This document shows positions 1-64,000 of a stretch of 64,000 nucleotides of DNA, one piece after another (the stretch's first letter is position 1; each line of letters begins with the position of its first letter). Origin of the DNA: Acidobacteriaceae bacterium. GTDB taxonomy: Bacteria > Acidobacteriota > Terriglobia > Terriglobales > Acidobacteriaceae. The translations under genes and the position numbers were made by a program. The notes below the pieces were generated by a model. It was given only the letters and a program-made list of their open reading frames with translations. It had not been told where the DNA came from and searched no databases. The stretch lies in NCBI GenBank assembly GCA_025350325.1, contig JANXYB010000109.1:1-64000 (forward strand), read 5' to 3'.

Positions 1-159
1 GCCCACAAATGGAGCCAGCACTTGGGGGATGGGCAGTCCAATATGAACGAATCGTCCGACGCCGAGTTCACCGGGACGCACGAATTTTAAAATTCCCTCG
101 ATCAGAAATATCAACCCCACGATCACTCGAATCAGGACCATGGGAAGTTTCTTGCGCAT
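1..159 (-). CDS. DoxX-family membrane protein (N-terminal fragment)
   Basis: The first 53 codons of a gene that runs off the left edge of the window. The start ATG is at 159-157, and a second in-frame ATG is at codon 7. The translation begins with basic residues, then a hydrophobic segment (VLIRVIVGLIFLIEGILKF), then RPGELGVGRF and GLPIPQVLAPFVG. This layout of first TM helix, short polar loop with F and P, and second helix starting P-x-P resembles the start of DoxX/DoxD-like small membrane proteins, whose roles are often redox-related but mostly unproven. It lies directly upstream of, and on the same strand as, nothing else visible; the glutathione peroxidase gene next to it reads in the same direction and may be co-transcribed (44-base gap). 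Confidence 0.6.
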   Translation of the reverse strand, partial: MRKKLPMVLIRVIVGLIFLIEGILKFVRPGELGVGRFVHIGLPIPQVLAPFVG

Positions 160-203
160 TGCTTGTCCCCAGGATGTGCCGACATACTGTTCGCTTCACG
201 CAG

Positions 204-713
204 TTACTTCCGCTGGAGCAAGCGCTCAATCGGCCCCGCGAGACTCTTTGGAAGTTTCATTGAAGCGAATCGGGCGACGACCTTGCCGTTCCTGTCCACT
301 AAAAATTTAGTGAAATTCCACTTGATCGCACCGCCGCCCAGCAGGCCTAAAAATCCCGGCTTGCTCTTCTTCAAGAAACGATACAGAGGATGCGCGTTCG
401 ATCCGTTGACATCGACTTTGGCAAACATGGGAAAACTGATTCCGTAATTCTGTTGGCAAAACGCGCCAATTTCGTCGGCAGTTCCGGGCTCCTGCGCCCC
501 AAATTGATTACAGGGAAAGCCGAGCACTTCGAGGCCGCGTCCGTTATACGCGCGGTACAGTGATTCAAGGCCGGCATATTGCGGGGTAAACCCGCACTGG
601 CTTGCTGTGTTCACAATCAACAGCACCCGCCCTTTGAACTCAGCAAGGCTTACCGTGCGCCCATTGAGTAGCGGAGCCGAAAACTCATAAATGTTGTTTG
701 CGGATTTACCCAC
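204..713 (-). CDS. Glutathione peroxidase-like thiol peroxidase
   Basis: A 169-aa protein that reduces hydroperoxides. The family signature is complete: peroxidatic Cys40 in NTASQCGFTPQY, Gln74 region in FPCNQFGAQEPG, and Trp in IKWNFTKFLVDRNG. It is a cysteine, not selenocysteine, enzyme. Cys86 in the helix after the EPG motif matches the resolving cysteine of thioredoxin-dependent members, so thioredoxin is a likelier reductant than glutathione (inference from family knowledge). No signal peptide, so cytoplasmic. The start is GTG at 713, with AGAGG five bases upstream. The next gene in the same direction encodes a DoxX-like membrane protein. Confidence 0.93.
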   Translation of the reverse strand: MGKSANNIYEFSAPLLNGRTVSLAEFKGRVLLIVNTASQCGFTPQYAGLESLYRAYNGRGLEVLGFPCNQFGAQEPGTADEIGAFCQQNYGISFPMFAKVDVNGSNAHPLYRFLKKSKPGFLGLLGGGAIKWNFTKFLVDRNGKVVARFASMKLPKSLAGPIERLLQRK

Positions 714-1027
714 CCCGGCCTCTTTCTATGCATTCAGCTTTTCTTCTTAAGGATGTCATGTTGGTCTGGTGTGCGTCTAAAAAGAATGCAACCGCGCATG
801 TTGAAGAGGCAGGAGCTTTCTGACCCATCCGGGTCCGTTAGACTGGTAGGAGGCCCTATGAAAACGGCTCCGGGTTCCCGCGCGATATGACGCGCGCGCG
901 TCGGGGAAATCCAGGGGAAGATGCGCTTTCAAGCCGGCTGGCCTCTCTCGTAGTTTGGGTAAGGTGACTGCGGTCCAATATAATCAATCTTTCCGCGAGG
1001 CAGTACCAGAATTTACGCAATGAGGGT
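714..1027. other. Intergenic region between divergent glutathione peroxidase and bamA
   Basis: About 310 bases between divergently read genes, so it must hold promoters for both. Only the bamA-side promoter (955-984) can be proposed with some support. A strong AGGAGG followed by a 10-codon reading frame (858-890) is present but is probably chance. Confidence 0.4.
955..984 (+). promoter_or_regulatory. Putative sigma-70 promoter for bamA
   Basis: TTGGGT at 955-960, an 18-base spacer and a perfect TATAAT at 979-984. Transcription would start near 991, about 40 bases before the bamA reading frame opens. The -35 box is only a partial match. Confidence 0.5.
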
Positions 1028-4003
1028 GTGCATATTTTTCCCGTGAAGCCTTTTTATGGACCGCACCAGTACTTGTGCTCGCCGCAGGGTTCCAGCCCGG
1101 TGAAGATCAAGCACCATTCCATCTCCCGTACGAATCGGATATCTGTCCTTTTGTCGCGCTTGGCGCTGATTGTGCTCTTTGTGCTCCCGGCCGGAAACCT
1201 TCTGGCGCAGCAATCGCAGACCATCGATCAGATTCGCGTAATCGGCAATCGTCGCATTCCCAAAGAGACCATTCTGGCGCGGCTATTCACACATCCCGGC
1301 GACACCTACGATCCGGTTTCAATCGAGCGCGACTTCAATTCGCTGTGGAACACCTCCTACTTTGAAAACCTCCGCATTGAGCGCGAAGACACTGAAAAGG
1401 GAATTATCCTGAATGTCTTCGTGGTGGAGCGGCCCACGATCCGCGAGATTAATTACAAGGGCAACAGCGCTGTCTCGACCTCAGACATTCTCGACCGCTT
1501 CAAAAAGGAAAAGGTAGGCCTCTCGGTTGAAGGTCAATACGATCCAACCAAAGTGAAGCGCGCTGAAACCGTCCTTAAAGACATCCTCGCGGAGCATGGT
1601 CACCAGTTCGCCACCATAAAGACTGACGTGAAAACGATTCCGCCCGCTTCGGTCCAAGTGAACTTCAACATCAAGGAAGGCCCCACCGTCAAAGTGGGTC
1701 AGATCAAATTTACGGGGAACCAGCACCTCAGCGGTCTTTATCTGCGTCGGTCGATGAAAAACCTCAAGCCGATAGGAATTCCTTACTCGGTCATCTTCGA
1801 AGACCTGTTTGCCCGGACCTTCGACGCTTCGAAACTCGATGAAGACTCCGAACGCGTTCGCCAGGCCTATCGCGACAAGGGCTACGCCAATGCCGCGGTT
1901 GAAGAGCCGAATACGCAGATCCGCGACGAAGGCGGGCTCAACATCTTTACCTTCCGCCCGAATCGCGGCAAGCGCATCGACATTCTCATGCCCATCGAAG
2001 AGGGCGGGCGCTATCGGCTCGGCGCCATCACCTTTACGGGCAACAAGGCAGTAAAGAACGTGAAAGCTCTTCGCGGAACCTTTGCTATCAAAGATGGCGA
2101 TTACTTCAGCGGTACGCTGATCGGCAAGGGCCTTGAAGCCCTCAGGAAGACCTACGGCCAGTCAGGTTATGTGAACGCCACCGCCGTGCCAAAGATTGAG
2201 TACAACGAGGCCAACAAGACCGTTTCGCTACAAGTCGATATCGATGAAGGCAAGCCCTTCTATGTGTCACGCATTGAGTTTGAAGGCAACACCATCACCC
2301 GTGATCGCGTGATTCGCCGCGAGCTGCTGCTTGACGAAGGCCAGGTCTACAACTCCCAGCTGTGGGAGTACAGCCTGCTCCGCCTCAACCAGCTTGAATA
2401 TTTCGAGCCCCTCAAGGTTGACCAGGATTCCGAAGCTCATCAGAATGCCGATGCCGGCACGGTCGACCTGCTGCTCAAAGTGAAGGAGAAGGGCAAGAAT
2501 TCCATTGGTTTGAATGGCGGCGTCAGCGGATTGTCAGGTGCCTTCCTTGGCGTTAACTACCAGACCAATAACTTCCTCGGTCTCGGCGAAACGCTCAGCG
2601 TGCAAGGCAATCTGGGCAACGTAAGTCGACAATTTTTGTTTGGCTTCTCGCAGCCATACGTGCACAATCGCCCATTCAACGTCGGCTTCCAGATTTTCAA
2701 TAACAAGTCTGACTACAACGCCGCTAAGAATTACCAGACATCGACCGGCACCTCGGTAAACCTGTCCGCAGCGCAGCAATCGCTCACGCAGAACTATAAC
2801 CAGGCTTCGACAGGCGTGAACCTCTCGGTAAGCTATCCGCTCCGTCGCCACGCGTTCCAGCGTCTTGGCTTCACGTATTCGCTGTCACGGTCGACGATTA
2901 CTGCCTTTAGCACCGCATCGCAGACCTTCTTCCAAACCATCAGCTTCCGCTCGGGCATTCAGGGGTCGAATGCGCTCGCCGGTATCGTGACCAGTTCGGG
3001 CTCGTTCACCTACATCTACAACACAGTGAACAATCCGGTACGACCACGCACCGGCAAGGAGTTCACCGTCGCTATGCAGGCGGCCGGCCTTTGGGGCAAT
3101 GTACGCTACTTTTCACCCTCGGTGGCTTACAAAAGCTACCGGTCGATGCATTATCTGACACCATCCGCGAGTGGACACAATGTGCTAGCCCTGCGTGCCC
3201 AGTTGAGCTATGTGCAGGGATTTGGCGGCGATGTGGCTCCGCCCAACAACCGCATCTACTCCGGCGGCGAAGCGGAACTCCGGGGCTTCGACGTCCGCAG
3301 TGCCACCCCCTATGGATACATTCCCACGCGCCAAACCGTGCAGTTGACTAACCCCGATGGCAGTTGCGTACCGCGTGACCCTACCAACCCGCAATTGAAT
3401 CAGTGCATCCTGGTGCCGATTCCGACTTACGGGGTGGTGTCGATTGGCGGCGACGCGGGTCTGACCACCAATGCTGAATACCGCATTCCCATTGTCGGTT
3501 CAGCCACCTTTTCGCTCTTCGATGACTTCGGCCTCGACGTTGCCACTAACCGCGGCCAGTTGAAGCAAAGTCCGGAAGGCTTCGCTTCTCTCACCGCGCC
3601 GCTCTATGGCTGCCCGGTTTACAACAACGGCTCCTGCCAGGGCGGCATCCCTGGTTCACTGGTAGGTTTTCAGAGGAACATCCGCCCGGTCGCCGGCACT
3701 AACCTTGTTCCCCGCATGTCGATCGGCGGCGAGTTTTCGGTCATCATGCCGATCGTCAACGCACCGGTTCGTATCTATTACGCCTACAACCCGCTGCGTT
3801 TGTATGAGCGCCCTTACTGCAACGACGTTCGCCTTGGCGCTAAAGTGCAGAGTTGCTCAGCGGAGTTGATTACCCGCGACCTGTTCCCGCCGGGAGGCGC
3901 AGGTGATTACACCTTCCAGGAAGCGACCCAGGCATTCGGCGCGCAGAATTTATTCCGCGAGCCGCGAAAGACCTTCCGGCTTACGGTCTCTACCACGTTC
4001 TAA
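1028..4003 (+). CDS. bamA: Outer membrane protein assembly factor BamA (Omp85)
   Basis: A 991-aa Omp85 protein that inserts beta-barrel proteins into the outer membrane. After a signal peptide (hydrophobic stretch about residues 40-58, ending LLAQQ) come about five POTRA repeats: the first begins IDQIRVIGNRRIPKETIL and later ones carry VGQIKFTGN, LGAITFTGN and VSRIEFEGN. The C-terminal half is the 16-strand barrel with many aromatic/Gly strand patterns, and the protein ends in a Phe (TTF), the barrel-insertion signal. The frame opens at GTG 1028, but GTG 1100 gives a more normal signal peptide n-region, so the true start may be 72 bases downstream. Two skp-like genes follow, matching the classical bamA-skp order. 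The total is longer than the E. coli protein (about 810 aa), mainly through insertions in barrel loops. Confidence 0.96.
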   Translation: MHIFPVKPFYGPHQYLCSPQGSSPVKIKHHSISRTNRISVLLSRLALIVLFVLPAGNLLAQQSQTIDQIRVIGNRRIPKETILARLFTHPGDTYDPVSIERDFNSLWNTSYFENLRIEREDTEKGIILNVFVVERPTIREINYKGNSAVSTSDILDRFKKEKVGLSVEGQYDPTKVKRAETVLKDILAEHGHQFATIKTDVKTIPPASVQVNFNIKEGPTVKVGQIKFTGNQHLSGLYLRRSMKNLKPIGIPYSVIFEDLFARTFDASKLDEDSERVRQAYRDKGYANAAVEEPNTQIRDEGGLNIFTFRPNRGKRIDILMPIEEGGRYRLGAITFTGNKAVKNVKALRGTFAIKDGDYFSGTLIGKGLEALRKTYGQSGYVNATAVPKIEYNEANKTVSLQVDIDEGKPFYVSRIEFEGNTITRDRVIRRELLLDEGQVYNSQLWEYSLLRLNQLEYFEPLKVDQDSEAHQNADAGTVDLLLKVKEKGKNSIGLNGGVSGLSGAFLGVNYQTNNFLGLGETLSVQGNLGNVSRQFLFGFSQPYVHNRPFNVGFQIFNNKSDYNAAKNYQTSTGTSVNLSAAQQSLTQNYNQASTGVNLSVSYPLRRHAFQRLGFTYSLSRSTITAFSTASQTFFQTISFRSGIQGSNALAGIVTSSGSFTYIYNTVNNPVRPRTGKEFTVAMQAAGLWGNVRYFSPSVAYKSYRSMHYLTPSASGHNVLALRAQLSYVQGFGGDVAPPNNRIYSGGEAELRGFDVRSATPYGYIPTRQTVQLTNPDGSCVPRDPTNPQLNQCILVPIPTYGVVSIGGDAGLTTNAEYRIPIVGSATFSLFDDFGLDVATNRGQLKQSPEGFASLTAPLYGCPVYNNGSCQGGIPGSLVGFQRNIRPVAGTNLVPRMSIGGEFSVIMPIVNAPVRIYYAYNPLRLYERPYCNDVRLGAKVQSCSAELITRDLFPPGGAGDYTFQEATQAFGAQNLFREPRKTFRLTVSTTF

Positions 4004-4305
4004 GTTGAGATTTGCTGATGTTAGATGGGGGCTTGCTCTTTGCGGCCCCTTTCATTTGCGACGTCTCGTTGTGCACATTAAATCCGGGCCGCGTTTCGGC
4101 CCTATCGGACTACTTTTGCCCGCTTTGCCGTATAATTCTTATAGTTCCTGCTGACGTTTCGTCCGCGTCTTTTCAGTCTCTGCCTCATCCAGCGCGGAGC
4201 CCCTTACGAAAAAAGACCGTGCGGTTTCGCAGCGAGTTCAGGCCCGTTTCATGCCGGTTGAATGCGCATAGGGTCTTTTGAACATCTTGAAGGAGTTTCA
4301 AACAC
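4004..4305 (+). promoter_or_regulatory. bamA-skp1 spacer with TATAAT and a conserved leader element
   Basis: The spacer holds a weak GGGGC...GCCCC hairpin followed by TTT (4028-4053), a TATAAT box at 4131-4136 without a good -35, and a leader that is repeated upstream of the next skp gene. Sixteen bases starting with TAGTTCCTGCTGACG are identical in both leaders just downstream of the -10 box. GAAGGAG before the start codon is the ribosome binding site. Confidence 0.5.
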
Positions 4306-4923
4306 ATGAAGCGCACTCTACCATTGGTAGCTGCTTTGGCGTTGGGCCTTGTCCTGACCGCCGCCGCCCAAACGCCTGTTGCTCCGGCAGCCGCGGCACC
4401 CGCAGGGCCGTCGAAAATCGCCGTCATCGTCTTCCAGGAGGCGGTAACCGAGACCAACGATTTCCAGCGCAAATTCGCGGATCTGCAAAAGAAATTTGAC
4501 CCCAAGCGCCAGGAAATCAAAACCCTGACCGACGACATCGCGACACTGCAAAAGCAGTTGCAGGCGCAATCCGCCACGCTTAGCGATGCCGAACGTGCCA
4601 AGCGCGCCAAGTCGCTGGACGACAAGCAGAAGCAGTTAAAGCGTTCCGGCGGCGACGCTCAGACCGAATTTCAGCAATCGATGCAGGAAACTTACGCCAG
4701 CGTCGCTTCAAAGGTGGTCGAGACGCTGAATTCCTATGCGCAGCAACATGGCTATACGATGGTGCTCGATGGAGGCCAGCAACAAACTCCGGTAGTGCTT
4801 TACGCCGTGCCATCCGCAGACATCACCAAAGCTGTCGTCGAAGCGTACAACGTGAAGTCGGGCGTGCCCGCTCCGATTGCGCCGGCCAGCGCAACGCCAA
4901 AGCCGACACCTCCGGGACAATAA
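4306..4923 (+). CDS. OmpH/Skp-family periplasmic chaperone (copy 1)
   Basis: A 205-aa exported protein: signal peptide residues 1-21 (LALGLVLTAAAQ), a Pro/Ala linker, the conserved first strand SKIAVIVFQEAV, a long charged coiled coil (about 45-135, heptad-like with DLQKKFDPKRQEIKTL), and a C-terminal strand GYTMVLDGG. This is the plan of Skp, the trimeric jellyfish-shaped holdase that carries unfolded outer-membrane proteins to BamA. It lies directly downstream of bamA. A paralogue with the same leader follows, which indicates a tandem duplication. GAAGGAG lies 10 bases before the ATG. Confidence 0.9.
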   Translation: MKRTLPLVAALALGLVLTAAAQTPVAPAAAAPAGPSKIAVIVFQEAVTETNDFQRKFADLQKKFDPKRQEIKTLTDDIATLQKQLQAQSATLSDAERAKRAKSLDDKQKQLKRSGGDAQTEFQQSMQETYASVASKVVETLNSYAQQHGYTMVLDGGQQQTPVVLYAVPSADITKAVVEAYNVKSGVPAPIAPASATPKPTPPGQ

Positions 4924-4940
4924 GTTCGTCTTGCCTGTCA

Positions 4941-4970
4941 GAAGACGGCCTTCGATGCGAGGCCGTCTTC
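4941..4970 (+). terminator. Hairpin after skp1, no U tract
   Basis: A perfect 10-base inverted repeat (GAAGACGGCC / GGCCGTCTTC) with a 10-base loop, 17 bases past the skp1 stop. It is not followed by a T run, so it may slow or attenuate transcription or protect the mRNA end rather than terminate fully. Confidence 0.5.
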
Positions 4971-4981
4971 GTGGCGCCGGT

Positions 4982-5010
4982 TTGACCCTCCCACTTAGCC
5001 CTCCTATAAT
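4982..5010 (+). promoter_or_regulatory. Sigma-70 promoter for skp2
   Basis: TTGACC at 4982-4987, a 17-base spacer and perfect TATAAT at 5005-5010. It is one of the best consensus promoters in the window, so the second skp gene can be expressed independently of bamA and skp1. The leader downstream resembles that of skp1. Confidence 0.7.
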
Positions 5011-5212
5011 TCATTTAGTTCCTGCTGACGTCTTTGCGTCTTTTCTCGTCTCTGGTCCAGCCAGAGCGGGTTTCTCGTGAAGCCCGGAACTTCGCTGACA
5101 GATATTCGTCGTCGAAGTGGGCGAGTGAAAAGCGTGAGGTTTCTCGGAAGGCACAGACTCTCGCGCCATTGCGCTAATGCATTTCAGGAATTCTGAAGGA
5201 GTTTTTACTCGA

Positions 5213-5878
5213 ATGAAGCGTTCGCTTGCACTCATTGTTTCGCTGGCGTCAGGGCTTGCCCTGACCGCCGCTGCCCAGGTTCCATCCGCGCCTTCGTCGG
5301 CTTCTGCTACCTCAGCACCCGCTGCCGCTCCTGCGGGACCGGCCAAAATCGCTGTAGTCGCCTTCCAGGTGGCTGTCGCTCAAACCAATGAAGGCCAGCG
5401 TCAGTTCGCCGACCTGCAGAGAAAGTACGAGCCGAAGCGCACACAACTCAAAACACTCAGCGATGAAGTAGAAAACCTGACCAAGCAATTGCAGGCCCAG
5501 GGCGACAAGCTGAGCGATGTCGAGCGCGCCAGCCGTGCCAAGACTGTCGATGACAAAAAGAAGCAGTTGGATCGCTCCGCCGAAGACGCGCAGAACGACA
5601 TGCAGCAGGAAATGCAAGAGCTTTACAACGGCCTGGCTTCAAAGGTTTACGACGTGCTCTCGAGCTATGCGCAGCAGCACGGATATACCCTGGTGCTCGA
5701 TGTGGCCCAGCAACAAAATCCCGTTCTGTATGCCAACGAGTCCACCAACATAACCAAGGCCATCATCGATGCCTACAACGTTAAGTCAGGTGTACCTGCC
5801 CCACCGGCTCAACCTGCCGGAGCGGTCGCGCCGACCATGAATCAGCCTCCGGTCCGCAAAGCCCCCGCAGCCCACTAA
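5213..5878 (+). CDS. OmpH/Skp-family periplasmic chaperone (copy 2)
   Basis: A 221-aa paralogue of the preceding Skp-like protein. It has the same modules: signal peptide (LALIVSLASGLALTAAAQ), Ala/Pro/Ser linker, AKIAVVAFQVAV strand, a coiled coil with DLQRKYEPKRTQLKTL, the GYTLVLDVAQQQNPV strand and a shared tail NVKSGVPAP. It ends with an extra Pro-rich segment. The start ATG at 5213 is preceded by GAAGGAG; an earlier in-frame ATG at 5177 would destroy the signal peptide n-region and is rejected. Its own promoter (TTGACC-17-TATAAT) suggests separate control. Having two copies may mean different client sets or simply dosage; the sequence does not decide. Confidence 0.9.
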   Translation: MKRSLALIVSLASGLALTAAAQVPSAPSSASATSAPAAAPAGPAKIAVVAFQVAVAQTNEGQRQFADLQRKYEPKRTQLKTLSDEVENLTKQLQAQGDKLSDVERASRAKTVDDKKKQLDRSAEDAQNDMQQEMQELYNGLASKVYDVLSSYAQQHGYTLVLDVAQQQNPVLYANESTNITKAIIDAYNVKSGVPAPPAQPAGAVAPTMNQPPVRKAPAAH

Positions 5879-5887
5879 ACCGTGGCT

Positions 5888-5914
5888 CGAGACAGGCCCG
5901 AAGGGTCTGTCTCG
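5888..5914 (+). terminator. Hairpin after skp2
   Basis: CGAGACAG and CTGTCTCG enclose a further G.T pair and CCC/GGG around a GAA loop, giving a 12-pair stem 10 bases past the stop. It has no clear T run. Confidence 0.55.
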
Positions 5915-6230
5915 ATGTCTCAATGAGGCTTCCATCTCCTTTTAAATAGCCGGTTAGCAATAGGCAATTGACAAAGAGCGCTAGTGTGGAAAAGACTGTG
6001 GATTATTTTATTTACGCTTACCACACAAAACCCTTATTTCCCCCTTGCCAACCGTGCACTGACTTTGGTAGGTGGGTTAAGTTCTTATTTTTCAAATAGA
6101 AACAGAAAAATGCCTTTGGTGAGCCTTAGGCTTCCGCTTACGCCTCGCGAAGCAGTTCGGTAACTGGGCTTTCCACAATCTGTCATGAACAGTTGATGAC
6201 TTGCCAGTGATTCAAGTCACTAAAAGCGCG
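5915..6230. other. Intergenic region between convergent skp2 and lepA
   Basis: About 315 bases, relatively AT-rich. No credible reading frame, RNA or strong hairpin seen beyond the skp2 terminator. Confidence 0.4.
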
Positions 6231-8042
6231 TTACTTCTGCTGGTCTTCGCCCACACGTAATACGGCCAGAAACGCTTCCTGCGGGATATCGACTTTGCCG
6301 ATCCGCTTCATACGTTTTTTGCCTTCTTTTTGCTTTTCCAGCAGCTTGCGCTTTCGGGAGATATCGCCACCGTAGCACTTAGCCAGCACATTCTTGCGCA
6401 GTGGACTCACGGTTTCACGAGCCACGACCTTGGCTCCGATTGCAGCCTGGATGGCAACCTCGAACTGCTGACGCGGAATGAGTTCGCGCATCTTTGAGAC
6501 CAGGGCCCTTCCGCGATCATAGGCAAAATCCCTATGCACGATAATCGATAGCGCGTCTACCGGCTCGCCCGAGACCAGGATGTCGAGCTTCACCATCGGA
6601 GATTCCCATTCTCCGGCCAGTTGATAATCGAGCGAAGCGTACCCCCGCGAAATCGATTTCAAACGATCGTAGAAATCTAAAACGATCTCGTTCAGTGGAA
6701 GTTCATAGGTGAGCAGCACGCGTGTCGGGGTGACATATTCGAAGTTGATCTGACGCCCGCGCTTCTCCTCAACCAGTTTGAAAATGCCACCAACATATTC
6801 CTCGTTGGTAAGAATCTTGGCCGTGATCACAGGCTCGCGGATCACGTCGATGTTGGTCGGCTCAGGCCAGCGCGAAGGATTGTCTACTTCGACCACTGAA
6901 CCATCCGTGAGCGCGATGTGATAGCGTACGCCAGGCGCAGTCGTAATCAGGTCGAGTTGGTATTCCCGTTCAAGCCGCTCCTGAATGATTTCCATGTGAA
7001 GAAGGCCTAGAAATCCGCAGCGAAATCCGAATCCCAGTGCTATGGAACTCTCCGGTTCAAAGAAAAAGGAAGAATCGTTGAGCCGTAGTTTTTCCAGTGC
7101 ATCCCGCAACAACGTGTGTTCATGCGAATCGATGGTGTACAAGCCTGCGAAGACCATCGGCTTGATGTCTTCGAATCCGGGCAATTGCTCTGCCGCAGGC
7201 CGTGCTTCTTCAGTGACCGTATCGCCAATGCGCGTGTCGCTCACCGTTTTGATCGTGGCTGCAAAAAATCCCACTTCGCCTGCGGAGAGTTCGCCAATCT
7301 CGACCGGCTTAGGCATTAGCACGCCCATCGACTCCACTTCGAAGGATTTGCCGTTCGACATGAGGCGTATTCGCTGGCCTTTGCGCATCGTGCCCTGCAT
7401 AACGCGCACCAGCACAATCACACCGCGATAGGGGTCAAACCATGAGTCGAAAACCAGCGCCTGCAGCGGGGCTTCGGGATCGCCGGTGGGCGGAGGCAGC
7501 CTCTGAACAATCGCTTCCAGCACCTGATCTACGCCGATTCCGGTCTTCGCACTGACAGCGATTGCGTCCGTAGCGTCCAGTCCCACCGCCATCTCGATCG
7601 CCTCTTGAGTGCGAACGATGTCGGCCGATGGCAAATCGATCTTGTTGATCACGGGAATGATTTCAAGACCGTGATTGATCGCGAGATAAGCATTGGCCAA
7701 CGTTTGCGCTTCAACGCCTTGCGTGGCATCGACCACGAGCAGCGCGCCCTCGCACGACGCGAGAGAGCGCGAGACTTCGTAGCTGAAATCCACGTGCCCC
7801 GGCGTATCGATCAAATTCAATTGGTAAGTGTTGCCATCGTGCGCTTTGTACATCATGCGCACTGCGTGAGCCTTGATGGTGATGCCGCGCTCACGCTCCA
7901 GGTCCATCGCATCGAGGATCTGAGCCTGCATTTCCCGTCCCGTAACCGAGCCCGTCAACTCTAAAAGACGGTCACTTAGCGTCGACTTTCCATGGTCGAT
8001 GTGAGCAATAATCGCGAAGTTACGAAGGAAGCGTACGTCCAT
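6231..8042 (-). CDS. lepA: Elongation factor 4 (LepA), ribosome back-translocating GTPase
   Basis: A 603-aa translational GTPase. The protein starts [20 protein letters not shown], with the G1 P-loop at residues 13-20. G3 (DTPGHVDF) and G4 ([10 protein letters not shown]) follow, then EF-G-like domains II and III, the EF-G domain V-like part ([20 protein letters not shown]), and the LepA-specific C-terminal domain ([18 protein letters not shown]), the diagnostic feature. ATG at 8042 fits the family start exactly; an upstream in-frame TTG adds 15 unlikely residues. There is no clear Shine-Dalgarno. Known role: EF4 rescues or remodels stalled ribosomes under ionic stress. It is divergent from the lytic transglycosylase gene. 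Confidence 0.97.
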
Positions 8043-8157
8043 GAGGGAGTGGTGAAAGAAGACAAAAGCGAGACAGCGCGCGCGCAATCTCTATGTCATA
8101 GCTTATCATCGGCGTATTGCCTTCCACGGTCTTGAAACGGTTTGGGACAGCATACGA

Positions 8158-10041
8158 ATGCGCATCGGTTTATTTCGTTATCGCGTTTTTAGTTGCGCCC
8201 TGCTAGCCCTGCTGCTGGCTGGATGCGATCCCTCGAAATCCAAATCGCCAGCGCACCCCGCACCGCAGGCCGTTGCGCCGGCATTGCCTCCAGCGGCTCC
8301 GCAAGCTCCATCCCCGGCGCCTAAGCCGCAGGCCACAGCGCAACAGCAGCGCATTCAAAAACTGATCGAGCAAGTTGAGCAAGCGAATGCGCAGGGTGCT
8401 GCCGACTATCGCAAAGGCAAACTCCCTGAGGCTAAAGCGGAGTTTGATCGCGCCGTCGACCTGATGCTCTCGAGCGGTATCGACATCAAGAGCACACCGC
8501 AATTGCAAGACGAGTTTGACCGCATCGTCGACGCAGTCAACGCACTCGAGATGGAAGCGCTTAAAGAAGGCAACGGCTTTGCCCCCAAGGTCGAGCCCTC
8601 GCCTGCAGATGTTGCCAGCGACGTAACCTTTGAAGTAGATCCCAAAATCGTCGCTAAAGCGCGTACCGACCTCGCCACCACCAAATCGGATCTGCCTCTC
8701 GTGGTGAACGACTACGTCGCTGCTTATATCAACTTCTTTGCCTACACGCAGCGTGGCCACAATACGCTGCTACATGCGTTCCAGCGCGCCGGCCGCTACA
8801 AAGCAATGATTCAGCGGGTCATGAGCGAGGAAGGTGTGCCCCAGGATTTGATCTACCTGGCCGTCGCCGAATCGGGCTTTCAACCGCGAGCTGTCAACGC
8901 AAAATCGCGTGCCGGCGGCATGTGGCAATTCATGCCGGTCGGAAACTACGGTCTGACGCGCAATAGCTACATGGATGAGCGCTTCGATCCGGAAAAATCA
9001 ACCCGCGCCTACGCCCGTTACATGAAATACATCTACAGCCAACTGGGTGACTGGTATTTATCGATGGCCGGCTATGACTGGGGCACGGGCAATGTGCAGC
9101 GCGCCGTCGAAAAGACCGGCTATGCCGATTTCTGGGAACTGTACAAGCGCAACAATCTCCCCGCCGAAACCAAAAATTATGTTCCTGAAATTCTCGCGGC
9201 AATCATCATCGCGAATCATCCGACCCAGTATGGATTCGACGAAATCACCCTCGACCCGCCGGTGCTGACCGATACTGTGACCCTGAATTACTCCGTCGAC
9301 CTGCGCCTGGTTTCAGACCTGGTCGGTGCGCCCGTCGATGAGTTGGTTGCGCTCAATCCAAGTCTCTTGAGATTGACGACTCCGCCCGATACCGAGTTTG
9401 ATTTGCACCTGCCTGCCGGCACCGCCGCATTGTTTCAGCAGCGCGTTGCCGCTATCCCGAAAAGCAAACGCTATGCCTGGCGCTATCATCGCGTGACGGC
9501 GGACGACACGCTGGCTTCTGTAGCGCGCACCTACCGCGTGCCCGTGGCCGAGCTTGCCGAGGCGAATCAAATGAGCGGCAACGATAAACTCGACGGCGTC
9601 GAAGCTCTAGTAGTTCCGGTCGCTCCCGTCGCCGCATCCTCTGCGCATACTCTGATCTACACCACGCGCAAAGGAGACACGCTGGTCTCGGTCGCAGATC
9701 GATTTGGAGTCTCGCTTACGCAACTGCGGCGCTGGAATAAGCTTTCCGGCACGAGCGTGAAGGTCGATACGGGGCGTCGGATTCGCGTCGCTGAGCCCGC
9801 CAACATTTCGCGCAGCGTTAGCAAACATCGACGCAGTGCACGAGACAGCGCGAAGACCTCTGAGATCGCAAGCGCTGCGACGACCACTTCGGATTCGGCG
9901 CTAAAAATAGTGAAGGGCAGCCAGCCCGCACCGAAATCATCACACCGTGCATCACGAAGCACCACGAATAAAAGCGCATCAACATCGCATGCGCACAAAC
10001 GCAGCGCGCACCAAAATGGCTCCTCGCGAAAACCAAACTAG
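8158..10041 (+). CDS. MltD-like membrane-bound lytic murein transglycosylase with LysM domains
   Basis: A 627-aa lipoprotein. The signal peptide ends in the lipobox LLLAGC (Cys22), and an Ala/Pro-rich linker follows. Residues about 40-130 form a helical region. The SLT (GH23) domain at about 215-360 has catalytic Glu238 in AVAESGFQPRA, followed by AGGMWQFMP and the YDWGTGNVQRA motif. Two LysM repeats lie at about 445-490 (YHRVTADDTLASVARTY) and 500-545 (YTTRKGDTLVSVADRFGVS), followed by a basic Ser/Lys/His-rich tail. It cleaves glycan strands of peptidoglycan from the outer-membrane inner leaflet. The layout is like E. coli MltD but longer at the N terminus and with a charged tail that could bind glycan or nucleic acid (inference). 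Confidence 0.92.
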   Translation: MRIGLFRYRVFSCALLALLLAGCDPSKSKSPAHPAPQAVAPALPPAAPQAPSPAPKPQATAQQQRIQKLIEQVEQANAQGAADYRKGKLPEAKAEFDRAVDLMLSSGIDIKSTPQLQDEFDRIVDAVNALEMEALKEGNGFAPKVEPSPADVASDVTFEVDPKIVAKARTDLATTKSDLPLVVNDYVAAYINFFAYTQRGHNTLLHAFQRAGRYKAMIQRVMSEEGVPQDLIYLAVAESGFQPRAVNAKSRAGGMWQFMPVGNYGLTRNSYMDERFDPEKSTRAYARYMKYIYSQLGDWYLSMAGYDWGTGNVQRAVEKTGYADFWELYKRNNLPAETKNYVPEILAAIIIANHPTQYGFDEITLDPPVLTDTVTLNYSVDLRLVSDLVGAPVDELVALNPSLLRLTTPPDTEFDLHLPAGTAALFQQRVAAIPKSKRYAWRYHRVTADDTLASVARTYRVPVAELAEANQMSGNDKLDGVEALVVPVAPVAASSAHTLIYTTRKGDTLVSVADRFGVSLTQLRRWNKLSGTSVKVDTGRRIRVAEPANISRSVSKHRRSARDSAKTSEIASAATTTSDSALKIVKGSQPAPKSSHRASRSTTNKSASTSHAHKRSAHQNGSSRKPN

Positions 10042-10071
10042 GTAGGAGCCTAATTACGTACTTGTGTTTTG

Positions 10072-10102
10072 ATAGCTTTTGCGTGCAAGCTATTGTTAGA
10101 AT
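10072..10102 (+). promoter_or_regulatory. Palindrome abutting a -10 box upstream of the histone-like gene
   Basis: A perfect 7-base inverted repeat, ATAGCTT (10072-10078) and AAGCTAT (10087-10093), with an 8-base spacer, followed directly by TAGAAT (10097-10102), a plausible -10 box. The repeat lies where a -35/operator would be, so it could be a binding site for a dimeric regulator or a weak hairpin ending the previous gene. Confidence 0.4.
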
Positions 10103-10186
10103 ACTTTCCGCATGCGAAGAAGAAATTTTCGCAGGCGAAGTAGCAAAAACCCTAACGGGCAGCGGCAGGCCGCTGGAGGCAATCGG

Positions 10187-10819
10187 ATGGAAGATGTGTT
10201 CAAGATGTACGCAATGGCGGACGGCAATACTAATCTCGAGCCGTCTGAGTCGAACGCCGATCACGAAGAAGACTTTGAAGAAGATGACGAGGTCGAAACA
10301 TCAAGCGTGCTCACCTCCTCCGATGACGATGAGGGAGTGCTCGATGAAGGCGTGATCTCTAGAAACGTAACCGCCCCAAAGCCGGCTAAAAAGGCCGCCA
10401 AAAAAGCTCCCGCAAAAAAAGCTGCTACAAAAGCTCCGGCCAAGGCCGCGGCAACCAAGGCTCCAGCGAAAAAGACGGCCGCCAAGAAGGCAGTTGCTAA
10501 AAAGGCCCCCGCCAAGAAAGCCGTAGCAAAGAAAGCAGCTGCGAAAAAGGTTGTGGTCAAGAAGGCCGCAAAGAAGTCCGCCCCTAAGAAAAAATCCACT
10601 GGCGCTAGAGGCGGAAAGGTCGCAGCCAAGAAGACTGCGGCAGGCAAGCGCGCCAGCAAACCCACCAAACGAGGTATCAAGTTGGCCGTTAAGAAAGCAG
10701 CAAAGAAGTCGCCCGCCAAGAAGGCAGCTAAGAAAGCTCCTGCAAAGAAGGCCCCGGCGAAGAAGGCAGCTAAGAAAGCCCCCGCGAAAAAGGCAGCAAA
10801 AAAGAAGTCCAGCAAGTAA
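10187..10819 (+). CDS. Histone H1-like Lys/Ala-rich DNA-binding protein
   Basis: A 210-aa protein in two parts. Residues 1-60 are strongly acidic (HEEDFEEDDEVE, SSDDDEG). Residues about 65-210 are a low-complexity array of AKKA, PAKKA and KKAPAKK units with Thr, Val and Ser variants. Such Lys/Ala/Pro repeats are typical of eukaryotic H1 C-terminal tails and bacterial H1-like proteins (for example Hc1 and AlgR3/AlgP), which condense DNA. ATG 10187 is chosen because GGAGG lies seven bases upstream; the frame is open from 10112, but the extra Arg-rich residues lack that support. A strong terminator follows. The acidic head is unusual and may moderate DNA binding (inference). Confidence 0.85.
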   Translation: MEDVFKMYAMADGNTNLEPSESNADHEEDFEEDDEVETSSVLTSSDDDEGVLDEGVISRNVTAPKPAKKAAKKAPAKKAATKAPAKAAATKAPAKKTAAKKAVAKKAPAKKAVAKKAAAKKVVVKKAAKKSAPKKKSTGARGGKVAAKKTAAGKRASKPTKRGIKLAVKKAAKKSPAKKAAKKAPAKKAPAKKAAKKAPAKKAAKKKSSK

Positions 10820-10851
10820 CAGGCAACCACTAATTCAAGGCAAGCAAAAGA

Positions 10852-10876
10852 GCCCGGCACTTAGCCGGGCTTTTTT
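10852..10876. terminator. Bidirectional Rho-independent terminator
   Basis: GCCCGGC (10852-10858) pairs with GCCGGGC (10864-10870) and is followed by TTTTTT; AAAAG lies on the other side, so it can also serve the convergent peroxiredoxin gene. Confidence 0.9.
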
Positions 10877-10899
10877 GCGTCTGTACACAGACGCGTCGC

Positions 10900-11436
10900 T
10901 TACTTTTTCTGTTCCGAAAGAGCGGTCAGCACCTCTTCTGAGTGATGCGACGGATCGACCTTGGTCCACACTTTAACGATCTTGCCGTTGGGGTCGATCA
11001 GGAATGTGTTGCGGTTAGCAATCGTCATGGGTCCGAAGTGGCCGAGGGAGCCGTACTCATCCACAACCTTATGCTGCGGGTCGGCGAGCAGACGGAAGGT
11101 CAACCCTTCCTTGGTGCAGAACTGCTTGTGGCTATCGGGCGTATCAACGCTGACCCCGAGCACCACTGCGTTGGCCGCGTCAAACTTGGCCTGATCGCGT
11201 TGAAAGTTGTGCGCCTCGATGGTGCACCCTGATGTCATGTCTTTGGGATAGAAATAGAGCACGACCCATTTGCCGTGAAAGCTGTCTAGTGCTATCTGCG
11301 AGCCGTCCTGTGAGGGAAGGGTAAAAGTGGGTGCGGTCTGACCTGCGGTTGGCAATGGCTGATCGGCAGCGTGCACCGTCCCCAGCGTCACCGTCAGCGC
11401 AATCGCCACGGTCATTACAACGAGAACTTTCTTCAT
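10900..11436 (-). CDS. Exported peroxiredoxin (AhpC/TSA, BCP/PrxQ type)
   Basis: A 178-aa protein with a signal peptide (MKKVLVVMTVAIALTVTLG...VHAA) and a thioredoxin-fold peroxiredoxin domain. The peroxidatic Cys lies in PKDMTSGCTIEAHNFQRD, where the usual TPGCT is SGCT. The BCP-type partner five residues later is not Cys here (His), but a second Cys in HKQFCTKEGLTFRLLAD matches the alternative resolving position. GPMTIANRNTFLIDPNGKI is the conserved C-terminal part. It detoxifies peroxides in the periplasm. ATG 11436 is preceded by AGGAGG; the longer frame from 11469 lacks a binding site. Confidence 0.92.
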   Translation of the reverse strand: MKKVLVVMTVAIALTVTLGTVHAADQPLPTAGQTAPTFTLPSQDGSQIALDSFHGKWVVLYFYPKDMTSGCTIEAHNFQRDQAKFDAANAVVLGVSVDTPDSHKQFCTKEGLTFRLLADPQHKVVDEYGSLGHFGPMTIANRNTFLIDPNGKIVKVWTKVDPSHHSEEVLTALSEQKK

Positions 11437-11606
11437 TTGTAACCTCCTGTTGAATTCGGAATGGTCCATCCATTTTCCGGCCGGTATGCCGGTTTTCCCG
11501 GGACGCAGCGGAACGTCTATCGGGGGAATCCCGCCGTGCCAGTATAGCTGCGAACGCGGAATGTGTTGTCACTGAACAGTCACCGCAGCGCTGTTTCCAT
11601 AGTCCG

Positions 11607-12476
11607 TCACGCTCCTCTGGGAACCGCCACAATGGCTATATTTGCTTCTGCGGCACGCCTCAGCAATGTTTCGCGATCAAACAGCAGCGTGCGGCCAGCC
11701 TCGACAGAAATACAGCTGGCGCCAGCACGAAGCATGGTCTCCACAGTACCCACACCGATGACAGGCACATCAAAACGCATGTCCTGGTTGGGCTTCGCGA
11801 CCTTGATAACGGTGAGTCGCCGCTCCAGCGTAGAAACGTCGGGCTGCAACGATTGCATCAGCAAGCCGGCGCGCTCGATCGCCGCGTCCGTGCCTTCCAT
11901 TGCTTCAACGGCGAGGCAAGCCTGGGCAGCCACCACGACCGTCTGTCCAATATCGAATCCGGCAATGGCTCGGGCCACGCCTAGCCCGTAATCAATATTC
12001 CTACGCTCATTCTCGTCAGGACCGCGCCCGCCTGGCACGCCTTCGGTAAGCACACCTTGTTGCGCCAGCAGCGGCTCGAGAAATTGCGTGGAGCTTATCA
12101 GTTCGATGCCTTCATCGCCCAACACCTTGGCAACCGCACCGAGCAGCATGTCGGTATTGCGGGTGCGCAGGTTCAACAGCAGTTTGGCAAGGCGCCAATC
12201 CGGCCGAATGCTCGAGAAAATCTGCTTGTGTTTTACCTGCCCGGCCATCACCGCCTTAGCCACGCCTTCCTGGTGAAAGACCTCGATCAGCCGCGACAAT
12301 TCGCCTAGCGAAAGCCAATGGACGGTAATACCGTCGTCGGCTGCGGCGCGATCATCGATCTCCGGCTCTGCCTCTTCGCGAATAGCGGCCACAATAACCG
12401 CGAGCCCCTGCGCCCTGGCCGCATCGAGCAGCAAAAACGGAAAGCGCCCATTGCCCGCAATGAGGCCCAGCTTCAT
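11607..12476 (-). CDS. lpxI: UDP-2,3-diacylglucosamine diphosphatase LpxI
   Basis: A 289-aa protein of the DUF1009/LpxI family. It starts with the family signature KLGLIAGNGRFPFLLLDAAR and contains GQVKHKQIF, the GAVAKVLGDEGIELISSTQF region and the C-terminal DMRFDVPVIGVGTVETM. LpxI hydrolyses UDP-2,3-diacyl-GlcN to lipid X by a mechanism different from LpxH, giving the fourth step of lipid A synthesis. It begins two bases after the lpxA stop and is the last gene of the fabZ-lpxA-lpxI operon, so it is almost certainly co-translated. Cytoplasmic or peripheral. Confidence 0.93.
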   Translation of the reverse strand: MKLGLIAGNGRFPFLLLDAARAQGLAVIVAAIREEAEPEIDDRAAADDGITVHWLSLGELSRLIEVFHQEGVAKAVMAGQVKHKQIFSSIRPDWRLAKLLLNLRTRNTDMLLGAVAKVLGDEGIELISSTQFLEPLLAQQGVLTEGVPGGRGPDENERRNIDYGLGVARAIAGFDIGQTVVVAAQACLAVEAMEGTDAAIERAGLLMQSLQPDVSTLERRLTVIKVAKPNQDMRFDVPVIGVGTVETMLRAGASCISVEAGRTLLFDRETLLRRAAEANIAIVAVPRGA

Positions 12477-12478
12477 GA

Positions 12479-13249
12479 TTATTTGATGACCCCGCGCCCG
12501 CTGCGCTCGATGAAAGCCGCAAGCAGGGCAGCGTCTTCGCCGTCCAGTTCGCGAATTTTTTCGAGGGCCTGCGAGGTATTCATTTTCGCCGCAAGCAGGA
12601 GTCTGAACGCCTTTTGCAGTGTATGCAGCCTTTCGGTTGAAAATCCACGTCGCGCCAGGCCAATCTTATTTATCCCGAAAGCCTTGTTTTCGCGCCGCGC
12701 CGACGTCAGCGAAAATGGCAGCACGTCCTGGGTCACAATTGTTCCGCCGCCGATAAACGCATATCTGCCCACCGTGCAGAATTGATGCACCGGGCTGAAT
12801 GCTCCCACCGTCGCGTAATCTTCGATGGTCACATGGCCGGCCAACGTCGCCGCATTGGCTAGGATGCAGTGGCTTCCTACCTCGCTGTCGTGGCCCACGT
12901 GTGCCGACGCCATCAGCAGGTTGTGCGACCCAATGCGCGTTGTGCCGCCGCCCTCCGCCGTACCGCGGCTGATGGTCACGTTTTCGCGAATCGTGTTGTC
13001 GTCGCCCATCATAAGCGCGGTAGGTTCGCCCCCGTACTTCAAATCTTGCGGCGCAACACCTACCGCGCAAAACGGGTGGAAAACGTTCCGCGCTCCGATC
13101 AGAGTACGGCCCTCGAGCACCACGTGCGAAATGAGTTTGCAATTCTCACCCAGCACCACGTCGGGGCCGATCGTCGAAAACGGCCCCACGGTGCATGAGT
13201 CGGGAACGACTGCTCCCTCAGCCACCACCGCACTGGAATGAATGCTCAA
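12479..13249 (-). CDS. lpxA: UDP-N-acetylglucosamine acyltransferase LpxA
   Basis: A 256-aa trimeric left-handed beta-helix acyltransferase that makes the first committed step of lipid A (transfer of 3-hydroxyacyl from ACP to UDP-GlcNAc). It begins [20 protein letters not shown] and has many hexapeptide repeats, [22 protein letters not shown], catalytic His120 in [11 protein letters not shown], and a helical C-terminal tail. The start chosen is TTG 13249, which overlaps the fabZ stop (TTGA) and gives the usual 256-262 aa; the frame is open further upstream inside fabZ, but that extension has no LpxA-like sequence. Confidence 0.95.
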
Positions 13250-13746
13250 CCCGCCGCCACCGCGCCGGCTTGGGAAGATGCCGACTCGTCTTTTTGCATG
13301 CCCTGTTCCCTTTCGCGCGGAACAACGGCACAGGTGAGAGTGGCTTGGCACACCAGCTTGCCATCGACCATTGCCTTGCCCTCGATACGTCCGGCGCGCG
13401 ATCTGAACGACAACACCTCGACCTCGATGCGCAACTGGTCGCCCGGCGTCACGGGGCGTCGAAACTTCGCCTTCTCAATGCCGGTAAACACCACCAGCTT
13501 TTTGTGTCGGTCGGGAATCTCGGCCAGCATGATGATCCCGCCGGCCTGCGCCATCGCCTCAACCACCAGTACACCCGGCATGATCGGATAGCCGGGAAAA
13601 TGGCCTTGAAAGAATGGCTCGTTGATGGTCACATTTTTTATCGCTACCAACCGCTTGGTCCTCTCGAATTCGATGACCCGGTCGATGAGCAAAAATGGGT
13701 AGCGATGAGGCAAAAATTCCAGGATCTCCTGGACGTCGAACGTCAT
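13246..13746 (-). CDS. fabZ: 3-hydroxyacyl-ACP dehydratase FabZ
   Basis: A 166-aa hot-dog-fold dehydratase. [18 protein letters not shown] is the typical N terminus. Catalytic His49 lies in [13 protein letters not shown] and Glu63 in [10 protein letters not shown]. It supplies enoyl-ACP to fatty acid synthesis and competes with LpxA for 3-hydroxyacyl-ACP, which explains the common fabZ-lpxA pairing. The C terminus carries about 20 extra Gln/Ser/Ala-rich residues. The last bases overlap the start of lpxA. It is the first gene of the operon. Confidence 0.96.
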
Positions 13747-13908
13747 TCTATGGCTCCAGACGCGCGCGGCAACACAGCTTCGCGCTCGTCAGGATTATAA
13801 CGAAGCGGTATGCCGTGAACGGCGGCCGTTCAGATGGAGTCAAGATTTGGTCGGACCGGAGGTTAGATTTTCGATGCGATGGGCATTGCCCCCGCCGGTC
13901 TTCCCCAC

Positions 13909-14700
13909 TCACTTCTTGATACGCTTCTCCACGGCATCGATATTCCAGAAGTCGGCGCCCAACGGCTGGTTATACGAGATCTTGTCCATGAAGAGTTGCC
14001 GGCTCATTTCTTCATTTTTATAGCGGGTAATCGAATACGCAGTGGGTAATCCATCGACAGTGTGATAGTCCGCATATTCTTCCGCGTCGGTATTCTTATC
14101 CTTGTAGATTGGATCGCGCCATTGAAAAGTACGGCGCAGCGGCAGGTGCGTCTGCACATCCATCTGGATGGTGATCGATTCATTTTGTGCCGAGATCAGG
14201 GTTACTTGCTCTGCGAGGTGCCGTTCTGAAAGCCTCTGCCCTTCGTAAATCAAAATCGTCTTAGGATCTTTGAGCCACACCTTCACTGCGGTCTCAATGG
14301 AGTGGTCTCTGCGCCGCAGAAAGTCATCCACCTGCTCTTGTGGCAGAGCCTTTTTACCTTTGTAAGTTACCTCGGTCCCCGCGCGGCCAATATATAACTG
14401 CACGACGTCGCGATGGGTTGTAAATTCGGTGCGATCATGGTCAGGCCATGCGTGAAATTCCCAAAACTTGGTAGTGCCCGGGTCGGGCTCGCCACGGAAG
14501 AACGCGGCGATGTGCCCCTGCCTCACCTGGTTTTGCAGGTTCAGCCACGCCGCGCCTCCAAGCGCCTGCACCATGGCATCTAAAGCCGCACGCGCCTGTT
14601 GAGCATTTTTTGCGCCGCCATCTTCAGCTATTTGCGTGCGCGCCGGTGGCGGAGCAGCTAGCATCACTATCGCCAAAGCAACCGCCAAGACCTTCCCCAT
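13909..14700 (-). CDS. Secreted protein of unknown function, LolA-like
   Basis: A 263-aa exported protein with signal peptide GKVLAVALAIVMLAAPPPAR. The rest (LDAMVQALGGAAWLNLQ, GTTKFWEFHAWPDHDRTEF, SITIQMDVQTHLPLRRTF, DGLPTAYSITRYKNEE) follows the pattern of periplasmic proteins with an open beta-barrel like LolA/LppX: a helix with a length-scale motif, then long antiparallel strands and a Pro-rich turn. That assignment is by pattern only. ATG 14700 is preferred over 14709 because GAGGAG is nine bases upstream. It follows the SDR gene after 15 bases and is probably in one operon with it. Confidence 0.7.
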   Translation of the reverse strand: MGKVLAVALAIVMLAAPPPARTQIAEDGGAKNAQQARAALDAMVQALGGAAWLNLQNQVRQGHIAAFFRGEPDPGTTKFWEFHAWPDHDRTEFTTHRDVVQLYIGRAGTEVTYKGKKALPQEQVDDFLRRRDHSIETAVKVWLKDPKTILIYEGQRLSERHLAEQVTLISAQNESITIQMDVQTHLPLRRTFQWRDPIYKDKNTDAEEYADYHTVDGLPTAYSITRYKNEEMSRQLFMDKISYNQPLGADFWNIDAVEKRIKK

Positions 14701-14715
14701 CTCGTTCATCTCCTC

Positions 14716-15516
14716 TTACCCCACCAACACTGCGCCGCCATTCACATTCAACACTTCGCCTGAAATAAATCCCGCCAGCGGCGTGCACAAAAACAAGACC
14801 GGCCCAGCAATCTCGAGCGGCGTACCTGCCCTGCCTACAGGGATACCTGACGCGATGCGCGGCCCCAGTTCCGGATCGTTCAGGGTCTCTGACGACATAT
14901 CTGTGACCACCCAGCCCGGCGCCACACAATTCACCCGAATTCCCCTCGGCGCCAACTCACTCGACAGGCTCTTTGTCAGACTGATCACCGCGCCTTTGGT
15001 AACGGCGTAGTCGGCATGGTTGGCCTCCCCGCGCTGCCCTGCAGTGGAGCTGATAAGCACAATATGCCCTGTGGTTTGACCGCTCGCAAATCCAGACGCA
15101 CGCTGCAAATCCATCTGCGCAACGGCCGCCTGCACCAATCCAAAAACCGAGTCCAGATTGATCGCGAGCGTGTTGCGCCACTGTGCCTCCGCCATCTCAG
15201 CTATAGGCGCGTCTTTGGATGGCCAGACGCCGTGGTTGGCAACCAGCACATCGAGCCGGCCAAACGCAGCCACGGCCGCCGCGATCAAGGCGCGACCATC
15301 GGTGGCGGAACTGAGATCCTGCTGAACTGCCACACAGTGCTTCGACCCACCGCACTCCGCCGCCAGCGTCTCAGCCTGCTCGCGGGCTTGCTTGTAGCTG
15401 AAGACAACTTGCGCTCCCGCCTGCGCGAACAACCGCACCGTCTCCGCGCCGATCCCACGCGACCCGCCCGTTATGAGTGCGACCTTGCCCTCTAGAACTA
15501 ATGACACACCAGCCAT
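14716..15516 (-). CDS. Short-chain dehydrogenase/reductase (FabG-like)
   Basis: A 266-aa classical SDR. The cofactor-binding TGGSRGIGAE (about 16-25), NHG, and the catalytic Ser in VLISSTAG, Tyr in HADYAVTKGAV and Lys four residues later are all present, as is the PGWVVTDM segment and the C-terminal SGEVLNVNGG. The first strand is followed by an Arg/Lys-rich loop (SYKQAREQ), consistent with NADP(H). The substrate is not evident: it could be a 3-oxoacyl-ACP reductase or another alcohol dehydrogenase. No ribosome binding site is visible before ATG 15516; GTG 15507 is an alternative. The secreted-protein gene follows. Confidence 0.92.
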   Translation of the reverse strand: MAGVSLVLEGKVALITGGSRGIGAETVRLFAQAGAQVVFSYKQAREQAETLAAECGGSKHCVAVQQDLSSATDGRALIAAAVAAFGRLDVLVANHGVWPSKDAPIAEMAEAQWRNTLAINLDSVFGLVQAAVAQMDLQRASGFASGQTTGHIVLISSTAGQRGEANHADYAVTKGAVISLTKSLSSELAPRGIRVNCVAPGWVVTDMSSETLNDPELGPRIASGIPVGRAGTPLEIAGPVLFLCTPLAGFISGEVLNVNGGAVLVG

Positions 15517-15694
15517 AGTGTGAAACTAAAGGGTGCTTGCCGTTGAAGTAAAGGACACGCCAGAGTGTGGACAGACAGCACAAGACTTCGCCAGGATTAC
15601 GACATCACCGTTTTGAAGTTAAAACGGATTGCGAGACTGACCGGCGATTCATCGGCGGTCTAGCCGAGCCTCTTCGGCGTCACGCTGAAATGCC

Positions 15695-15886
15695 TCAGAT
15701 AGCCCGCAACATCCGAACGGGGAGAAAGATGATGGCACTCACCAGTTCCAATGCTCCCCCCACGGCAATGCCAACCAGGCGAAAAGGCAATACCAGCAGC
15801 CAAACAATTGGGTATAACACAATTGCCAAGAGCGCCAAAGGCCAACATAAAACCAGCAGAAGGCACCATAAAATAAACTTCGTCAT
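15695..15886 (-). CDS. Small membrane protein, 63 aa
   Basis: A 63-residue protein made almost entirely of two hydrophobic helices (FILWCLLLVLCWPLALLAIV and IVWLLVLPFRLVGIAVGGAL) joined at a Pro, with a Pro-Val-Arg end. A good ribosome binding site (GGAGAA) precedes ATG 15886, which supports it as a real gene. No function can be given. A longer frame over the same bases is in another phase and is not supported. Confidence 0.55.
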   Translation of the reverse strand: MTKFILWCLLLVLCWPLALLAIVLYPIVWLLVLPFRLVGIAVGGALELVSAIIFLPVRMLRAI

Positions 15887-15928
15887 TACCGTTCTCCATC
15901 AGCCATTTCGCAAAACAGTCTAAAACTG

Positions 15929-16518
15929 TCATCGATCAATACGCGAATTGTTCAGCGACAGTTCCCGACAAGCGACCGCTCTTTTAGTGATGCGTTTCAC
16001 GCTTTTGCGCAAGGTCGGTGCCATCTCGGTCCGTAAAAGCTCATTTCCCGCGCACAGCTTTCCTACCAGCAGTTTTTTCTGCTTGGTCTTTTTCGTCTCG
16101 CGAGCCGCCAGAGTCTTCTTGCGATCCCGAATCAGCACGGCCCGTTCTTTTTGTGGCATCGCCAGCACGGCCTTGGTTCGCTTCGGCAATTTTTCGTAGA
16201 TCAATCCGTGCGCAAGTTTCAACTCTGCTTCGATCCCGCGCGGCCTCAAAGCGTCCCATTGCTCAAGCGTCACCCAAAATGCCTTGGCCATGTAGGGAGA
16301 AGCCCTGATCCCCGCAATCTCAAGCAATTCGTGAAAGCGCTCTGCTCCGCAATGAAACCAAAGGACGCCGAGTCCAGTTCCATCTAAGTCGCTCATTGAA
16401 AACATCTTGCCGCCGATATTGCGGTCGCCTACCCAGTAGACGACGTGGTGCCCCAGTTCACTGTTTCAGACACATGGGGCAGCGCCATGCAAATCTCCCG
16501 AATGCGTTCGTTGTCCAC
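15929..16518 (-). pseudogene. MmcQ/YjbR-family protein, interrupted by a frameshift
   Basis: The conserved domain is split over two frames. From GTG 16518, one frame gives VDNERIREICMALPHVSETV then NWG. One base later the reading must shift to give HHVVYWVGDRNIGGKMFSMS, which continues to the end of the domain (WFHCGAERFHELLEIAG, AFWVTLEQWDAL, LPKRTKAVL). The break is at a run of four C (16451-16454); a fifth would restore one frame. Family members are small cytoplasmic proteins of the YjbR fold, role unclear. A 60-residue Lys/Arg-rich C-terminal tail is added. Either a true pseudogene or a one-base error in the assembly. Confidence 0.75.
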
Positions 16519-16578
16519 CCGAGACAGTCTAAGCGGTTCATCTGTCCGCTTCCCTAAAGATTTTGTGCGACATACTCC

Positions 16579-16620
16579 TTGACATGGCACACACTGTGTG
16601 CAATACAGTAGTTGATGTAC
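16579..16620 (+). promoter_or_regulatory. PadR promoter with embedded palindrome
   Basis: TTGACA (16579-16584), a 17-base spacer and AATACA as -10. The spacer holds GCACACA-C-TGTGTGC (16587-16601), a perfect 7-base inverted repeat around one base. Such a site between the -35 and -10 is a typical autoregulatory operator. A looser ATACA...TGTAT pair runs from the -10 region to about 16626. Confidence 0.65.
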
Positions 16621-16637
16621 AGTGTATGAGGCAATGC

Positions 16638-16976
16638 ATGACTGTTTCGCAAAACATTTTTGAAAATCTTCGCCTCGAACTTCGGCGCGGATGCCTCACC
16701 CTGGCCGTGCTGGTGCAGTTGCGTCGCGAGCACTACGGATACACCCTGCGCAAAGACCTGGCAGCAAACGGCCTCGATATCGACGAAAGCACGCTCTATC
16801 CATTGCTGCGTCGACTAGAGACTCAGGGCTTGCTAGTAAGCGAGTGGCGCGAGGAAGAAAAGCGCAATAAGCGCTTCTATCGTCTGTCGAGCGACGGCGA
16901 AGTGATGCTGGACCAATTACTCCACGAATGGCAAGCCATCAACGAATCTATCAATCGCATTCTTGAAACGAGATAA
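16638..16976 (+). CDS. PadR-family transcriptional regulator
   Basis: A 112-aa winged-helix regulator. After ELRRGCLTLAVLVQLRR come the recognition elements YGYTLRKDLAANGLDIDESTLYPLLRRLETQGLLVSEW and the wing with RNKRFYRLSSDGEVML, which are diagnostic for PadR. ATG 16638 has GAGG six bases upstream and gives the family start; the frame is open back to 16563, inside the promoter. It is followed after 10 bases by a membrane protein of the HAAS type, the standard partner of this PadR class, and probably represses its own promoter through the palindrome there. Confidence 0.92.
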   Translation: MTVSQNIFENLRLELRRGCLTLAVLVQLRREHYGYTLRKDLAANGLDIDESTLYPLLRRLETQGLLVSEWREEEKRNKRFYRLSSDGEVMLDQLLHEWQAINESINRILETR

Positions 16977-16986
16977 GGAAACCGCC

Positions 16987-18021
16987 ATGGAACTTCTCGA
17001 TCGCTATCTGCAAGCCGTAAAAAAGTTTCTGCCTTTGCGGCGGCAAGACGACATCATCGCCGAACTGAGAGCCAACATGGAGGCGCAGCTCGAAGATAAG
17101 GAGTCGGAGCTCACCCGCCCCATGACCATTGGCGAGCAAGAGGACTGGCTGAGAAAGATCGGGCCTCCGATGATGGTGGCCGCGCGCTATCAGACACAGC
17201 AGTACCTTATCGGCCCTTCGATCTTCCCCGTCTATTGGTATGTATTGCGGATGGCGATGTTGTGGGCCCTGATCATCTACTCGGTTGTAATCGCAGTTAT
17301 CATCCCGATCACAACATCGAACGGCTCCAGTGTGGTCGAGGCACTTCTCCGCATTCCGAGTGTTCTCATGACGGTGGCTGCGTGGGTCACAGTAGTCTTT
17401 GCAGCCTTGGAATTTGTGGCAGCACGCTATCCAGAAAAGTGTCCACCGATCGCGGGCCTCTCCGGAAATTGGTCACCCAGTAGTTTGCCTCCTTTGGAGA
17501 AGGAATCCGACGGAAAGCGGAAAGGCCGGTCTTACCCCCAAGCCGTAGCAGAAATCGTCTTCGGGTTCCTTTTTCTAGGATGGCTACTTCTGATTCCGCG
17601 CCATCCGTTCGTCATCATGGGACCAGGCGTCTACTTCTGGCGTTCTTCACCTTTCCAGCTAGCAGACATGTGGATCACATTTTTCTGGTGGATAGTGGCG
17701 CTCAATGTTGTGCAGTTGATATGGCGGTGCACTGATCTTTTGCGTGGGACGTGGCAGCAATCAGCACGCCTGCAGCAGATTGCTTATAAAGTCATACCTC
17801 TTATTCCGCTCATTCAATTGATCACGGTGCGCGACCATGTTTACGTGGCCCTCAAGCATCCGGCGCTCGATCAATTGCGCCATGGCAATAGCGTTGACAC
17901 TATCAACAAAAGTGTCCATATGGGTCTGCTCGTAGTCACAGCAATTATCGCGATCCAACTCGCTTTTGAGTGCGGCCAATTGGCTTGGGACTGGTATCAA
18001 AAACATGATGCTTCACACTAA
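16987..18021 (+). CDS. HAAS-domain-like membrane protein, PadR partner
   Basis: A 344-aa protein. Residues 1-70 form a soluble helical region (MELLDRYLQAVKKFLPLRRQDDIIAELRANMEAQLEDKE) that matches the HAAS signalling-domain pattern, ending in WLRKIGPPMMVAARY. About five hydrophobic helices follow (near residues 85-110, 120-145, 195-215, 225-250, 300-325). Family knowledge: genes with this N-terminal domain sit next to PadR regulators and are thought to transmit an envelope signal. ATG 16987 has AAGGA upstream and no overlap with PadR; the earlier ATG 16963 overlaps it by 14 bases. Confidence 0.8.
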   Translation: MELLDRYLQAVKKFLPLRRQDDIIAELRANMEAQLEDKESELTRPMTIGEQEDWLRKIGPPMMVAARYQTQQYLIGPSIFPVYWYVLRMAMLWALIIYSVVIAVIIPITTSNGSSVVEALLRIPSVLMTVAAWVTVVFAALEFVAARYPEKCPPIAGLSGNWSPSSLPPLEKESDGKRKGRSYPQAVAEIVFGFLFLGWLLLIPRHPFVIMGPGVYFWRSSPFQLADMWITFFWWIVALNVVQLIWRCTDLLRGTWQQSARLQQIAYKVIPLIPLIQLITVRDHVYVALKHPALDQLRHGNSVDTINKSVHMGLLVVTAIIAIQLAFECGQLAWDWYQKHDASH

Positions 18022-18063
18022 CCCTGGGCCTCGTCGGCAGGTTTCGCAGGCAAGCTATACCCA

Positions 18064-19713
18064 TTAGAGCCTGGATTCAAACTCTCTGAAGCGCCGCTCC
18101 AGTTCCCACTGGGCGGCGGCCTTTTCGCTTCCATCTAAAAAACTCTTGCAGGCGGCCGAGGGCTTAGGTCCGCCGGCCACCTGCCCTCGGCACGCCGCGG
18201 TTAATGCAGCAAAATTATCTGGCGCGGCCCACAAGCTCGCACCCGGCAAAAAGTTATGCTCCATGCCGGTGCGGGCCAGTTGCTTCAGGTCACGATAGCC
18301 CAGACGGTAATCAAGCGCGGCTCGTACATACTCGTGCGTGAGGTCGATGCGGCTCACACCCTGGTCGTCCGTCGAGAGAGCGACAGGCACATGCGCGGCG
18401 CGGTAATAGGGGAACGGATGATTCATCCCCTTGATACCGAGAATGCCCTCATTCGAACTGAGGTTGATCTCGATCATCACGTGCTTCTCGACTAGTTCCT
18501 TCAACAGCTGCGCGGCATCGTCCTCATACATGACATCGACGCCATGCCCGATGCGTTCTGCATGCGCTAATTCAACTGCCTGGCGAATATGAAAACGCAT
18601 CCCCTCGGGCGGCACCATACCGGGGGCAAGCTCTCCGGCATGCAATGAGATGTGAACCTTGGGATATAAAGAATGAAGATAGCCAATCATCTTCATATGC
18701 AGGGTGTAATCGCGCATTGCGACCATGTAATCTTCCGGCTGCACGAAATTGATGCCCACCCAGTCATCGGAATTCTGCTCGATGCTCTGCTCGACTGTTT
18801 CAAATCCCAGCAGCGTCTGTGCGAAGACCTGCTCGGGCGAAAAGGCGCGCAGCACCTGGTACACAAAACGCACTTGTACCTGGCACGCATCCGAAGCATC
18901 GGGCGTGCCGCAGTGCTGAATACGGTTGCGCGCCTCGACTGCGCTCTTGGCATCTTGCCTATCCGCCGCGATTTCGTCCTTTAGTCCGTGGTCCAGCAAG
19001 GCTTGTCGCATTTTTGCCAAGTCCGGATCCCAACCTATTTCGCTTGCAACTCTCGCAGCGTGCCCGAACGGCGGCGTCTGCAGCAATTCAAGGTATTGTT
19101 GATTTTGCGCTGCTGCGCGTCGCGTGATCTCGTCAAGCCACTCCCCGGTATGGCGCTTGTCGAGCATTCCAAAACGCGAGAATGTTGAAAAAAACTGGTC
19201 GTGGCCACTGTAGCCCGGAGTAGGCACGTAATTGCGCATTGAAAAGGAATTGATCAGCCGGTCGTATAAATCCTGCTGCGCCTGCGAGATGTTGCCTGAG
19301 AAATCACGCGCGGGGACAAGCGGTGCAGCGCACGGCTCTTTGATGGCCTCACCGAGTGAGGTGCGCGCAAACTCCAATTTGCCGGGGTCGATACAAAGCT
19401 TGTCTTCGCCGGCTACTCGCAGCAGCGTCTCTGCATAGACCCCCGCTCCCAAGTGAAAATGCAAATCCGCGCCTTTGGGAAACTTTCCAAGAAAAGCCTG
19501 CACAGCCAGCGGTCCGGTGTGGACAGCGGCATCGTATGCCCGGGCGGCCCGGCCTTCCAATGCTCCAGCGGTGCTTGGACTGCTAGTTCGGGCAGTCGTC
19601 GCGCTCGCCGGCAACGGGTCGGAAGTGACCGCTGGTGCGAGGGACCGGGCAGGCTGGGTCGAGAATCCAGCGGCCACGACAAGACAGGCAAAGTAAGCTA
19701 AGGGGCTGCGCAT
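18064..19713 (-). CDS. Exported adenosine deaminase family protein
   Basis: A 549-aa metal-dependent hydrolase with an N-terminal signal peptide (LAYFACLVVAAGFS) and low-complexity Ser/Ala linker. Metal-binding His85 and His87 lie in KGADLHFHLGAG. Later motifs are SLHAGELAPG (His and catalytic Glu), ERIGHGVDVMY, and LSTDDQGVS (Asp ligand). The enzyme deaminates adenosine to inosine. Its size and export signal resemble the secreted ADGF/CECR1-type proteins more than cytoplasmic Add, with a long insertion before residue 330. It may recover purines from outside the cell (inference). GGAAGC precedes the ATG. It converges with the HAAS gene. Confidence 0.9.
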   Translation of the reverse strand: MRSPLAYFACLVVAAGFSTQPARSLAPAVTSDPLPASATTARTSSPSTAGALEGRAARAYDAAVHTGPLAVQAFLGKFPKGADLHFHLGAGVYAETLLRVAGEDKLCIDPGKLEFARTSLGEAIKEPCAAPLVPARDFSGNISQAQQDLYDRLINSFSMRNYVPTPGYSGHDQFFSTFSRFGMLDKRHTGEWLDEITRRAAAQNQQYLELLQTPPFGHAARVASEIGWDPDLAKMRQALLDHGLKDEIAADRQDAKSAVEARNRIQHCGTPDASDACQVQVRFVYQVLRAFSPEQVFAQTLLGFETVEQSIEQNSDDWVGINFVQPEDYMVAMRDYTLHMKMIGYLHSLYPKVHISLHAGELAPGMVPPEGMRFHIRQAVELAHAERIGHGVDVMYEDDAAQLLKELVEKHVMIEINLSSNEGILGIKGMNHPFPYYRAAHVPVALSTDDQGVSRIDLTHEYVRAALDYRLGYRDLKQLARTGMEHNFLPGASLWAAPDNFAALTAACRGQVAGGPKPSAACKSFLDGSEKAAAQWELERRFREFESRL

Positions 19714-19779
19714 GATTGCTTCCCAGTGTAAGGTCTGGCGGCGGCTGCTGAAGCTAATTTCCGGTCGCCGGTGCTGAGT

Positions 19780-19808
19780 TTGGCGTGGGTTGGCGGAGTT
19801 GCTATACT
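19780..19808 (+). promoter_or_regulatory. Putative tRNA-Phe promoter
   Basis: TTGGCG at 19780-19785, 17-base spacer, TATACT at 19803-19808. It is well placed, about 100 bases before the tRNA. Confidence 0.6.
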
Positions 19809-19906
19809 GGCAAGGTTGCTGCAGCGCACTGTTTGTGGATTTGCATTCGTTTCTTCCACAAACGGGCCATCTTCTGCGCAGGAACGCAACTTAAAGTCTG
19901 CACTGC

Positions 19907-19981
19907 GGCCAGATAGCTCAGTGGTAGAGCGCGGCCCTGAAAAGGCCGGCGTCGGCGGTTCAATCCCGTCTCTGGCCACCA
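19907..19981 (+). tRNA. tRNA-Phe (GAA)
   Basis: Acceptor GGCCAGA/TCTGGCC, D-arm GCTCAGTGGTAGAGC, anticodon stem CGGCC/GGCCG with loop CTGAAAA (anticodon GAA at 19939-19941), T-arm GGCGG-TTCAATC-CCGTC, and an encoded ACCA end. Confidence 0.97.
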
Positions 19982-20072
19982 CTTTAGAAGGAACTTAGCC
20001 GCACTCACAGAGTTAGAGTTTTAGCCGCGCGAACAATACGCCAACACGACCGGCGAATAGAATCTGAACAGT

Positions 20073-21848
20073 ATGTCCACCATCGAGGCAACTCCAAGAG
20101 CACTGTTGAAACCAACTTCGCGTTCGCGCATGCTCGCCTCGTTGTGCTCTCTTTTTCTTCTTGTATGCATTCTCGCTGCGCACCCGGTAGCTGAAATAGG
20201 AATGAACGATGATTTCTCCTATTTCAAGTCCGCTCAGATTCTCGCGTCGACCGGTCACATCGTCTATAACGGCTGGACCGCCGCCATACTAGGTTGGCAA
20301 CTCTATCTCGGTGCGCTTTTTATAAAGCTTTTCGGATCTTCATTCACGACTGTCCGCGCCTCGACAACGCTGGTATCCATTGTGAGCGTCTTCCTGGTTC
20401 AACGCACCTATGTGCGCGTTGGAATTAACGACTGGAATGCCGTCATTGGCACACTCTCGCTGATCGCGTGCCCTGTCTTCCTTCCCTTGTCGGCCAGCTT
20501 CATGTCCGATATCGATGGCTTCTTTTGCATCGTTGTTTGCTTCTATGCGTGCCTGCGGGCAGTACAAAGTCAGACCACCCGTGCAACCTTGGGCTGGTTG
20601 ATCTTTGCGGCCGCTACAAATGCTGTCGGCGGCACAGTCCGGCAGATTGCATGGATAGGAGTCTTATTTCTTTTCCCTTGCACCCTGTGGCTGCTTCGCC
20701 GCCGGCGCTTCGTACTTCCGGTGGGCGCAATCTTGTACCTGGCGTCGATCCTATTCATATTTGCTTCACTAAGATGGTTCGAACACCAGCCATACTCATT
20801 GCCCGAAGGGATGCGGTCAGTTCACATTACATACCGCACCCTACATCACGCGTTTAGCCAATTGTTGCGCGCGCTGCTAACTTCAGTTTTGTTTCTTCTC
20901 CCCATCCTGGTTGCATTTACTCCATCGCTGCGTCCATCGGGGCGTCGTGCTCGTGTTTCGCTAGTCCTGGGTGTGCTGGTCTTGGGGGTCATGGCCCTGG
21001 GAATAGTTCGAGTGCCCAACCCGGATAATTTTTTGGCGCCATTTTCCGTGAACTACTTCACTGTTTATGGCGTGTTTGGCAGCTACCTTCTGGGCACGCG
21101 TCCAATCCTTCTGGGGCTTGGCGTTCAGTATGTTCTGACTGCAGCCACTTTCATAGCGCTTTTGGCGTTTGTTCTATGGATCAGCCAGGAGCATCGTGCT
21201 TCGAAGCAGATAGTCCAAGACGCACCTTCGATCTCGTGGCGGGTCTTTGTAGTGTTGGCCGGCTCACTGGCCTTCTCTTACACTGCATTACTGGCAAGGT
21301 TCTGCTTGATTGCTGAATACAGTCTGTACGACCGATATTTTATCGTCCTTCTGTATCTCGGAATCATGATATGTGTCCGCTTATTCCAGGCGAGAGCAGG
21401 GCCTAACCTGCCTGTGGCCAGCCTTGTTCTGGTCTTGGCGTTTGCCGCATACAGCACCGCAGCTACCCACGATTTATTCAGCATGTACAGGGCGCGTTTG
21501 GGAGCAATTCAGGAACTTGAATCATCGGGCGTTCCGGCTACTTCCATCGATGGCAGTTTTGACTTTAATGGGATGACGCAGATCGAAGCCGTCGGCTATA
21601 TCAATGACCCGCGTATCCGGTTCCCCGCGGTAGTTTACAAGCCAACCAAGCTGACGATACCCGCCGAGTGTCATACATTGTTTCTAGATCGCACACCGGT
21701 AGTTCAGCCACGATACTCGCTGTCATACGATGCCAACATTTGCGGCGGATTATCGCAATTCCCGGCTGTGACGTATCGGAACTGGCTTGGCCCTAGAACA
21801 GTCAACATCTACATCGTCAAGACCGAGACGTCTGCAAACGCTGAATAG
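20073..21848 (+). CDS. GT-C-fold glycosyltransferase (GT39/ArnT-like), multi-pass
   Basis: A 591-aa integral membrane protein with about 11 hydrophobic helices. Residue pair Asp46-Asp47 in GMNDDFSYFKSAQIL lies in the first large periplasmic loop, the position of the conserved acidic pair of GT-C transferases that use polyprenyl-phosphate sugars. The C-terminal 110 residues form a soluble periplasmic domain (VPATSIDGSFDFNGMTQIE). No closer assignment is possible; the acceptor is unknown. It converges on a glycosyltransferase-methyltransferase fusion gene, so both may work on a surface glycan or glycolipid (inference). No clear ribosome binding site before the ATG. Confidence 0.8.
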   Translation: MSTIEATPRALLKPTSRSRMLASLCSLFLLVCILAAHPVAEIGMNDDFSYFKSAQILASTGHIVYNGWTAAILGWQLYLGALFIKLFGSSFTTVRASTTLVSIVSVFLVQRTYVRVGINDWNAVIGTLSLIACPVFLPLSASFMSDIDGFFCIVVCFYACLRAVQSQTTRATLGWLIFAAATNAVGGTVRQIAWIGVLFLFPCTLWLLRRRRFVLPVGAILYLASILFIFASLRWFEHQPYSLPEGMRSVHITYRTLHHAFSQLLRALLTSVLFLLPILVAFTPSLRPSGRRARVSLVLGVLVLGVMALGIVRVPNPDNFLAPFSVNYFTVYGVFGSYLLGTRPILLGLGVQYVLTAATFIALLAFVLWISQEHRASKQIVQDAPSISWRVFVVLAGSLAFSYTALLARFCLIAEYSLYDRYFIVLLYLGIMICVRLFQARAGPNLPVASLVLVLAFAAYSTAATHDLFSMYRARLGAIQELESSGVPATSIDGSFDFNGMTQIEAVGYINDPRIRFPAVVYKPTKLTIPAECHTLFLDRTPVVQPRYSLSYDANICGGLSQFPAVTYRNWLGPRTVNIYIVKTETSANAE

Positions 21849-22015
21849 CAAGCCTGACATGAAGTCCCGCACAGAATAGATGACTCCGCTACGCGAAACT
21901 TAATTGGAGCCGATTTGTGTTGTGTCAGTCGAAAGTTACACGAATGGAAGTTCGTCAACGGGGAGTTGGAAGCAGAGCGGCGTGAATTGATTCTGGCCAG
22001 CTAAGGGAACCGACG

Positions 22016-24385
22016 TCAGGCGCGTCGGAACACGGCGTACGTTTCTCCGAGGGATACCGGAATCAGCCATTTCCCTAGAGGTGACTGAGTCATTTTTGAA
22101 AGCAAATTGGCTCCCGGAATGCCGTGTTGCGACAACCGGCTAAATACGTATCGCACGGTGAAGGACACTCGGCGGCGGCCAAACTGCAACAGCTGTAAAC
22201 CCGATCGCTTTGCGCACAGTTGCAGGCTTGGACGATTAAAGTAATTTAGATGCTCCGGCAGCAGCAACGGCCAGCGACGTCCTAACAACCTGGCCTCGAA
22301 GCTATCCAGATCAGGCACATTCAGGAAGAGGCACCCGCCGGGCTTAAGCAGATCATGGCATCTTTTCATCGTGTCCGCGGGGTCCACAACATGTTCGAGA
22401 ACATCCCATAACGTAATCGCGTCGAACTGTTGCTCGCCTAACTTTGTTTCTTCGAGCGAATTCTGGAACAACGTTCCGCGCCCGGCCAATCTTTGGAGCG
22501 CCTCGAGATATAGAGCGTGCGCGGGTTCCACGCCTGCGACCTGCCACCCGGCATCGGCGGCCTTGGTTAGAAACAGGCCCGAAGCGCACCCTACATCCAG
22601 CAGGCGTCCGGAAAGTCCGGTTTTGTCGACAATCTTCATGTGCCGCTCCGCAGTCCTTTCCCTGCCGCGCAGCTCCTCCTGATATATCTTTGGGTCCATC
22701 TTCCGATACAGATCGGTAAGTTCCTCCTGGTTGAAGCGGCTCTGTCGAAATCCAAACCCGCATTCGCGACAACGCAAAATTCTTCCCGGCGAGACCCCCT
22801 TGCGCGATGATCCAAGCTCGGAAGAATCCAAATTCTCATTGGCGCCATCGAGAAATACGACGAGGTTACCGGCGCTACACACCGGACAAACACAATCGCC
22901 CACGTTCCTGCTGTTAGTAGCCGCTGGCTTGTGCTTGCCCCGCCATGCTCCAAACACGACACTCATCAGCGCTCCTATGTATCCCGGTGCAACTTTGCCA
23001 ATTCTGAATGAGGATGTACCCATATCAATAGTTCGATTTATCCAGGAGATTGGCACTTCCCGGATGGTATAGCCGCTCAACAAGGGCTTTAATCCTGTCT
23101 CGGCATTTGCAGCAAATCCCGGCTGTTGAATTTCCATATTTTTAAAGATCTCAGCTCGATAGAGTTTCAAATTGTTCGATACATCGCGCATCTTGGCGGG
23201 CAGCAGCATATTCGCGATAAGGTGAAATCCGCGATTACACACAATCTTCAAAAACGGGTAGTTAATGAGTAGAGACTCATGAGAGAATCGGCTCCCGATT
23301 GCGCCGTCATTTCCGGCAGATACAGCGTCGAAAAGGTCTCGGAACTCGGGGATAATCTGGACAAAGTCGCAGTCCATGGTGAGAATGAACCGCCCGCTAG
23401 CCGCAGCGCAGCCATCGCGCAAAGCGCGTCCGACACCGTTGGGCGGCTTGCGGTCCACCAGTTTCACGCGAGCATCCTTCTGCGCGATTTCCCTCGTTAC
23501 TGTAGCTGTACGATCGGAGCTATTGTCGTTCACTATGACGATTTCGTGAACATATGGACCGTAATATCGAAGTATGGATTCAACCAGAGGACCAACATTC
23601 ATTTCCTCGTTATGACATGGCACGACAAAGGACGTCGAGCCGTATAGCTCCTTGTGCTCGGCAAGCGTTTCTCGTGGGCGCCGCGCCTCTTCGTCGCCAG
23701 GTTTCTTTGCCCAGATGTAAAGTGTTCCACTGGTTTCACGAATTCCCGGGGCATGCTCAAGTACAAACGCCAAAGATTTCAGAGCAGCCACCAAGAAGCG
23801 TGGAGTACGGGGGTGCACTATGTCGTAAGGAATTATGTCAATATCAATAAAACCTTGCTGAGATGCTACTTTCATCAAGACGTACTTGCGCAATCCGACT
23901 TGGCACCGGACGTTTCCGGCCCAACGCCCAATCGGCTTAACGAAATTCTTTATGGCTACTTGAGGATTCCAGTAATTCGCTTCGAAGAAAAGAATTTGAC
24001 CGCCCGGTTTGAGGAGCCTATACAGCGCTTTCAGGTTTTGAGCGTAGAGGTCGTGACATAAGATTGCGGTGCCCACGATGTAATCGAAGCTTTCAGCGGG
24101 CAGGTCGGCAACAAAATCCTTTACGTGCGTGTATGTGACACCGGGAAGTTGTTTGGCGGTGGCCAACAACTCCTCGTTGAACACGGCCGCCGTAATCGGG
24201 TTTTGTCCACGGAGTACTTGTGTAAGATGTTCCGTCCAAAGGCCGCTCCCTGCGCCTAATTCGAGGATTCTCTCGCCCGGAAGCACATGAAAGGAATGTC
24301 GCACCGTGAGTGCTCGCCAGCGCAGTTTCAATGGAGTAGTGCGGGGGTACCGCAGCCAATAGCGTTCTCGGCCGCTCTCCATCAT
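22016..24385 (-). CDS. Methyltransferase-glycosyltransferase-methyltransferase fusion
   Basis: A 789-aa protein with three enzymes in one chain. Residues about 35-225: class I SAM methyltransferase (ERILELGAGSGLWTEHL). Residues 252-475: GT2 glycosyltransferase of the dolichyl-phosphate mannose synthase type (SFVVPCHNEEMNVG, IVIVNDNSSDRTA, DCD metal site near 338-340, IGSRFSHES). Residues 498-545: a four-Cys zinc-ribbon (CPVC...CREC). Residues 595-789: second methyltransferase (RLLDVGCASGLFLTKAADAG, FDAITLWDVLEHV). Each domain is usually a separate protein. ATG 24385 is chosen; the frame also opens at TTG 24403. It probably acts on a polyprenyl-linked sugar that the facing GT-C enzyme could use (inference). 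Confidence 0.88.
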   Translation of the reverse strand: MMESGRERYWLRYPRTTPLKLRWRALTVRHSFHVLPGERILELGAGSGLWTEHLTQVLRGQNPITAAVFNEELLATAKQLPGVTYTHVKDFVADLPAESFDYIVGTAILCHDLYAQNLKALYRLLKPGGQILFFEANYWNPQVAIKNFVKPIGRWAGNVRCQVGLRKYVLMKVASQQGFIDIDIIPYDIVHPRTPRFLVAALKSLAFVLEHAPGIRETSGTLYIWAKKPGDEEARRPRETLAEHKELYGSTSFVVPCHNEEMNVGPLVESILRYYGPYVHEIVIVNDNSSDRTATVTREIAQKDARVKLVDRKPPNGVGRALRDGCAAASGRFILTMDCDFVQIIPEFRDLFDAVSAGNDGAIGSRFSHESLLINYPFLKIVCNRGFHLIANMLLPAKMRDVSNNLKLYRAEIFKNMEIQQPGFAANAETGLKPLLSGYTIREVPISWINRTIDMGTSSFRIGKVAPGYIGALMSVVFGAWRGKHKPAATNSRNVGDCVCPVCSAGNLVVFLDGANENLDSSELGSSRKGVSPGRILRCRECGFGFRQSRFNQEELTDLYRKMDPKIYQEELRGRERTAERHMKIVDKTGLSGRLLDVGCASGLFLTKAADAGWQVAGVEPAHALYLEALQRLAGRGTLFQNSLEETKLGEQQFDAITLWDVLEHVVDPADTMKRCHDLLKPGGCLFLNVPDLDSFEARLLGRRWPLLLPEHLNYFNRPSLQLCAKRSGLQLLQFGRRRVSFTVRYVFSRLSQHGIPGANLLSKMTQSPLGKWLIPVSLGETYAVFRRA

Positions 24386-24896
24386 CTGGAGATTGCTTTC
24401 CAAAGACGTAAATAGATGCCCTTCCAGAAGGGATTCAGGCTGCGATTCTTGGGATGTTATATGAAAATCATCCCGAGTTTAGCTAGCTTAACAGCCTGAC
24501 AGCTAAACTCAAACCCGAGTGCTCACTTACGCGGAGTGAACGAAAGTGGCAGCTCACTTGATGCAGTGATTCCGTTGTTGCGGGCATAACATTGCATCCC
24601 TTTATTGGAAGGGCGTTGCAGTGATGAAATGTTGGTCATACTTGAGGTTCTGCTTGAAACGGAGACCGCAAGTTCGGCATTCGGGCCGCCCACGAGCACA
24701 GGGACGCGGACAGTCTATCGCTCCGCACATTGCGAATGGCGATGTGGGCCCATTTGCCATCGCGAAAAGATCGGAACACTACTTATCGGGTGGTAGAAGT
24801 TCAGCGCCAGGCAAGTTGCTCCGAGGCGTGCCCGTGGTGCACACTGTAGAGTCTGGCTGGTTCAATATGCTACGTTACCCGTGAAGGAGAAAAACC
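24386..24896. other. Intergenic region between divergent genes
   Basis: About 510 bases. Two short frames on the plus strand (24605-24884) have no ribosome binding site or recognisable sequence and overlap each other. AAGGAG at the right end belongs to the next gene. Nothing else identified. Confidence 0.4.
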
Positions 24897-25631
24897 TTGA
24901 GTCCTGATAGGTTCCAATTAGTCATTTCCGCGATGCTTTTCTCGGTTGGTCTTCCGTTATGTGCTCAACTTCCGCAGATGCCGCAAATGCCTGGGATGGG
25001 CCGGTCATCGGATATGGCTTCGAACCTCAGTGACCCGCAAATAGCTTCAGGGTTGAAGCAAGCGCTCTCAGTGGGCACCGAGCGGGCGGTCTCGGAAGTG
25101 GCCAAGCCGGGTGGATATCTCGAAAACACTGCCATCAAGATTCTTTTGCCCTCAAGCCTGCGCCCGGTTGAATCGGTTCTGCGTGGGGCGGGGCAAGGGG
25201 AGCGGATCGACGACTTCATTGCCAGCATGAATCATGCGGCGGAGAGCGCGGCGCCGGAAGCGGCAAAGATATTCGGCGATGCCGTCAAGGAGATGACGAT
25301 CGACGACGCGCGCAAGCTGCTGAATGGCGGGAAAACGTCTATCACGGAATACTTCAAATCGAAGACCTCGGCCGATTTGCGGACTGCCTTCCGCCCGCAT
25401 GTTGAACACGCAATGAGCACTAACGGCGTTACCCAGAAATACGACGCTTTGGTCGGGCAAGCGCCCAAGCTGCCGTTCGGCAATGGCTCGAAGACGGACA
25501 TAAATACATATGTAGTCGACAAGTCCCTCGACGGGCTGTTCTACATGCTCGGGGAGCAGGAAAAGCAAATCCGCACCAATCCTGCCGCACGATCGACAGA
25601 TCTACTGAAGAAGGTCTTCGGCTCTCATTGA
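24897..25631 (+). CDS. DUF4197-family exported protein
   Basis: A 244-aa protein with a signal peptide (LVISAMLFSVGLPLCAQ), a Met/Pro/Gln-rich linker, and a helical domain: SDPQIASGLKQALSVGTERAVSEVAKPGGYLEN, IKILLPSSLRPVESVLR, MNHAAESAAPEAAKIFGDAVKEM, GKTSITEYFKSKTSADL. These segments are the DUF4197 signature (periplasmic, all-helical, unknown role). Start is TTG 24897, eight bases after AAGGAG; no ATG fits the signal peptide. Confidence 0.85.
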   Translation: MSPDRFQLVISAMLFSVGLPLCAQLPQMPQMPGMGRSSDMASNLSDPQIASGLKQALSVGTERAVSEVAKPGGYLENTAIKILLPSSLRPVESVLRGAGQGERIDDFIASMNHAAESAAPEAAKIFGDAVKEMTIDDARKLLNGGKTSITEYFKSKTSADLRTAFRPHVEHAMSTNGVTQKYDALVGQAPKLPFGNGSKTDINTYVVDKSLDGLFYMLGEQEKQIRTNPAARSTDLLKKVFGSH

Positions 25632-25647
25632 AGTAACGCGCCAGCAG

Positions 25648-25974
25648 CTAAGACGGCGGGTTTGCGGCGGGGGCGGCTTTTTCCTGCTCCTGTACGGACT
25701 TATCCTGATGCTTTTTCATGTTTGAAGCATCCTTGGCTACCTTGGCGTTTGCCTTGGCCGCTCTCTCTTCGTGTTTTTGACGTTTACGCTGCCGCTTGAT
25801 TTCAGACTTTGACATACCGGTCGATGTCGTGTCGGTGGAAGGCGACGTGGTTGGAGTGGGCGTAGTCGGCGTAGTCTGGCCGGTCGGAGTCGAAGAGGGT
25901 TCTTGTTGCGCCTGAATACACAGGCCAGCGCTCAAAATTAGGGCGACCGCACTAAAACGGGGAAGACGAGGCAT
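25648..25974 (-). CDS. Small secreted Thr/Pro- and Lys-rich protein
   Basis: A 108-aa protein: signal peptide (FSAVALILSAGLCIQAQ), a Thr/Pro/Ser linker, then a Lys/Arg/Ala-rich region (SEIKRQRKRQKHEERAAKAN) and a Gln/Glu/Lys tail. Similar small proteins are common in acidobacteria, with no known function. ATG 25974 has AAGGAG at the right distance; an earlier ATG at 26010 is not supported. Confidence 0.6.
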   Translation of the reverse strand: MPRLPRFSAVALILSAGLCIQAQQEPSSTPTGQTTPTTPTPTTSPSTDTTSTGMSKSEIKRQRKRQKHEERAAKANAKVAKDASNMKKHQDKSVQEQEKAAPAANPPS

Positions 25975-26090
25975 GGGAATTGCTCCTTTGGGCGGCATAA
26001 TATCGCCCACCTTTCGAATCTTAAAACGTTATCGGGCTAAATTCAACGTATCGCAGCTCTCGTTTACCGGACTGGCACATCAGATACATG

Positions 26091-26900
26091 CTACAGGATT
26101 CCCTGACACGATTTCAAGATGGCTACGCGGTCTCGCGCCACGGTCAATTGCGTGTGCCGCGCATCTCTAAGCGAGAGGATAACCTTGCCTGCAAATCCGC
26201 GGTTCACTTCTTGAATCCAGTGAATATTGACCAGAGCGGAACGGTGAATGCGTATGAATTTTGCCGGGTCAAGACGGCTTTCCAAATTGGCGACGGTTTG
26301 ATCGACGGAATGCTTGCTGCCATTGACGATCGCATAGGTGAGCTTGTCTTGCGTTACAAAGTGAGTTACAGCGTCGAGGTCGAGAAACGAGATGCGCTCG
26401 CCCACGCGCGAGGCGATGCGGCGCGGATAGGTGGTAGATTGTCCGCGTAGCGTCTGCGCCAACTCCTTGAGCAAGACAGGTAAGTCAGGGCTCCGCTGCC
26501 AGTCGGGTTGAATGACTGGCCGGATTCGACCTAGCTTGGAAAGCGCGCGATCAAGTTGCTCGCGCTCGATAGGCTTGAGAAGATAGTCGATTGAGTTGAC
26601 CTCGAAAGCCTTCAGCGCGTATTCGTTGTACGCCGTGGTGAAGATCACCAATGGCTGAACCGGCAGACGCGCCAGCAACTCAAATCCGCTCATGCCGGGC
26701 ATCTGGATATCGAGGAAGAGCACGTCGACAGACCGATCCGATTGCTTGGATTCATTGGCAAGAAAGTCGATAGCAGATGCGGGATCGGTGGCGCTGCCAA
26801 TGATGTGGATACTTTGATATTTAGCGAGCATGCGCTGCAGCCGCTCGATAGCCAGCGGTTCATCATCGACGAGGTATGCGCGTAGTGGAGAGGTTTCCAT
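26091..26900 (-). CDS. LytTR-type response regulator
   Basis: A 269-aa regulator. The receiver domain has the acidic pair in YLVDDEPL (residues 11-13), phosphoacceptor Asp64 in DVLFLDIQMPG, Thr in VIFTTAYNEYAL and Lys in DYLLKPIE. The C-terminal LytTR DNA-binding domain runs about 165-269 (RIASRVGERISFLDLDAV, FIRIHRSALVNIHWI). It is the output of the kinase encoded just upstream (gap of 12 bases or none). ATG 26900 is preferred to the TTG at 26912 that directly follows the kinase stop. It ends the six-gene operon and likely controls it or nearby export genes. Confidence 0.93.
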   Translation of the reverse strand: METSPLRAYLVDDEPLAIERLQRMLAKYQSIHIIGSATDPASAIDFLANESKQSDRSVDVLFLDIQMPGMSGFELLARLPVQPLVIFTTAYNEYALKAFEVNSIDYLLKPIEREQLDRALSKLGRIRPVIQPDWQRSPDLPVLLKELAQTLRGQSTTYPRRIASRVGERISFLDLDAVTHFVTQDKLTYAIVNGSKHSVDQTVANLESRLDPAKFIRIHRSALVNIHWIQEVNRGFAGKVILSLRDARHTQLTVARDRVAILKSCQGIL

Positions 26901-26912
26901 AAAGCAATCCAA

Positions 26913-28031
26913 TTATGCTGGGAATGACAGGCGCACGGCTGTCTTTTGTTTTTCTCGGGTGACTTCCAGTTGTCCATCGGAGCCAAAGAGCAGTTCCAGA
27001 CGCGCGATCAGATTGCCCAGACCGTGTTCGGGTGTAATGGCATCGAGTGAGAAGCCGGGTCCGTCGTCAGTTACTGCCAGATGAATGCGGGTTTTGTCTT
27101 CTGACCCGGACAGAAAAGCCGAAACTTGAATCGTGGCTCCTTCCGGGCGCTGAGAAATTACGTGCTTGACCACATTTTCGACTAGCGATTGAAGGGCAAG
27201 CGGTGGGACCTTTACATCATTCAAATTTAAAGGAACGACGATCTCATAGCGAAGCCGAGAGCCAAATCGAGTTTTCTCAATTTCAAGATAGTCGCGGACG
27301 ATCTTGACTTCCTGGCTAAGTGGAATCAGCCCGCTGTGGTTAGCGCTGAGTGAGAAACGTAGCAGCGAGCCGAGTTTGTCGACGGTATCCTCGGCCAGTT
27401 GCGGGTCGCGCGGGATGAGTGCCGCGATGGAATTCAAAGTATTGAACAAAAAGTGGGGATGGAGACGGGATTCGAGCGAAGAGAGCTGCGCTTCGGCCAG
27501 CAGTTTGTAAGCGCGCTCCTGCTCCAACTGACGGGTGCGCAACTCGAGGGTGGCGCTCTGAAGCCTAGAACGCATCGTTTCATACTTGACCGTGCTCATC
27601 CCGATCAACAGCGATATGACGACCGCAAAGTCGGCCGATGAACGGAATTCGCGCCAGTACGCACCGGAGGAATAACCGCCGATGAATTGCAGAACAAGGC
27701 CGCCTGCAAGACAGCCCAGGAGCGCCGTGCACACCAGGGAACATAGCTGCATGAGAAGTATTAGCCGCGGAAATCTATCAGTGAAACGAACGGAAACCCA
27801 TTGCAGAAGAGCCATTGAAGGCAGGGCAATTAGCGTGGAATAAATCAAAGAAGCAAGAACATGGATGCCGGTCTGTGACCACATCACGCCCATGGACTGC
27901 AACAGGGCCAAGACCGTCAGTACGATGACGGCAAGGAAAGCCAGGACCCTAAGCAGTTTTGAGGCGTATTTGCCCTTGGAATCGTTGCTGACAGCGCGAT
28001 TGGATGAGAACAGATCGATGGCAGACATCAT
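26913..28031 (-). CDS. LytS-type sensor histidine kinase
   Basis: A 372-aa kinase of the His_kinase (PF06580) family. Four hydrophobic helices at about 27-50, 55-80, 90-118 and 133-147 form the sensor, with no large periplasmic domain. The phosphoacceptor is His193 in RLHPHFLFNTLNSIAAL, followed by an ATPase domain with LQSLVENVVKHVI and DDGPGFSLDA...GLGNLIARL. The start ATG overlaps the stop of the upstream barrel gene (ATGA), so translation is coupled. The location in an export operon suggests that it senses membrane or lipid state (inference). Confidence 0.93.
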   Translation of the reverse strand: MMSAIDLFSSNRAVSNDSKGKYASKLLRVLAFLAVIVLTVLALLQSMGVMWSQTGIHVLASLIYSTLIALPSMALLQWVSVRFTDRFPRLILLMQLCSLVCTALLGCLAGGLVLQFIGGYSSGAYWREFRSSADFAVVISLLIGMSTVKYETMRSRLQSATLELRTRQLEQERAYKLLAEAQLSSLESRLHPHFLFNTLNSIAALIPRDPQLAEDTVDKLGSLLRFSLSANHSGLIPLSQEVKIVRDYLEIEKTRFGSRLRYEIVVPLNLNDVKVPPLALQSLVENVVKHVISQRPEGATIQVSAFLSGSEDKTRIHLAVTDDGPGFSLDAITPEHGLGNLIARLELLFGSDGQLEVTREKQKTAVRLSFPA

Positions 28032-29110
28032 AATTGGAATTTGATTCCCACGGAAGTGGCGGTTGAGTAGGGTGTAGCGCCGAACTCCAATGTTTTGTTA
28101 CCCGCCGGAATTTCCAAGTGCATATAGGAAGAGACGTGGGTTCCGAACCAGCGCCCCGCGTCCACGACGCTAATATAACTGCGGTCGTCCGAATTGGCGA
28201 CCAAGGCGCCGGAAACGTTCCACTCCTTCCAGCCCGGCAATTCGCGGAGCCGCAACTTTCCCGCATTCAGGAATACGTAATGCCGCCGGCCAGAGAGCGG
28301 CGAGATGGCGGTGCTTCGATAGTAGGGGGTGTTGGGCGGTGTGTAGAATTCGCCGATGAACGTGACGCCGGAAGCATGGATGTACTTAGCGCCTGCGACC
28401 AGTGCGCCTCGTTCGCGCCATAGTGCTTCACCGTGCACCTCCCAGGCTTGACCCAACACACGAGTGAACGTGAGGCCACCAAAGGCGTCTCTATCGCGGT
28501 CATTGCCAGCGATCAGAGATGTGTCGAATCCACGCGCCAGAATGTTATAGCGAAACGCAGTCGTATCGTGAAGGTTCGACCCGGCAGGAGCAAGTGCGGC
28601 AGTAGACCAGGCCGCGGCTAACGCGTGCGGCCCGTGCACGTAGTCGACTTTGAGCATGTCGCGCCCTTGATTAAGATTCAAGCGGTCGTTGGGGTTGGCC
28701 GGGTTCCGAGGTGGGTCGAGCACACCCGCCGGGCTGAATGCATAGCCAGTGCCCCAGCGAACAATTTTTCGGCCAACCATGAAGTCGAAGCTCCCGGCGG
28801 AGAGCCCGGCATACGTTTCCTTCACGCGAAGCTGAGTGTGAGTGCTGCCATGCGTAGCCGAGAGTGCAACAACGCTTGACGCCAAGCTCCAGCGAGGCTT
28901 GTAGCGGAGGGTGAAGGAGGGCTCAAGCAGTATCTGATTGAAGCACTTCGGCGTAGGGACTCGGAGATTTCCGTAGAGAGTTGCGTCATTCATGGCGGTG
29001 AAGGCGTAGCGGAAATCGCGTCGCGACTCAGAGGCAGGCTGGTCCTGCGCAACGGCCAGGGTTGCCATCGCCGAGATAAACAGGATCGGAAATTTGAGAG
29101 CAAATTTCAT
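28028..29110 (-). CDS. Outer membrane beta-barrel protein
   Basis: A 360-aa exported protein with signal peptide (FPILFISAMATLAVAQ). The body alternates short strands with aromatic residues and ends in FQL, as in outer membrane barrels. The segment FMVGRKIVRWGTGYAFSPAG followed by DPPRNP resembles the region GR-x-x-x-WG in DUF1302-like and related porin-like barrels. Probable role: outer-membrane channel or acceptor for the substrate moved by the ABC system in the same operon (inference). Its stop overlaps the kinase start by 4 bases. Confidence 0.8.
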   Translation of the reverse strand: MKFALKFPILFISAMATLAVAQDQPASESRRDFRYAFTAMNDATLYGNLRVPTPKCFNQILLEPSFTLRYKPRWSLASSVVALSATHGSTHTQLRVKETYAGLSAGSFDFMVGRKIVRWGTGYAFSPAGVLDPPRNPANPNDRLNLNQGRDMLKVDYVHGPHALAAAWSTAALAPAGSNLHDTTAFRYNILARGFDTSLIAGNDRDRDAFGGLTFTRVLGQAWEVHGEALWRERGALVAGAKYIHASGVTFIGEFYTPPNTPYYRSTAISPLSGRRHYVFLNAGKLRLRELPGWKEWNVSGALVANSDDRSYISVVDAGRWFGTHVSSYMHLEIPAGNKTLEFGATPYSTATSVGIKFQL

Positions 29111-29157
29111 TGAACATATTCTCTATACATTCGGCAGCGCGTGAACGACAGGTGACA

Positions 29158-29916
29158 CTAAAAACGATCTGTACGGCCTTGATAGAAGAGCTTGTCGGGC
29201 AGGTTGCGCTGGGTGATGCCAGAGTATTCGAGCACGCTGTGTGAGTTATGTCGTATCTCGTCGTAAAGCGTCATGCGCCGAAGCTGGCTCCTGCCGCCGA
29301 CAGGTGCATATTCATCGAAGGTGGCGGATTTGAGGTGCTTGCCGGAGGTAAGGTAAAACTCGGCTCTCATGGGGCGGGCATCTTCAACGCGAAGCCAGTA
29401 TAGGATGCGTTGGTAAGTCGCACCCTTTCGCCTGGCGGTAAGGTCAAGTACATAGCACTCAACCGCGCCTATCTTTTCGGTGCGCAGATAGACTGGCGAA
29501 TAATCGACAGAGTAGTTAGTGCGGGCTACATCCCCGTTCGAGGCATTGCCAGAGAGACGTTCGAGCGGAGTGATGCGGATAGGGCGACTGGTGTCAGGAA
29601 GATATATCCACATATCGTCCCCCAGCATGAGCAGGTGCTGGCCTTTCTGGCGCGGACTTAGAAACTCTATGTATGTTTTCTCCGTTCCCTTTTGCGAGAC
29701 GTCGTAGAGATATTCTTCATCTTTCTTGTTGGATTCGAAGTTAGTGATTTTGACGTGGAGTTCATACGATGCCCACCCGTTCCGGTATAAGTCGGATCGT
29801 TTGAGTAACGCGTCAGCATCGGGGTTCGTTGCGCGGCTGGCCAAAGGGTAGGCAAACAAAAAGCCAACCAGGCAGCACAGTAAGAGGGTGCGTCGTTTGA
29901 AGTTCAAGTTAGACAT
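29158..29916 (-). CDS. LolA-like outer membrane lipoprotein-sorting protein
   Basis: A 252-aa exported protein with signal peptide (RTLLLCCLVGFLFAYPLAS), then ALLKRSDLYRNGWASYELHVK, strand-rich segments with FLSPRQKGQHLLMLGDDMWI and YLPDTSRPIRI, and a GRSQLRRMTLYDE turn. This is the pattern of the outer membrane lipoprotein-sorting (PF17131) family, LolA-like periplasmic carriers. ATG 29916 has GGAGG nine bases before it and overlaps the permease gene by eight bases. It probably carries a lipid or lipoprotein from the ABC permease to the outer-membrane barrel (inference). Confidence 0.85.
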   Translation of the reverse strand: MSNLNFKRRTLLLCCLVGFLFAYPLASRATNPDADALLKRSDLYRNGWASYELHVKITNFESNKKDEEYLYDVSQKGTEKTYIEFLSPRQKGQHLLMLGDDMWIYLPDTSRPIRITPLERLSGNASNGDVARTNYSVDYSPVYLRTEKIGAVECYVLDLTARRKGATYQRILYWLRVEDARPMRAEFYLTSGKHLKSATFDEYAPVGGRSQLRRMTLYDEIRHNSHSVLEYSGITQRNLPDKLFYQGRTDRF

Positions 29917-31138
29917 GAGCAAGGGCCTCCGCAATCTGCATACGAGAGGCACGTATCGCCGGCAGGATGGATGCGAGCATTAGTGAGACAATCACCAAGA
30001 GCGATGAGCCAATCATAATAATAGGGACATGAAAGACATGAAAACTCATGGCCTCTGTCGATCCGGGCGGTGGGGGAAGGCGAACGTCGACGGCATTGAT
30101 AAGGATGCCGAGCAGATTGCCTGCAGCCAGGCCCACGGCAGCTCCCAACAGGGCGAGCAGCAGGGCCTCAAGCATAAAGAGGGTGATGATCCACATGCGC
30201 GGCGTGCCCATGGCCAGCATGGTTCCGATCTCCCGAGTGCGTTCGAACATAGTCATCAACATGGTGTTGACGCTGGACATAAGAACCATGAAGAAGACAA
30301 TGATGCCGATAAAAATATAGATAGTGTTGAAGAGTGAGCGAACCTGTTTATACCAGGTGGCCAGATCGATCCATTTTCTAAGCACCAGCTTTTGTGTTTG
30401 GCCATGCAGGCGTGGTGCAAGTTCGCCATAGGCGCGGTCCGTATTCTCGGTTGCATCAAGGCCTACGACCAGGTTGGTGATGCGATCGCTTTGCAGCAGC
30501 CTCTGCGCCGAGCTCAAATCGATACGTACATAGTGGTCGTCGTACTCTTTGATTCCGGTGTTTACGATGCCTGCGACCTGCACATCGATTCCATTCAAGG
30601 CGCCGTCGGAGGTAACAGCCAGCAGCGTCAGTCCATCCCCTGGCTTGACGTTCATCGACTCGGCCACACCGGCGCCGACAAGCGCCTCTATCTCGCCGCT
30701 GGGCTTGTCGGCTAGATTTTTCCCGGCGCTGATGTGGGTCACGAAACCCAGGCTTTTTTCCTCAACGGGATCGACGGCGCTACCCATAAAGATTGAGGAC
30801 TTCACGCCATTGGAAAGCATTCCATTGAAGTCGATACGCGGAGCAACGCCCCGAATGTGGCGGCCGGTCTTGACGGCCGCGGCTACCTGACGCCAATTCT
30901 GAATGCCGGTATCGAGAACGCGCACCTCGTCCCGAGCAAAGTGCTCAGCGGTGAAGATTTGAATGTGGCCCAGGCCGTTATTAATTGCGCCTTCTCGGGT
31001 GCCGCTGTACATGTAGGCGAAGAATCCGCCCACCAGGAGCAGACCGGTTACCCCTCCGCCCACCATTAACAGAGTCATGATAGTGCGGCGGCGGTTGCGG
31101 AAGACATTACGAAAGGCGAGAAGAAGGAATTTACCCAT
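29909..31138 (-). CDS. ABC transporter permease, FtsX/LolE-like
   Basis: A 409-aa inner membrane protein with the MacB/FtsX topology: one N-terminal TM helix (about 17-42) after LLLAFRNVFRNRRRTIMT, a large periplasmic domain (45-270), then three TM helices (about 280-305, 330-355, 372-398), ending with PAIRASRMQIAEALAHV. Such permeases extract membrane-anchored molecules rather than importing solutes. It pairs with the ATPase gene that overlaps it by 8 bases. A ribosome binding site GGAG is present. Confidence 0.93.
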   Translation of the reverse strand: MGKFLLLAFRNVFRNRRRTIMTLLMVGGGVTGLLLVGGFFAYMYSGTREGAINNGLGHIQIFTAEHFARDEVRVLDTGIQNWRQVAAAVKTGRHIRGVAPRIDFNGMLSNGVKSSIFMGSAVDPVEEKSLGFVTHISAGKNLADKPSGEIEALVGAGVAESMNVKPGDGLTLLAVTSDGALNGIDVQVAGIVNTGIKEYDDHYVRIDLSSAQRLLQSDRITNLVVGLDATENTDRAYGELAPRLHGQTQKLVLRKWIDLATWYKQVRSLFNTIYIFIGIIVFFMVLMSSVNTMLMTMFERTREIGTMLAMGTPRMWIITLFMLEALLLALLGAAVGLAAGNLLGILINAVDVRLPPPPGSTEAMSFHVFHVPIIMIGSSLLVIVSLMLASILPAIRASRMQIAEALAHV

Positions 31139-31880
31139 GACACACTCCTACGGCGTGCGTGTCGGAAATGACTTGCCCGTCGGTGAGGCGGACGATGCGG
31201 GGAGTGTGATCCAGCAGCCGGGCATCGTGTGTAGAGAAGATGAAGGTGAGGCCAAGCCGGACGTTGAGGTCTTGCATCAGGTCAATGAGTTGGGTGGCGT
31301 TGTTGGTATCGAGGTTGGCGGTTGGCTCGTCGGCTAACACCAGTGTGGGCCGATGGACGATGGCGCGGGCCACAGCTACGCGCTGACGTTCACCGCCAGA
31401 GAGCAGGTCGGGGCGCTGGTTGGCGCGGGCGGAGAGACCAACGCTGTCGAGCGCTTCGGCCACGCGCATTCGCCGCTCCCGGCTACCCACGCCGCGAATC
31501 AGCAGCGGAAACTCTACGTTCTCTGCGGCGGTAAAGACGGGAATGAGATTGAAGGTCTGAAAGACGAAACCGATCTTTTCGCGGCGAAGAGTGGTCATGG
31601 CCTTGGGCGTCAGTTCTGAGGTATCAACCCCGCCGACCACAATGTGTCCTTCTGTTGGCTTGTCGATGCATCCGATCAGATTGAGAAGGGTTGATTTGCC
31701 GCTTCCGCTTGGGCCGGCAATGGCGAGGAATTCGCCCGCATTGACGCGGAGGTTAGCGTTGTTGAGAGCGCTGACAAAATTACTGTTCTTGTGTTGGTGT
31801 GGATTGTCTAGCGCGATCGCGTCCAACGGAAATCGGCGGCTCACTGCTGCGACGTTGACTAATTCTTGGGGTGCGCACAT
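31131..31880 (-). CDS. ABC transporter ATP-binding protein, LolD/MacB-type
   Basis: A 249-aa ATPase. Walker A is GPSGSGKSTLLNLIG, followed by Q-loop FVFQTFNLIPVFTAAENVEFP, signature LLSGGERQRVAVARAIV, Walker B LVLADEPTANLD and H-loop STHDARL. These fit the LolD/MacB class that energises FtsX-like permeases. ATG 31880 is chosen because GGAGAGAGG precedes it and it matches family length; the frame extends to 31967. It is the first gene of the six-gene operon that ends with the LytTR regulator. Confidence 0.93.
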   Translation of the reverse strand: MCAPQELVNVAAVSRRFPLDAIALDNPHQHKNSNFVSALNNANLRVNAGEFLAIAGPSGSGKSTLLNLIGCIDKPTEGHIVVGGVDTSELTPKAMTTLRREKIGFVFQTFNLIPVFTAAENVEFPLLIRGVGSRERRMRVAEALDSVGLSARANQRPDLLSGGERQRVAVARAIVHRPTLVLADEPTANLDTNNATQLIDLMQDLNVRLGLTFIFSTHDARLLDHTPRIVRLTDGQVISDTHAVGVCHG

Positions 31881-32133
31881 GGCGGCAACCTCTCTCCGTC
31901 CCTGCTTCGAAATCAAAGGTACGGCGTCAGCCGCGTCGCGGCTATGAATGCCGGACCAGCGGTTCAAATTGCTGCCGAAGGGTTAAAAACGAGGACTGAA
32001 GCGGATCAACTGCGAAACGTGATCCACAACTACTAAGGGCGCTTGGGCAATCAGTTGGGGTAAGGGCCGGTCATAGAAGGGAACCGCGAGAGGCGCACAG
32101 CTTTTACCCCGACACCGGATGGTCCTCGGAGAT

Positions 32134-33141
32134 CTAGTCAGGAAGTCCGGTGTAGTGTTCAACATGGTGAACGGCGGAATGGTCCTCGAGAGATTCCAGA
32201 TGTGTGGTAATTTCGGAAGGTATTCCCAGGTCAAGTGCAAGTCGTTCTTCCACCACGGTCGCAAGTTTGTGGGCGTCGCCAAGAGCCATTGTGTAAGGGA
32301 ATAAGAGATGTACTTCGATAATCTGGCGATATCCTGTGGTTCGAAAACGCACGCCATGATATTGCAGTCCTACATCTCCACAAGCCGCGTCGAGCCGGGC
32401 GCGAATCAGGTGCCCGACCTTGGGGTCGGAGTAATCGAGCAGTCCCTTAATCGATCTCCAGAGCAAGCTGCCGCCTGACCACAGAATGTTTACCGCGACA
32501 GCGATGGCGATGAGCGGGTCAAAGGGCTTCCATCCAGTCATCATTACCAAGATCAGGCCCGCAAACACGCCGAAGCTCGTCCAACTGTCGGTGAGCACAT
32601 GCTTGCCGTCCGCTTCAAGTATCAGGGAGTGGTTCCGTTTCCCAATTCGAAGCAGGTAAAGGCCCAACACAGCATTTAACACACCGGCGGCCACGATCAA
32701 CAACGCGCCTTGTCCGAGGTTATCCAGGACCAACCCGTGTCTCCACTTTTGAATGGTCATTACCAGAATGCTGCCCGCAGCCAGCACGATCATGGCGCCT
32801 TCAAATCCCGCAGAGAAGAAGTTAATTCTCTCGTATCCGTATTGAAACGTCGGGACGGCTGGACGGGTGCTCAACCAAAGGCTGAAGACAGCGAACGCCA
32901 CCGCCACTACGTGCACGACAGATTCAGCGGCGTCAGAGAAAATAGCTGAAGATCCGGTATGCAAATAGGCAGTCATTTTTCCGGCAAGCATCAATACGCC
33001 GATGATCAATGAAAGCCGCATGGCGATACGAGCGTCGCGATTCCGCTTTGCGCTGTTATTGGAAGCGACTTGCTTCGGCACTGTCTTCACGGCCGTTCCT
33101 TCTGTTTGCGGAACCTGGACAGCTTCTGAGAGCAAGGTCAC
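32134..33141 (-). CDS. Cation diffusion facilitator (DmeF-like) metal efflux protein
   Basis: A 335-aa CDF transporter. Six hydrophobic helices lie between about 42 and 235. The TM2 metal site region is FSDAAESVVHVVAV (Asp70, Glu73, His77), and TM5 has HVLTDSWTS with His and Asp four apart. A cytoplasmic C-terminal domain follows, ending His-rich (LEDHSAVHHVEHYTG). It exports divalent metals by proton antiport. The gene is coupled to a CsoR/RcnR-type repressor (stop and GTG start overlap), the arrangement of dmeRF nickel/cobalt efflux operons, so Ni or Co is the likeliest substrate (inference). Confidence 0.9.
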   Translation of the reverse strand: MTLLSEAVQVPQTEGTAVKTVPKQVASNNSAKRNRDARIAMRLSLIIGVLMLAGKMTAYLHTGSSAIFSDAAESVVHVVAVAFAVFSLWLSTRPAVPTFQYGYERINFFSAGFEGAMIVLAAGSILVMTIQKWRHGLVLDNLGQGALLIVAAGVLNAVLGLYLLRIGKRNHSLILEADGKHVLTDSWTSFGVFAGLILVMMTGWKPFDPLIAIAVAVNILWSGGSLLWRSIKGLLDYSDPKVGHLIRARLDAACGDVGLQYHGVRFRTTGYRQIIEVHLLFPYTMALGDAHKLATVVEERLALDLGIPSEITTHLESLEDHSAVHHVEHYTGLPD

Positions 33142-33410
33142 TTCAAGTAGGCTCGCACCAGATCAATCAGATCTTCGGCGAGCTCCGGAGCAATCTGCTC
33201 CTTCGATTCGACGGTGAGATGGAAACGTATGTGATCTTCCAATACCTCGCCCATGAGGCTGTTGACCCCGCCCCGCACCGCGGCGAGCAACATCAGCTGG
33301 TCGCCGCAGTCCTCGTCGGCTGCCAGCGTTCGCTCGACCGCGTCTAACTGCCCACGAAGCCTGCGCACTCGCTGCAATAATTTCAATTTCTCCCGTTCGT
33401 GAGTGGACAT
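33138..33410 (-). CDS. CsoR/RcnR/FrmR-family metal-sensing repressor
   Basis: A 90-aa all-helical repressor. The fingerprint residues His4, Cys35, His60 and His64 (DEDCGDQLML, EVLEDHIRFHL) match the His-Cys-His-His set of RcnR/DmeR-type nickel/cobalt sensors, not the Cys-His-Cys of copper CsoR; the backbone (RVRRLRGQLDAVERTL) is also close to FrmR. GAGGAG lies seven bases before the ATG. It is expected to release its operator when it binds metal and so induce the overlapping efflux gene. Confidence 0.92.
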   Translation of the reverse strand: MSTHEREKLKLLQRVRRLRGQLDAVERTLAADEDCGDQLMLLAAVRGGVNSLMGEVLEDHIRFHLTVESKEQIAPELAEDLIDLVRAYLK

Positions 33411-33442
33411 TGCAGATCTCCTCAGGCTTCGTGAATGAAGTA

Positions 33443-33465
33443 TATACCTAGTGGGGGTACCCTAC
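33443..33465 (-). promoter_or_regulatory. G-tract operator for the CsoR/RcnR-type repressor
   Basis: The sequence TATACCTAGTGGGGGTACCC continuing with TAC carries a central G5 tract and flanking TACC/GGTA-like half-sites. This is the kind of site bound by RcnR/CsoR family repressors, and it lies about 33 bases upstream of the repressor start. Confidence 0.6.
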
Positions 33466-33684
33466 TTGATCAGTAGCACTTCGGAGAGCCTGTTTGCTCG
33501 GTGGACAAAGCTCGTTGCTTACGCGACCGTTCAGCGCAGCCGTCCTGCACATGAGGTGTAGATTGAGACTAGTTACAGCAGATGCGAATAGGCTTGTTAC
33601 ACGAGTGTGCGATAGGTATATTGGTTCCCAAAGTCAAGAGCAGGTGCTCGACAACTTGACGCACCGATTTCTGGCACATTCCGC

Positions 33685-36600
33685 TTGAACCTTTTCCAGT
33701 CGGCTCACTGCAGAACTGACTGCCTCAGCGATGAAACAGAATGTAGGCGCAACGTGAAATCCAAGTCTCGCGCACCCAGGGCCAGTTCCCTTGTCTCACT
33801 CGATACCCCAGATCATGCACTCGTCGCCCACGACGGTTCTTTTCCAATAGTGGCAGTCGGAGCATCCGCGGGCGGTCTCGAAGCTTATACCCAATTGTTT
33901 CGCGCCTTGCCCGCGAAAACAGGTATGGCCTTTGTTGTGGTGCAGCATCTAGACCCGAATCATCAGAGTAAGCTGTCGGACCTGATCGCCAAGACGACCA
34001 AGTTGCCGGTTGAGGAAGTCAGGTCGGGGGTTACTGTAAAAGTTGATCACATATATGTGATCCCTCCCAACGCCTTTCTCACGATCGCTGAAGGCGTGTT
34101 CTCGCTCACTCCTCGGAGCAAGGAACTAGGACAGCATCTCGCGGTAAACCACTTCATGCGTTCGCTTGCCGAAAATCATGGCAACAAGGCGATCGGAGTC
34201 ATTCTTTCAGGGACGGGCGCGGATGGAACTCCAGGCTTGGAGACCATCAAGGCGGAGGGAGGGATAACCTTTGCCCAAACGCCCTCGACCGCGAAGTACG
34301 ATGGAATGCCCCAGAGTGCGATCGATTCCGGATGTGTCGACTTCATCCTGCCGCCCAAAGACATTGCCGCAGAGCTTCTGCGGATTCAACATCATCCGTA
34401 CGTGCTGCAGCAGGAAGCCGTCAATGAGGCAGCCGAGGCTAATTCTCCAGAACCCCCGCTGGGGGACTTCGCTGTGATCCTGGAAGAGTTGCGACGGGCG
34501 AGCCTGGTGGATTTCAGCCAGTATCGACCGAATACGATTCAACGGCGAGCGCTGCGGCGGATGGTGATCCTCAAACTCGATTCGCTTTCTGACTATGCGC
34601 TGTACATGAAGGAACATCCCGATGAAGGTGAGAAACTTTACGACGACATCCTCATCGCTGTCACCAGTTTTTTCCGCGATACCGAAGCTTTCGAGTCCCT
34701 GAAAAAACACGTTTTCCCCGCGATTGTGGCGGATAAAGCGAATAAAGGAACAATCCGGATTTGGGCGCCCGGATGTTCAACCGGCGAAGAAACTTACTCG
34801 CTAGCGATGACACTTTTGGAGTGTCTTGGCGACAAGGCCTCCAGCTTTCAGGTGCAGATATTTGGAACGGACCTCAATGAGAAAGGCATTCAAAAAGCTC
34901 GCGCCGGAATTTACCGCGAAAGCATTGCCGAAGAAGTGTCGCCGGAGCGTTTGCAACGCTTTTTTGTAAAAGTTGCCAACGGGTATAGGGTCAACAAGGG
35001 CGTGCGGGATATGTGCATTTTTGCACGTCAGAACCTGGCCGTCGATCCACCGTTTTCGCAGATGAACCTGGTGGTCTGCCGCAATCTACTGATTTACATT
35101 CAACCCGTCCTGCAGAAAAAGATCATTCCAATTTTGCACTACGCGCTTAAATCTCCGGGATTCCTAATGTTAGGTAGTTCGGAGAGCGTCGCGGCTTATC
35201 CTGACGTGTTTTCTACTGTCGATAAGAAGCAGAAGATATACAGCAAGAAACTTTCTGGACGTCGTCTGTCTTATGACTTCGGCAACACCTTCCATCCCGC
35301 AGAGAAAGGCCATCCCCTTCCTAAACGCGCTTCGCAACCTCGCGATTTGCCCGTGCCTGAGATCGACTTTCAGGCTGAAGCGGATCGTCTTGTACTCAAA
35401 AAGCACGCCCCGGTGGGGGTTGTTGTAAATAGTGCGATGGAAGTGGTCCAATTTCGCGGCCGAACCACTCCATACCTTGAGCCCGCACCAGGAAGACCCA
35501 CTTTGAATCTGCTCAAATTGGCGCGCAACGGACTGGCGCTCGAACTACGAAGTCTTATTAACGCAGCAACCAAGAAGGATGTTCCGGTCAAAAAAGACGC
35601 GGTCGCCTTTGACGACAACGGTCATAAACGGCTTCTTAATTTATCGGTTTCCCCTCTCGGCGAGAAAGGCTCCGGCTACAAACGCTGCTTCCTCGTACTT
35701 TTTGAACCGGTTTTGTTGCCTCAAGCTACGAATTCAAAAGGCAACGGGCAGCCTAAGACTAGAGAGACAGCTCAAAACAAACAGGAAGTGAAAAGGCTGA
35801 AACTGGAACTTGCAGATGCCATGGATGCACTGCATGCCGCAGTCGAATCGGAAGATTCGTTCAAAGAAGAGTTTCAGTCGGTGAATGAAGAGATTCTTTC
35901 GGCCAACGAAGAACTGCAAAGCACCAACGAAGAGTTAGAGACCTCAAAAGAGGAGCTGCAATCCGCGAATGAAGAGCTCAACACTCTCACCGAAGAACTG
36001 CGCAATCACAACGTCGATCTGAGCCAGTTGAGTAACGATCTCTCAAACCTTCTTGACGCAATCCGTATTCCGATTGTCTTTGTGGGGGCCGATCTGCGCA
36101 TCCGCCGCTTCACCTCGACGGCAACTGAAATCTTCCGCCTGCTTCCCTCCGATATAGGGCGGCCCATTACGGACATCAAGCATGACCTTGATGTGCCCGA
36201 CCTAGCAAAAATGATTCAGCTTACGGTTGCGAATCTCGTTTCGACGCAACGCGAAATCAAGGATGTCGCAGGCCGCTGGCGCTCCCTAGAGATCCGGCCC
36301 TACAGGACTGGAGACAACAGGATCGAAGGCGCCATAGTTGCTCTGCCCGACATAGACCGCCTGAAGCACAGCGAACAGTATCTGAAACAGATCATCGACA
36401 ATGTGCCGAACCCATTGCTGGTTCTTGATCAAGATTTGAAGATCTTGCTGGCCAATTTGAGTTTTTGTACGACCTTTGAGGTGTCTCAGGCGGAAACGGC
36501 TGGCCAGCTACTCTATCGCCTCGGCAATGAGCAGTGGAATATTCCAAAACTAAAGGTCTTGTTAGAAGACGTGCTGACCAAGAAATCTTTTGTAAGAGAT

Positions 36601-37947
36601 TTCGTAGTGGCGCACGAATTTCCTGGAATCGGCTGGAAGACGATGCTGGTCGGTGCCCAACGTATCGAGGATATCGCCGGCGGCGGCAGGGCAATGATTC
36701 TACTTGCTGTTGAAGACATTACAGAACGCAGGAGTGCTGAGGAAGCCGAGAAGCGGTTCTCTCAGGAGATTGAGAAGCAGGCGCGCACGTTTGACACCGC
36801 ACTCTCCTCCATCACGGACTTTGCCTATACATTTGACCGCTCCGGCCGTTTCGTATATGCCAACAAACCTCTTCTTGATGTGTGGGGCCTCACGCTGGAG
36901 CAGGCAGTTGGCAAGACCTTTTTTGAATTGCCCTATCCCCACGATCTCGCCCTCAAGTTTCAAGGCCAGATTCAACAGGTTTTCGCAACCGGGCAGAAGA
37001 TTACCGATGAGACGCAATATACAAGCCCTGCGGGAGCAGTTGGATATTACGAGTACATCTTCAACCCCATCATCAGCGCCGATGGAAACTGTGAAATGAT
37101 CGCGGGATCGACACGCGACGTAACGGGTCGGAAACAAGCAGAAGCAGCCCTGTTAAAATCGGAGAAATTAGCAGCTGCCGGACGTTTGGCTGCCACGCTC
37201 GCACACGAAATAAACAACCCACTGCAAGCCGTAACTAACCTGATGACGCTCTTGAAGCAGTCGCCAGCTCTGAGTTCAGAAGATCTGGCTCATGCCTCTA
37301 CGGCAGACGAAGAACTCGGCCGCATAGCGCATTTGACGCAGCAATCTCTGGGGTTTTATCGCGAATCGATTTTTCCGACGTCAGTCGATTTGGAGCAGGT
37401 GCTGGATAGCATCTTTACCCTCTACGCCAAGCGCACTAAGGCAAGAAACATTTCGATTACGAAACAATATCGGTCGGATGGAGCGACCATCGACAGCTAT
37501 CCGGGCGAGATTCGGCAAGTGTTTTCGACTCTCTTACTGAATGCCATGGAAGCCATTCCTGACAATGGAACGATTGCCATACGCGTTCGTCAAGGGGTTC
37601 ACTGGAAAGATGCAGCGGTGCATGGCATACAGATCGCATTTGCGGATAATGGTGTGGGAATTCCTGCCAAGAACAAATCGCACATTTTCGAACCATTTTT
37701 TACGACCAAGGGCGAGCAAGGCACCGGGCTCGGTCTTTGGGTTGCGAATGAGATTGTGAATCGCCTCGGCGGCTCCCTTCGTATGCGCAGCAGTGTTAAC
37801 CCTGAGAAGCGCGGTACCTGTTTCTCGATGTTCCTACCTGACAACCTGCCAGGGACTCTGGCGTCAAATGTAGGGCTTGCGGACGGTGTGCGGAATCGTC
37901 TCGGTAAGACTACGCGACTGCCCGCTGCAACTAAGGTGGGGATGTAA
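33685..37947 (+). CDS. CheB-CheR-PAS-histidine kinase hybrid protein
   Basis: A 1420-aa cytoplasmic signalling protein. CheB methylesterase domain about 50-235: Ser61 in VGASAGGLEAY, His in VVQHLDPNHQ, Asp in LSGTGADGTPGL. CheR methyltransferase about 260-530: WAPGCSTGEETYSLAM and NLLIYIQP. A PAS-like linker follows, then a coiled coil at about 715-780 (NEELQSTNEELETSKEEL), three PAS regions, and a HisKA/HATPase module: His1174 in LAHEINNPLQAV, N/G boxes ADNGVGIPAKN and GTGLGLWVANE. No receiver domain is present, so its target regulator lies elsewhere. The frame opens at TTG 33685; GTG 33754 is an alternative start. No chemotaxis genes are nearby. Confidence 0.9.
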   Translation: MNLFQSAHCRTDCLSDETECRRNVKSKSRAPRASSLVSLDTPDHALVAHDGSFPIVAVGASAGGLEAYTQLFRALPAKTGMAFVVVQHLDPNHQSKLSDLIAKTTKLPVEEVRSGVTVKVDHIYVIPPNAFLTIAEGVFSLTPRSKELGQHLAVNHFMRSLAENHGNKAIGVILSGTGADGTPGLETIKAEGGITFAQTPSTAKYDGMPQSAIDSGCVDFILPPKDIAAELLRIQHHPYVLQQEAVNEAAEANSPEPPLGDFAVILEELRRASLVDFSQYRPNTIQRRALRRMVILKLDSLSDYALYMKEHPDEGEKLYDDILIAVTSFFRDTEAFESLKKHVFPAIVADKANKGTIRIWAPGCSTGEETYSLAMTLLECLGDKASSFQVQIFGTDLNEKGIQKARAGIYRESIAEEVSPERLQRFFVKVANGYRVNKGVRDMCIFARQNLAVDPPFSQMNLVVCRNLLIYIQPVLQKKIIPILHYALKSPGFLMLGSSESVAAYPDVFSTVDKKQKIYSKKLSGRRLSYDFGNTFHPAEKGHPLPKRASQPRDLPVPEIDFQAEADRLVLKKHAPVGVVVNSAMEVVQFRGRTTPYLEPAPGRPTLNLLKLARNGLALELRSLINAATKKDVPVKKDAVAFDDNGHKRLLNLSVSPLGEKGSGYKRCFLVLFEPVLLPQATNSKGNGQPKTRETAQNKQEVKRLKLELADAMDALHAAVESEDSFKEEFQSVNEEILSANEELQSTNEELETSKEELQSANEELNTLTEELRNHNVDLSQLSNDLSNLLDAIRIPIVFVGADLRIRRFTSTATEIFRLLPSDIGRPITDIKHDLDVPDLAKMIQLTVANLVSTQREIKDVAGRWRSLEIRPYRTGDNRIEGAIVALPDIDRLKHSEQYLKQIIDNVPNPLLVLDQDLKILLANLSFCTTFEVSQAETAGQLLYRLGNEQWNIPKLKVLLEDVLTKKSFVRDFVVAHEFPGIGWKTMLVGAQRIEDIAGGGRAMILLAVEDITERRSAEEAEKRFSQEIEKQARTFDTALSSITDFAYTFDRSGRFVYANKPLLDVWGLTLEQAVGKTFFELPYPHDLALKFQGQIQQVFATGQKITDETQYTSPAGAVGYYEYIFNPIISADGNCEMIAGSTRDVTGRKQAEAALLKSEKLAAAGRLAATLAHEINNPLQAVTNLMTLLKQSPALSSEDLAHASTADEELGRIAHLTQQSLGFYRESIFPTSVDLEQVLDSIFTLYAKRTKARNISITKQYRSDGATIDSYPGEIRQVFSTLLLNAMEAIPDNGTIAIRVRQGVHWKDAAVHGIQIAFADNGVGIPAKNKSHIFEPFFTTKGEQGTGLGLWVANEIVNRLGGSLRMRSSVNPEKRGTCFSMFLPDNLPGTLASNVGLADGVRNRLGKTTRLPAATKVGM

Positions 37948-38115
37948 AATCGCGGCCGGCCGCCAGAGCTAATTTTAGGCGCGAACACCAGAGATTCTTA
38001 AGAAGCACGCTACAGGGGATTCGCCTTGATTAGCTGATTTTGCGTTCGCACTTTACGCATTGTTCTGCATAAGCTTCTCGCGAAAACGCTGGTTTAATCA
38101 AACACACCACACGGG

Positions 38116-38137
38116 GCCGTCTGACTCAGCAGACGGC
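38116..38137. terminator. Terminator between convergent genes
   Basis: GCCGTCTG / CAGACGGC, 8-base stem with a 6-base loop, and outer ACACGG-like pairs; GTGTTTT follows on the plus strand. It serves the kinase and perhaps the S53 peptidase gene from the other side. Confidence 0.65.
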
Positions 38138-38163
38138 TCCGCGCGTGTTTTGGTGCCTTCGTT

Positions 38164-41100
38164 CTAATGCACAACTTGTGAGAGGGCTACCGACGTACTG
38201 CCCGCGTAGGTCGAGCTGCCGCTGTAGACCGCCGTGATGGAGTGAGTTCCGACAGCAAGCGTTGTGGTTGCAAAGCTTGCTGTCCCGCTGGTGAGAGTTG
38301 CAGTGCCAAGCATTGTTGCGCCATTTTTAAAGGTCACCGTGCCCGTGGGAGTTCCGGAAATGGAGGGATGAGCCTTCGCGGTGAAGGTAATTTTCTTTCC
38401 AACTCCTGCCGGGTTGAGCGAGGAGGTAAGGGTGGTGGTTGTTTTTTCGTGGACTACTGCGGTCACTGTCCCCGACGTGCTGTTGAAGAAGGTGGCTGCG
38501 CCAGAGTACGTCGCAGTCAGAGGATCACTGCCGACCGGGAGGGTTGTGGTTGTGAGCGTGGCAGCACCACCCGTGAGAGTGACTGTGCCAAGCGTGACAG
38601 TGCCGCGCTTGAAGGTCACTGTCCCGGTCGGCGTTCCCGACGGAGACGCTGCGACAACTGCCTTGAGAGCGACACTTTGCCCGTTGACTGATGGGTTTGG
38701 AGTAACGGTAAGTGTTGCGGTCGTTTTTGCTTTGACGGTGAAGGCGACTGATTTTGCCGTCTCAGTGTTGCCCGCGTTATCGGTGCTGAAGTACTTCAGA
38801 GTGTGGCCGCCCAAAGCCACCACATTGATGGGAGCGGAGTAGAGAGTGATTGCGCCGCCGTCCAACTGGTAAGACGTGCTTTGAACTCCGCTCAGGGCAT
38901 CCGTGGCGTTCAAAGTTACTTTCACGGCCGTGTCATACACTGCACCGTTCAGAGTGCCAGCTAGTGTCGCAGATGTCACTGGAGCGGTTTCGTCGATGTC
39001 GACATACTTGAATGGTTCTGGACTGAAGTTGCCGGCATTGTCCTCTGTGAAGTAGTAGATGTAGTGCTTTCCTGGTGCGCTGATGACAAACGGCGCGGTG
39101 TAAACAGCACAGGAGCCGAGAGTTCCTGACGAGCATGCTCCGGTATCAATCGCGTAGAAGGTCTTCTTGATACCTGAGGCGCCTGTGCCAGGGTCGGAAG
39201 GGCTGAGGGCTACCGTTACGGCTTGCTTGTTCCAACCTTTGCTGTCTGCGGCCGGGGAGCTTGCGATGCCTACAGTCGGCTTGACCGTGTCATAGCAGAG
39301 CCAATAATAGTATTGGTTTCCAGAGGTGATGCCGCTGTTGTCCCATGCATCGACAGTAGCGTAGTGGCATCCTTGTCCGGCCCAGGAGAGTTGGAGGTAT
39401 CCAGAGGTAGCGTTAGGAAATTGTGGACCGCTGTAAAAGGAGTTCCCGCTGCCAGGGGTAGCTTCTGAGGTGGGATCGCTGAACGCACTATCCCAAGCCT
39501 GGGAGAAACCAGCCACTCCGGTCGCAGGATAACCGCCGCCGGTATCGGTCACGGTCCAGCTTACTGTCTGATCGGTATTGAACCATGTGTTCGAGGTAGG
39601 ACTTACCGTGGGGCCGCTGAAATGCACTACCGGCGCGCCAAAGTCTCCGAGGTCATAGGTATTAAAACCCCATGCGAGTTGCAGAGCATTAAAAGATCCC
39701 CATCCTGTGACTGCGTCGTAACCAGCTGCGGCGCAATACGATCCGAGACCCCAATAAGCAGTGTCATCGTTACTGTTGCAGCCAGACTTGATGTCGTAGA
39801 AGGGGTAATGTGCTTCGTAGCTGGAGCCCGGGTGCTGCGCCAGCCAGTAGATCTTGTAGTCGATCTCGCCGAGTGGGGCCCCGCCGAGCCCTAAAGAAAG
39901 CAGATATGCATCGGCTTGAGCGACAAAGCCCGACATCATCGGAGAAGCGATGCTGGTCCCGGCCACTCCGCGCAGAGCTCCATTGAAGTAATAATTTTGG
40001 CCGGAGTGCGCGCTTGCGTTCAAAGCAATGTCGGGCACGCTACGGCTGCCGGCACCGCAATAAGGTGAAGACTGATAACCTGGCGCAGACCATTTGGCGC
40101 TGCAACCGCCTCCCGATCCACCATCATTGACAGAGCACGAGCCTGAAGACGAATCACCCGTCCAAGCTACTTCAGCAGCAAACGTGCCATCGCTGTAGAG
40201 TTCCAGTTGCGAACCGCCCACTGCAACGACATCGGGGTCTGATCCGGGATAGATTGTCGCAAGGAAATTGCCGCAACCTGTGGATGCGCCACCGTCACCT
40301 GACGCCGCCATAATAGTCCAGCCCTGGCCAATCATCTGGTTAAAGATGGCATGCCATGAGTTCATCACGCTGTCGGATACCCCGGCATATTCAGCGAGGC
40401 CGTAGCTGATGTTAACCACGCGTACATGATTGTCGGTCAACATCTGCTGATACAAAGTTCCGAAGGATCCGAATCCTGACGCAGCCTCGTAGACCCACAC
40501 TTGTGCTGTGTCTTGGTAAGACCCGCGGCTGTTAGAGGTGGCCACGGACCACTCCAGATCGAGCGTTGTCTCGTCGTCGCAGCAGTAGGGCGTTCCGCCA
40601 ACCCATACCCGGTGATAAAACCAGGCAAGGTACGGATACTGATTGTGAAAGCCTAGCCAATCGCTGTCTGCAAAATCTCCATCGGTAGCAAGACCAATCG
40701 AAGTCTCCACCGGCGAACCGTCCGAGTTGTGCAGCGGGTTGCAGCAATGCCCCTGAGCTTGAAGAGCGTTGTAGTCGTACCCATTTGAATTCCATATGTC
40801 TGTCGGATCGATAAAGCCGTTGGTGAGCTGCGATCCGATCTGGCTACCTTTTTGCTTTACGGCAGAAGGTTTCAGGAGTGCCTGCGAAGAATCGCCGTGC
40901 GATACAGGCCCCTCAATTCGCAGTGGACCGGGGCTGTAATCGGGGCCGCGGACGCCCTTGGTCCCTGCACCCGCGGGACGCATTCTCTGGATGCTGTTCA
41001 AGCCGTCGACCGACCCAATAATCTTTGCAAGATTGGCAGGGATGACCGGATCTCGATCGTTGGAAAACTCTACCTGACCATTCACGTCGTAGTTGTTGAT

Positions 41101-41595
41101 CGATATACGGAAGGCCTGCTGTATAGAGGCGACAGTTCCCTCGACGTTCACCATCAAACGATTGGGATATCTGGCGGTGACTGTCAACCCATTACTCTTG
41201 GCCCAATCCACAACGCCCTGTTCGTCTTGTGCAGACGGCGCGAAACGCTGGTTCCATTGTTCGGGAGTCACGTATTTGTGGAAGTTGGGCGACGACTTGT
41301 CTTGCAGTTCCTGCAGAAACTTTTCCTCTGCGGCCATGTTCGGCGGGGTGATTCCGATAGCGAGTCGCAATTTCGAATTGGCGTCGTACTGGTGAATCAG
41401 TTTAGCCGTCCCCATCAATACTTGGTGTGGTGTGGAAGAGTGGGCGATGGGCGAATCTTTAAGTGTGGAAATCTGTGGCTGCTGGCTCAATGCCATCAGG
41501 TTTGCGGCAACGAAAAACAAACCGGCGACAAGAGACACACATATGCTCAGCCTCCGAGTCGAGGTTCTGGCGGAAGTCAGGCCGTAATCACGCAT
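38164..41595 (-). CDS. S53 (sedolisin-type) serine-carboxyl peptidase with Ig-like tail
   Basis: A 1143-aa exported peptidase. After the signal peptide (about 15-36) comes a Pro-kumamolisin activation domain (about 55-200: FLQELQDKSSPNFHKYVTPEQW). The catalytic domain has Glu342 and Asp346 in DETTLDLEWSV, the oxyanion Asp434 in AASGDGGAST, and Ser548 in VAGTSIASPMMSGF. Residues about 690-960 hold two Ig/OmpL47-like modules (TAPVTSATLAGT, YQLDGG), and the last 180 residues two near-identical Big_3-like repeats (SGTPTGTVTFKRGTVTLGT / SGTPTGTVTFKNGATMLGT). Sedolisins act at acid pH, which fits an acidobacterium. All catalytic residues are intact. The N-terminal propeptide is cut on activation. 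Confidence 0.92.
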   Translation of the reverse strand: MRDYGLTSARTSTRRLSICVSLVAGLFFVAANLMALSQQPQISTLKDSPIAHSSTPHQVLMGTAKLIHQYDANSKLRLAIGITPPNMAAEEKFLQELQDKSSPNFHKYVTPEQWNQRFAPSAQDEQGVVDWAKSNGLTVTARYPNRLMVNVEGTVASIQQAFRISINNYDVNGQVEFSNDRDPVIPANLAKIIGSVDGLNSIQRMRPAGAGTKGVRGPDYSPGPLRIEGPVSHGDSSQALLKPSAVKQKGSQIGSQLTNGFIDPTDIWNSNGYDYNALQAQGHCCNPLHNSDGSPVETSIGLATDGDFADSDWLGFHNQYPYLAWFYHRVWVGGTPYCCDDETTLDLEWSVATSNSRGSYQDTAQVWVYEAASGFGSFGTLYQQMLTDNHVRVVNISYGLAEYAGVSDSVMNSWHAIFNQMIGQGWTIMAASGDGGASTGCGNFLATIYPGSDPDVVAVGGSQLELYSDGTFAAEVAWTGDSSSGSCSVNDGGSGGGCSAKWSAPGYQSSPYCGAGSRSVPDIALNASAHSGQNYYFNGALRGVAGTSIASPMMSGFVAQADAYLLSLGLGGAPLGEIDYKIYWLAQHPGSSYEAHYPFYDIKSGCNSNDDTAYWGLGSYCAAAGYDAVTGWGSFNALQLAWGFNTYDLGDFGAPVVHFSGPTVSPTSNTWFNTDQTVSWTVTDTGGGYPATGVAGFSQAWDSAFSDPTSEATPGSGNSFYSGPQFPNATSGYLQLSWAGQGCHYATVDAWDNSGITSGNQYYYWLCYDTVKPTVGIASSPAADSKGWNKQAVTVALSPSDPGTGASGIKKTFYAIDTGACSSGTLGSCAVYTAPFVISAPGKHYIYYFTEDNAGNFSPEPFKYVDIDETAPVTSATLAGTLNGAVYDTAVKVTLNATDALSGVQSTSYQLDGGAITLYSAPINVVALGGHTLKYFSTDNAGNTETAKSVAFTVKAKTTATLTVTPNPSVNGQSVALKAVVAASPSGTPTGTVTFKRGTVTLGTVTLTGGAATLTTTTLPVGSDPLTATYSGAATFFNSTSGTVTAVVHEKTTTTLTSSLNPAGVGKKITFTAKAHPSISGTPTGTVTFKNGATMLGTATLTSGTASFATTTLAVGTHSITAVYSGSSTYAGSTSVALSQVVH

Positions 41596-42006
41596 AACAA
41601 CTCTCCTTGATGGGGGATTTACTTGCTAAGGTCCCGGGGATAGATCCTCGCTTGCCAGGGCTGTCGGTCTAGCTGAGTTTCCTGGTGGGCGTACAGGATC
41701 TGCGGAATAGTGCTTATCGCACGCATTGCGTTTCAGCTATCTTTTCGATATCTCGACAAACCACTTTTTGTTGGGGCTGAAGTGTGATCGCGACCGTTGC
41801 GGCACATGCCTTGTTTTCTTAGCTAGAGATCGCTGAGCATCGTCTCCATAAACATTTCCAATTACACGTGAAACGATTCGGCTTTATTGCGCACTATCCC
41901 CTGTAGGCCGCAGTAAAGGAGAATCAGGAGGCAGCGATTCTCCGTCGCCAACACTGTTGTGTCACTCCGAATCAAAGCTGTCGTCCAACTCCGGGAGCGG
42001 AAGAAT
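41596..42006. other. Intergenic region, with an 8-bp inverted repeat
   Basis: About 410 bases without a supported gene. GGAGAATC (41918-41925) and GATTCTCC (41936-41943) form a perfect 8-base stem with a 10-base loop. No T run follows, so it may be a regulatory hairpin rather than a terminator. Confidence 0.45.
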
Positions 42007-42435
42007 ATGAATGAGAGCATCTCAATCTGGCGGACCACTTTTTCAGAGGTTTGGAGATTAACCCATCTCTACGCCGGAGATGGTGGTCCGCGAGAATTGC
42101 TTGTTCGCATCAGTTCGAGTATCGCGGAACGTTTAATGAATTGCATTTATTGCTTGAGCCTTTGGTTCTCTCATCCCTTGGCGATCTGGCTCAGCACCGG
42201 CTGGGTCGGACTGCTTCTCCACTGGCAGGCCCTCTGCGGATCGGCCTGCCGGATGGAAAAGAGTGCTCGACGTCGGAGCCAGGTCTGGTGCGGAATGCGA
42301 AGTCGTAAAGAAAAGACACAATGTGCTGCGCTGGGAAGTGACGCAGCCATGCGTGAAACTTCATGCACCCGTCGAGTCGCGCGGCGCTGCTGCGCTATCC
42401 ACACGCGCCTTTGCAGACACTTGTCAATCCCATGA
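42007..42435 (+). CDS. DUF1360-like membrane protein, tail probably frameshifted
   Basis: A 142-aa frame whose first 80 residues look real: WRTTFSEVWRLTHLYAGDGG, ELLVRISSSIAERLMNCIYCLSLWF and then a hydrophobic segment with HWQALCGSACRMEK. The Arg-Leu-Thr start, the Cys-x-x-Cys-Leu-Ser-x-Trp motif and the second helix are the DUF1360 pattern. Beyond about residue 85 the sequence becomes Arg/Cys-rich (RRVARRCCAIH) and does not look like protein; a +1 shift near 42255 would give a more natural tail. Start ATG 42007 has GGAAG upstream. It could be a decayed or misassembled gene. Confidence 0.5.
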   Translation: MNESISIWRTTFSEVWRLTHLYAGDGGPRELLVRISSSIAERLMNCIYCLSLWFSHPLAIWLSTGWVGLLLHWQALCGSACRMEKSARRRSQVWCGMRSRKEKTQCAALGSDAAMRETSCTRRVARRCCAIHTRLCRHLSIP

Positions 42436-42569
42436 CTTCTTCATCTACGCAAGCAACGATAGAGTGTAGCGCACAGGGATCCACGCCCCGTGTTCATTTG
42501 TTTTCCCGCCCAAGGGGACGGGGGTCTTCGCAACTAAATCCAGTGTTATACTTGCGTTCTCTTAAGGTC

Positions 42570-43166
42570 GTGGAGAACGATTTGGAATTTTATGCATTCG
42601 ATGCGAGTTACATCGAAAGTCTGCGCGAAGGAGAACTTCATACGCAGGAGCATTTCGTACGATATTTTACTGAGCTGCTCCAGCTTAAGCTTCGCGGTCG
42701 TCTCCAATCCCCGCAGGCCATCGAGGACGTTCGCCAGGAAACATTCGCCCGAGTTTTAACATCGCTGCGCAAAGAGAATGGCTTGCGTCAGCCTGAAAAA
42801 CTGGGTGCCTTCGTTAATACGGTTTGCAACAACGTTCTGTTTGAGTATTACCGCTCTTCTACGCGCAGCGACTCGCTTGATGAGGAGGGCTGCCCCGAGC
42901 CCGCCGCAACTGATGCGGATGCGCTCAGCATCGTCACCTCCAGACAGATCGAAGTAGAAGTCCGAGAGATTCTGCTAGGCATGCCACACCGCGATCGCTC
43001 CGTCTTAAAAGCTGTTTTTCTTGACGAACGCGATCGCGACGAAGTGTGTCGCGAGTTTGGCGTAGACAGGGAATATTTGCGGGTTCTGCTCCATCGTGCC
43101 AAGCAGGAATTCAAGGTCGAGTATCTAAAGCGAACCGAAGTGAGACCACATGCAACAAAAGCTTGA
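42570..43166 (+). CDS. ECF-type RNA polymerase sigma factor
   Basis: A 198-aa sigma factor. Region 2 contains HFVRYFTELLQLKLRGRL, IEDVRQETFARVLTSLRKE and FVNTVCNNVLFEYYR; a linker with Glu/Asp/Pro follows; region 4 has ILLGMPHRDRSVLKAVFLDE, RDEVCREFGVDREYLRVLLHRAKQE. GTG 42570 is chosen as the likely start, since homologues begin near here and the upstream in-frame codons overlap another gene and look random; the true start could be GTG 42543. The anti-sigma gene follows and the frames overlap (ATG 43150 lies inside this gene). The two proteins form a regulatory switch. Confidence 0.85.
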   Translation: MENDLEFYAFDASYIESLREGELHTQEHFVRYFTELLQLKLRGRLQSPQAIEDVRQETFARVLTSLRKENGLRQPEKLGAFVNTVCNNVLFEYYRSSTRSDSLDEEGCPEPAATDADALSIVTSRQIEVEVREILLGMPHRDRSVLKAVFLDERDRDEVCREFGVDREYLRVLLHRAKQEFKVEYLKRTEVRPHATKA

Positions 43167-43224
43167 TACGAATAGGCGGGCTGGTACACCATTTCTTGTA
43201 ATGCACCGACGAGGGGTCGGACCG

Positions 43225-43926
43225 ATGGATCATAGCGAAGCGGTTGAACAAATGGCTACCGAAAGATATCTGCTCGATGATATGACGCCCGAACTCCGCG
43301 AGGCATTCGAAGAGCACTTGTTCGATTGCCCGGAGTGCGCCCTCGATTTGCGCGCTGGAGCCTCGTTTGTAGATGAGGCGAAGAAACAGCTTCCTCAGCT
43401 TACGACCCAGCCTGCGATTCCGGGTACGCCAGCTCACGCCAAGCCGTCCGCCAAAAAGCGAGATTGGTTTGCCTGGTTGCAGCCGGCTTTTTCGGTCCCT
43501 GCGTTTGCCCTTTTGCTACTTTTCACTGGCTATCAAAACTTCGCCACCATCCCTGCGATGCGGCTGGCAGCGAGCCAGCCCCGCCTGCTGCCCTGGGTTT
43601 CTTTCCATGCTGGAACCCGTGGCGCTGCACACATACCCGTGCTCGCAGATCCGAAACAAGGCGCGGTGCTCGTGATCGACCTGCCTCAGAATTCGACGTT
43701 TACGTCCTATGCATTCGAATTGTACGATCCGCAAGGCAAGAGATTTTGGACTAACACCATCGCCGCTTCCAAGGAGACGAGCGGGGGAGAAAAATCCAAC
43801 TCTTTATTGATTCCGGGGTCGGGATTGCAGCAGGGTTCTTATACACTCGCCATATCCGGAGTCAGCTCAGACGGCGGACGTACCGAGATTGACCGGCATG
43901 TCTTTGACATTCACTTCGACGAGTGA
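43225..43926 (+). CDS. Membrane-bound zinc-finger anti-sigma factor
   Basis: A 233-aa protein. The N-terminal part MDHSEAVEQMATERYLLDDM, AFEEHLFDCPECALDL carries the His-x3-Cys-x2-Cys zinc motif of the ZAS fold that clamps ECF sigma factors. A Pro-rich linker leads to one TM helix (about 85-105: AFSVPAFALLLLFTGY). The periplasmic domain of about 125 residues is beta-rich (VLVIDLPQNSTFTSYAFELYD, SLLIPGSGLQQGSYTL). ATG 43225 matches the family's usual start and has GAGGGG upstream; an earlier ATG (43150) overlaps the sigma gene by 17 bases. Its release from sigma probably needs proteolysis or a ligand; a candidate protease gene is two genes downstream. Confidence 0.85.
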   Translation: MDHSEAVEQMATERYLLDDMTPELREAFEEHLFDCPECALDLRAGASFVDEAKKQLPQLTTQPAIPGTPAHAKPSAKKRDWFAWLQPAFSVPAFALLLLFTGYQNFATIPAMRLAASQPRLLPWVSFHAGTRGAAHIPVLADPKQGAVLVIDLPQNSTFTSYAFELYDPQGKRFWTNTIAASKETSGGEKSNSLLIPGSGLQQGSYTLAISGVSSDGGRTEIDRHVFDIHFDE

Positions 43927-43953
43927 GCCCCAGACAGCTTAGAAAGTAGACAC

Positions 43954-44799
43954 ATGGCAGACGAATCAAACAGAGAACATTGGTACCATGCCGAGGCGAC
44001 TGTCCTTGAAGGACATTTACGACTGCCCCTTGAGGCAGTGATCAAACCTCAAGCCTTTGCGAAGCTACGCGAGCGGGGCGGATACCTATCCCAACATGAT
44101 CAGGGCTATCGACTCGAGGGGATCCTCTCGTATCGCTCCGCATATACGCAAGTTGCGGGCAATCGCGATCTAAAGCCCGATCACGGATGGACCACCCTGG
44201 CCACATCGGTGGTCGAAAAACTGAATGTGCTTGACGTTGTTACCGCCGATCGCATCGTGTCGCAGGTGTCGATCGAGCATCCGCTTTCAGGTTACGTGCC
44301 GGCAATCACCTTTCTCGGCACACGCTTTGAAAACCTGCGCATCGCCGGGCATCCGGTCAGGCTGGACCTGGACCTGAATATTGCTGGAGGCAAACCGCAG
44401 AACGATATGCACTACTCGAGCGATCGCGATTTTATGCATCGAGTCACAACCCAACACGAGCGTATGCGCTCGTATCCCGATCTTCCAGTTGACCTTTTGA
44501 AGCGATACAATCAACTTCCTACTAAAGAGGACAACCTGGAGTCGATCGAATGCTCACTGGTCAACCAAGCGGATGGTTCCTTCCCTGGACGATCCTTTGG
44601 CCACGTGATCGACGTTCCGCACTTTGGCAAGATTTATCTGGCGACCTTGGACATCGATCAAGAGGACTTCCACCTGGACACTGGCATACCCAAGCAGACC
44701 CTGATCAGTCTGACCATGATTCGACTCGAAATGGGATGTCTCGCCGACGGAACGCTCCGCATCTGCCAGTCGATCGTCAACGGACGCACCAGGCCGTAG
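43954..44799 (+). CDS. Unknown 281-aa protein in the sigma/CHAT cluster
   Basis: I do not recognise this protein. It has no signal peptide or TM helix, and is rich in beta-strand patterns: HAEATVLEGHLRLPLEA, RLEGILSYRSAYTQVAGNRD, LNVLDVVTADRIVSQVSIEH, FLGTRFENLRIAGHPVRLDL. The VVTADRI...FENLRIAG part is loosely like a strand pattern in secreted choice-of-anchor proteins, but this is not enough for an assignment. It begins 28 bases after the anti-sigma stop and its end overlaps the CHAT gene by 64 bases, so it is part of the same transcription unit. It could be a partner or substrate of the CHAT protein (inference). Confidence 0.75.
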   Translation: MADESNREHWYHAEATVLEGHLRLPLEAVIKPQAFAKLRERGGYLSQHDQGYRLEGILSYRSAYTQVAGNRDLKPDHGWTTLATSVVEKLNVLDVVTADRIVSQVSIEHPLSGYVPAITFLGTRFENLRIAGHPVRLDLDLNIAGGKPQNDMHYSSDRDFMHRVTTQHERMRSYPDLPVDLLKRYNQLPTKEDNLESIECSLVNQADGSFPGRSFGHVIDVPHFGKIYLATLDIDQEDFHLDTGIPKQTLISLTMIRLEMGCLADGTLRICQSIVNGRTRP

Positions 44800-47249
44800 T
44801 TTGGCTCCTTCTTCTGTTTGCGCTGTCGGTACCGCTTACCTGTAATCGCGGTCTTTCAGCAGAGGCCGAAGTGGAGCGCGTCAGGGTGCTGTTTCAACAC
44901 GGAGAGCTCGCGCAGAGCCAGGAATTAGCGGCGCGATGTGCACGCAGATTTCAAAATATCAACCCATACTGGTCATCGAGATTGAGGGTTCTCTCGGCCG
45001 AATCGGCGGCATGGCGTGGGCTCGATTCAGAAGTACTTGAGGCGCTCACGTCTCGACCTGCTGCGCCGCTAAGTCCTGACATTGAGATACAGCGGTTGTC
45101 TCTTCTCGGGTCGGCGCACGCTCACCTGCACCAATTCGACGAGACGCGGCGTGAGTTCGCGCAAGCTGAGAAGTTGTGTTCAGACAATCACGTTAGAATT
45201 TGCGGGGAGTTGTGGCGCGCCCAAGCTGGTTTCGCGATCCAGCGTGGTCGATTTCAAGAAGCCTACCAACTCTACGCGCGCAGTCTGCTCACCGCACGAA
45301 GTTTTGGAAGCCATTGGGACGAATCTGTAGCAATGACGAATCTCGGTGTTGCGTGCCTACTCCAAGAACGATTTGACGAGGCTATTGACTGGTCACATGC
45401 CGCAAGCAAACTCGCAAGCACCCTGGGTGCGAATGACCTGCTGCTCAACGACGACGGCAATCTGGGCTGGGCGTTTTACAAACTAGGTGACCGTGAGCAG
45501 GCACTGGATATGTTCACGCAAGCTGAGAAGCGCTCAATCGCGCTTGGTGACTCGGGCGGCGCAATCACGTGGTTGACCACTGCCGGTTATGTTTACCAGG
45601 ATGACAAGGATCTGAACCGCGCCGCTCAATCGTATCTGCAAGCACTTACGCTGGCGAGGCAAATCAATAGTAAGGAAGACATAGTCAATTCTCTTGAATC
45701 GCTCATCCACGTTTCGATCGAGAGCGGCAAGCTGGATCAGGCGTCAACTTACCTGCAGCAAATTGACCCTTTGATCAGCGCCAACCAAAATCCACTGGAT
45801 ACGCTCGATGTAAACCTTGCGCGCGGTAAAGTCGCTGTGCTGCAGCGCCACGATCGACAGGCTCAAGCGCTATTGATCTCAGTTGAGAACGATCAGCAAA
45901 GCCAGACTTCCATGCGGTTCGGAGCTCAACATGCATTAGCTCGCTTATATGCATTACAAGGAAACTTGAGCGCCGCCGATCGCATGTATCAGACCGCACT
46001 TGGGACCTTTGAATCGCAGCGTGCGCTGCTCAAGAATGAGGATTCCAAACTCCCTTTTCTTTTGAATGCCACGCCTGTCTACGACGATTACATTTCGTTC
46101 CTCATAACCCAGCATAAGTCAGACCAGGCCCTCGCCGTGGCTGACCAGAGCCGCGCCCGAACATTGGCGCAAGGCCTGGGCCTCGAAAATAAATTGATCG
46201 CCGCTTCTATGCATCCAGAACAGATTGCAAAGAAGTCAGGTGCGACGCTCCTCTTCTATTGGCTCGGCGCGAAGCAATCGTATCTATGGGCAATCACGCG
46301 ACACGAGACCTCGCTCTTCCTGCTGCCCCCAGAGCGAGACATCACTCCACTGGTTGAGCGATATCGTAAGGCTCTGCTTGGACCAGACGATGCGATCGAT
46401 GAACCCAATGAAGATGGCGAGGCGCTGTATCGCATCCTGGTCGAACCCGCAAAGCATCTCATTGCTGCCGACTCACCGGTAGTGATCCTGACCGATGGCG
46501 CACTCAGCCAAATCAATTTCGAGACACTGGTGGTGCCCGATTCGCATCCCCATTACTGGATTGAAGACGTCACGCTAACTTCCGCGCCCTCGCTCGCGAT
46601 GCTTGGATCGTCGTCTTCACTCGAGCAACTCGGGAAAAAATTGCTCCTGCTCGGCAATGCTGTATCCCCGAGCCAGGACTATCCAGAATTGCCCATGGCA
46701 CGGCTTGAAATGCAAGAGATTGCGAAGCATTTCACGGCCGGAAATGGAACCGTATTCGCTCGGCAACAGGCAAACTCAATCGCCTATCTAACCAGCGCGC
46801 CGCAACAATATACATACATTCATTTTGTCGCTCATGGAGTTTCAAGCCGCAGCGATCCGCTGGACTCAGCCATCATCCTTTCGCGAACCAACAGCACAGA
46901 AGAATCATTCAAGCTATATGCTCGCGAAATCATCAAACACCCCATCCATGCTCGCCTCGTCACGATTTCCACATGTTATGGCAACGGCACTCGCTCCTAC
47001 GCGGGCGAAGGGCTCGTAGGTTTGTCGTGGGCCTTTCTCCGGGCCGGCGCGCACAATGTTATTGGTGCGCTGTGGGAGGCAAGCGACCAATCCACTCCTC
47101 GCCTCATGGACGCACTCTATCAGGGTCTTCACGACGGATTGCCACCTTCTGTAGCGCTTCGCCAAGCGAAACTTTCACTTCTACATTCGCAGGTGAACTT
47201 CCGCAAACCATTCTTCTGGGCTCCGTTTCAGCTCTACACCGGACTTTGA
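44736..47249 (+). CDS. Exported TPR-CHAT protein (caspase-like peptidase)
   Basis: An 837-aa protein. A signal peptide or anchor (VVWLLLLFALSVPLTCN) is followed by TPR repeats from about 40 to 430 (GNLGWAFYKLGDREQALDMFTQAEK, QSYLQALTLARQINSKEDIV). The CHAT domain runs about 510-837: residues YIHFVAHGVSS with His700 and VTISTCYGNG with Cys747 form the caspase-type dyad, and GEGLVGLSWAFLRAGAHNVIGALWEASDQST is the conserved C-terminal block. The dyad is intact. Start ATG 44736 lies inside the preceding gene; the frame opens at 44550, but that part is out of phase with real sequence. CHAT proteins are proteases in several defence and death systems. Confidence 0.88.
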   Translation: MSRRRNAPHLPVDRQRTHQAVVWLLLLFALSVPLTCNRGLSAEAEVERVRVLFQHGELAQSQELAARCARRFQNINPYWSSRLRVLSAESAAWRGLDSEVLEALTSRPAAPLSPDIEIQRLSLLGSAHAHLHQFDETRREFAQAEKLCSDNHVRICGELWRAQAGFAIQRGRFQEAYQLYARSLLTARSFGSHWDESVAMTNLGVACLLQERFDEAIDWSHAASKLASTLGANDLLLNDDGNLGWAFYKLGDREQALDMFTQAEKRSIALGDSGGAITWLTTAGYVYQDDKDLNRAAQSYLQALTLARQINSKEDIVNSLESLIHVSIESGKLDQASTYLQQIDPLISANQNPLDTLDVNLARGKVAVLQRHDRQAQALLISVENDQQSQTSMRFGAQHALARLYALQGNLSAADRMYQTALGTFESQRALLKNEDSKLPFLLNATPVYDDYISFLITQHKSDQALAVADQSRARTLAQGLGLENKLIAASMHPEQIAKKSGATLLFYWLGAKQSYLWAITRHETSLFLLPPERDITPLVERYRKALLGPDDAIDEPNEDGEALYRILVEPAKHLIAADSPVVILTDGALSQINFETLVVPDSHPHYWIEDVTLTSAPSLAMLGSSSSLEQLGKKLLLLGNAVSPSQDYPELPMARLEMQEIAKHFTAGNGTVFARQQANSIAYLTSAPQQYTYIHFVAHGVSSRSDPLDSAIILSRTNSTEESFKLYAREIIKHPIHARLVTISTCYGNGTRSYAGEGLVGLSWAFLRAGAHNVIGALWEASDQSTPRLMDALYQGLHDGLPPSVALRQAKLSLLHSQVNFRKPFFWAPFQLYTGL

Positions 47250-47665
47250 TTTGTTCCCCACCTTAATCCTGCGCGGTGGAGCCACGTTTGAAGACACGTT
47301 CGGATCGGAAGCCAAATCATGTTGACTCCAAGCCCTCCGTTGGTACGCTCGATGGAAATCAATTTTAGTACCCAATCTTTTTGGTTACCTTTTCCCTTTT
47401 TTGCTTTAGATTGGACAGAGAAATCCATATTAAAGATAAATTGCAGCCCAACGGCAGACAGATTAACAAATTAAACACAATATTATGAATAATTTAGAAC
47501 AGATGAACTAATGTAACCGCGTAGTGGTGTCTTTGGTGCACAGCCGTGTACCAACTAGGTTACTATCAATCCACTTCTTCTTTTACTTCCAAGCGCGCCA
47601 GTCCCGGTCCAGGGGCAAATTTGCCTTCGGGAAAGCCATGCGCATTTTTGCTGAGGTATCGCCGA
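47250..47665. other. AT-rich intergenic region before the giant lipoprotein
   Basis: About 415 bases. From about 47,380 to 47,545 the sequence is much more AT-rich than its surroundings, with runs such as AATATTATGAATAATTTAG. Probable promoter zone of the downstream gene, but no box can be fixed. Short frames here are not supported. Confidence 0.45.
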
Positions 47666-50600
47666 ATGCACACATTTGTGTTCCGCACTCTTTTAAATCA
47701 GGGCCCTAAGGCGTTTAACCATCGCTGTACTGGCCTTTTTGCTTCACTTGTCTTGAGCTTGGTTTTCTCGGGTTGCGGCGGTACAAGAGTCAATACAACG
47801 ATTGGCGGAGCCGTCACCCCATCCTCCAACGCAGTCGCGTTCGGCGCAGTGGAGATTGGTCAATCCGCTAGCAGCAACATCACCCTGGCTAATCAGAGCG
47901 CAGGCCCGGTCGAAATCTCAAAACTTGACCTGAGTGGAAACTTCTTTTCTTTTTCAGAGAACAGCAATCTCCCCATTACGCTGGGAGCCGGAAGCACGCT
48001 CTCGTTGAACGTAAAGTTCGTCCCAACCGCGGAAGGCACTTCCACCGGGTCGGTGTCCATCGCCAGCAATTCGCCGACTTCCCCCCAAACTCTCATCAGC
48101 TTGACCGGTACTGGTACCATCAAAAATCTCGCATCCGTAAGTTCGTTGTCCTGCAGCAGCGTATCCGTTGCCGGGCCGGCGACCGATGCCTGCACAATAA
48201 CCCTGAGCACGAACGCGCCCTACTCCGGGTTTCCCGTGAACTTGTCGAGCAGCGATGCAGCCGTCTCGGTGCCGCCCACCGTGACCGTGTTAGCCAACAA
48301 CTCCACCGGTACATTTACGGCAACGGTTTCTGCTACCGGAACCGCCCGGCCGGCGACTCTCACCGCAAGCGCAGCAGGCATTTCCAAGACTTTCGGCTTG
48401 CAGTTGGTGGCCGCAAATTCGCCTATCTTAAGCTTCGCTCCCGATCTGGCTTTTGGAAATGTGGTTGTGAATACCCCGACCACGAAATCATTTCTTGTGA
48501 CCTCGGCAGGCACCGTGCCCGTTACGATCAGCAGAGCGTCGGCGACGGGAAGCGGCTTCTCATTTAGCGCGGCAACCCTGACGAGCACCGCCTTCTCAAT
48601 GGCAGGCGCCACATTCCCGATGACCTTACGCCCAGGTCAGTCGGCTTCCGTCACAGTTCAATTCGATCCGACGGCGGCGGGCAGCGTTACCGGAAAACTG
48701 GCAATTGCAACGGACTCGTCTATCAGCCCGAATGCAATCGTAAGTTTGAGTGGAACTGGAGTCACATCCGACAATCCGAACAACACGGGAGTGAGCGCTC
48801 TGTCGTGCGACCATGCTTCGCTGACGGGATCAGGCACAGATGCCTGCACGGTAACCCTTACCAGCAACGCGCCTAGCGGCGGCTTGGTTGTGAATATGTC
48901 GAGCAACGGTTCCGAAGTGACGGTGCCGCTCACGGTAACAGTTCCAGAAAAGGCGAGCAGTATTGGATTCATTGCGAATGCTGCGGCGGTCACTGCGAAC
49001 AAGTCCATAACACTCACGGCCAGCGCCGACAAGACTTCGAAGACCTTCTCACTCGAACTGAATGCCACAACGCCTGTGCTGAGCTTGAGTTCAACCAGCC
49101 TGGCCTTCGGCAGCACCACAGTTAACGCACCGGCAACCAAGGGCCTGACATTGACCTCGACGGGGAATGCATCCGTTACGATCAGCGCGGCTACACTCAG
49201 CGGAACGGGCTTCACAATGTCGGGTGCAACCTTCCCGATAACCTTGAGCCCCAATCAATCTGCAGAGCTCACCGTCAAGTTCGACCCGGTCACTGCTGGA
49301 GCGACTACCGGGCAGGTGACGGTAATCAGCAATTCACACGTGAACCCCACTATGAACGTGGGCCTCAGCGGAACAGGAACCACACCAAACACTGCTGCGC
49401 TCAACGATCTCACTTGCGCCAACACTTCCTTGACTGGCGCGGGCACTGATTCATGTACGGTGACACTCAGTGCGCCGGCACCGTCGACCGGAATGAATGT
49501 GCACCTCTCGAGCAGCAATGCGGTCATCGCATTGCCAGCCAATGTAGTCATCCCCGCAAACGCTTCGAGCATAGGTTTCACCGTCAATGTGGCACAGGTA
49601 AACACACCGCAATCGGTCATGCTCACAGCCACCGCCGGCAGCGCGGCCAAGACTCTCGCGCTGCAACTGAATGCCGTCTCACCGACCATCACAATCAGTA
49701 CGAACAGTCTCGCGTTTGGGAGCGTTGCGTTGAATACGGCAGCGACCAAGACAGTGATCGTGAGTTCAACTGGAAATGGTCCCCTTACCATCAATTCCGC
49801 GAACGCGACGGGTACAGGATTTACTGTCTCAGGCGCATCCTTCCCTGTAACATTGACTCCGAATCAGGCTGTAGAGTTGACCGTTCAATTCGTACCGGCC
49901 GGGTCGGGAGTTGCGACGGGAATGCTGATCATCAACAGCAACTCCGCGACTAGCCCGACTAGTACAGTTGGTCTCAGCGGCACTGGAACCATTAATACGG
50001 CACTTACAGCGCTCGCCTGCACCACTTCGACTTTTACCGCGACAGGCACCGATGCATGCACGGTAACACTCACCGCACCCGCGTCAACCGGCGGATTCAA
50101 TGTCAGGCTGTCGAGCAGTAATGCGGCTGTCAATGTTCCCAGTTCCGTGACGGTTCCGGCAAACGCAAATAGTGCTGGATTTTCCGCGACCGTTTCCTCA
50201 GTGGCGACCGCACAAACGGCAAACATTACCGCCAGTGCAGGCAGTAATTCGCAAGTACTAGCGCTCCAGTTGAATGCAGCAACCCCGGCGCTCACCGTCA
50301 CCAGTTCGAGCGTTGCATTCGGCAATATCGCGGTGAACGCGTCGACAAACAAGTCGGTGACGCTCACCTCGACTGGCACGGTGCCTGTGACCCTTAACTC
50401 AGCATCCATTTCCGGTGCGGGCTTCACAGTATCGGGAGCAACATTCCCGTTGACCCTAAACCCGTCGCAGGCCGTATCGTTAACAATTCAATTCGCCCCG
50501 ACGGTTTCAGGCTCCGCGACTGGAAGCCTGCTCATCAACAGCAATTCCTCAACCGGCCCCACCGCCGCCGTCGCCCTCAGCGGCACGGGAACTATAACCG

Positions 50601-53311
50601 CTGCACTGAGCGCGCTCACCTGCAGCAACGCGTCATTCACTGGAGCGGGCACCGATGCCTGCACCGTGACGCTGACCGCACCCGCACCGACCGGGGGGTT
50701 GAGCATAGGCTTGTCGAGCAGCAATACAGCAGTTGCAGTGCCCTCTTCCGTTACAGTACCCGCTAATGCAATTAGCGCCGCATTCACCGCCACCGTATCA
50801 CGGGCCGCCACTGCGCAGGCAGTTACGCTTGCGGCCAGCACCACCAGCAATTCCGCCAGCTTTTCATTGCAGCTGAATGCCGCAACACCTTTACTTACCA
50901 TCAGTGCGACCGGCCTGGACTTTGGCAATGTGCAAGTGGACACATCTGTAACCAAGTCGCTTACATTGACTTCAACCGGCTCGGTGGCGGTCACGGTCAG
51001 CGCTGCATCCCTTACCGGCTCGGGATTCACGATGTCCGGCGCCACGTTCCCCTTGAACCTGAATCCCAACCAGACAGTATCGCTTTCACTACAGTTTGAT
51101 CCCGCCGCTGCGGGCAACGCGATGGGGCAGTTGACTTTCACCAGCAATTCTTCAACTAACGCCACTTCGGTCGTCAGCCTCACTGGTACGGGAACTTCAA
51201 CATCGACACTGAGTGGATACGCCTGCAGCAGCGCCTCCCTCTCAGGTGCAGCAACCGATGCTTGCACGGTGACGCTGAACAGCGCCGCGCCGGCCAGTGG
51301 TGTGGACGTAGTCCTCAACTCCAGCAACCCTGCGGTATCGCTGCCCGTAATCGTGACGGTGCCGGCCAACGCGCTCACCGCTACTGTCACTGCCACGATT
51401 TCACCTGTCAGTTCGGCGCAGTCGGTCACGCTCACTGCCACCGCGGGCAGCGTTTCAAAAACGTTCGCCTTGCAGTTAAATGCGTCTCAGATTGTTGCAA
51501 TTTATGTCGATGGCAAAGCTGGTTCCGATTCTTCCGCCGGAACATACGCTGTGCCGCTCAAGACCATCCAGGCTGCAGTGAACAAGGCGGACGCGAACAA
51601 TCAAAAATCCATCGCCACGACAATCATCGTTAATCCCGGCGTATATCGCGAGTACGTAAATGTCCCGAGAATCTCGCGTCAGACCGCGGCCACTCTTACG
51701 ATACAAGCAGCTGCAACAGGCACCGTTATCATTTCCGGCTCCAACGTTTTGAGCAACTGGACGCCGGAATCCGGCAATCCCTCAATCTATTCAAACCCTT
51801 GGCAATATAAGTTTGGCGCTTGCGCGCTTCCTTCTGGCTGGCCAGCCAATCTTGAGCCAATCACTCTGCGCACCGAAATGCTCTTCGTTGATCACGCCCC
51901 GCTCACCCAGGTCATGCACTCGTCTGACCTGCAACCAGGAACATTCTTCGTCGATGAAGCAAATTCCTCGATTCATGCATGGCCTGCGGCAGGCACGGAT
52001 ATGCAGACTGCCCTTGTTGAGGCTGCCGTTCGGCCTAACACTCTCAATGTTTCAGGTCGCACAAATGTGACCTTGCGCGGCCTTGTCCTGCAACATGCGA
52101 ACACCTGCATCAACCGCAGCGGAGCCAATATAATGAGCAGCTCCAATGTGCTCATTGATCAGGTGCAGGCACTCTGGAACAGCTGGGGTGGCCTGGGGGT
52201 TTCTTCCTCGACCGCCGTCACCGTGCAAAACTCGATTGCCAATTACAACGGCGGCGTCGGCTTCCTCGCCAATCAGGATCAGAATGCTCTCTACAACTTT
52301 AATGAGACCGACTACAACAACTGGCGCGGAGCACAAGGAGCCTTCTACGAGTGGGCGATGGGTGGCACGAAACTGTTTGCTATGCGCGACACCACCGTAC
52401 AAAACCACTTCTCCTATAACAACCAGGGAGAAGGCCTATGGTTTGACACCGACAATAAAAACATTACTGTCGATAATGCCACCCTGGTCGGGAATGTAAC
52501 GGCTGGCCTCCAGATCGAAAGAAATGAAGGGCCACTCACTCTCCAGAATAGTCACCTCTGCTCGAGCGGCGTCGGCGTCAATGTACTCACCAGCGAAAAA
52601 GTGACCATCAAGAATAATTCTTTCTATAACAACGGTGGCACCAACAAATACCAGGCGCAGATTTACCTTGCGGGACAGGCCGGTGGAATCAACATCACCG
52701 ACTGGCAGACAGGCCAGGTGTACAACCTGTTCACTACCGGCTTGGTGATGACTGGGAATACGCTGCAGGACGGCGCAGTCGGACAGAATCTTTTTGGAAC
52801 CTATTTGGCCGGCACCGACTGGTCCGAATTTGCAACTACACTCAATGCGAGCAACAACAAGTGGTATGACTCGTCGAGCTCAACACCGTTCAAGATACTC
52901 AACGGCAAGCTCGTAAATCTTGCCGGTTGGCAAAGTGCTACTGGCACAGACTACACATCCGTGTGGGCAGCTACCTCAGCCTCCCCGGCAAGTGCCTGCG
53001 CTGTGCCCACCCCGTCGTATGCCGACTTTCACGTAGATGTCGACAAGGGGAGTTACACCATGTCCTCAGGGCAGGCGGTAGCCACAATCCACGTGGATTC
53101 GTTTAACTATGGAAATGTCACTTTGCACGCTACGGGAATGCCGGCGGGTGTCACTGCATCGATCAGCCAGCCAAATCTGGTGGGCGGCTTGGTGAAACTT
53201 ACGCTCTCAGCAAACGCCAGCGCAACTGCGCAGACCCTGCCGATCACGCTATGGGCCGCCAGCAGCGACCGTGTGCATAGCGTAACGTTCAGGTTGGCCG
53301 TGGCTCCGTAG
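47666..53311 (+). CDS. Giant repeat lipoprotein with C-terminal beta-helix
   Basis: An 1881-aa surface protein. The signal peptide ends in lipobox LVFSGC (Cys37), so it is lipid-anchored. From about residue 40, a choice-of-anchor D/ASH-like module (FGAVEIGQSASSNITL) is followed by six tandem units of about 201 residues, each an Ig-like half with Cys and TDACTVTL and an ASH-like half ending SLSGTGT. The last third (from about 1275) is a right-handed parallel beta-helix like pectate lyase/NosD proteins: YVDGKAGSDSSAGTYAVPLKT, VTLRGLVLQHANTC, NALYNFNETDYNNWRG. A final beta domain follows. It may bind or cut polysaccharide; no catalytic set was confirmed. ATG 47666 has GAGG upstream; GTG 47546 is rejected. 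Confidence 0.85.
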   Translation: MHTFVFRTLLNQGPKAFNHRCTGLFASLVLSLVFSGCGGTRVNTTIGGAVTPSSNAVAFGAVEIGQSASSNITLANQSAGPVEISKLDLSGNFFSFSENSNLPITLGAGSTLSLNVKFVPTAEGTSTGSVSIASNSPTSPQTLISLTGTGTIKNLASVSSLSCSSVSVAGPATDACTITLSTNAPYSGFPVNLSSSDAAVSVPPTVTVLANNSTGTFTATVSATGTARPATLTASAAGISKTFGLQLVAANSPILSFAPDLAFGNVVVNTPTTKSFLVTSAGTVPVTISRASATGSGFSFSAATLTSTAFSMAGATFPMTLRPGQSASVTVQFDPTAAGSVTGKLAIATDSSISPNAIVSLSGTGVTSDNPNNTGVSALSCDHASLTGSGTDACTVTLTSNAPSGGLVVNMSSNGSEVTVPLTVTVPEKASSIGFIANAAAVTANKSITLTASADKTSKTFSLELNATTPVLSLSSTSLAFGSTTVNAPATKGLTLTSTGNASVTISAATLSGTGFTMSGATFPITLSPNQSAELTVKFDPVTAGATTGQVTVISNSHVNPTMNVGLSGTGTTPNTAALNDLTCANTSLTGAGTDSCTVTLSAPAPSTGMNVHLSSSNAVIALPANVVIPANASSIGFTVNVAQVNTPQSVMLTATAGSAAKTLALQLNAVSPTITISTNSLAFGSVALNTAATKTVIVSSTGNGPLTINSANATGTGFTVSGASFPVTLTPNQAVELTVQFVPAGSGVATGMLIINSNSATSPTSTVGLSGTGTINTALTALACTTSTFTATGTDACTVTLTAPASTGGFNVRLSSSNAAVNVPSSVTVPANANSAGFSATVSSVATAQTANITASAGSNSQVLALQLNAATPALTVTSSSVAFGNIAVNASTNKSVTLTSTGTVPVTLNSASISGAGFTVSGATFPLTLNPSQAVSLTIQFAPTVSGSATGSLLINSNSSTGPTAAVALSGTGTITAALSALTCSNASFTGAGTDACTVTLTAPAPTGGLSIGLSSSNTAVAVPSSVTVPANAISAAFTATVSRAATAQAVTLAASTTSNSASFSLQLNAATPLLTISATGLDFGNVQVDTSVTKSLTLTSTGSVAVTVSAASLTGSGFTMSGATFPLNLNPNQTVSLSLQFDPAAAGNAMGQLTFTSNSSTNATSVVSLTGTGTSTSTLSGYACSSASLSGAATDACTVTLNSAAPASGVDVVLNSSNPAVSLPVIVTVPANALTATVTATISPVSSAQSVTLTATAGSVSKTFALQLNASQIVAIYVDGKAGSDSSAGTYAVPLKTIQAAVNKADANNQKSIATTIIVNPGVYREYVNVPRISRQTAATLTIQAAATGTVIISGSNVLSNWTPESGNPSIYSNPWQYKFGACALPSGWPANLEPITLRTEMLFVDHAPLTQVMHSSDLQPGTFFVDEANSSIHAWPAAGTDMQTALVEAAVRPNTLNVSGRTNVTLRGLVLQHANTCINRSGANIMSSSNVLIDQVQALWNSWGGLGVSSSTAVTVQNSIANYNGGVGFLANQDQNALYNFNETDYNNWRGAQGAFYEWAMGGTKLFAMRDTTVQNHFSYNNQGEGLWFDTDNKNITVDNATLVGNVTAGLQIERNEGPLTLQNSHLCSSGVGVNVLTSEKVTIKNNSFYNNGGTNKYQAQIYLAGQAGGINITDWQTGQVYNLFTTGLVMTGNTLQDGAVGQNLFGTYLAGTDWSEFATTLNASNNKWYDSSSSTPFKILNGKLVNLAGWQSATGTDYTSVWAATSASPASACAVPTPSYADFHVDVDKGSYTMSSGQAVATIHVDSFNYGNVTLHATGMPAGVTASISQPNLVGGLVKLTLSANASATAQTLPITLWAASSDRVHSVTFRLAVAP
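48130..51490 (+). repeat. Six tandem ~603-bp coding repeats
   Basis: The TDACTVTL-type motif starts at 48182, 48836, 49445, 50048, 50651 and 51254. Spacing is 654, 609, 603, 603 and 603 bases, so the last four copies are exactly 201 codons apart. The copies diverge in sequence but keep phase. This suggests expansion by unequal recombination, with older copies at the start. Confidence 0.85.
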
Positions 53312-53374
53312 ATCGCGGTGCAGCCTTCCCAGTTCTCACTCGTAATGAATGATCTGTCTTTCATTGAGCCGTCA

Positions 53375-53394
53375 GGCCAGCTTTTAGGCTGGTC
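53375..53394 (+). terminator. Weak hairpin after the giant lipoprotein gene
   Basis: GGCCAGC / GCTGGTC (one G.T pair) with a TTTTAG loop, 64 bases past the stop; no T run follows. Confidence 0.4.
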
Positions 53395-53609
53395 TGAACA
53401 GCCCACTCCCGTATTTTTAAAAATAGGCTTGAGACTGAATCTAACTTAAACTTGCTAGGGTGCTTCTTCCTCTACCTCAATTCTGTTCACGCTACTGTAA
53501 AAGAAGGTCTCGTGTTTGATGCATTGAAACGGCGCGCGTATTCTCGGCGTATTCCGAGTTTCCTGGCGACCACCACTTTTCGCCGCATCTAATAGTTAGT
53601 TTGGCTCAC

Positions 53610-54341
53610 ATGATTAGCACTTCAACAAGAACGATTTCGCCCGCCGAGTCGAGAACTCCTCCACCACCGTTGCTATCGATAGAGCGCGTCGTCAAGGATT
53701 ACCAGACTGACGGCGAAGTCGTGCGCGCTCTCAATGACGTTTCGATTCAGATTGAGCCGGGCAAGTTCGTCTCGCTCGTCGGGCGTAGCGGATGCGGAAA
53801 ATCAACTCTGCTGAATCTTGCCGGCGCTCTCGATTTCCCTACCAACGGACACATACTGCTTGATGGCGTTGCCACCGACAGTCTCGACGAGAAGGGACTT
53901 ACTCAACTGCGCCGGGAAAAAGTTGGCTTCATCTTCCAGTCGTTTCAATTGCTTCACACCCTCAGCGCCGTCGAAAATGTCGAACTCCCCTTGCTCCTCG
54001 CAGGGCATCGTGACCCACGACCTCGTGCGATGGAGCGATTGACATCCGTTGGTCTCGCTGAACTGGCTCACCGCATGCCTCATCAGCTTTCCGGCGGTCA
54101 GATGCAGCGCGTTGCGATCGCTCGTGCCTTGGTGCACAGGCCGCTCATCGTGCTCGCCGACGAGCCCACCGGCAACCTCGACTCATCGACCGGCACATCC
54201 ATCCTCGAGCTACTGCGGCGGCTCTGCACCGAGCAAAGTACCACAATATTGATGGCAACCCACAGTATAGAATCGGCAGCCTTCGTCGACTTTATGGTTC
54301 AGATGCGCGATGGCTGCATCGAGCAGATCGTGCAGTCCTGA
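53610..54341 (+). CDS. ABC transporter ATP-binding protein (LolD/AttE-like)
   Basis: A 243-aa ATPase. Walker A VGRSGCGKSTLLNLAGALD, Q-loop FIFQSFQLLHTLSAVENVELP, signature LSGGQMQRVAIARALV, Walker B LIVLADEPTGNLDSS, H-loop ATHSIES. Same class as LolD/MacB ATPases. ATG 53610 is taken as the start; a TTG three codons earlier is possible. The next gene (permease) starts two bases after its stop, so it is one operon with the permease and the lipocalin-like gene. The stretch 53312-53609 before it holds nothing beyond the hairpin above. Confidence 0.93.
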   Translation: MISTSTRTISPAESRTPPPPLLSIERVVKDYQTDGEVVRALNDVSIQIEPGKFVSLVGRSGCGKSTLLNLAGALDFPTNGHILLDGVATDSLDEKGLTQLRREKVGFIFQSFQLLHTLSAVENVELPLLLAGHRDPRPRAMERLTSVGLAELAHRMPHQLSGGQMQRVAIARALVHRPLIVLADEPTGNLDSSTGTSILELLRRLCTEQSTTILMATHSIESAAFVDFMVQMRDGCIEQIVQS

Positions 54342-54342
54342 C

Positions 54343-56877
54343 ATGCCGTATTCCCTGCTCTTCTATCGCCTCATCGTGCGGCCAGTGTTTCGCGAACGAG
54401 CGCGATCGCTACTCGTAATTCTCGCGGTCGCGCTAGGCGTTTCCATTGTGCTTGCCATTGACCTTGCGGGTAACGCGGCGGTCGGCTCTTTTCGTTCATC
54501 AATGGAATCGCTCACCGGAGATAACGATCTCGAGGTCACGGCAGCCGGCGGAGTTCCCGATAAAATCGTGGGACAGCTGGCTACGCTCACCTATCCGCTT
54601 CGCATCAGCCCGCGCATTGAGGACCACGCGACCATCGCTGCAACGGGTGAGACAGTGCCCCTCATTGGCATCGACATTATCGCTGAAGCAAACAACGTCA
54701 GCACCCAACAAATCGAACCGCTGAATGACGAAGGTTTAAAACACCTCACCGATCCCGATGCCGTCTTCACCACGCGCGCAATGGGCAAGTCTCCGGGCGC
54801 AAAAATATCACTGCTCATCAACGATCAGACCCACGAATACACCGTTCGCGGTCTTGTCCCCGGCTCATCGCAATTCAGCGGAAATATTGTCGTGATGGAC
54901 ATCGACGCTGCTCAACAAGCTACCGATAAGAAAGGCCGGGTAGACCGGATACTGCTGAAACTTCCCGGTCAGCCCGGCCTCGACAACTGGCAACAACGAT
55001 TGCGATCCGCATTGCCGCCGGGTCTCGCACTCAATCCTCAAGGCAGCCAGACCGCGGCAAATCGCCGCATGCTCGCAGCCTTTCGCGGGAACCTGACGAT
55101 TCTGAGCTACATCGCACTCCTCGTTGGAGCATTTCTTATCTACAACACCATCTCGGTTTCAGTAGTGCGAAGACGTACGGACATCGGCACCGTGCGCGCA
55201 CTTGGCGCCAGCCGGAACGCCGTACTCATCGCATTTTTAGCAGAGGCCGCTGTGTTCGGCTTGCTTGGTGCAGCCATCGCAATTCCTCTCGGACGCGTGC
55301 TGGCAATAGGTGCTGTGCGTCTACTTGCAACCACGGTGGATGCGCTCTACGTATCGAGTCGGCCCGGCTCCCTTGCTCTCTCCACCGGTTCGATACTGAT
55401 AGCTTTTGTCGTCGGCATGGGCGTCGCAGTAGTCTCCGCACTCTCACCGGCGCGAGAAGCATCGATGGTGCCACCCACGCAAGCCATGGGCCGCGGGCAA
55501 CGCGAATACGCTATCCGAATTGACCGCAAGCGCGACGCGCTCATTGGATTGTCTCTTGCATTTGCCGGAGGCCTGGCAGCATTGGCGCCAGCCATCGGCG
55601 GCAGACCGCTTTTCGGATACTTGTCTGCGATATTGCTCATCGCCGCATCGGCATTGAGTATTCCCGCTTTGGTCTATTGGTGTACGTCTGTCGCATCTTC
55701 GGTGTTGCAAAAAATTATGGGAGTTGAGGCCATGCTAGCGTCCCGCAGTCTCGCCGCCTCTCTTCGCCGCACATCAGTGCTCGTCGGTGCCTTATCCACC
55801 GCAATCGCGATGATGACTTCGGTCGGCATCATGGTCGGCAGTTTTCGCCAGACCGTCATCTCGTGGATGGAAAGCGAACTTCCCGCAGACCTTTACTTGC
55901 GCCCGGCTGGAGATCCGTCGGCCGATCGGCATCCGACGATTTCACCTGCCTTCACCGAGCGTATTGCCAAGGTGCCCGGGGTCGAGGGCATCAGTCGCTT
56001 TCGCGCTTACGAAATTCAATATCAGGGATTACCCGCAACCCTGGCATCGGCCGATACCAATCTGCCGCGTCATCGTGAACCTTCGAGTTTCTTATCCGGT
56101 CGCCCTGCGGCAGACGTGCTGCAACAACTCACTGCCGGTGATGCCGCCATCGTGAGCGAGCCTTTCACTAACAAGCACCACGTAAAAGCGGGAGACATAG
56201 TCACTTTGCCGCTCGGCGAGAAACTGGTCTCCTTTCGCATTGTCGATGTCTTCTTCGACTACGGCAACGAACGTGGCTTCGTTATTCTGGACCGTTCCAC
56301 GATGCTGCGTTATCTTCCCGATCCAGCGGCTTCGAACCTGGCCGTCTATCTGCGTCCAGGGGCCGATCTTGAATTCACGCGCGAACTGATAAAGCGCGCC
56401 GCGGTAAACAGTCAAGTATTGATTTTTTCAAACCGCGATCTTCGACGTGAAGCGATCCGCATCTTCGATCAGACGTTCGCAATCACCTACGCTTTAGAAG
56501 CGATCGCCGTCATCGTTGCCGTGATGGGCATTGGTGGAGCTCTCATGTCGATCGTCATTGACAGGCGGCGTGAGTTTGGATTGCTGCGCATCCTCGGCGC
56601 GACAACTGCGCAGATCAGAAAATTGATTCTCATCGAGGCAGCCCTGATTGGCATACTCGCAAATATTGCTGGCCTGGCCTTGGGATTTCTACTTTCGCTG
56701 GTGCTCATTTTTGTGATCAATAAGCAGTCGTTTGGTTGGACTATCCAGTTTCACTGGCCGGTCTCGGTGTTACTGTTCGCGCTCAGCGTCGTGTACGTGG
56801 CCACAGTGCTAGCCGGCATTTATCCGGCGCGCATCGCTCAACGTCTAAACCCTATCGAGGTTGTGCATGAGGACTAG
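54343..56877 (+). CDS. Large FtsX-like ABC permease (AttF/G-like)
   Basis: An 844-aa inner membrane protein of duplicated MacB/FtsX type. Helix about 15-40 (SLLVILAVALGVSIVLAIDLA) is followed by a periplasmic domain (45-250) and TM helices near 255-280, 300-325, 360-385, and a further hydrophobic block at 410-460. A second half has another TM helix near 480-505, a second periplasmic domain (515-710) and three TM helices at 715-740, 770-795 and 815-835, ending YPARIAQRLNPIEVVHED. This double arrangement is that of the AttF/AttG-type permease fused in one chain, as in YbbP-like proteins. It overlaps the next gene by 11 bases. Confidence 0.9.
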   Translation: MPYSLLFYRLIVRPVFRERARSLLVILAVALGVSIVLAIDLAGNAAVGSFRSSMESLTGDNDLEVTAAGGVPDKIVGQLATLTYPLRISPRIEDHATIAATGETVPLIGIDIIAEANNVSTQQIEPLNDEGLKHLTDPDAVFTTRAMGKSPGAKISLLINDQTHEYTVRGLVPGSSQFSGNIVVMDIDAAQQATDKKGRVDRILLKLPGQPGLDNWQQRLRSALPPGLALNPQGSQTAANRRMLAAFRGNLTILSYIALLVGAFLIYNTISVSVVRRRTDIGTVRALGASRNAVLIAFLAEAAVFGLLGAAIAIPLGRVLAIGAVRLLATTVDALYVSSRPGSLALSTGSILIAFVVGMGVAVVSALSPAREASMVPPTQAMGRGQREYAIRIDRKRDALIGLSLAFAGGLAALAPAIGGRPLFGYLSAILLIAASALSIPALVYWCTSVASSVLQKIMGVEAMLASRSLAASLRRTSVLVGALSTAIAMMTSVGIMVGSFRQTVISWMESELPADLYLRPAGDPSADRHPTISPAFTERIAKVPGVEGISRFRAYEIQYQGLPATLASADTNLPRHREPSSFLSGRPAADVLQQLTAGDAAIVSEPFTNKHHVKAGDIVTLPLGEKLVSFRIVDVFFDYGNERGFVILDRSTMLRYLPDPAASNLAVYLRPGADLEFTRELIKRAAVNSQVLIFSNRDLRREAIRIFDQTFAITYALEAIAVIVAVMGIGGALMSIVIDRRREFGLLRILGATTAQIRKLILIEAALIGILANIAGLALGFLLSLVLIFVINKQSFGWTIQFHWPVSVLLFALSVVYVATVLAGIYPARIAQRLNPIEVVHED

Positions 56878-57964
56878 GTTCATCGTCCTTCTGCTTATAT
56901 TGCTCGCGCCCGGCGCCTACACCCAGGATTACAAGCAGGCCCTGCCCGGCTATCAATATCAATTCCCTCGCGACCATTTCAATCATCCCGACTATCAGAC
57001 TGAATGGTGGTACTACACTGGGAACTTGAAATCCGCCGACGGTCACCGCTTCGGATTCGAACTCACATTCTTTCGTCAAGGAGTTTCGCGCGATTCAAAT
57101 GACGCAACCTGGCACGTGCATGATATCTACATGGCGCATCTCGCGCTGAGCGACATCAGCGGACGTCGTTTCTACCACGACGAACGCATCAATCGCGCCG
57201 GCCCTGGGATCGCGAGCCTAGATGCAGCATCCGGTGCAGTTTGGAACGGCAATTGGCGTGCTCTGCTAGGCGATCAGCATCAATCTCTTCGTGCGGCAGA
57301 GGAACGGTTCGGCATCCAACTAGAGCTGGCCTCGACCAAGCCACCAGTCATTCACGGACGCAACGGGGTAAGCCAGAAATCCGCAGGAGTCGGGCATGCC
57401 TCTCACTACATCTCTTTCACGAGACTGCTTACGTCAGGCGAGGTCTCTCTCAACGGTACACGGTACAAAGTTGAAGGTACATCGTGGATGGACCATGAAT
57501 TTTTCACTGAATCCCTCGGCACAAACGAGACGGGATGGGATTGGTTAAGCCTGCAATTCGACGACAACACTGAAGTCATGCTCTATCGCCTGCGACATAA
57601 AGATGGCAGCGTCGATCCTTATTCATCGGGTACGTATGTAGACGTGCAAGGCAAGAGCGTCTTGCTTTCGGCGAAGGACTTCACCATGACTCCCACAGGA
57701 GAGACTTGGACGAGTGAGGAGAGCCACGGCAAATATCCGGTGCAATGGCGAGTGACGATACCTGGCCTTTCGTTGCAGGCAGACATTTCCACGCCGCTCG
57801 CAAATCAGGAGCTCGCCAGCCGGATTGGCCCAACCTATTGGGAGGGCGCGATCGACATATCCGGCCAGCATGCGGGCAAAAGCCTGCGCGGCGTTGGCTA
57901 TCTTGAGATGACCGGCTACGGCGGTTCGCATTCCTGGGGTGCAAATCGATCAAACAACCATTAG
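56867..57964 (+). CDS. AttH/CrtC-like lipocalin-family protein
   Basis: A 365-aa exported protein (signal peptide RFIVLLLILLAPGAYT). The family signature is strong: FPRDHFNHPDYQTEWWYYTGNL, GFELTFFRQGV, HYISFTRLLTSGEV, VEGTSWMDHEF, and DWLSLQFDDNTEVMLYRLR. These belong to the AttH/CrtC (carotenoid 1,2-hydratase-like, PF07143) group with two lipocalin-like barrels. In Agrobacterium the AttEFGH set has an ATPase, permeases and this protein, so here it is the substrate-binding or carrier partner of the ABC system (inference). Starts at ATG 56867 inside the end of the permease gene. Confidence 0.9.
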   Translation: MRTRFIVLLLILLAPGAYTQDYKQALPGYQYQFPRDHFNHPDYQTEWWYYTGNLKSADGHRFGFELTFFRQGVSRDSNDATWHVHDIYMAHLALSDISGRRFYHDERINRAGPGIASLDAASGAVWNGNWRALLGDQHQSLRAAEERFGIQLELASTKPPVIHGRNGVSQKSAGVGHASHYISFTRLLTSGEVSLNGTRYKVEGTSWMDHEFFTESLGTNETGWDWLSLQFDDNTEVMLYRLRHKDGSVDPYSSGTYVDVQGKSVLLSAKDFTMTPTGETWTSEESHGKYPVQWRVTIPGLSLQADISTPLANQELASRIGPTYWEGAIDISGQHAGKSLRGVGYLEMTGYGGSHSWGANRSNNH

Positions 57965-58152
57965 GTGCATAGCCGCTTTCGCATAATCTGCGCGATATCA
58001 GCACCACTTAATTTTTGGGTAATAACTGCGGCAAGGTATCTCCACATATGCGTTCGTAGGTCCGAAGATCGCAATTCGGCAGTTCCAATTATTCCCACGC
58101 TGAGCAACGAGCACATCTCTCGCGTCCGTTGGAGTTGCGAATCAAAAGCGAT

Positions 58153-58193
58153 GGTCGCGGATTTGAGAATCTAATCTCGTAGTCCGCGACCAG
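58153..58193 (+). terminator. Terminator after the AttH-like operon
   Basis: TGGTCGCGGA (58153-58162) and TCCGCGACCA (58184-58193) form a perfect 10-base stem with an inner GAGA/TCTC pair, followed by GTTTTG. It lies between this operon and the convergent lipoprotein gene. The rest of 57965-58152 holds nothing identifiable. Confidence 0.75.
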
Positions 58194-58218
58194 TTTTGTT
58201 GAGAACCGTCAGGTGAGG

Positions 58219-59040
58219 TTAGCGCTCTTCGAGCGCCGGCTCTTTCTGCGAACGCTCAGTGATGTGCACCGAGTGATCGAGTTTGAAGCTAAGCACCGTC
58301 TCAGCAGGTAGCATAATCGGTTTGTTACCGGTGAATGCGGTGCCGGCCGTGCCTGCACCTCCGCCGGCAAGTGCGCCGATTGCGGCACCCTTGCCACCGC
58401 CAGCCAACCCGCCGATGAGAGCGCCTAAGCCCGCACCTCCGCCGATGAATTCAGCGCTGCGTTTGCCCTTGCCATTTTCTGCGTGATCGATGGAGCTGGT
58501 CTCAACCGGATAGCTGCCCCACTTGGTACGCACCCGATCCAGACGTAGCGAGAGCAGTGCGCCACCTTTGAATCGGCCCAGAGCCTTCGCATCGACCACG
58601 GTTCCTTGCGCACGCGCGCCGCGAGCGATGACCGTCTTGCCGCGCAGCATCACATCATCCGCAATCGTCGCGCTGAATGATTCACCCGACTGCGAGATGT
58701 TCGAACCGAGATCGGTGTCGAGCCGAACTCGCAGTTGCGTTCCTGTTGGCAGCACGACAACTTCGGGTGGCAGCGGCGCACGCGGGACAGATGCAGCTGA
58801 TGCGACCGGCGGACCGCTGCGCGCCCCCGTCGGCGCGCCTGTAGTGCCAGCGGCAGTTGTGGCGTTAGGAGCAGGCGCAGTGCTCGGCATGTCTTGAGAA
58901 GCTGGCTGACCTGTCGCAGGCTGCTGCGGGTTTTGCGCAGCCGGCGTGCTTTGACTCGTCGCGGGCCCGGAATTCGACTTGCAACCGCCTAGCGAAAGCG
59001 TAGACGCGAGTAGAAGAAACACAAAGGGACGAGATTGCAT
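58219..59040 (-). CDS. Glycine-zipper lipoprotein
   Basis: A 273-aa lipoprotein (lipobox LSLGGC, Cys20) with a long Thr/Pro/Ala/Gly linker, a small folded domain about 95-195 (VLPTGTQLRVRLDTDLGSN, SFSATIADDVMLRGKTVIARG, GALLSLRLDRVR), then a glycine-zipper segment (GGGAGLGALIGGLAGGGKGA) and a short beta tail (LPAETVLSFKLDHSV). Glycine zippers form membrane-inserted helices in outer membrane proteins (SlyB-like). Function unknown. Confidence 0.8.
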   Translation of the reverse strand: MQSRPFVFLLLASTLSLGGCKSNSGPATSQSTPAAQNPQQPATGQPASQDMPSTAPAPNATTAAGTTGAPTGARSGPPVASAASVPRAPLPPEVVVLPTGTQLRVRLDTDLGSNISQSGESFSATIADDVMLRGKTVIARGARAQGTVVDAKALGRFKGGALLSLRLDRVRTKWGSYPVETSSIDHAENGKGKRSAEFIGGGAGLGALIGGLAGGGKGAAIGALAGGGAGTAGTAFTGNKPIMLPAETVLSFKLDHSVHITERSQKEPALEER

Positions 59041-59096
59041 TGCTCACTCCTTCACAAATACAAACACTCTCGAAATACTGCAATGATCGCAGGAAA

Positions 59097-59134
59097 ATCT
59101 TCCCGCGGTAGTGATGCTACTACCGCGGGAAGAT
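59097..59134 (-). terminator. Strong terminator of gyrB
   Basis: A perfect 16-base inverted repeat (ATCTTCCCGCGGTAGT / ACTACCGCGGGAAGAT) with a 6-base loop; on the minus strand it is followed by TTTTCC. It starts 10 bases past the gyrB stop. Confidence 0.88.
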
Positions 59135-59144
59135 GGGAGGTGAA

Positions 59145-62104
<2,960 letters not shown>

Positions 62105-62275
62105 ATGAAATTGACTATTCGCGTTATGATTCTCTCGATTTTAGTCGCCGGCGCTGCTGCAGCTTCTGTTTCCTCAACTCCTTCTCACTTCGTTGCCAGC
62201 CACCTCTCCGCTACTTCCGGCCTTCCTGTGCCCGGATGCGGACCAGGCATGGGTTGTTCAACAACAGGCCGATAA
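62105..62275 (+). CDS. Small secreted peptide, 56 aa
   Basis: A short gene not easily seen by length. The peptide has an n-region KLTIR, a hydrophobic core (VMILSILVAGAAAASV), a Ser/His-rich mature part and the tail VPGCGPGMGCSTTGR with two Cys six apart. AAGGGG precedes ATG 62105. The signal sequence, ribosome binding site and ordered C terminus argue for a real gene; function unknown, possibly a secreted or signalling peptide. Confidence 0.6.
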   Translation: MKLTIRVMILSILVAGAAAASVSSTPSHFVASHLSATSGLPVPGCGPGMGCSTTGR

Positions 62276-62326
62276 TCGTCTTTCGCCTGTAGCACAAAAG
62301 TGTCACAGGGGAGTTGCGACTTTTAA

Positions 62327-62356
62327 TTGAAATCTATCGGTCTGTGGGGCTATCCT
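62327..62356 (+). promoter_or_regulatory. Putative sigma-70 promoter for the membrane protein gene
   Basis: TTGAAA at 62327-62332, 18-base spacer, TATCCT at 62351-62356, about 30 bases before the start codon. Confidence 0.45.
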
Positions 62357-62387
62357 GAGAAAACCACCCACAGTGGAGAGGCCCTGA

Positions 62388-63263
62388 ATGCAGTTAGGAA
62401 ACGCAATGTCGGTGATGAGTGCGGTTGAATTCGTGCTTTGGGCGGCGCTTGGGTTTGTATTCTGGAAAAAGGGGTTTCACCGCCGCTTCCCGGCTATGAG
62501 TGTGTACCTGGCTTTGCGAGTCGGTTCGATGCCGGTTCTACTCGTTCTTCTGTACTTGCAATCTCAGCCCAATGGTTATCAAGACATTTACTTTCCCCTC
62601 TACTTCTATTCCTATTGGGCGGTTTACATCGCCAGCGCCACGATTCTTTTCTTTGTCGTCCTCGAGATTTTCCGCTCCGTCCTTTTAGCGTTTTCCGGCT
62701 TGCTGCGCTTCGGCACCGTGGTTTTTCGCTGGGCAACATTGGTTTCGTTGATCGCTACCCTCGGATCGGTTTCATATTCGCATGTCAGCGTCATGTTGAT
62801 CCCCGATCTTGCTTTCGCACTCATGCGGTCAGTCAGTATCCTTGAACTGTGCCTGCTCGGTTTCCTCTGCTTGTGCATGAATGCTCTTCGGCTGTCCGCG
62901 CGGGATATTGCATTTGGCAGTGCCCTGGGACTAGGTCTGATGTCCGCAAACGACTTCCTCCACTCGCTGCTGGCTTCCATAACAAACAGCTTGTCGGCTC
63001 CAGTTCAAGTTGGATATGAGATCGGCATTCTAGCTTCACTCGCGACCTGGGCGGTGTACTGCGCACTGCCTGAGCCAGCCCGCCAGCCCGTTGTGATGCC
63101 GGCCAACTCCACCATATATCGCTGGAATGAGATTGCGGCGGCGCTGGGCCACGGTACGCAAATAGCCGTTCAGCAGCCTGCCAACACATTCTTCCTGACC
63201 GACGTTGAACGCGTTGTGGAGAAGGTGCTGACCCGGAACTTGCAGGGCAACGAATCAAAATAA
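62388..63263 (+). CDS. Multi-pass membrane protein of unknown function
   Basis: A 291-aa protein with seven hydrophobic helices spread over residues 10-235 (VEFVLWAALGFVFW, MPVLLVLLYLQS, IASATILFFVVLEIF, FRWATLVSLIATLG, LELCLLGFLCLCM, LGLGLMSANDFL, IGILASLATWAVYCAL) and a cytoplasmic C-terminal tail of about 60 residues. No known family recognised; similar 7-TM proteins are frequent in acidobacteria. GGAGAGG precedes ATG 62388. A terminator follows. Confidence 0.75.
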   Translation: MQLGNAMSVMSAVEFVLWAALGFVFWKKGFHRRFPAMSVYLALRVGSMPVLLVLLYLQSQPNGYQDIYFPLYFYSYWAVYIASATILFFVVLEIFRSVLLAFSGLLRFGTVVFRWATLVSLIATLGSVSYSHVSVMLIPDLAFALMRSVSILELCLLGFLCLCMNALRLSARDIAFGSALGLGLMSANDFLHSLLASITNSLSAPVQVGYEIGILASLATWAVYCALPEPARQPVVMPANSTIYRWNEIAAALGHGTQIAVQQPANTFFLTDVERVVEKVLTRNLQGNESK

Positions 63264-63292
63264 GGGTAGCCAAACAATCAGGGGAAAAAAGA

Positions 63293-63318
63293 GGTCGGAC
63301 GAGGTTGTCCGGCCTTTT
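63293..63318 (+). terminator. Rho-independent terminator
   Basis: GGTCGGAC / GTCCGGCC (one G.T pair) with a 6-base loop, then TTTT; 30 bases past the membrane-protein stop. Confidence 0.8.
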
Positions 63319-63434
63319 GCGTGAACATAGCGCTTACTGCATTTGGCGGCTCGATACGTTGCCACCCCCGGTTGACAATCGCGATTCGCTGCCGGCGTCT
63401 CAGCCAAAGCGCTAAGTGAGTCTGCCCGCAACGC

Positions 63435-63462
63435 AAAAAAGCCACGGCGAACCGCGGCTTTT
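63435..63462 (-). terminator. Terminator of the rplU-rpmA operon
   Basis: GCCACGG (63441-63447) and CCGCGGC (63452-63458) around a CGAA loop with one mismatch. On the minus strand the stem is followed by TTTTTT, 24 bases past the rpmA stop. Confidence 0.85.
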
Positions 63463-63481
63463 CTATAAACTCCAAAAACTT

Positions 63482-63745
63482 TTACTCGGTTGCAACCGGT
63501 TCAATTGAGGCAAACCGCCCCCGGTTTCCGCGATCCGCAAACTTTACGCGGCCGGTTACCTTGGCAAAGAGCGTGTCGTCGGAGCCGATGCCCACGTTCA
63601 GGCCAGGCTTGATCTTGGTGCCGCGCTGGCGCATGATGATCGACCCGCCGGTGATCAGTTGACCGCCGAAAGCCTTTACGCCCAACCGCTGAGCATTCGA
63701 ATCGCGTCCGTTTGTGGAGCTGCCTCCACCCTTCTTATGTGCCAT
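63482..63745 (-). CDS. rpmA: 50S ribosomal protein L27
   Basis: An 87-aa protein with the full L27 sequence pattern: [44 protein letters not shown] and [10 protein letters not shown]. The N-terminal tail reaches the peptidyl transferase centre. It follows rplU after 36 bases, the standard order. Confidence 0.98.
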
Positions 63746-63781
63746 TGCCCTATCCCCTTCTCAATGTTGAGTCCGCGTCGA

Positions 63782-64000
63782 TCAGGCGGAATAGGTGACG
63801 CCGTCAGCCACGATGGCCTTGATGCGCACCTCGGTGAAATTCTGCCGATGTCCCTGAAGCTTTTTGTACTGCTTCTTTCGCTTCAGGTGAAAGACAAGGA
63901 TCTTGTCGCCACGTCCGTCGCCCAGGACTTCAGCTGTAACTGACGCGGCTCCCGGCTTGACTACGGTTCCCGGTTCGCCGCTTACCGCCAGCACGTCTGT
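63782..64000 (-). CDS. rplU: 50S ribosomal protein L21 (C-terminal part)
   Basis: The last 73 codons of L21; the N terminus lies beyond the right edge. Residues VLAVSGEPGTVVKPGAASVT, then KILVFHLKRKKQYKKLQGHR and QNFTEVRIKAI, are the L21 signature. First gene of the L21-L27 operon. Confidence 0.95.
   Translation of the reverse strand, partial: TDVLAVSGEPGTVVKPGAASVTAEVLGDGRGDKILVFHLKRKKQYKKLQGHRQNFTEVRIKAIVADGVTYSA

Follow-up and report, generated by a model that had tools for sequence, protein, structure and literature searches.

What would a caspase-like protein with an N-terminal export segment be doing beside an ECF sigma factor and its membrane anti-sigma factor? The question arises from a 64-kb stretch of acidobacterial DNA (hereafter the window), in which an initial annotation had described an ECF sigma factor, an anti-sigma factor, a 281-aa protein and a TPR-CHAT protein together at 42570..47249. 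All four were found there as adjoining open reading frames, behind a putative promoter element:

42544..42552, + strand: extended -10 element TGnTATACT of the sigma-A type, before the sigma gene (consensus match)
42570..43166, + strand: ECF sigma factor (TIGR02937 above its cut-off, E 3.2e-12)
43150..43926, + strand: membrane zinc-finger anti-sigma factor (zf-HC2, E 1.4e-5)
43954..44799, + strand: 281-aa all-beta protein (U281), choice-of-anchor-P-like, without an export signal (NF040603; AF2)
44736..47249, + strand: predicted exported TPR-CHAT protein of 837 aa with the dyad His700/Cys747 (PF12770, E 1.2e-48, plus TPR)

The first gene scores 46.4 bits against the sigma70-ECF model TIGR02937 (cut-off 42.9), and the Pfam sigma regions match it below the Pfam cut-offs. 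Its start is probably the TTG at 42582 (194 aa), which is conserved across relatives and has a GGAG at 42572-42575 in front of it, with GTG 42570 (198 aa) as the alternative; the start is kept in 16 aligned leaders, being GTG in one of the 16. Of 58 upstream regions, 40 show a loose -10 pattern at this position, and TATACT is nearly invariant in the 16 leaders, which were chosen for alignment from those 40 pattern-bearing regions. The presence of a sigma-A-like element before the sigma gene suggests that all four proteins are produced jointly before any activation.

The second gene passes the zf-HC2 (anti-sigma) cut-off with 25.5 bits against 22.2. Its zinc-finger domain is formed by helices 28-85, and His28, His56, Cys60 and Cys63 are invariant in 59 aligned anti-sigma factors, so that a short ECF sigma factor followed by a gene with a zinc-finger motif and a transmembrane helix can be read as an ECF/ZAS pair. 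Met26 (ATG 43225) is nearly invariant in the same 59 sequences and is probably the true start, in which case the overlap between the sigma and anti-sigma genes is perhaps not real; of the overlaps proposed initially, the one between the 281-aa and CHAT genes (44736-44799) stands, provided that ATG 44736 is the start. The single transmembrane helix already described for the anti-sigma factor was recovered at 112-142 in the model, and beyond it residues 149-256 form a compact beta-sandwich ectodomain (AF2 mean pLDDT 83.8; Foldseek). The two are joined by a low-confidence stalk at about 141-160, which includes a conserved Arg157-Gly158. Arg157 is found in 106 of 120 anti-sigma sequences, and the 14 that lack it also come from CHAT cassettes or from cassettes cut by a contig end. 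No Csx30-named chain appeared among the 16 PDB matches of the anti-sigma profile at E up to 1.

The TPR-CHAT protein has the domain and the His-Cys dyad expected of a CHAT peptidase (clan CD), to which it can be assigned by sequence. The dyad motifs start at 699 and 746 when the protein is read from ATG 44736, such that the initial numbering of an intact His700 and Cys747 is correct for the 837-aa reading, and both residues are conserved in relatives: the His in 62 and the Cys in all 63 of 63 aligned rows, the row without the His being a fragment of a broken gene (L069), in which the apparent "Cys" arises from misalignment. In a further comparison both are invariant in 24 of 24 CHAT sequences, and they are also kept in a protein from Myxococcota. 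Against the PDB, the CHAT profile matched 8rot and Csx29 chains, and separase weakly (E 0.015 to 0.019).

The export segment claimed for this protein is likewise present, as a basic n-region followed by a hydrophobic stretch at residues about 18-36, and it recurs in relatives. The 100% identical database gene model (P0121, 787 aa) begins after this segment and thus omits it. When frames were read from stop to stop, with no start codon required, 61 of 65 long CHAT frames showed a hydrophobic segment ahead of the TPR repeats. Of 40 such frames from outside the genus of the window, 27 had a lipobox, as compared with about 15% in shuffled sequences. The prediction is therefore that CHAT is either exported or anchored by lipid on the membrane side where the anti-sigma ectodomain lies.

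The same cannot be said of the 281-aa protein. Its predicted structure is confident (AF2 mean pLDDT 93), and 61 of 77 members of its family, the window's included, match NF040603 at E up to 0.01 (best E 3.6e-11). NCBI names this related family choice-of-anchor P, and the window's protein, at 18.1 bits against a cut-off of 27, falls short of assignment to it. Choice-of-anchor P proteins carry a signal peptide and a surface anchor. The stop-to-stop frame of the window's gene is 290 codons long, and the 9 upstream codons hold no export segment. Among 136 relatives' frames, 69 have at most 15 upstream codons, and in the 67 longer ones no hydrophobic segment was found upstream. The lack of an export signal makes the 281-aa protein an unlikely periplasmic substrate, and the initial alternative that CHAT cuts it in the periplasm loses its footing here. 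No Csx30-named chain was seen among the PDB matches of its profile. At another locus (L209), two stretches that resemble the 281-aa profile occur in a protein whose N-terminus bears a hydrophobic segment.

Conservation of the neighborhood, which the initial annotation had proposed as a check, was borne out: the gene order is complete in 37 of 40 loci selected via the anti-sigma factor, and all four genes are present in 69 of 78 loci selected via the 281-aa gene, these two sets overlapping in some genomes. Seven of the nine incomplete loci in the latter set are contig-end cuts. The order is found across genera, in other Acidobacteriota lineages and in one further phylum, where a single Myxococcota MAG carries the complete cassette; by record title, cultured carriers of the complete order are Terracidiphilus gabretensis S55, Granulicella aggregans, Edaphobacter lichenicola and Acidicapsa dinghuensis. 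The four genes are a conserved cassette and not a chance arrangement. At one locus (L144) CHAT is absent beside the cassette and a 45%-identical CHAT is encoded elsewhere in the genome, and at another (L110) the 281-aa gene and CHAT stand together with a sigma/anti-sigma pair of a different kind.

The window's own genome holds a second arrangement. At a separate locus (L210), an ECF gene precedes the gene of a single protein that combines HxxxCxxC motifs, a transmembrane helix, TPR and CHAT, such that the split form (in the window) and the one-chain form occur together. The fused protein has matches in 7 of 121 genomes of the class (8 matches in total, 3 of them of partial coverage). A sigma gene lies upstream in all 4 distinct fused loci examined, and by pattern the dyad His is present in 3 of 4 and the Cys in 4 of 4. 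The HxxxCxxC motifs in the fused proteins were read by eye; the anti-sigma profile gave no match to the fused N-terminus at E up to 0.01, and no Pfam zinc finger was called there. In the PDB entry 8rot, the CHAT profile match (E 6.6e-4) is accompanied by a weak match of the anti-sigma profile (E 0.023). Natural fusions of an anti-sigma-like part, a transmembrane helix, TPR and CHAT, one in the same genome and one being 8rot, thus support a tie between CHAT and the anti-sigma factor. Because of the export segment or lipobox of CHAT and because of these fusions, it is probable that CHAT works together with the anti-sigma ectodomain in one and the same compartment.

We infer from this a CRISPR-free, envelope-facing switch. 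The zinc-finger anti-sigma factor would keep the ECF sigma factor at the inner face of the membrane, with its beta-sandwich hanging in the periplasm from a short stalk. The TPR-CHAT protein would be exported and membrane-held, in the window's genus by a signal peptide or anchor and in most relatives from other genera as a lipoprotein. A ligand or stress signal reaching the TPR part would prompt the CHAT cysteine protease to cut the stalk, with Arg157-Gly158 as the candidate site, after which a site-2 protease would finish the anti-sigma factor and free sigma. The genome encodes an M50 site-2-type protease (E 4.1e-61), as do 14 of 14 control genomes, such proteases being near universal. The 281-aa protein would remain in the cytosol and serve CHAT separately, for example as a guard or chaperone; this role is a guess. 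To the full reading, in which CHAT cuts the periplasmic stalk and sigma is released, we give a probability of about one half. The circuit first proposed survives in being CRISPR-free and conserved and in placing CHAT beside the anti-sigma ectodomain, the latter by prediction, and finds no support in its alternative that the periplasmic substrate is the 281-aa protein.

CHAT in the fusions could act by conformation instead of proteolysis, and in the cassette it may be a non-cutting periplasmic sensor or scaffold, its ligand-bound TPR-CHAT pulling on or covering the ectodomain and so altering the grip on sigma. Joining in one chain suits such coupling as well as it suits cutting, and the ectodomain is a compact beta-sandwich; catalysis is nevertheless the best explanation for the His and Cys being kept throughout the class and also in the protein from Myxococcota, and we consider a non-cutting CHAT unlikely. 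It is similarly doubtful that CHAT is the output, i.e., an exported caspase-like effector turned on by sigma while the anti-sigma factor senses alone. Effectors often share an operon with their own regulator, and the 281-aa gene and CHAT stay paired at L110 where the sigma/anti-sigma pair differs, but the promoter element points to joint production before activation, and fusion of CHAT to an anti-sigma-like protein is hard to reconcile with a pure output. A different envelope target (e.g., a surface protein), or a 281-aa substrate reaching the periplasm by an unseen route, draws on the L209 protein and on the choice-of-anchor P name of the related family and is quite improbable given the missing export segment in the window and in the 136 relatives' frames.

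One might tentatively go further and suppose a widespread class of envelope signaling whose ECF pathways use, as site-1 protease, a caspase-like enzyme that is secreted and lipid-anchored. It would exist in a split form, where a cytosolic beta-protein prevents the protease from doing damage until it is exported, and in a fused form, with sigma/anti-sigma modules exchanged between the two; this may well not hold. On such a view, type III-E CRISPR would be a single branch within a wider CHAT-sigma logic.

In pathways of the RseA/DegS/RseP type, a membrane anti-sigma factor undergoes regulated proteolysis, with a PDZ serine protease acting at site-1. The cassette is similar in having a membrane anti-sigma factor with a periplasmic domain and a candidate envelope site-1 protease, which here would be a caspase-like cysteine protease and not a PDZ serine protease; this type of anti-sigma proteolysis is mentioned in a passage of PMC10028731. 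ECF54 sigma factors also have CHAT-domain genes close by, together with protease genes, and are described in the relevant section of PMC8999054 as being without an anti-sigma factor; the window has a cognate anti-sigma factor and is thus of a different context.

The closest CRISPR-associated parallel is type III-E, where, in the part of PMC10028731 that treats Csx29, Csx30 and CASP-sigma, cleavage of the inhibitor is linked to sigma release; CHAT, an ECF-like sigma factor and a sigma inhibitor are already known together from this system, with one further conserved gene (csx31 in III-E). The cassette shares a TPR-CHAT protease, sigma factor, inhibitor and extra gene. It differs in that its inhibitor is a membrane zinc-finger anti-sigma factor, its CHAT is predicted to be exported and, as the initial annotation had stated, CRISPR is absent: no CRISPR-like, array-like repeats were found in the 64 kb, where the sole Rfam match is a tRNA. 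A CASP (Craspase) locus has a CRISPR array and Cas7-11 next to its TPR-CHAT gene, and for want of an array the present locus is probably not of this type.

DdvS and DdvA are an ECF sigma/anti-sigma pair, whose biology is treated in PMC4374960 as far as the sections on this pair go. DdvA (PDB 8rlz, 8rot and 8rw5, names as deposited) resembles the cassette in combining a zinc-finger-type ECF anti-sigma factor, a TM-like region and a CHAT domain with His and Cys. In DdvA, CHAT and anti-sigma factor form one 991-aa chain, whereas the window encodes them in two genes, with CHAT predicted on the periplasmic side from its signal segment, basic n-region and the lipobox of relatives, and adds the 281-aa protein; L210 has the one-chain form. 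With the III-E precedent in PMC10028731 and the deposited CHAT-bearing DdvA structure, the novelty is lower than first implied. CHAT proteases are chiefly familiar from CRISPR and immunity, and the cassette in soil Acidobacteriota is related to known caspase-like/sigma systems while lacking CRISPR. Being conserved, with some carriers cultured, it allows a direct CRISPR-free test of caspase-like sigma release; a candidate cut site can be named, and the genome itself supplies a natural one-chain counterpart.

The initial annotation had placed an ECF sigma factor, an anti-sigma factor, a 281-aa protein and a TPR-CHAT protein in one operon, and all four ORFs were borne out at those places by the window's reading frames. 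The sigma factor scores above the cut-off on TIGR02937, the second protein is a zf-HC2 anti-sigma factor, and the fourth is a TPR-CHAT protein whose dyad numbering (His700 and Cys747) is correct in the 837 aa frame beginning at ATG 44736. The sigma start should rather be set at TTG 42582. For the anti-sigma factor, ATG 43225 is the better start: it corresponds to Met26 of the longer reading, a residue almost unchanged across 59 relatives. The cassette and other features of the window are as follows:

10397-10810: Lys/Ala-rich repeats resembling histone H1 in appearance
33685-37947: CheB-CheR-PAS-histidine kinase fusion protein
38164-41595, (-) strand: immediately upstream of the cassette, a protein combining a pro-kumamolisin activation domain with bacterial Ig repeats
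42544-42600: sigma-A-like extended -10 (TGnTATACT) and sigma leader, upstream of the sigma gene
42582-43166: ECF sigma factor
43225-43926: anti-sigma factor
43954-44799: 281-aa protein
44736-47249: TPR-CHAT protein
47546-53311: downstream of CHAT, a protein of 1921 aa that combines several HYDIN/ASH-type Ig repeats with a right-handed beta helix

The Lys/Ala-rich repeats were the sole direct-repeat family detected in the window at the settings used, and they are not a CRISPR.

The initial annotation had called for a search for conserved four-gene order, and this order is indeed conserved. The 281-aa protein has a match in 35 of 99 related genomes, the window's own counted. At an E-value limit of 1e-3, 119 of 299 Terriglobia genomes gave an anti-sigma match, in many cases weak or partial; 40 of these, with matches at E 6.2e-15 or better, were fetched. 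Every one of the 40 fetched stretches carries CHAT and a 281-aa relative (a weak match in L078, L080 and L092; L-numbers denote fetched loci), and 37 have the full order; a search of the stretches gave no sigma hit in L088, L092 and the rearranged L090, and in L069 CHAT is spread over two frames. Scanning contigs with the 281-aa alignment, partly in genomes of the first set, gave 78 loci, 69 of them with all four genes, some with a gene split across two frames or an extra copy (L145, L146, L149, L165, L170 and L176). Contig ends truncate seven of the 78, L110 has a sigma/anti-sigma pair of another kind, and L144 is missing CHAT next to the other cassette genes, its genome retaining, unlinked to the cassette, a CHAT with 45% identity to that of the window. 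The 281-aa gene is apparently duplicated inside the cassette at L165:4929-7030, where its second copy lies in two frames. Median identities to the window, computed on 73 to 78 loci per gene, are 68% for sigma, 44% for anti-sigma, 48% for the 281-aa protein and 45% for CHAT. In a phylum sample, 19 of 297 genomes matched the profile; 11 of these belong to the window's family, and the remaining 8 are listed as sharing only the phylum. Of nine loci examined in those eight, the full order is present in L202, L204 and L205, and the others are partial, cut or without it. The exact four genes also occur in a Myxococcota MAG (L178), where CHAT bears a lipoprotein-like signal.

CHAT is predicted to be exported. 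In the window, a basic n-region is followed by the segment LLLLFALSVPLTC, which is not a standard lipobox. With frames taken stop to stop and no start codon demanded, a hydrophobic segment lies ahead of the TPR region in 61 of 65 long CHAT frames. A strict lipobox occurs in 27 of 40 frames outside the window's genus, against about 15% expected from shuffles; genus members have mostly lost the lipobox (2/17) and kept the hydrophobic segment (17/17), and a further set gave 4/8 and 6/8, respectively. The database gene model of the identical protein (P0121, 787 aa) starts downstream of the export segment and so misses what is the most informative feature.

The AF2 model of the anti-sigma factor (mean pLDDT 83.8, built on 59 sequences) comprises a zinc-finger domain, a single long TM helix and a confident beta-sandwich, with a low-confidence stretch at residues 141-160. 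Foldseek matches below E 0.001 were a phage connector protein, CopC, fibronectin type III domains and other beta-sandwiches. Across 120 sequences, conspicuous conservation in the periplasmic region is seen at the juxtamembrane Tyr128-Arg138 and at Arg157-Gly158. Arg157 is present in 106 of the 120, and the Myxococcota anti-sigma factor has an Arg aligned there. Clan CD peptidases such as separase and gingipain R cleave after Arg, and Arg157 is therefore a cut-site candidate only.

The window's genome encodes two CHAT proteins, the second being fused to an anti-sigma-like N-terminus, and L110 has a hybrid arrangement:

L210:2951-7419 (contig C73 of the window's genome): second ECF locus, in which one protein joins HxxxCxxC motifs, a TM helix, TPR and CHAT
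L110:2915-5846: sigma and a 366-aa HxxxCxxC-TM-TPR protein without CHAT, then the 281-aa gene and a separate CHAT

The fused protein, preceded by an ECF gene, has two HxxxCxxC motifs, a TM helix, TPR and CHAT in that order, with both dyad residues; neither Pfam nor the anti-sigma profile gave a call at its N-terminus, and the motifs were read directly off the sequence. At an E-value limit of 1e-60, 7 of 121 class genomes, its own counted, contain a match, three of the eight matches having partial coverage only. All four distinct fused loci examined (L210/L212, L213, L214 and L215) have a sigma gene upstream, and a dyad pattern search found the Cys in 4/4 and the His in 3/4. In the PDB, the top match of the cassette CHAT-domain profile was 8rot (E 6.6e-4), followed by Csx29 (E 1.4e-3). 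8rot shares its N-terminal stretch with 8rlz, deposited as anti-sigma DdvA; its match to the anti-sigma profile is weak (E 0.023). According to PMC4374960, DdvS is an ECF sigma factor active once DdvA is inactivated by some signal. Anti-sigma and CHAT thus exist in nature as a single chain. The hybrid, from a single genome (seen again as L040), has a sigma 37% identical to the fused-locus sigma (E 1e-38), and its 366-aa protein shares 35% identity with the fused protein over the latter's N-terminal third (E 3e-40).

The 281-aa protein is modeled as all-beta (mean pLDDT 93), with two helices within an insert, and has no PDB relative by sequence and no convincing fold relative in structure comparison. 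NCBIfam choice-of-anchor P was matched at E up to 0.01 by 61 of 77 members, window counted, the window's own protein scoring below the cut-off. It has no export segment, with only 9 codons upstream in frame; among 136 frames of relatives, 69 have at most 15 upstream codons, and in the remaining 67 the upstream part never contains a hydrophobic segment. The gene was undetected in the 12 kb surrounding the window genome's fused CHAT gene and in short flanks of three other fused loci, and it accompanies the separate CHAT of L110 despite the different sigma pair. By analogy with staphostatins, the 281-aa protein may, with low confidence, be a cytosolic guard for an exported cysteine protease. At L209:4296-6449, a 718-codon frame has an N-terminal hydrophobic segment and two stretches resembling the 281-aa profile, with no CHAT, sigma or anti-sigma hit within that locus's 7.4 kb.

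Gene content, order, conservation, dyad and fusion are observations, and the export and TM segments are predictions. In the mechanism we propose, CHAT would cleave the anti-sigma stalk, a site-2 protease would complete the release, and sigma could then act; an M50 protease is encoded in the window's genome and likewise in 14 of 14 control genomes. Because a sigma-A-like extended -10 heads the operon, CHAT appears to be made beforehand, alongside the anti-sigma factor, which weakly favors a sensor-protease over an induced effector. In the sigma leader, CTC/CTCC could pair with the GGAG ahead of the conserved TTG start; covariation is too weak to claim a regulatory hairpin.

The initial annotation had CHAT cutting either the anti-sigma factor or the 281-aa protein; the wiring proposed here is sharper and testable. 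Among the matches listed in searches of open-access titles and abstract openings, none named the four-gene cassette. As far as these literature searches go, the cassette is apparently new in form, the CHAT/sigma pairing itself being already in print. According to PMC10028731, Csx29 cleaves Csx30, an inhibitor of CASP-sigma. ECF54, as described in PMC8999054, has CHAT neighbors as the cassette does, but is without an anti-sigma factor, whereas the cassette has one.
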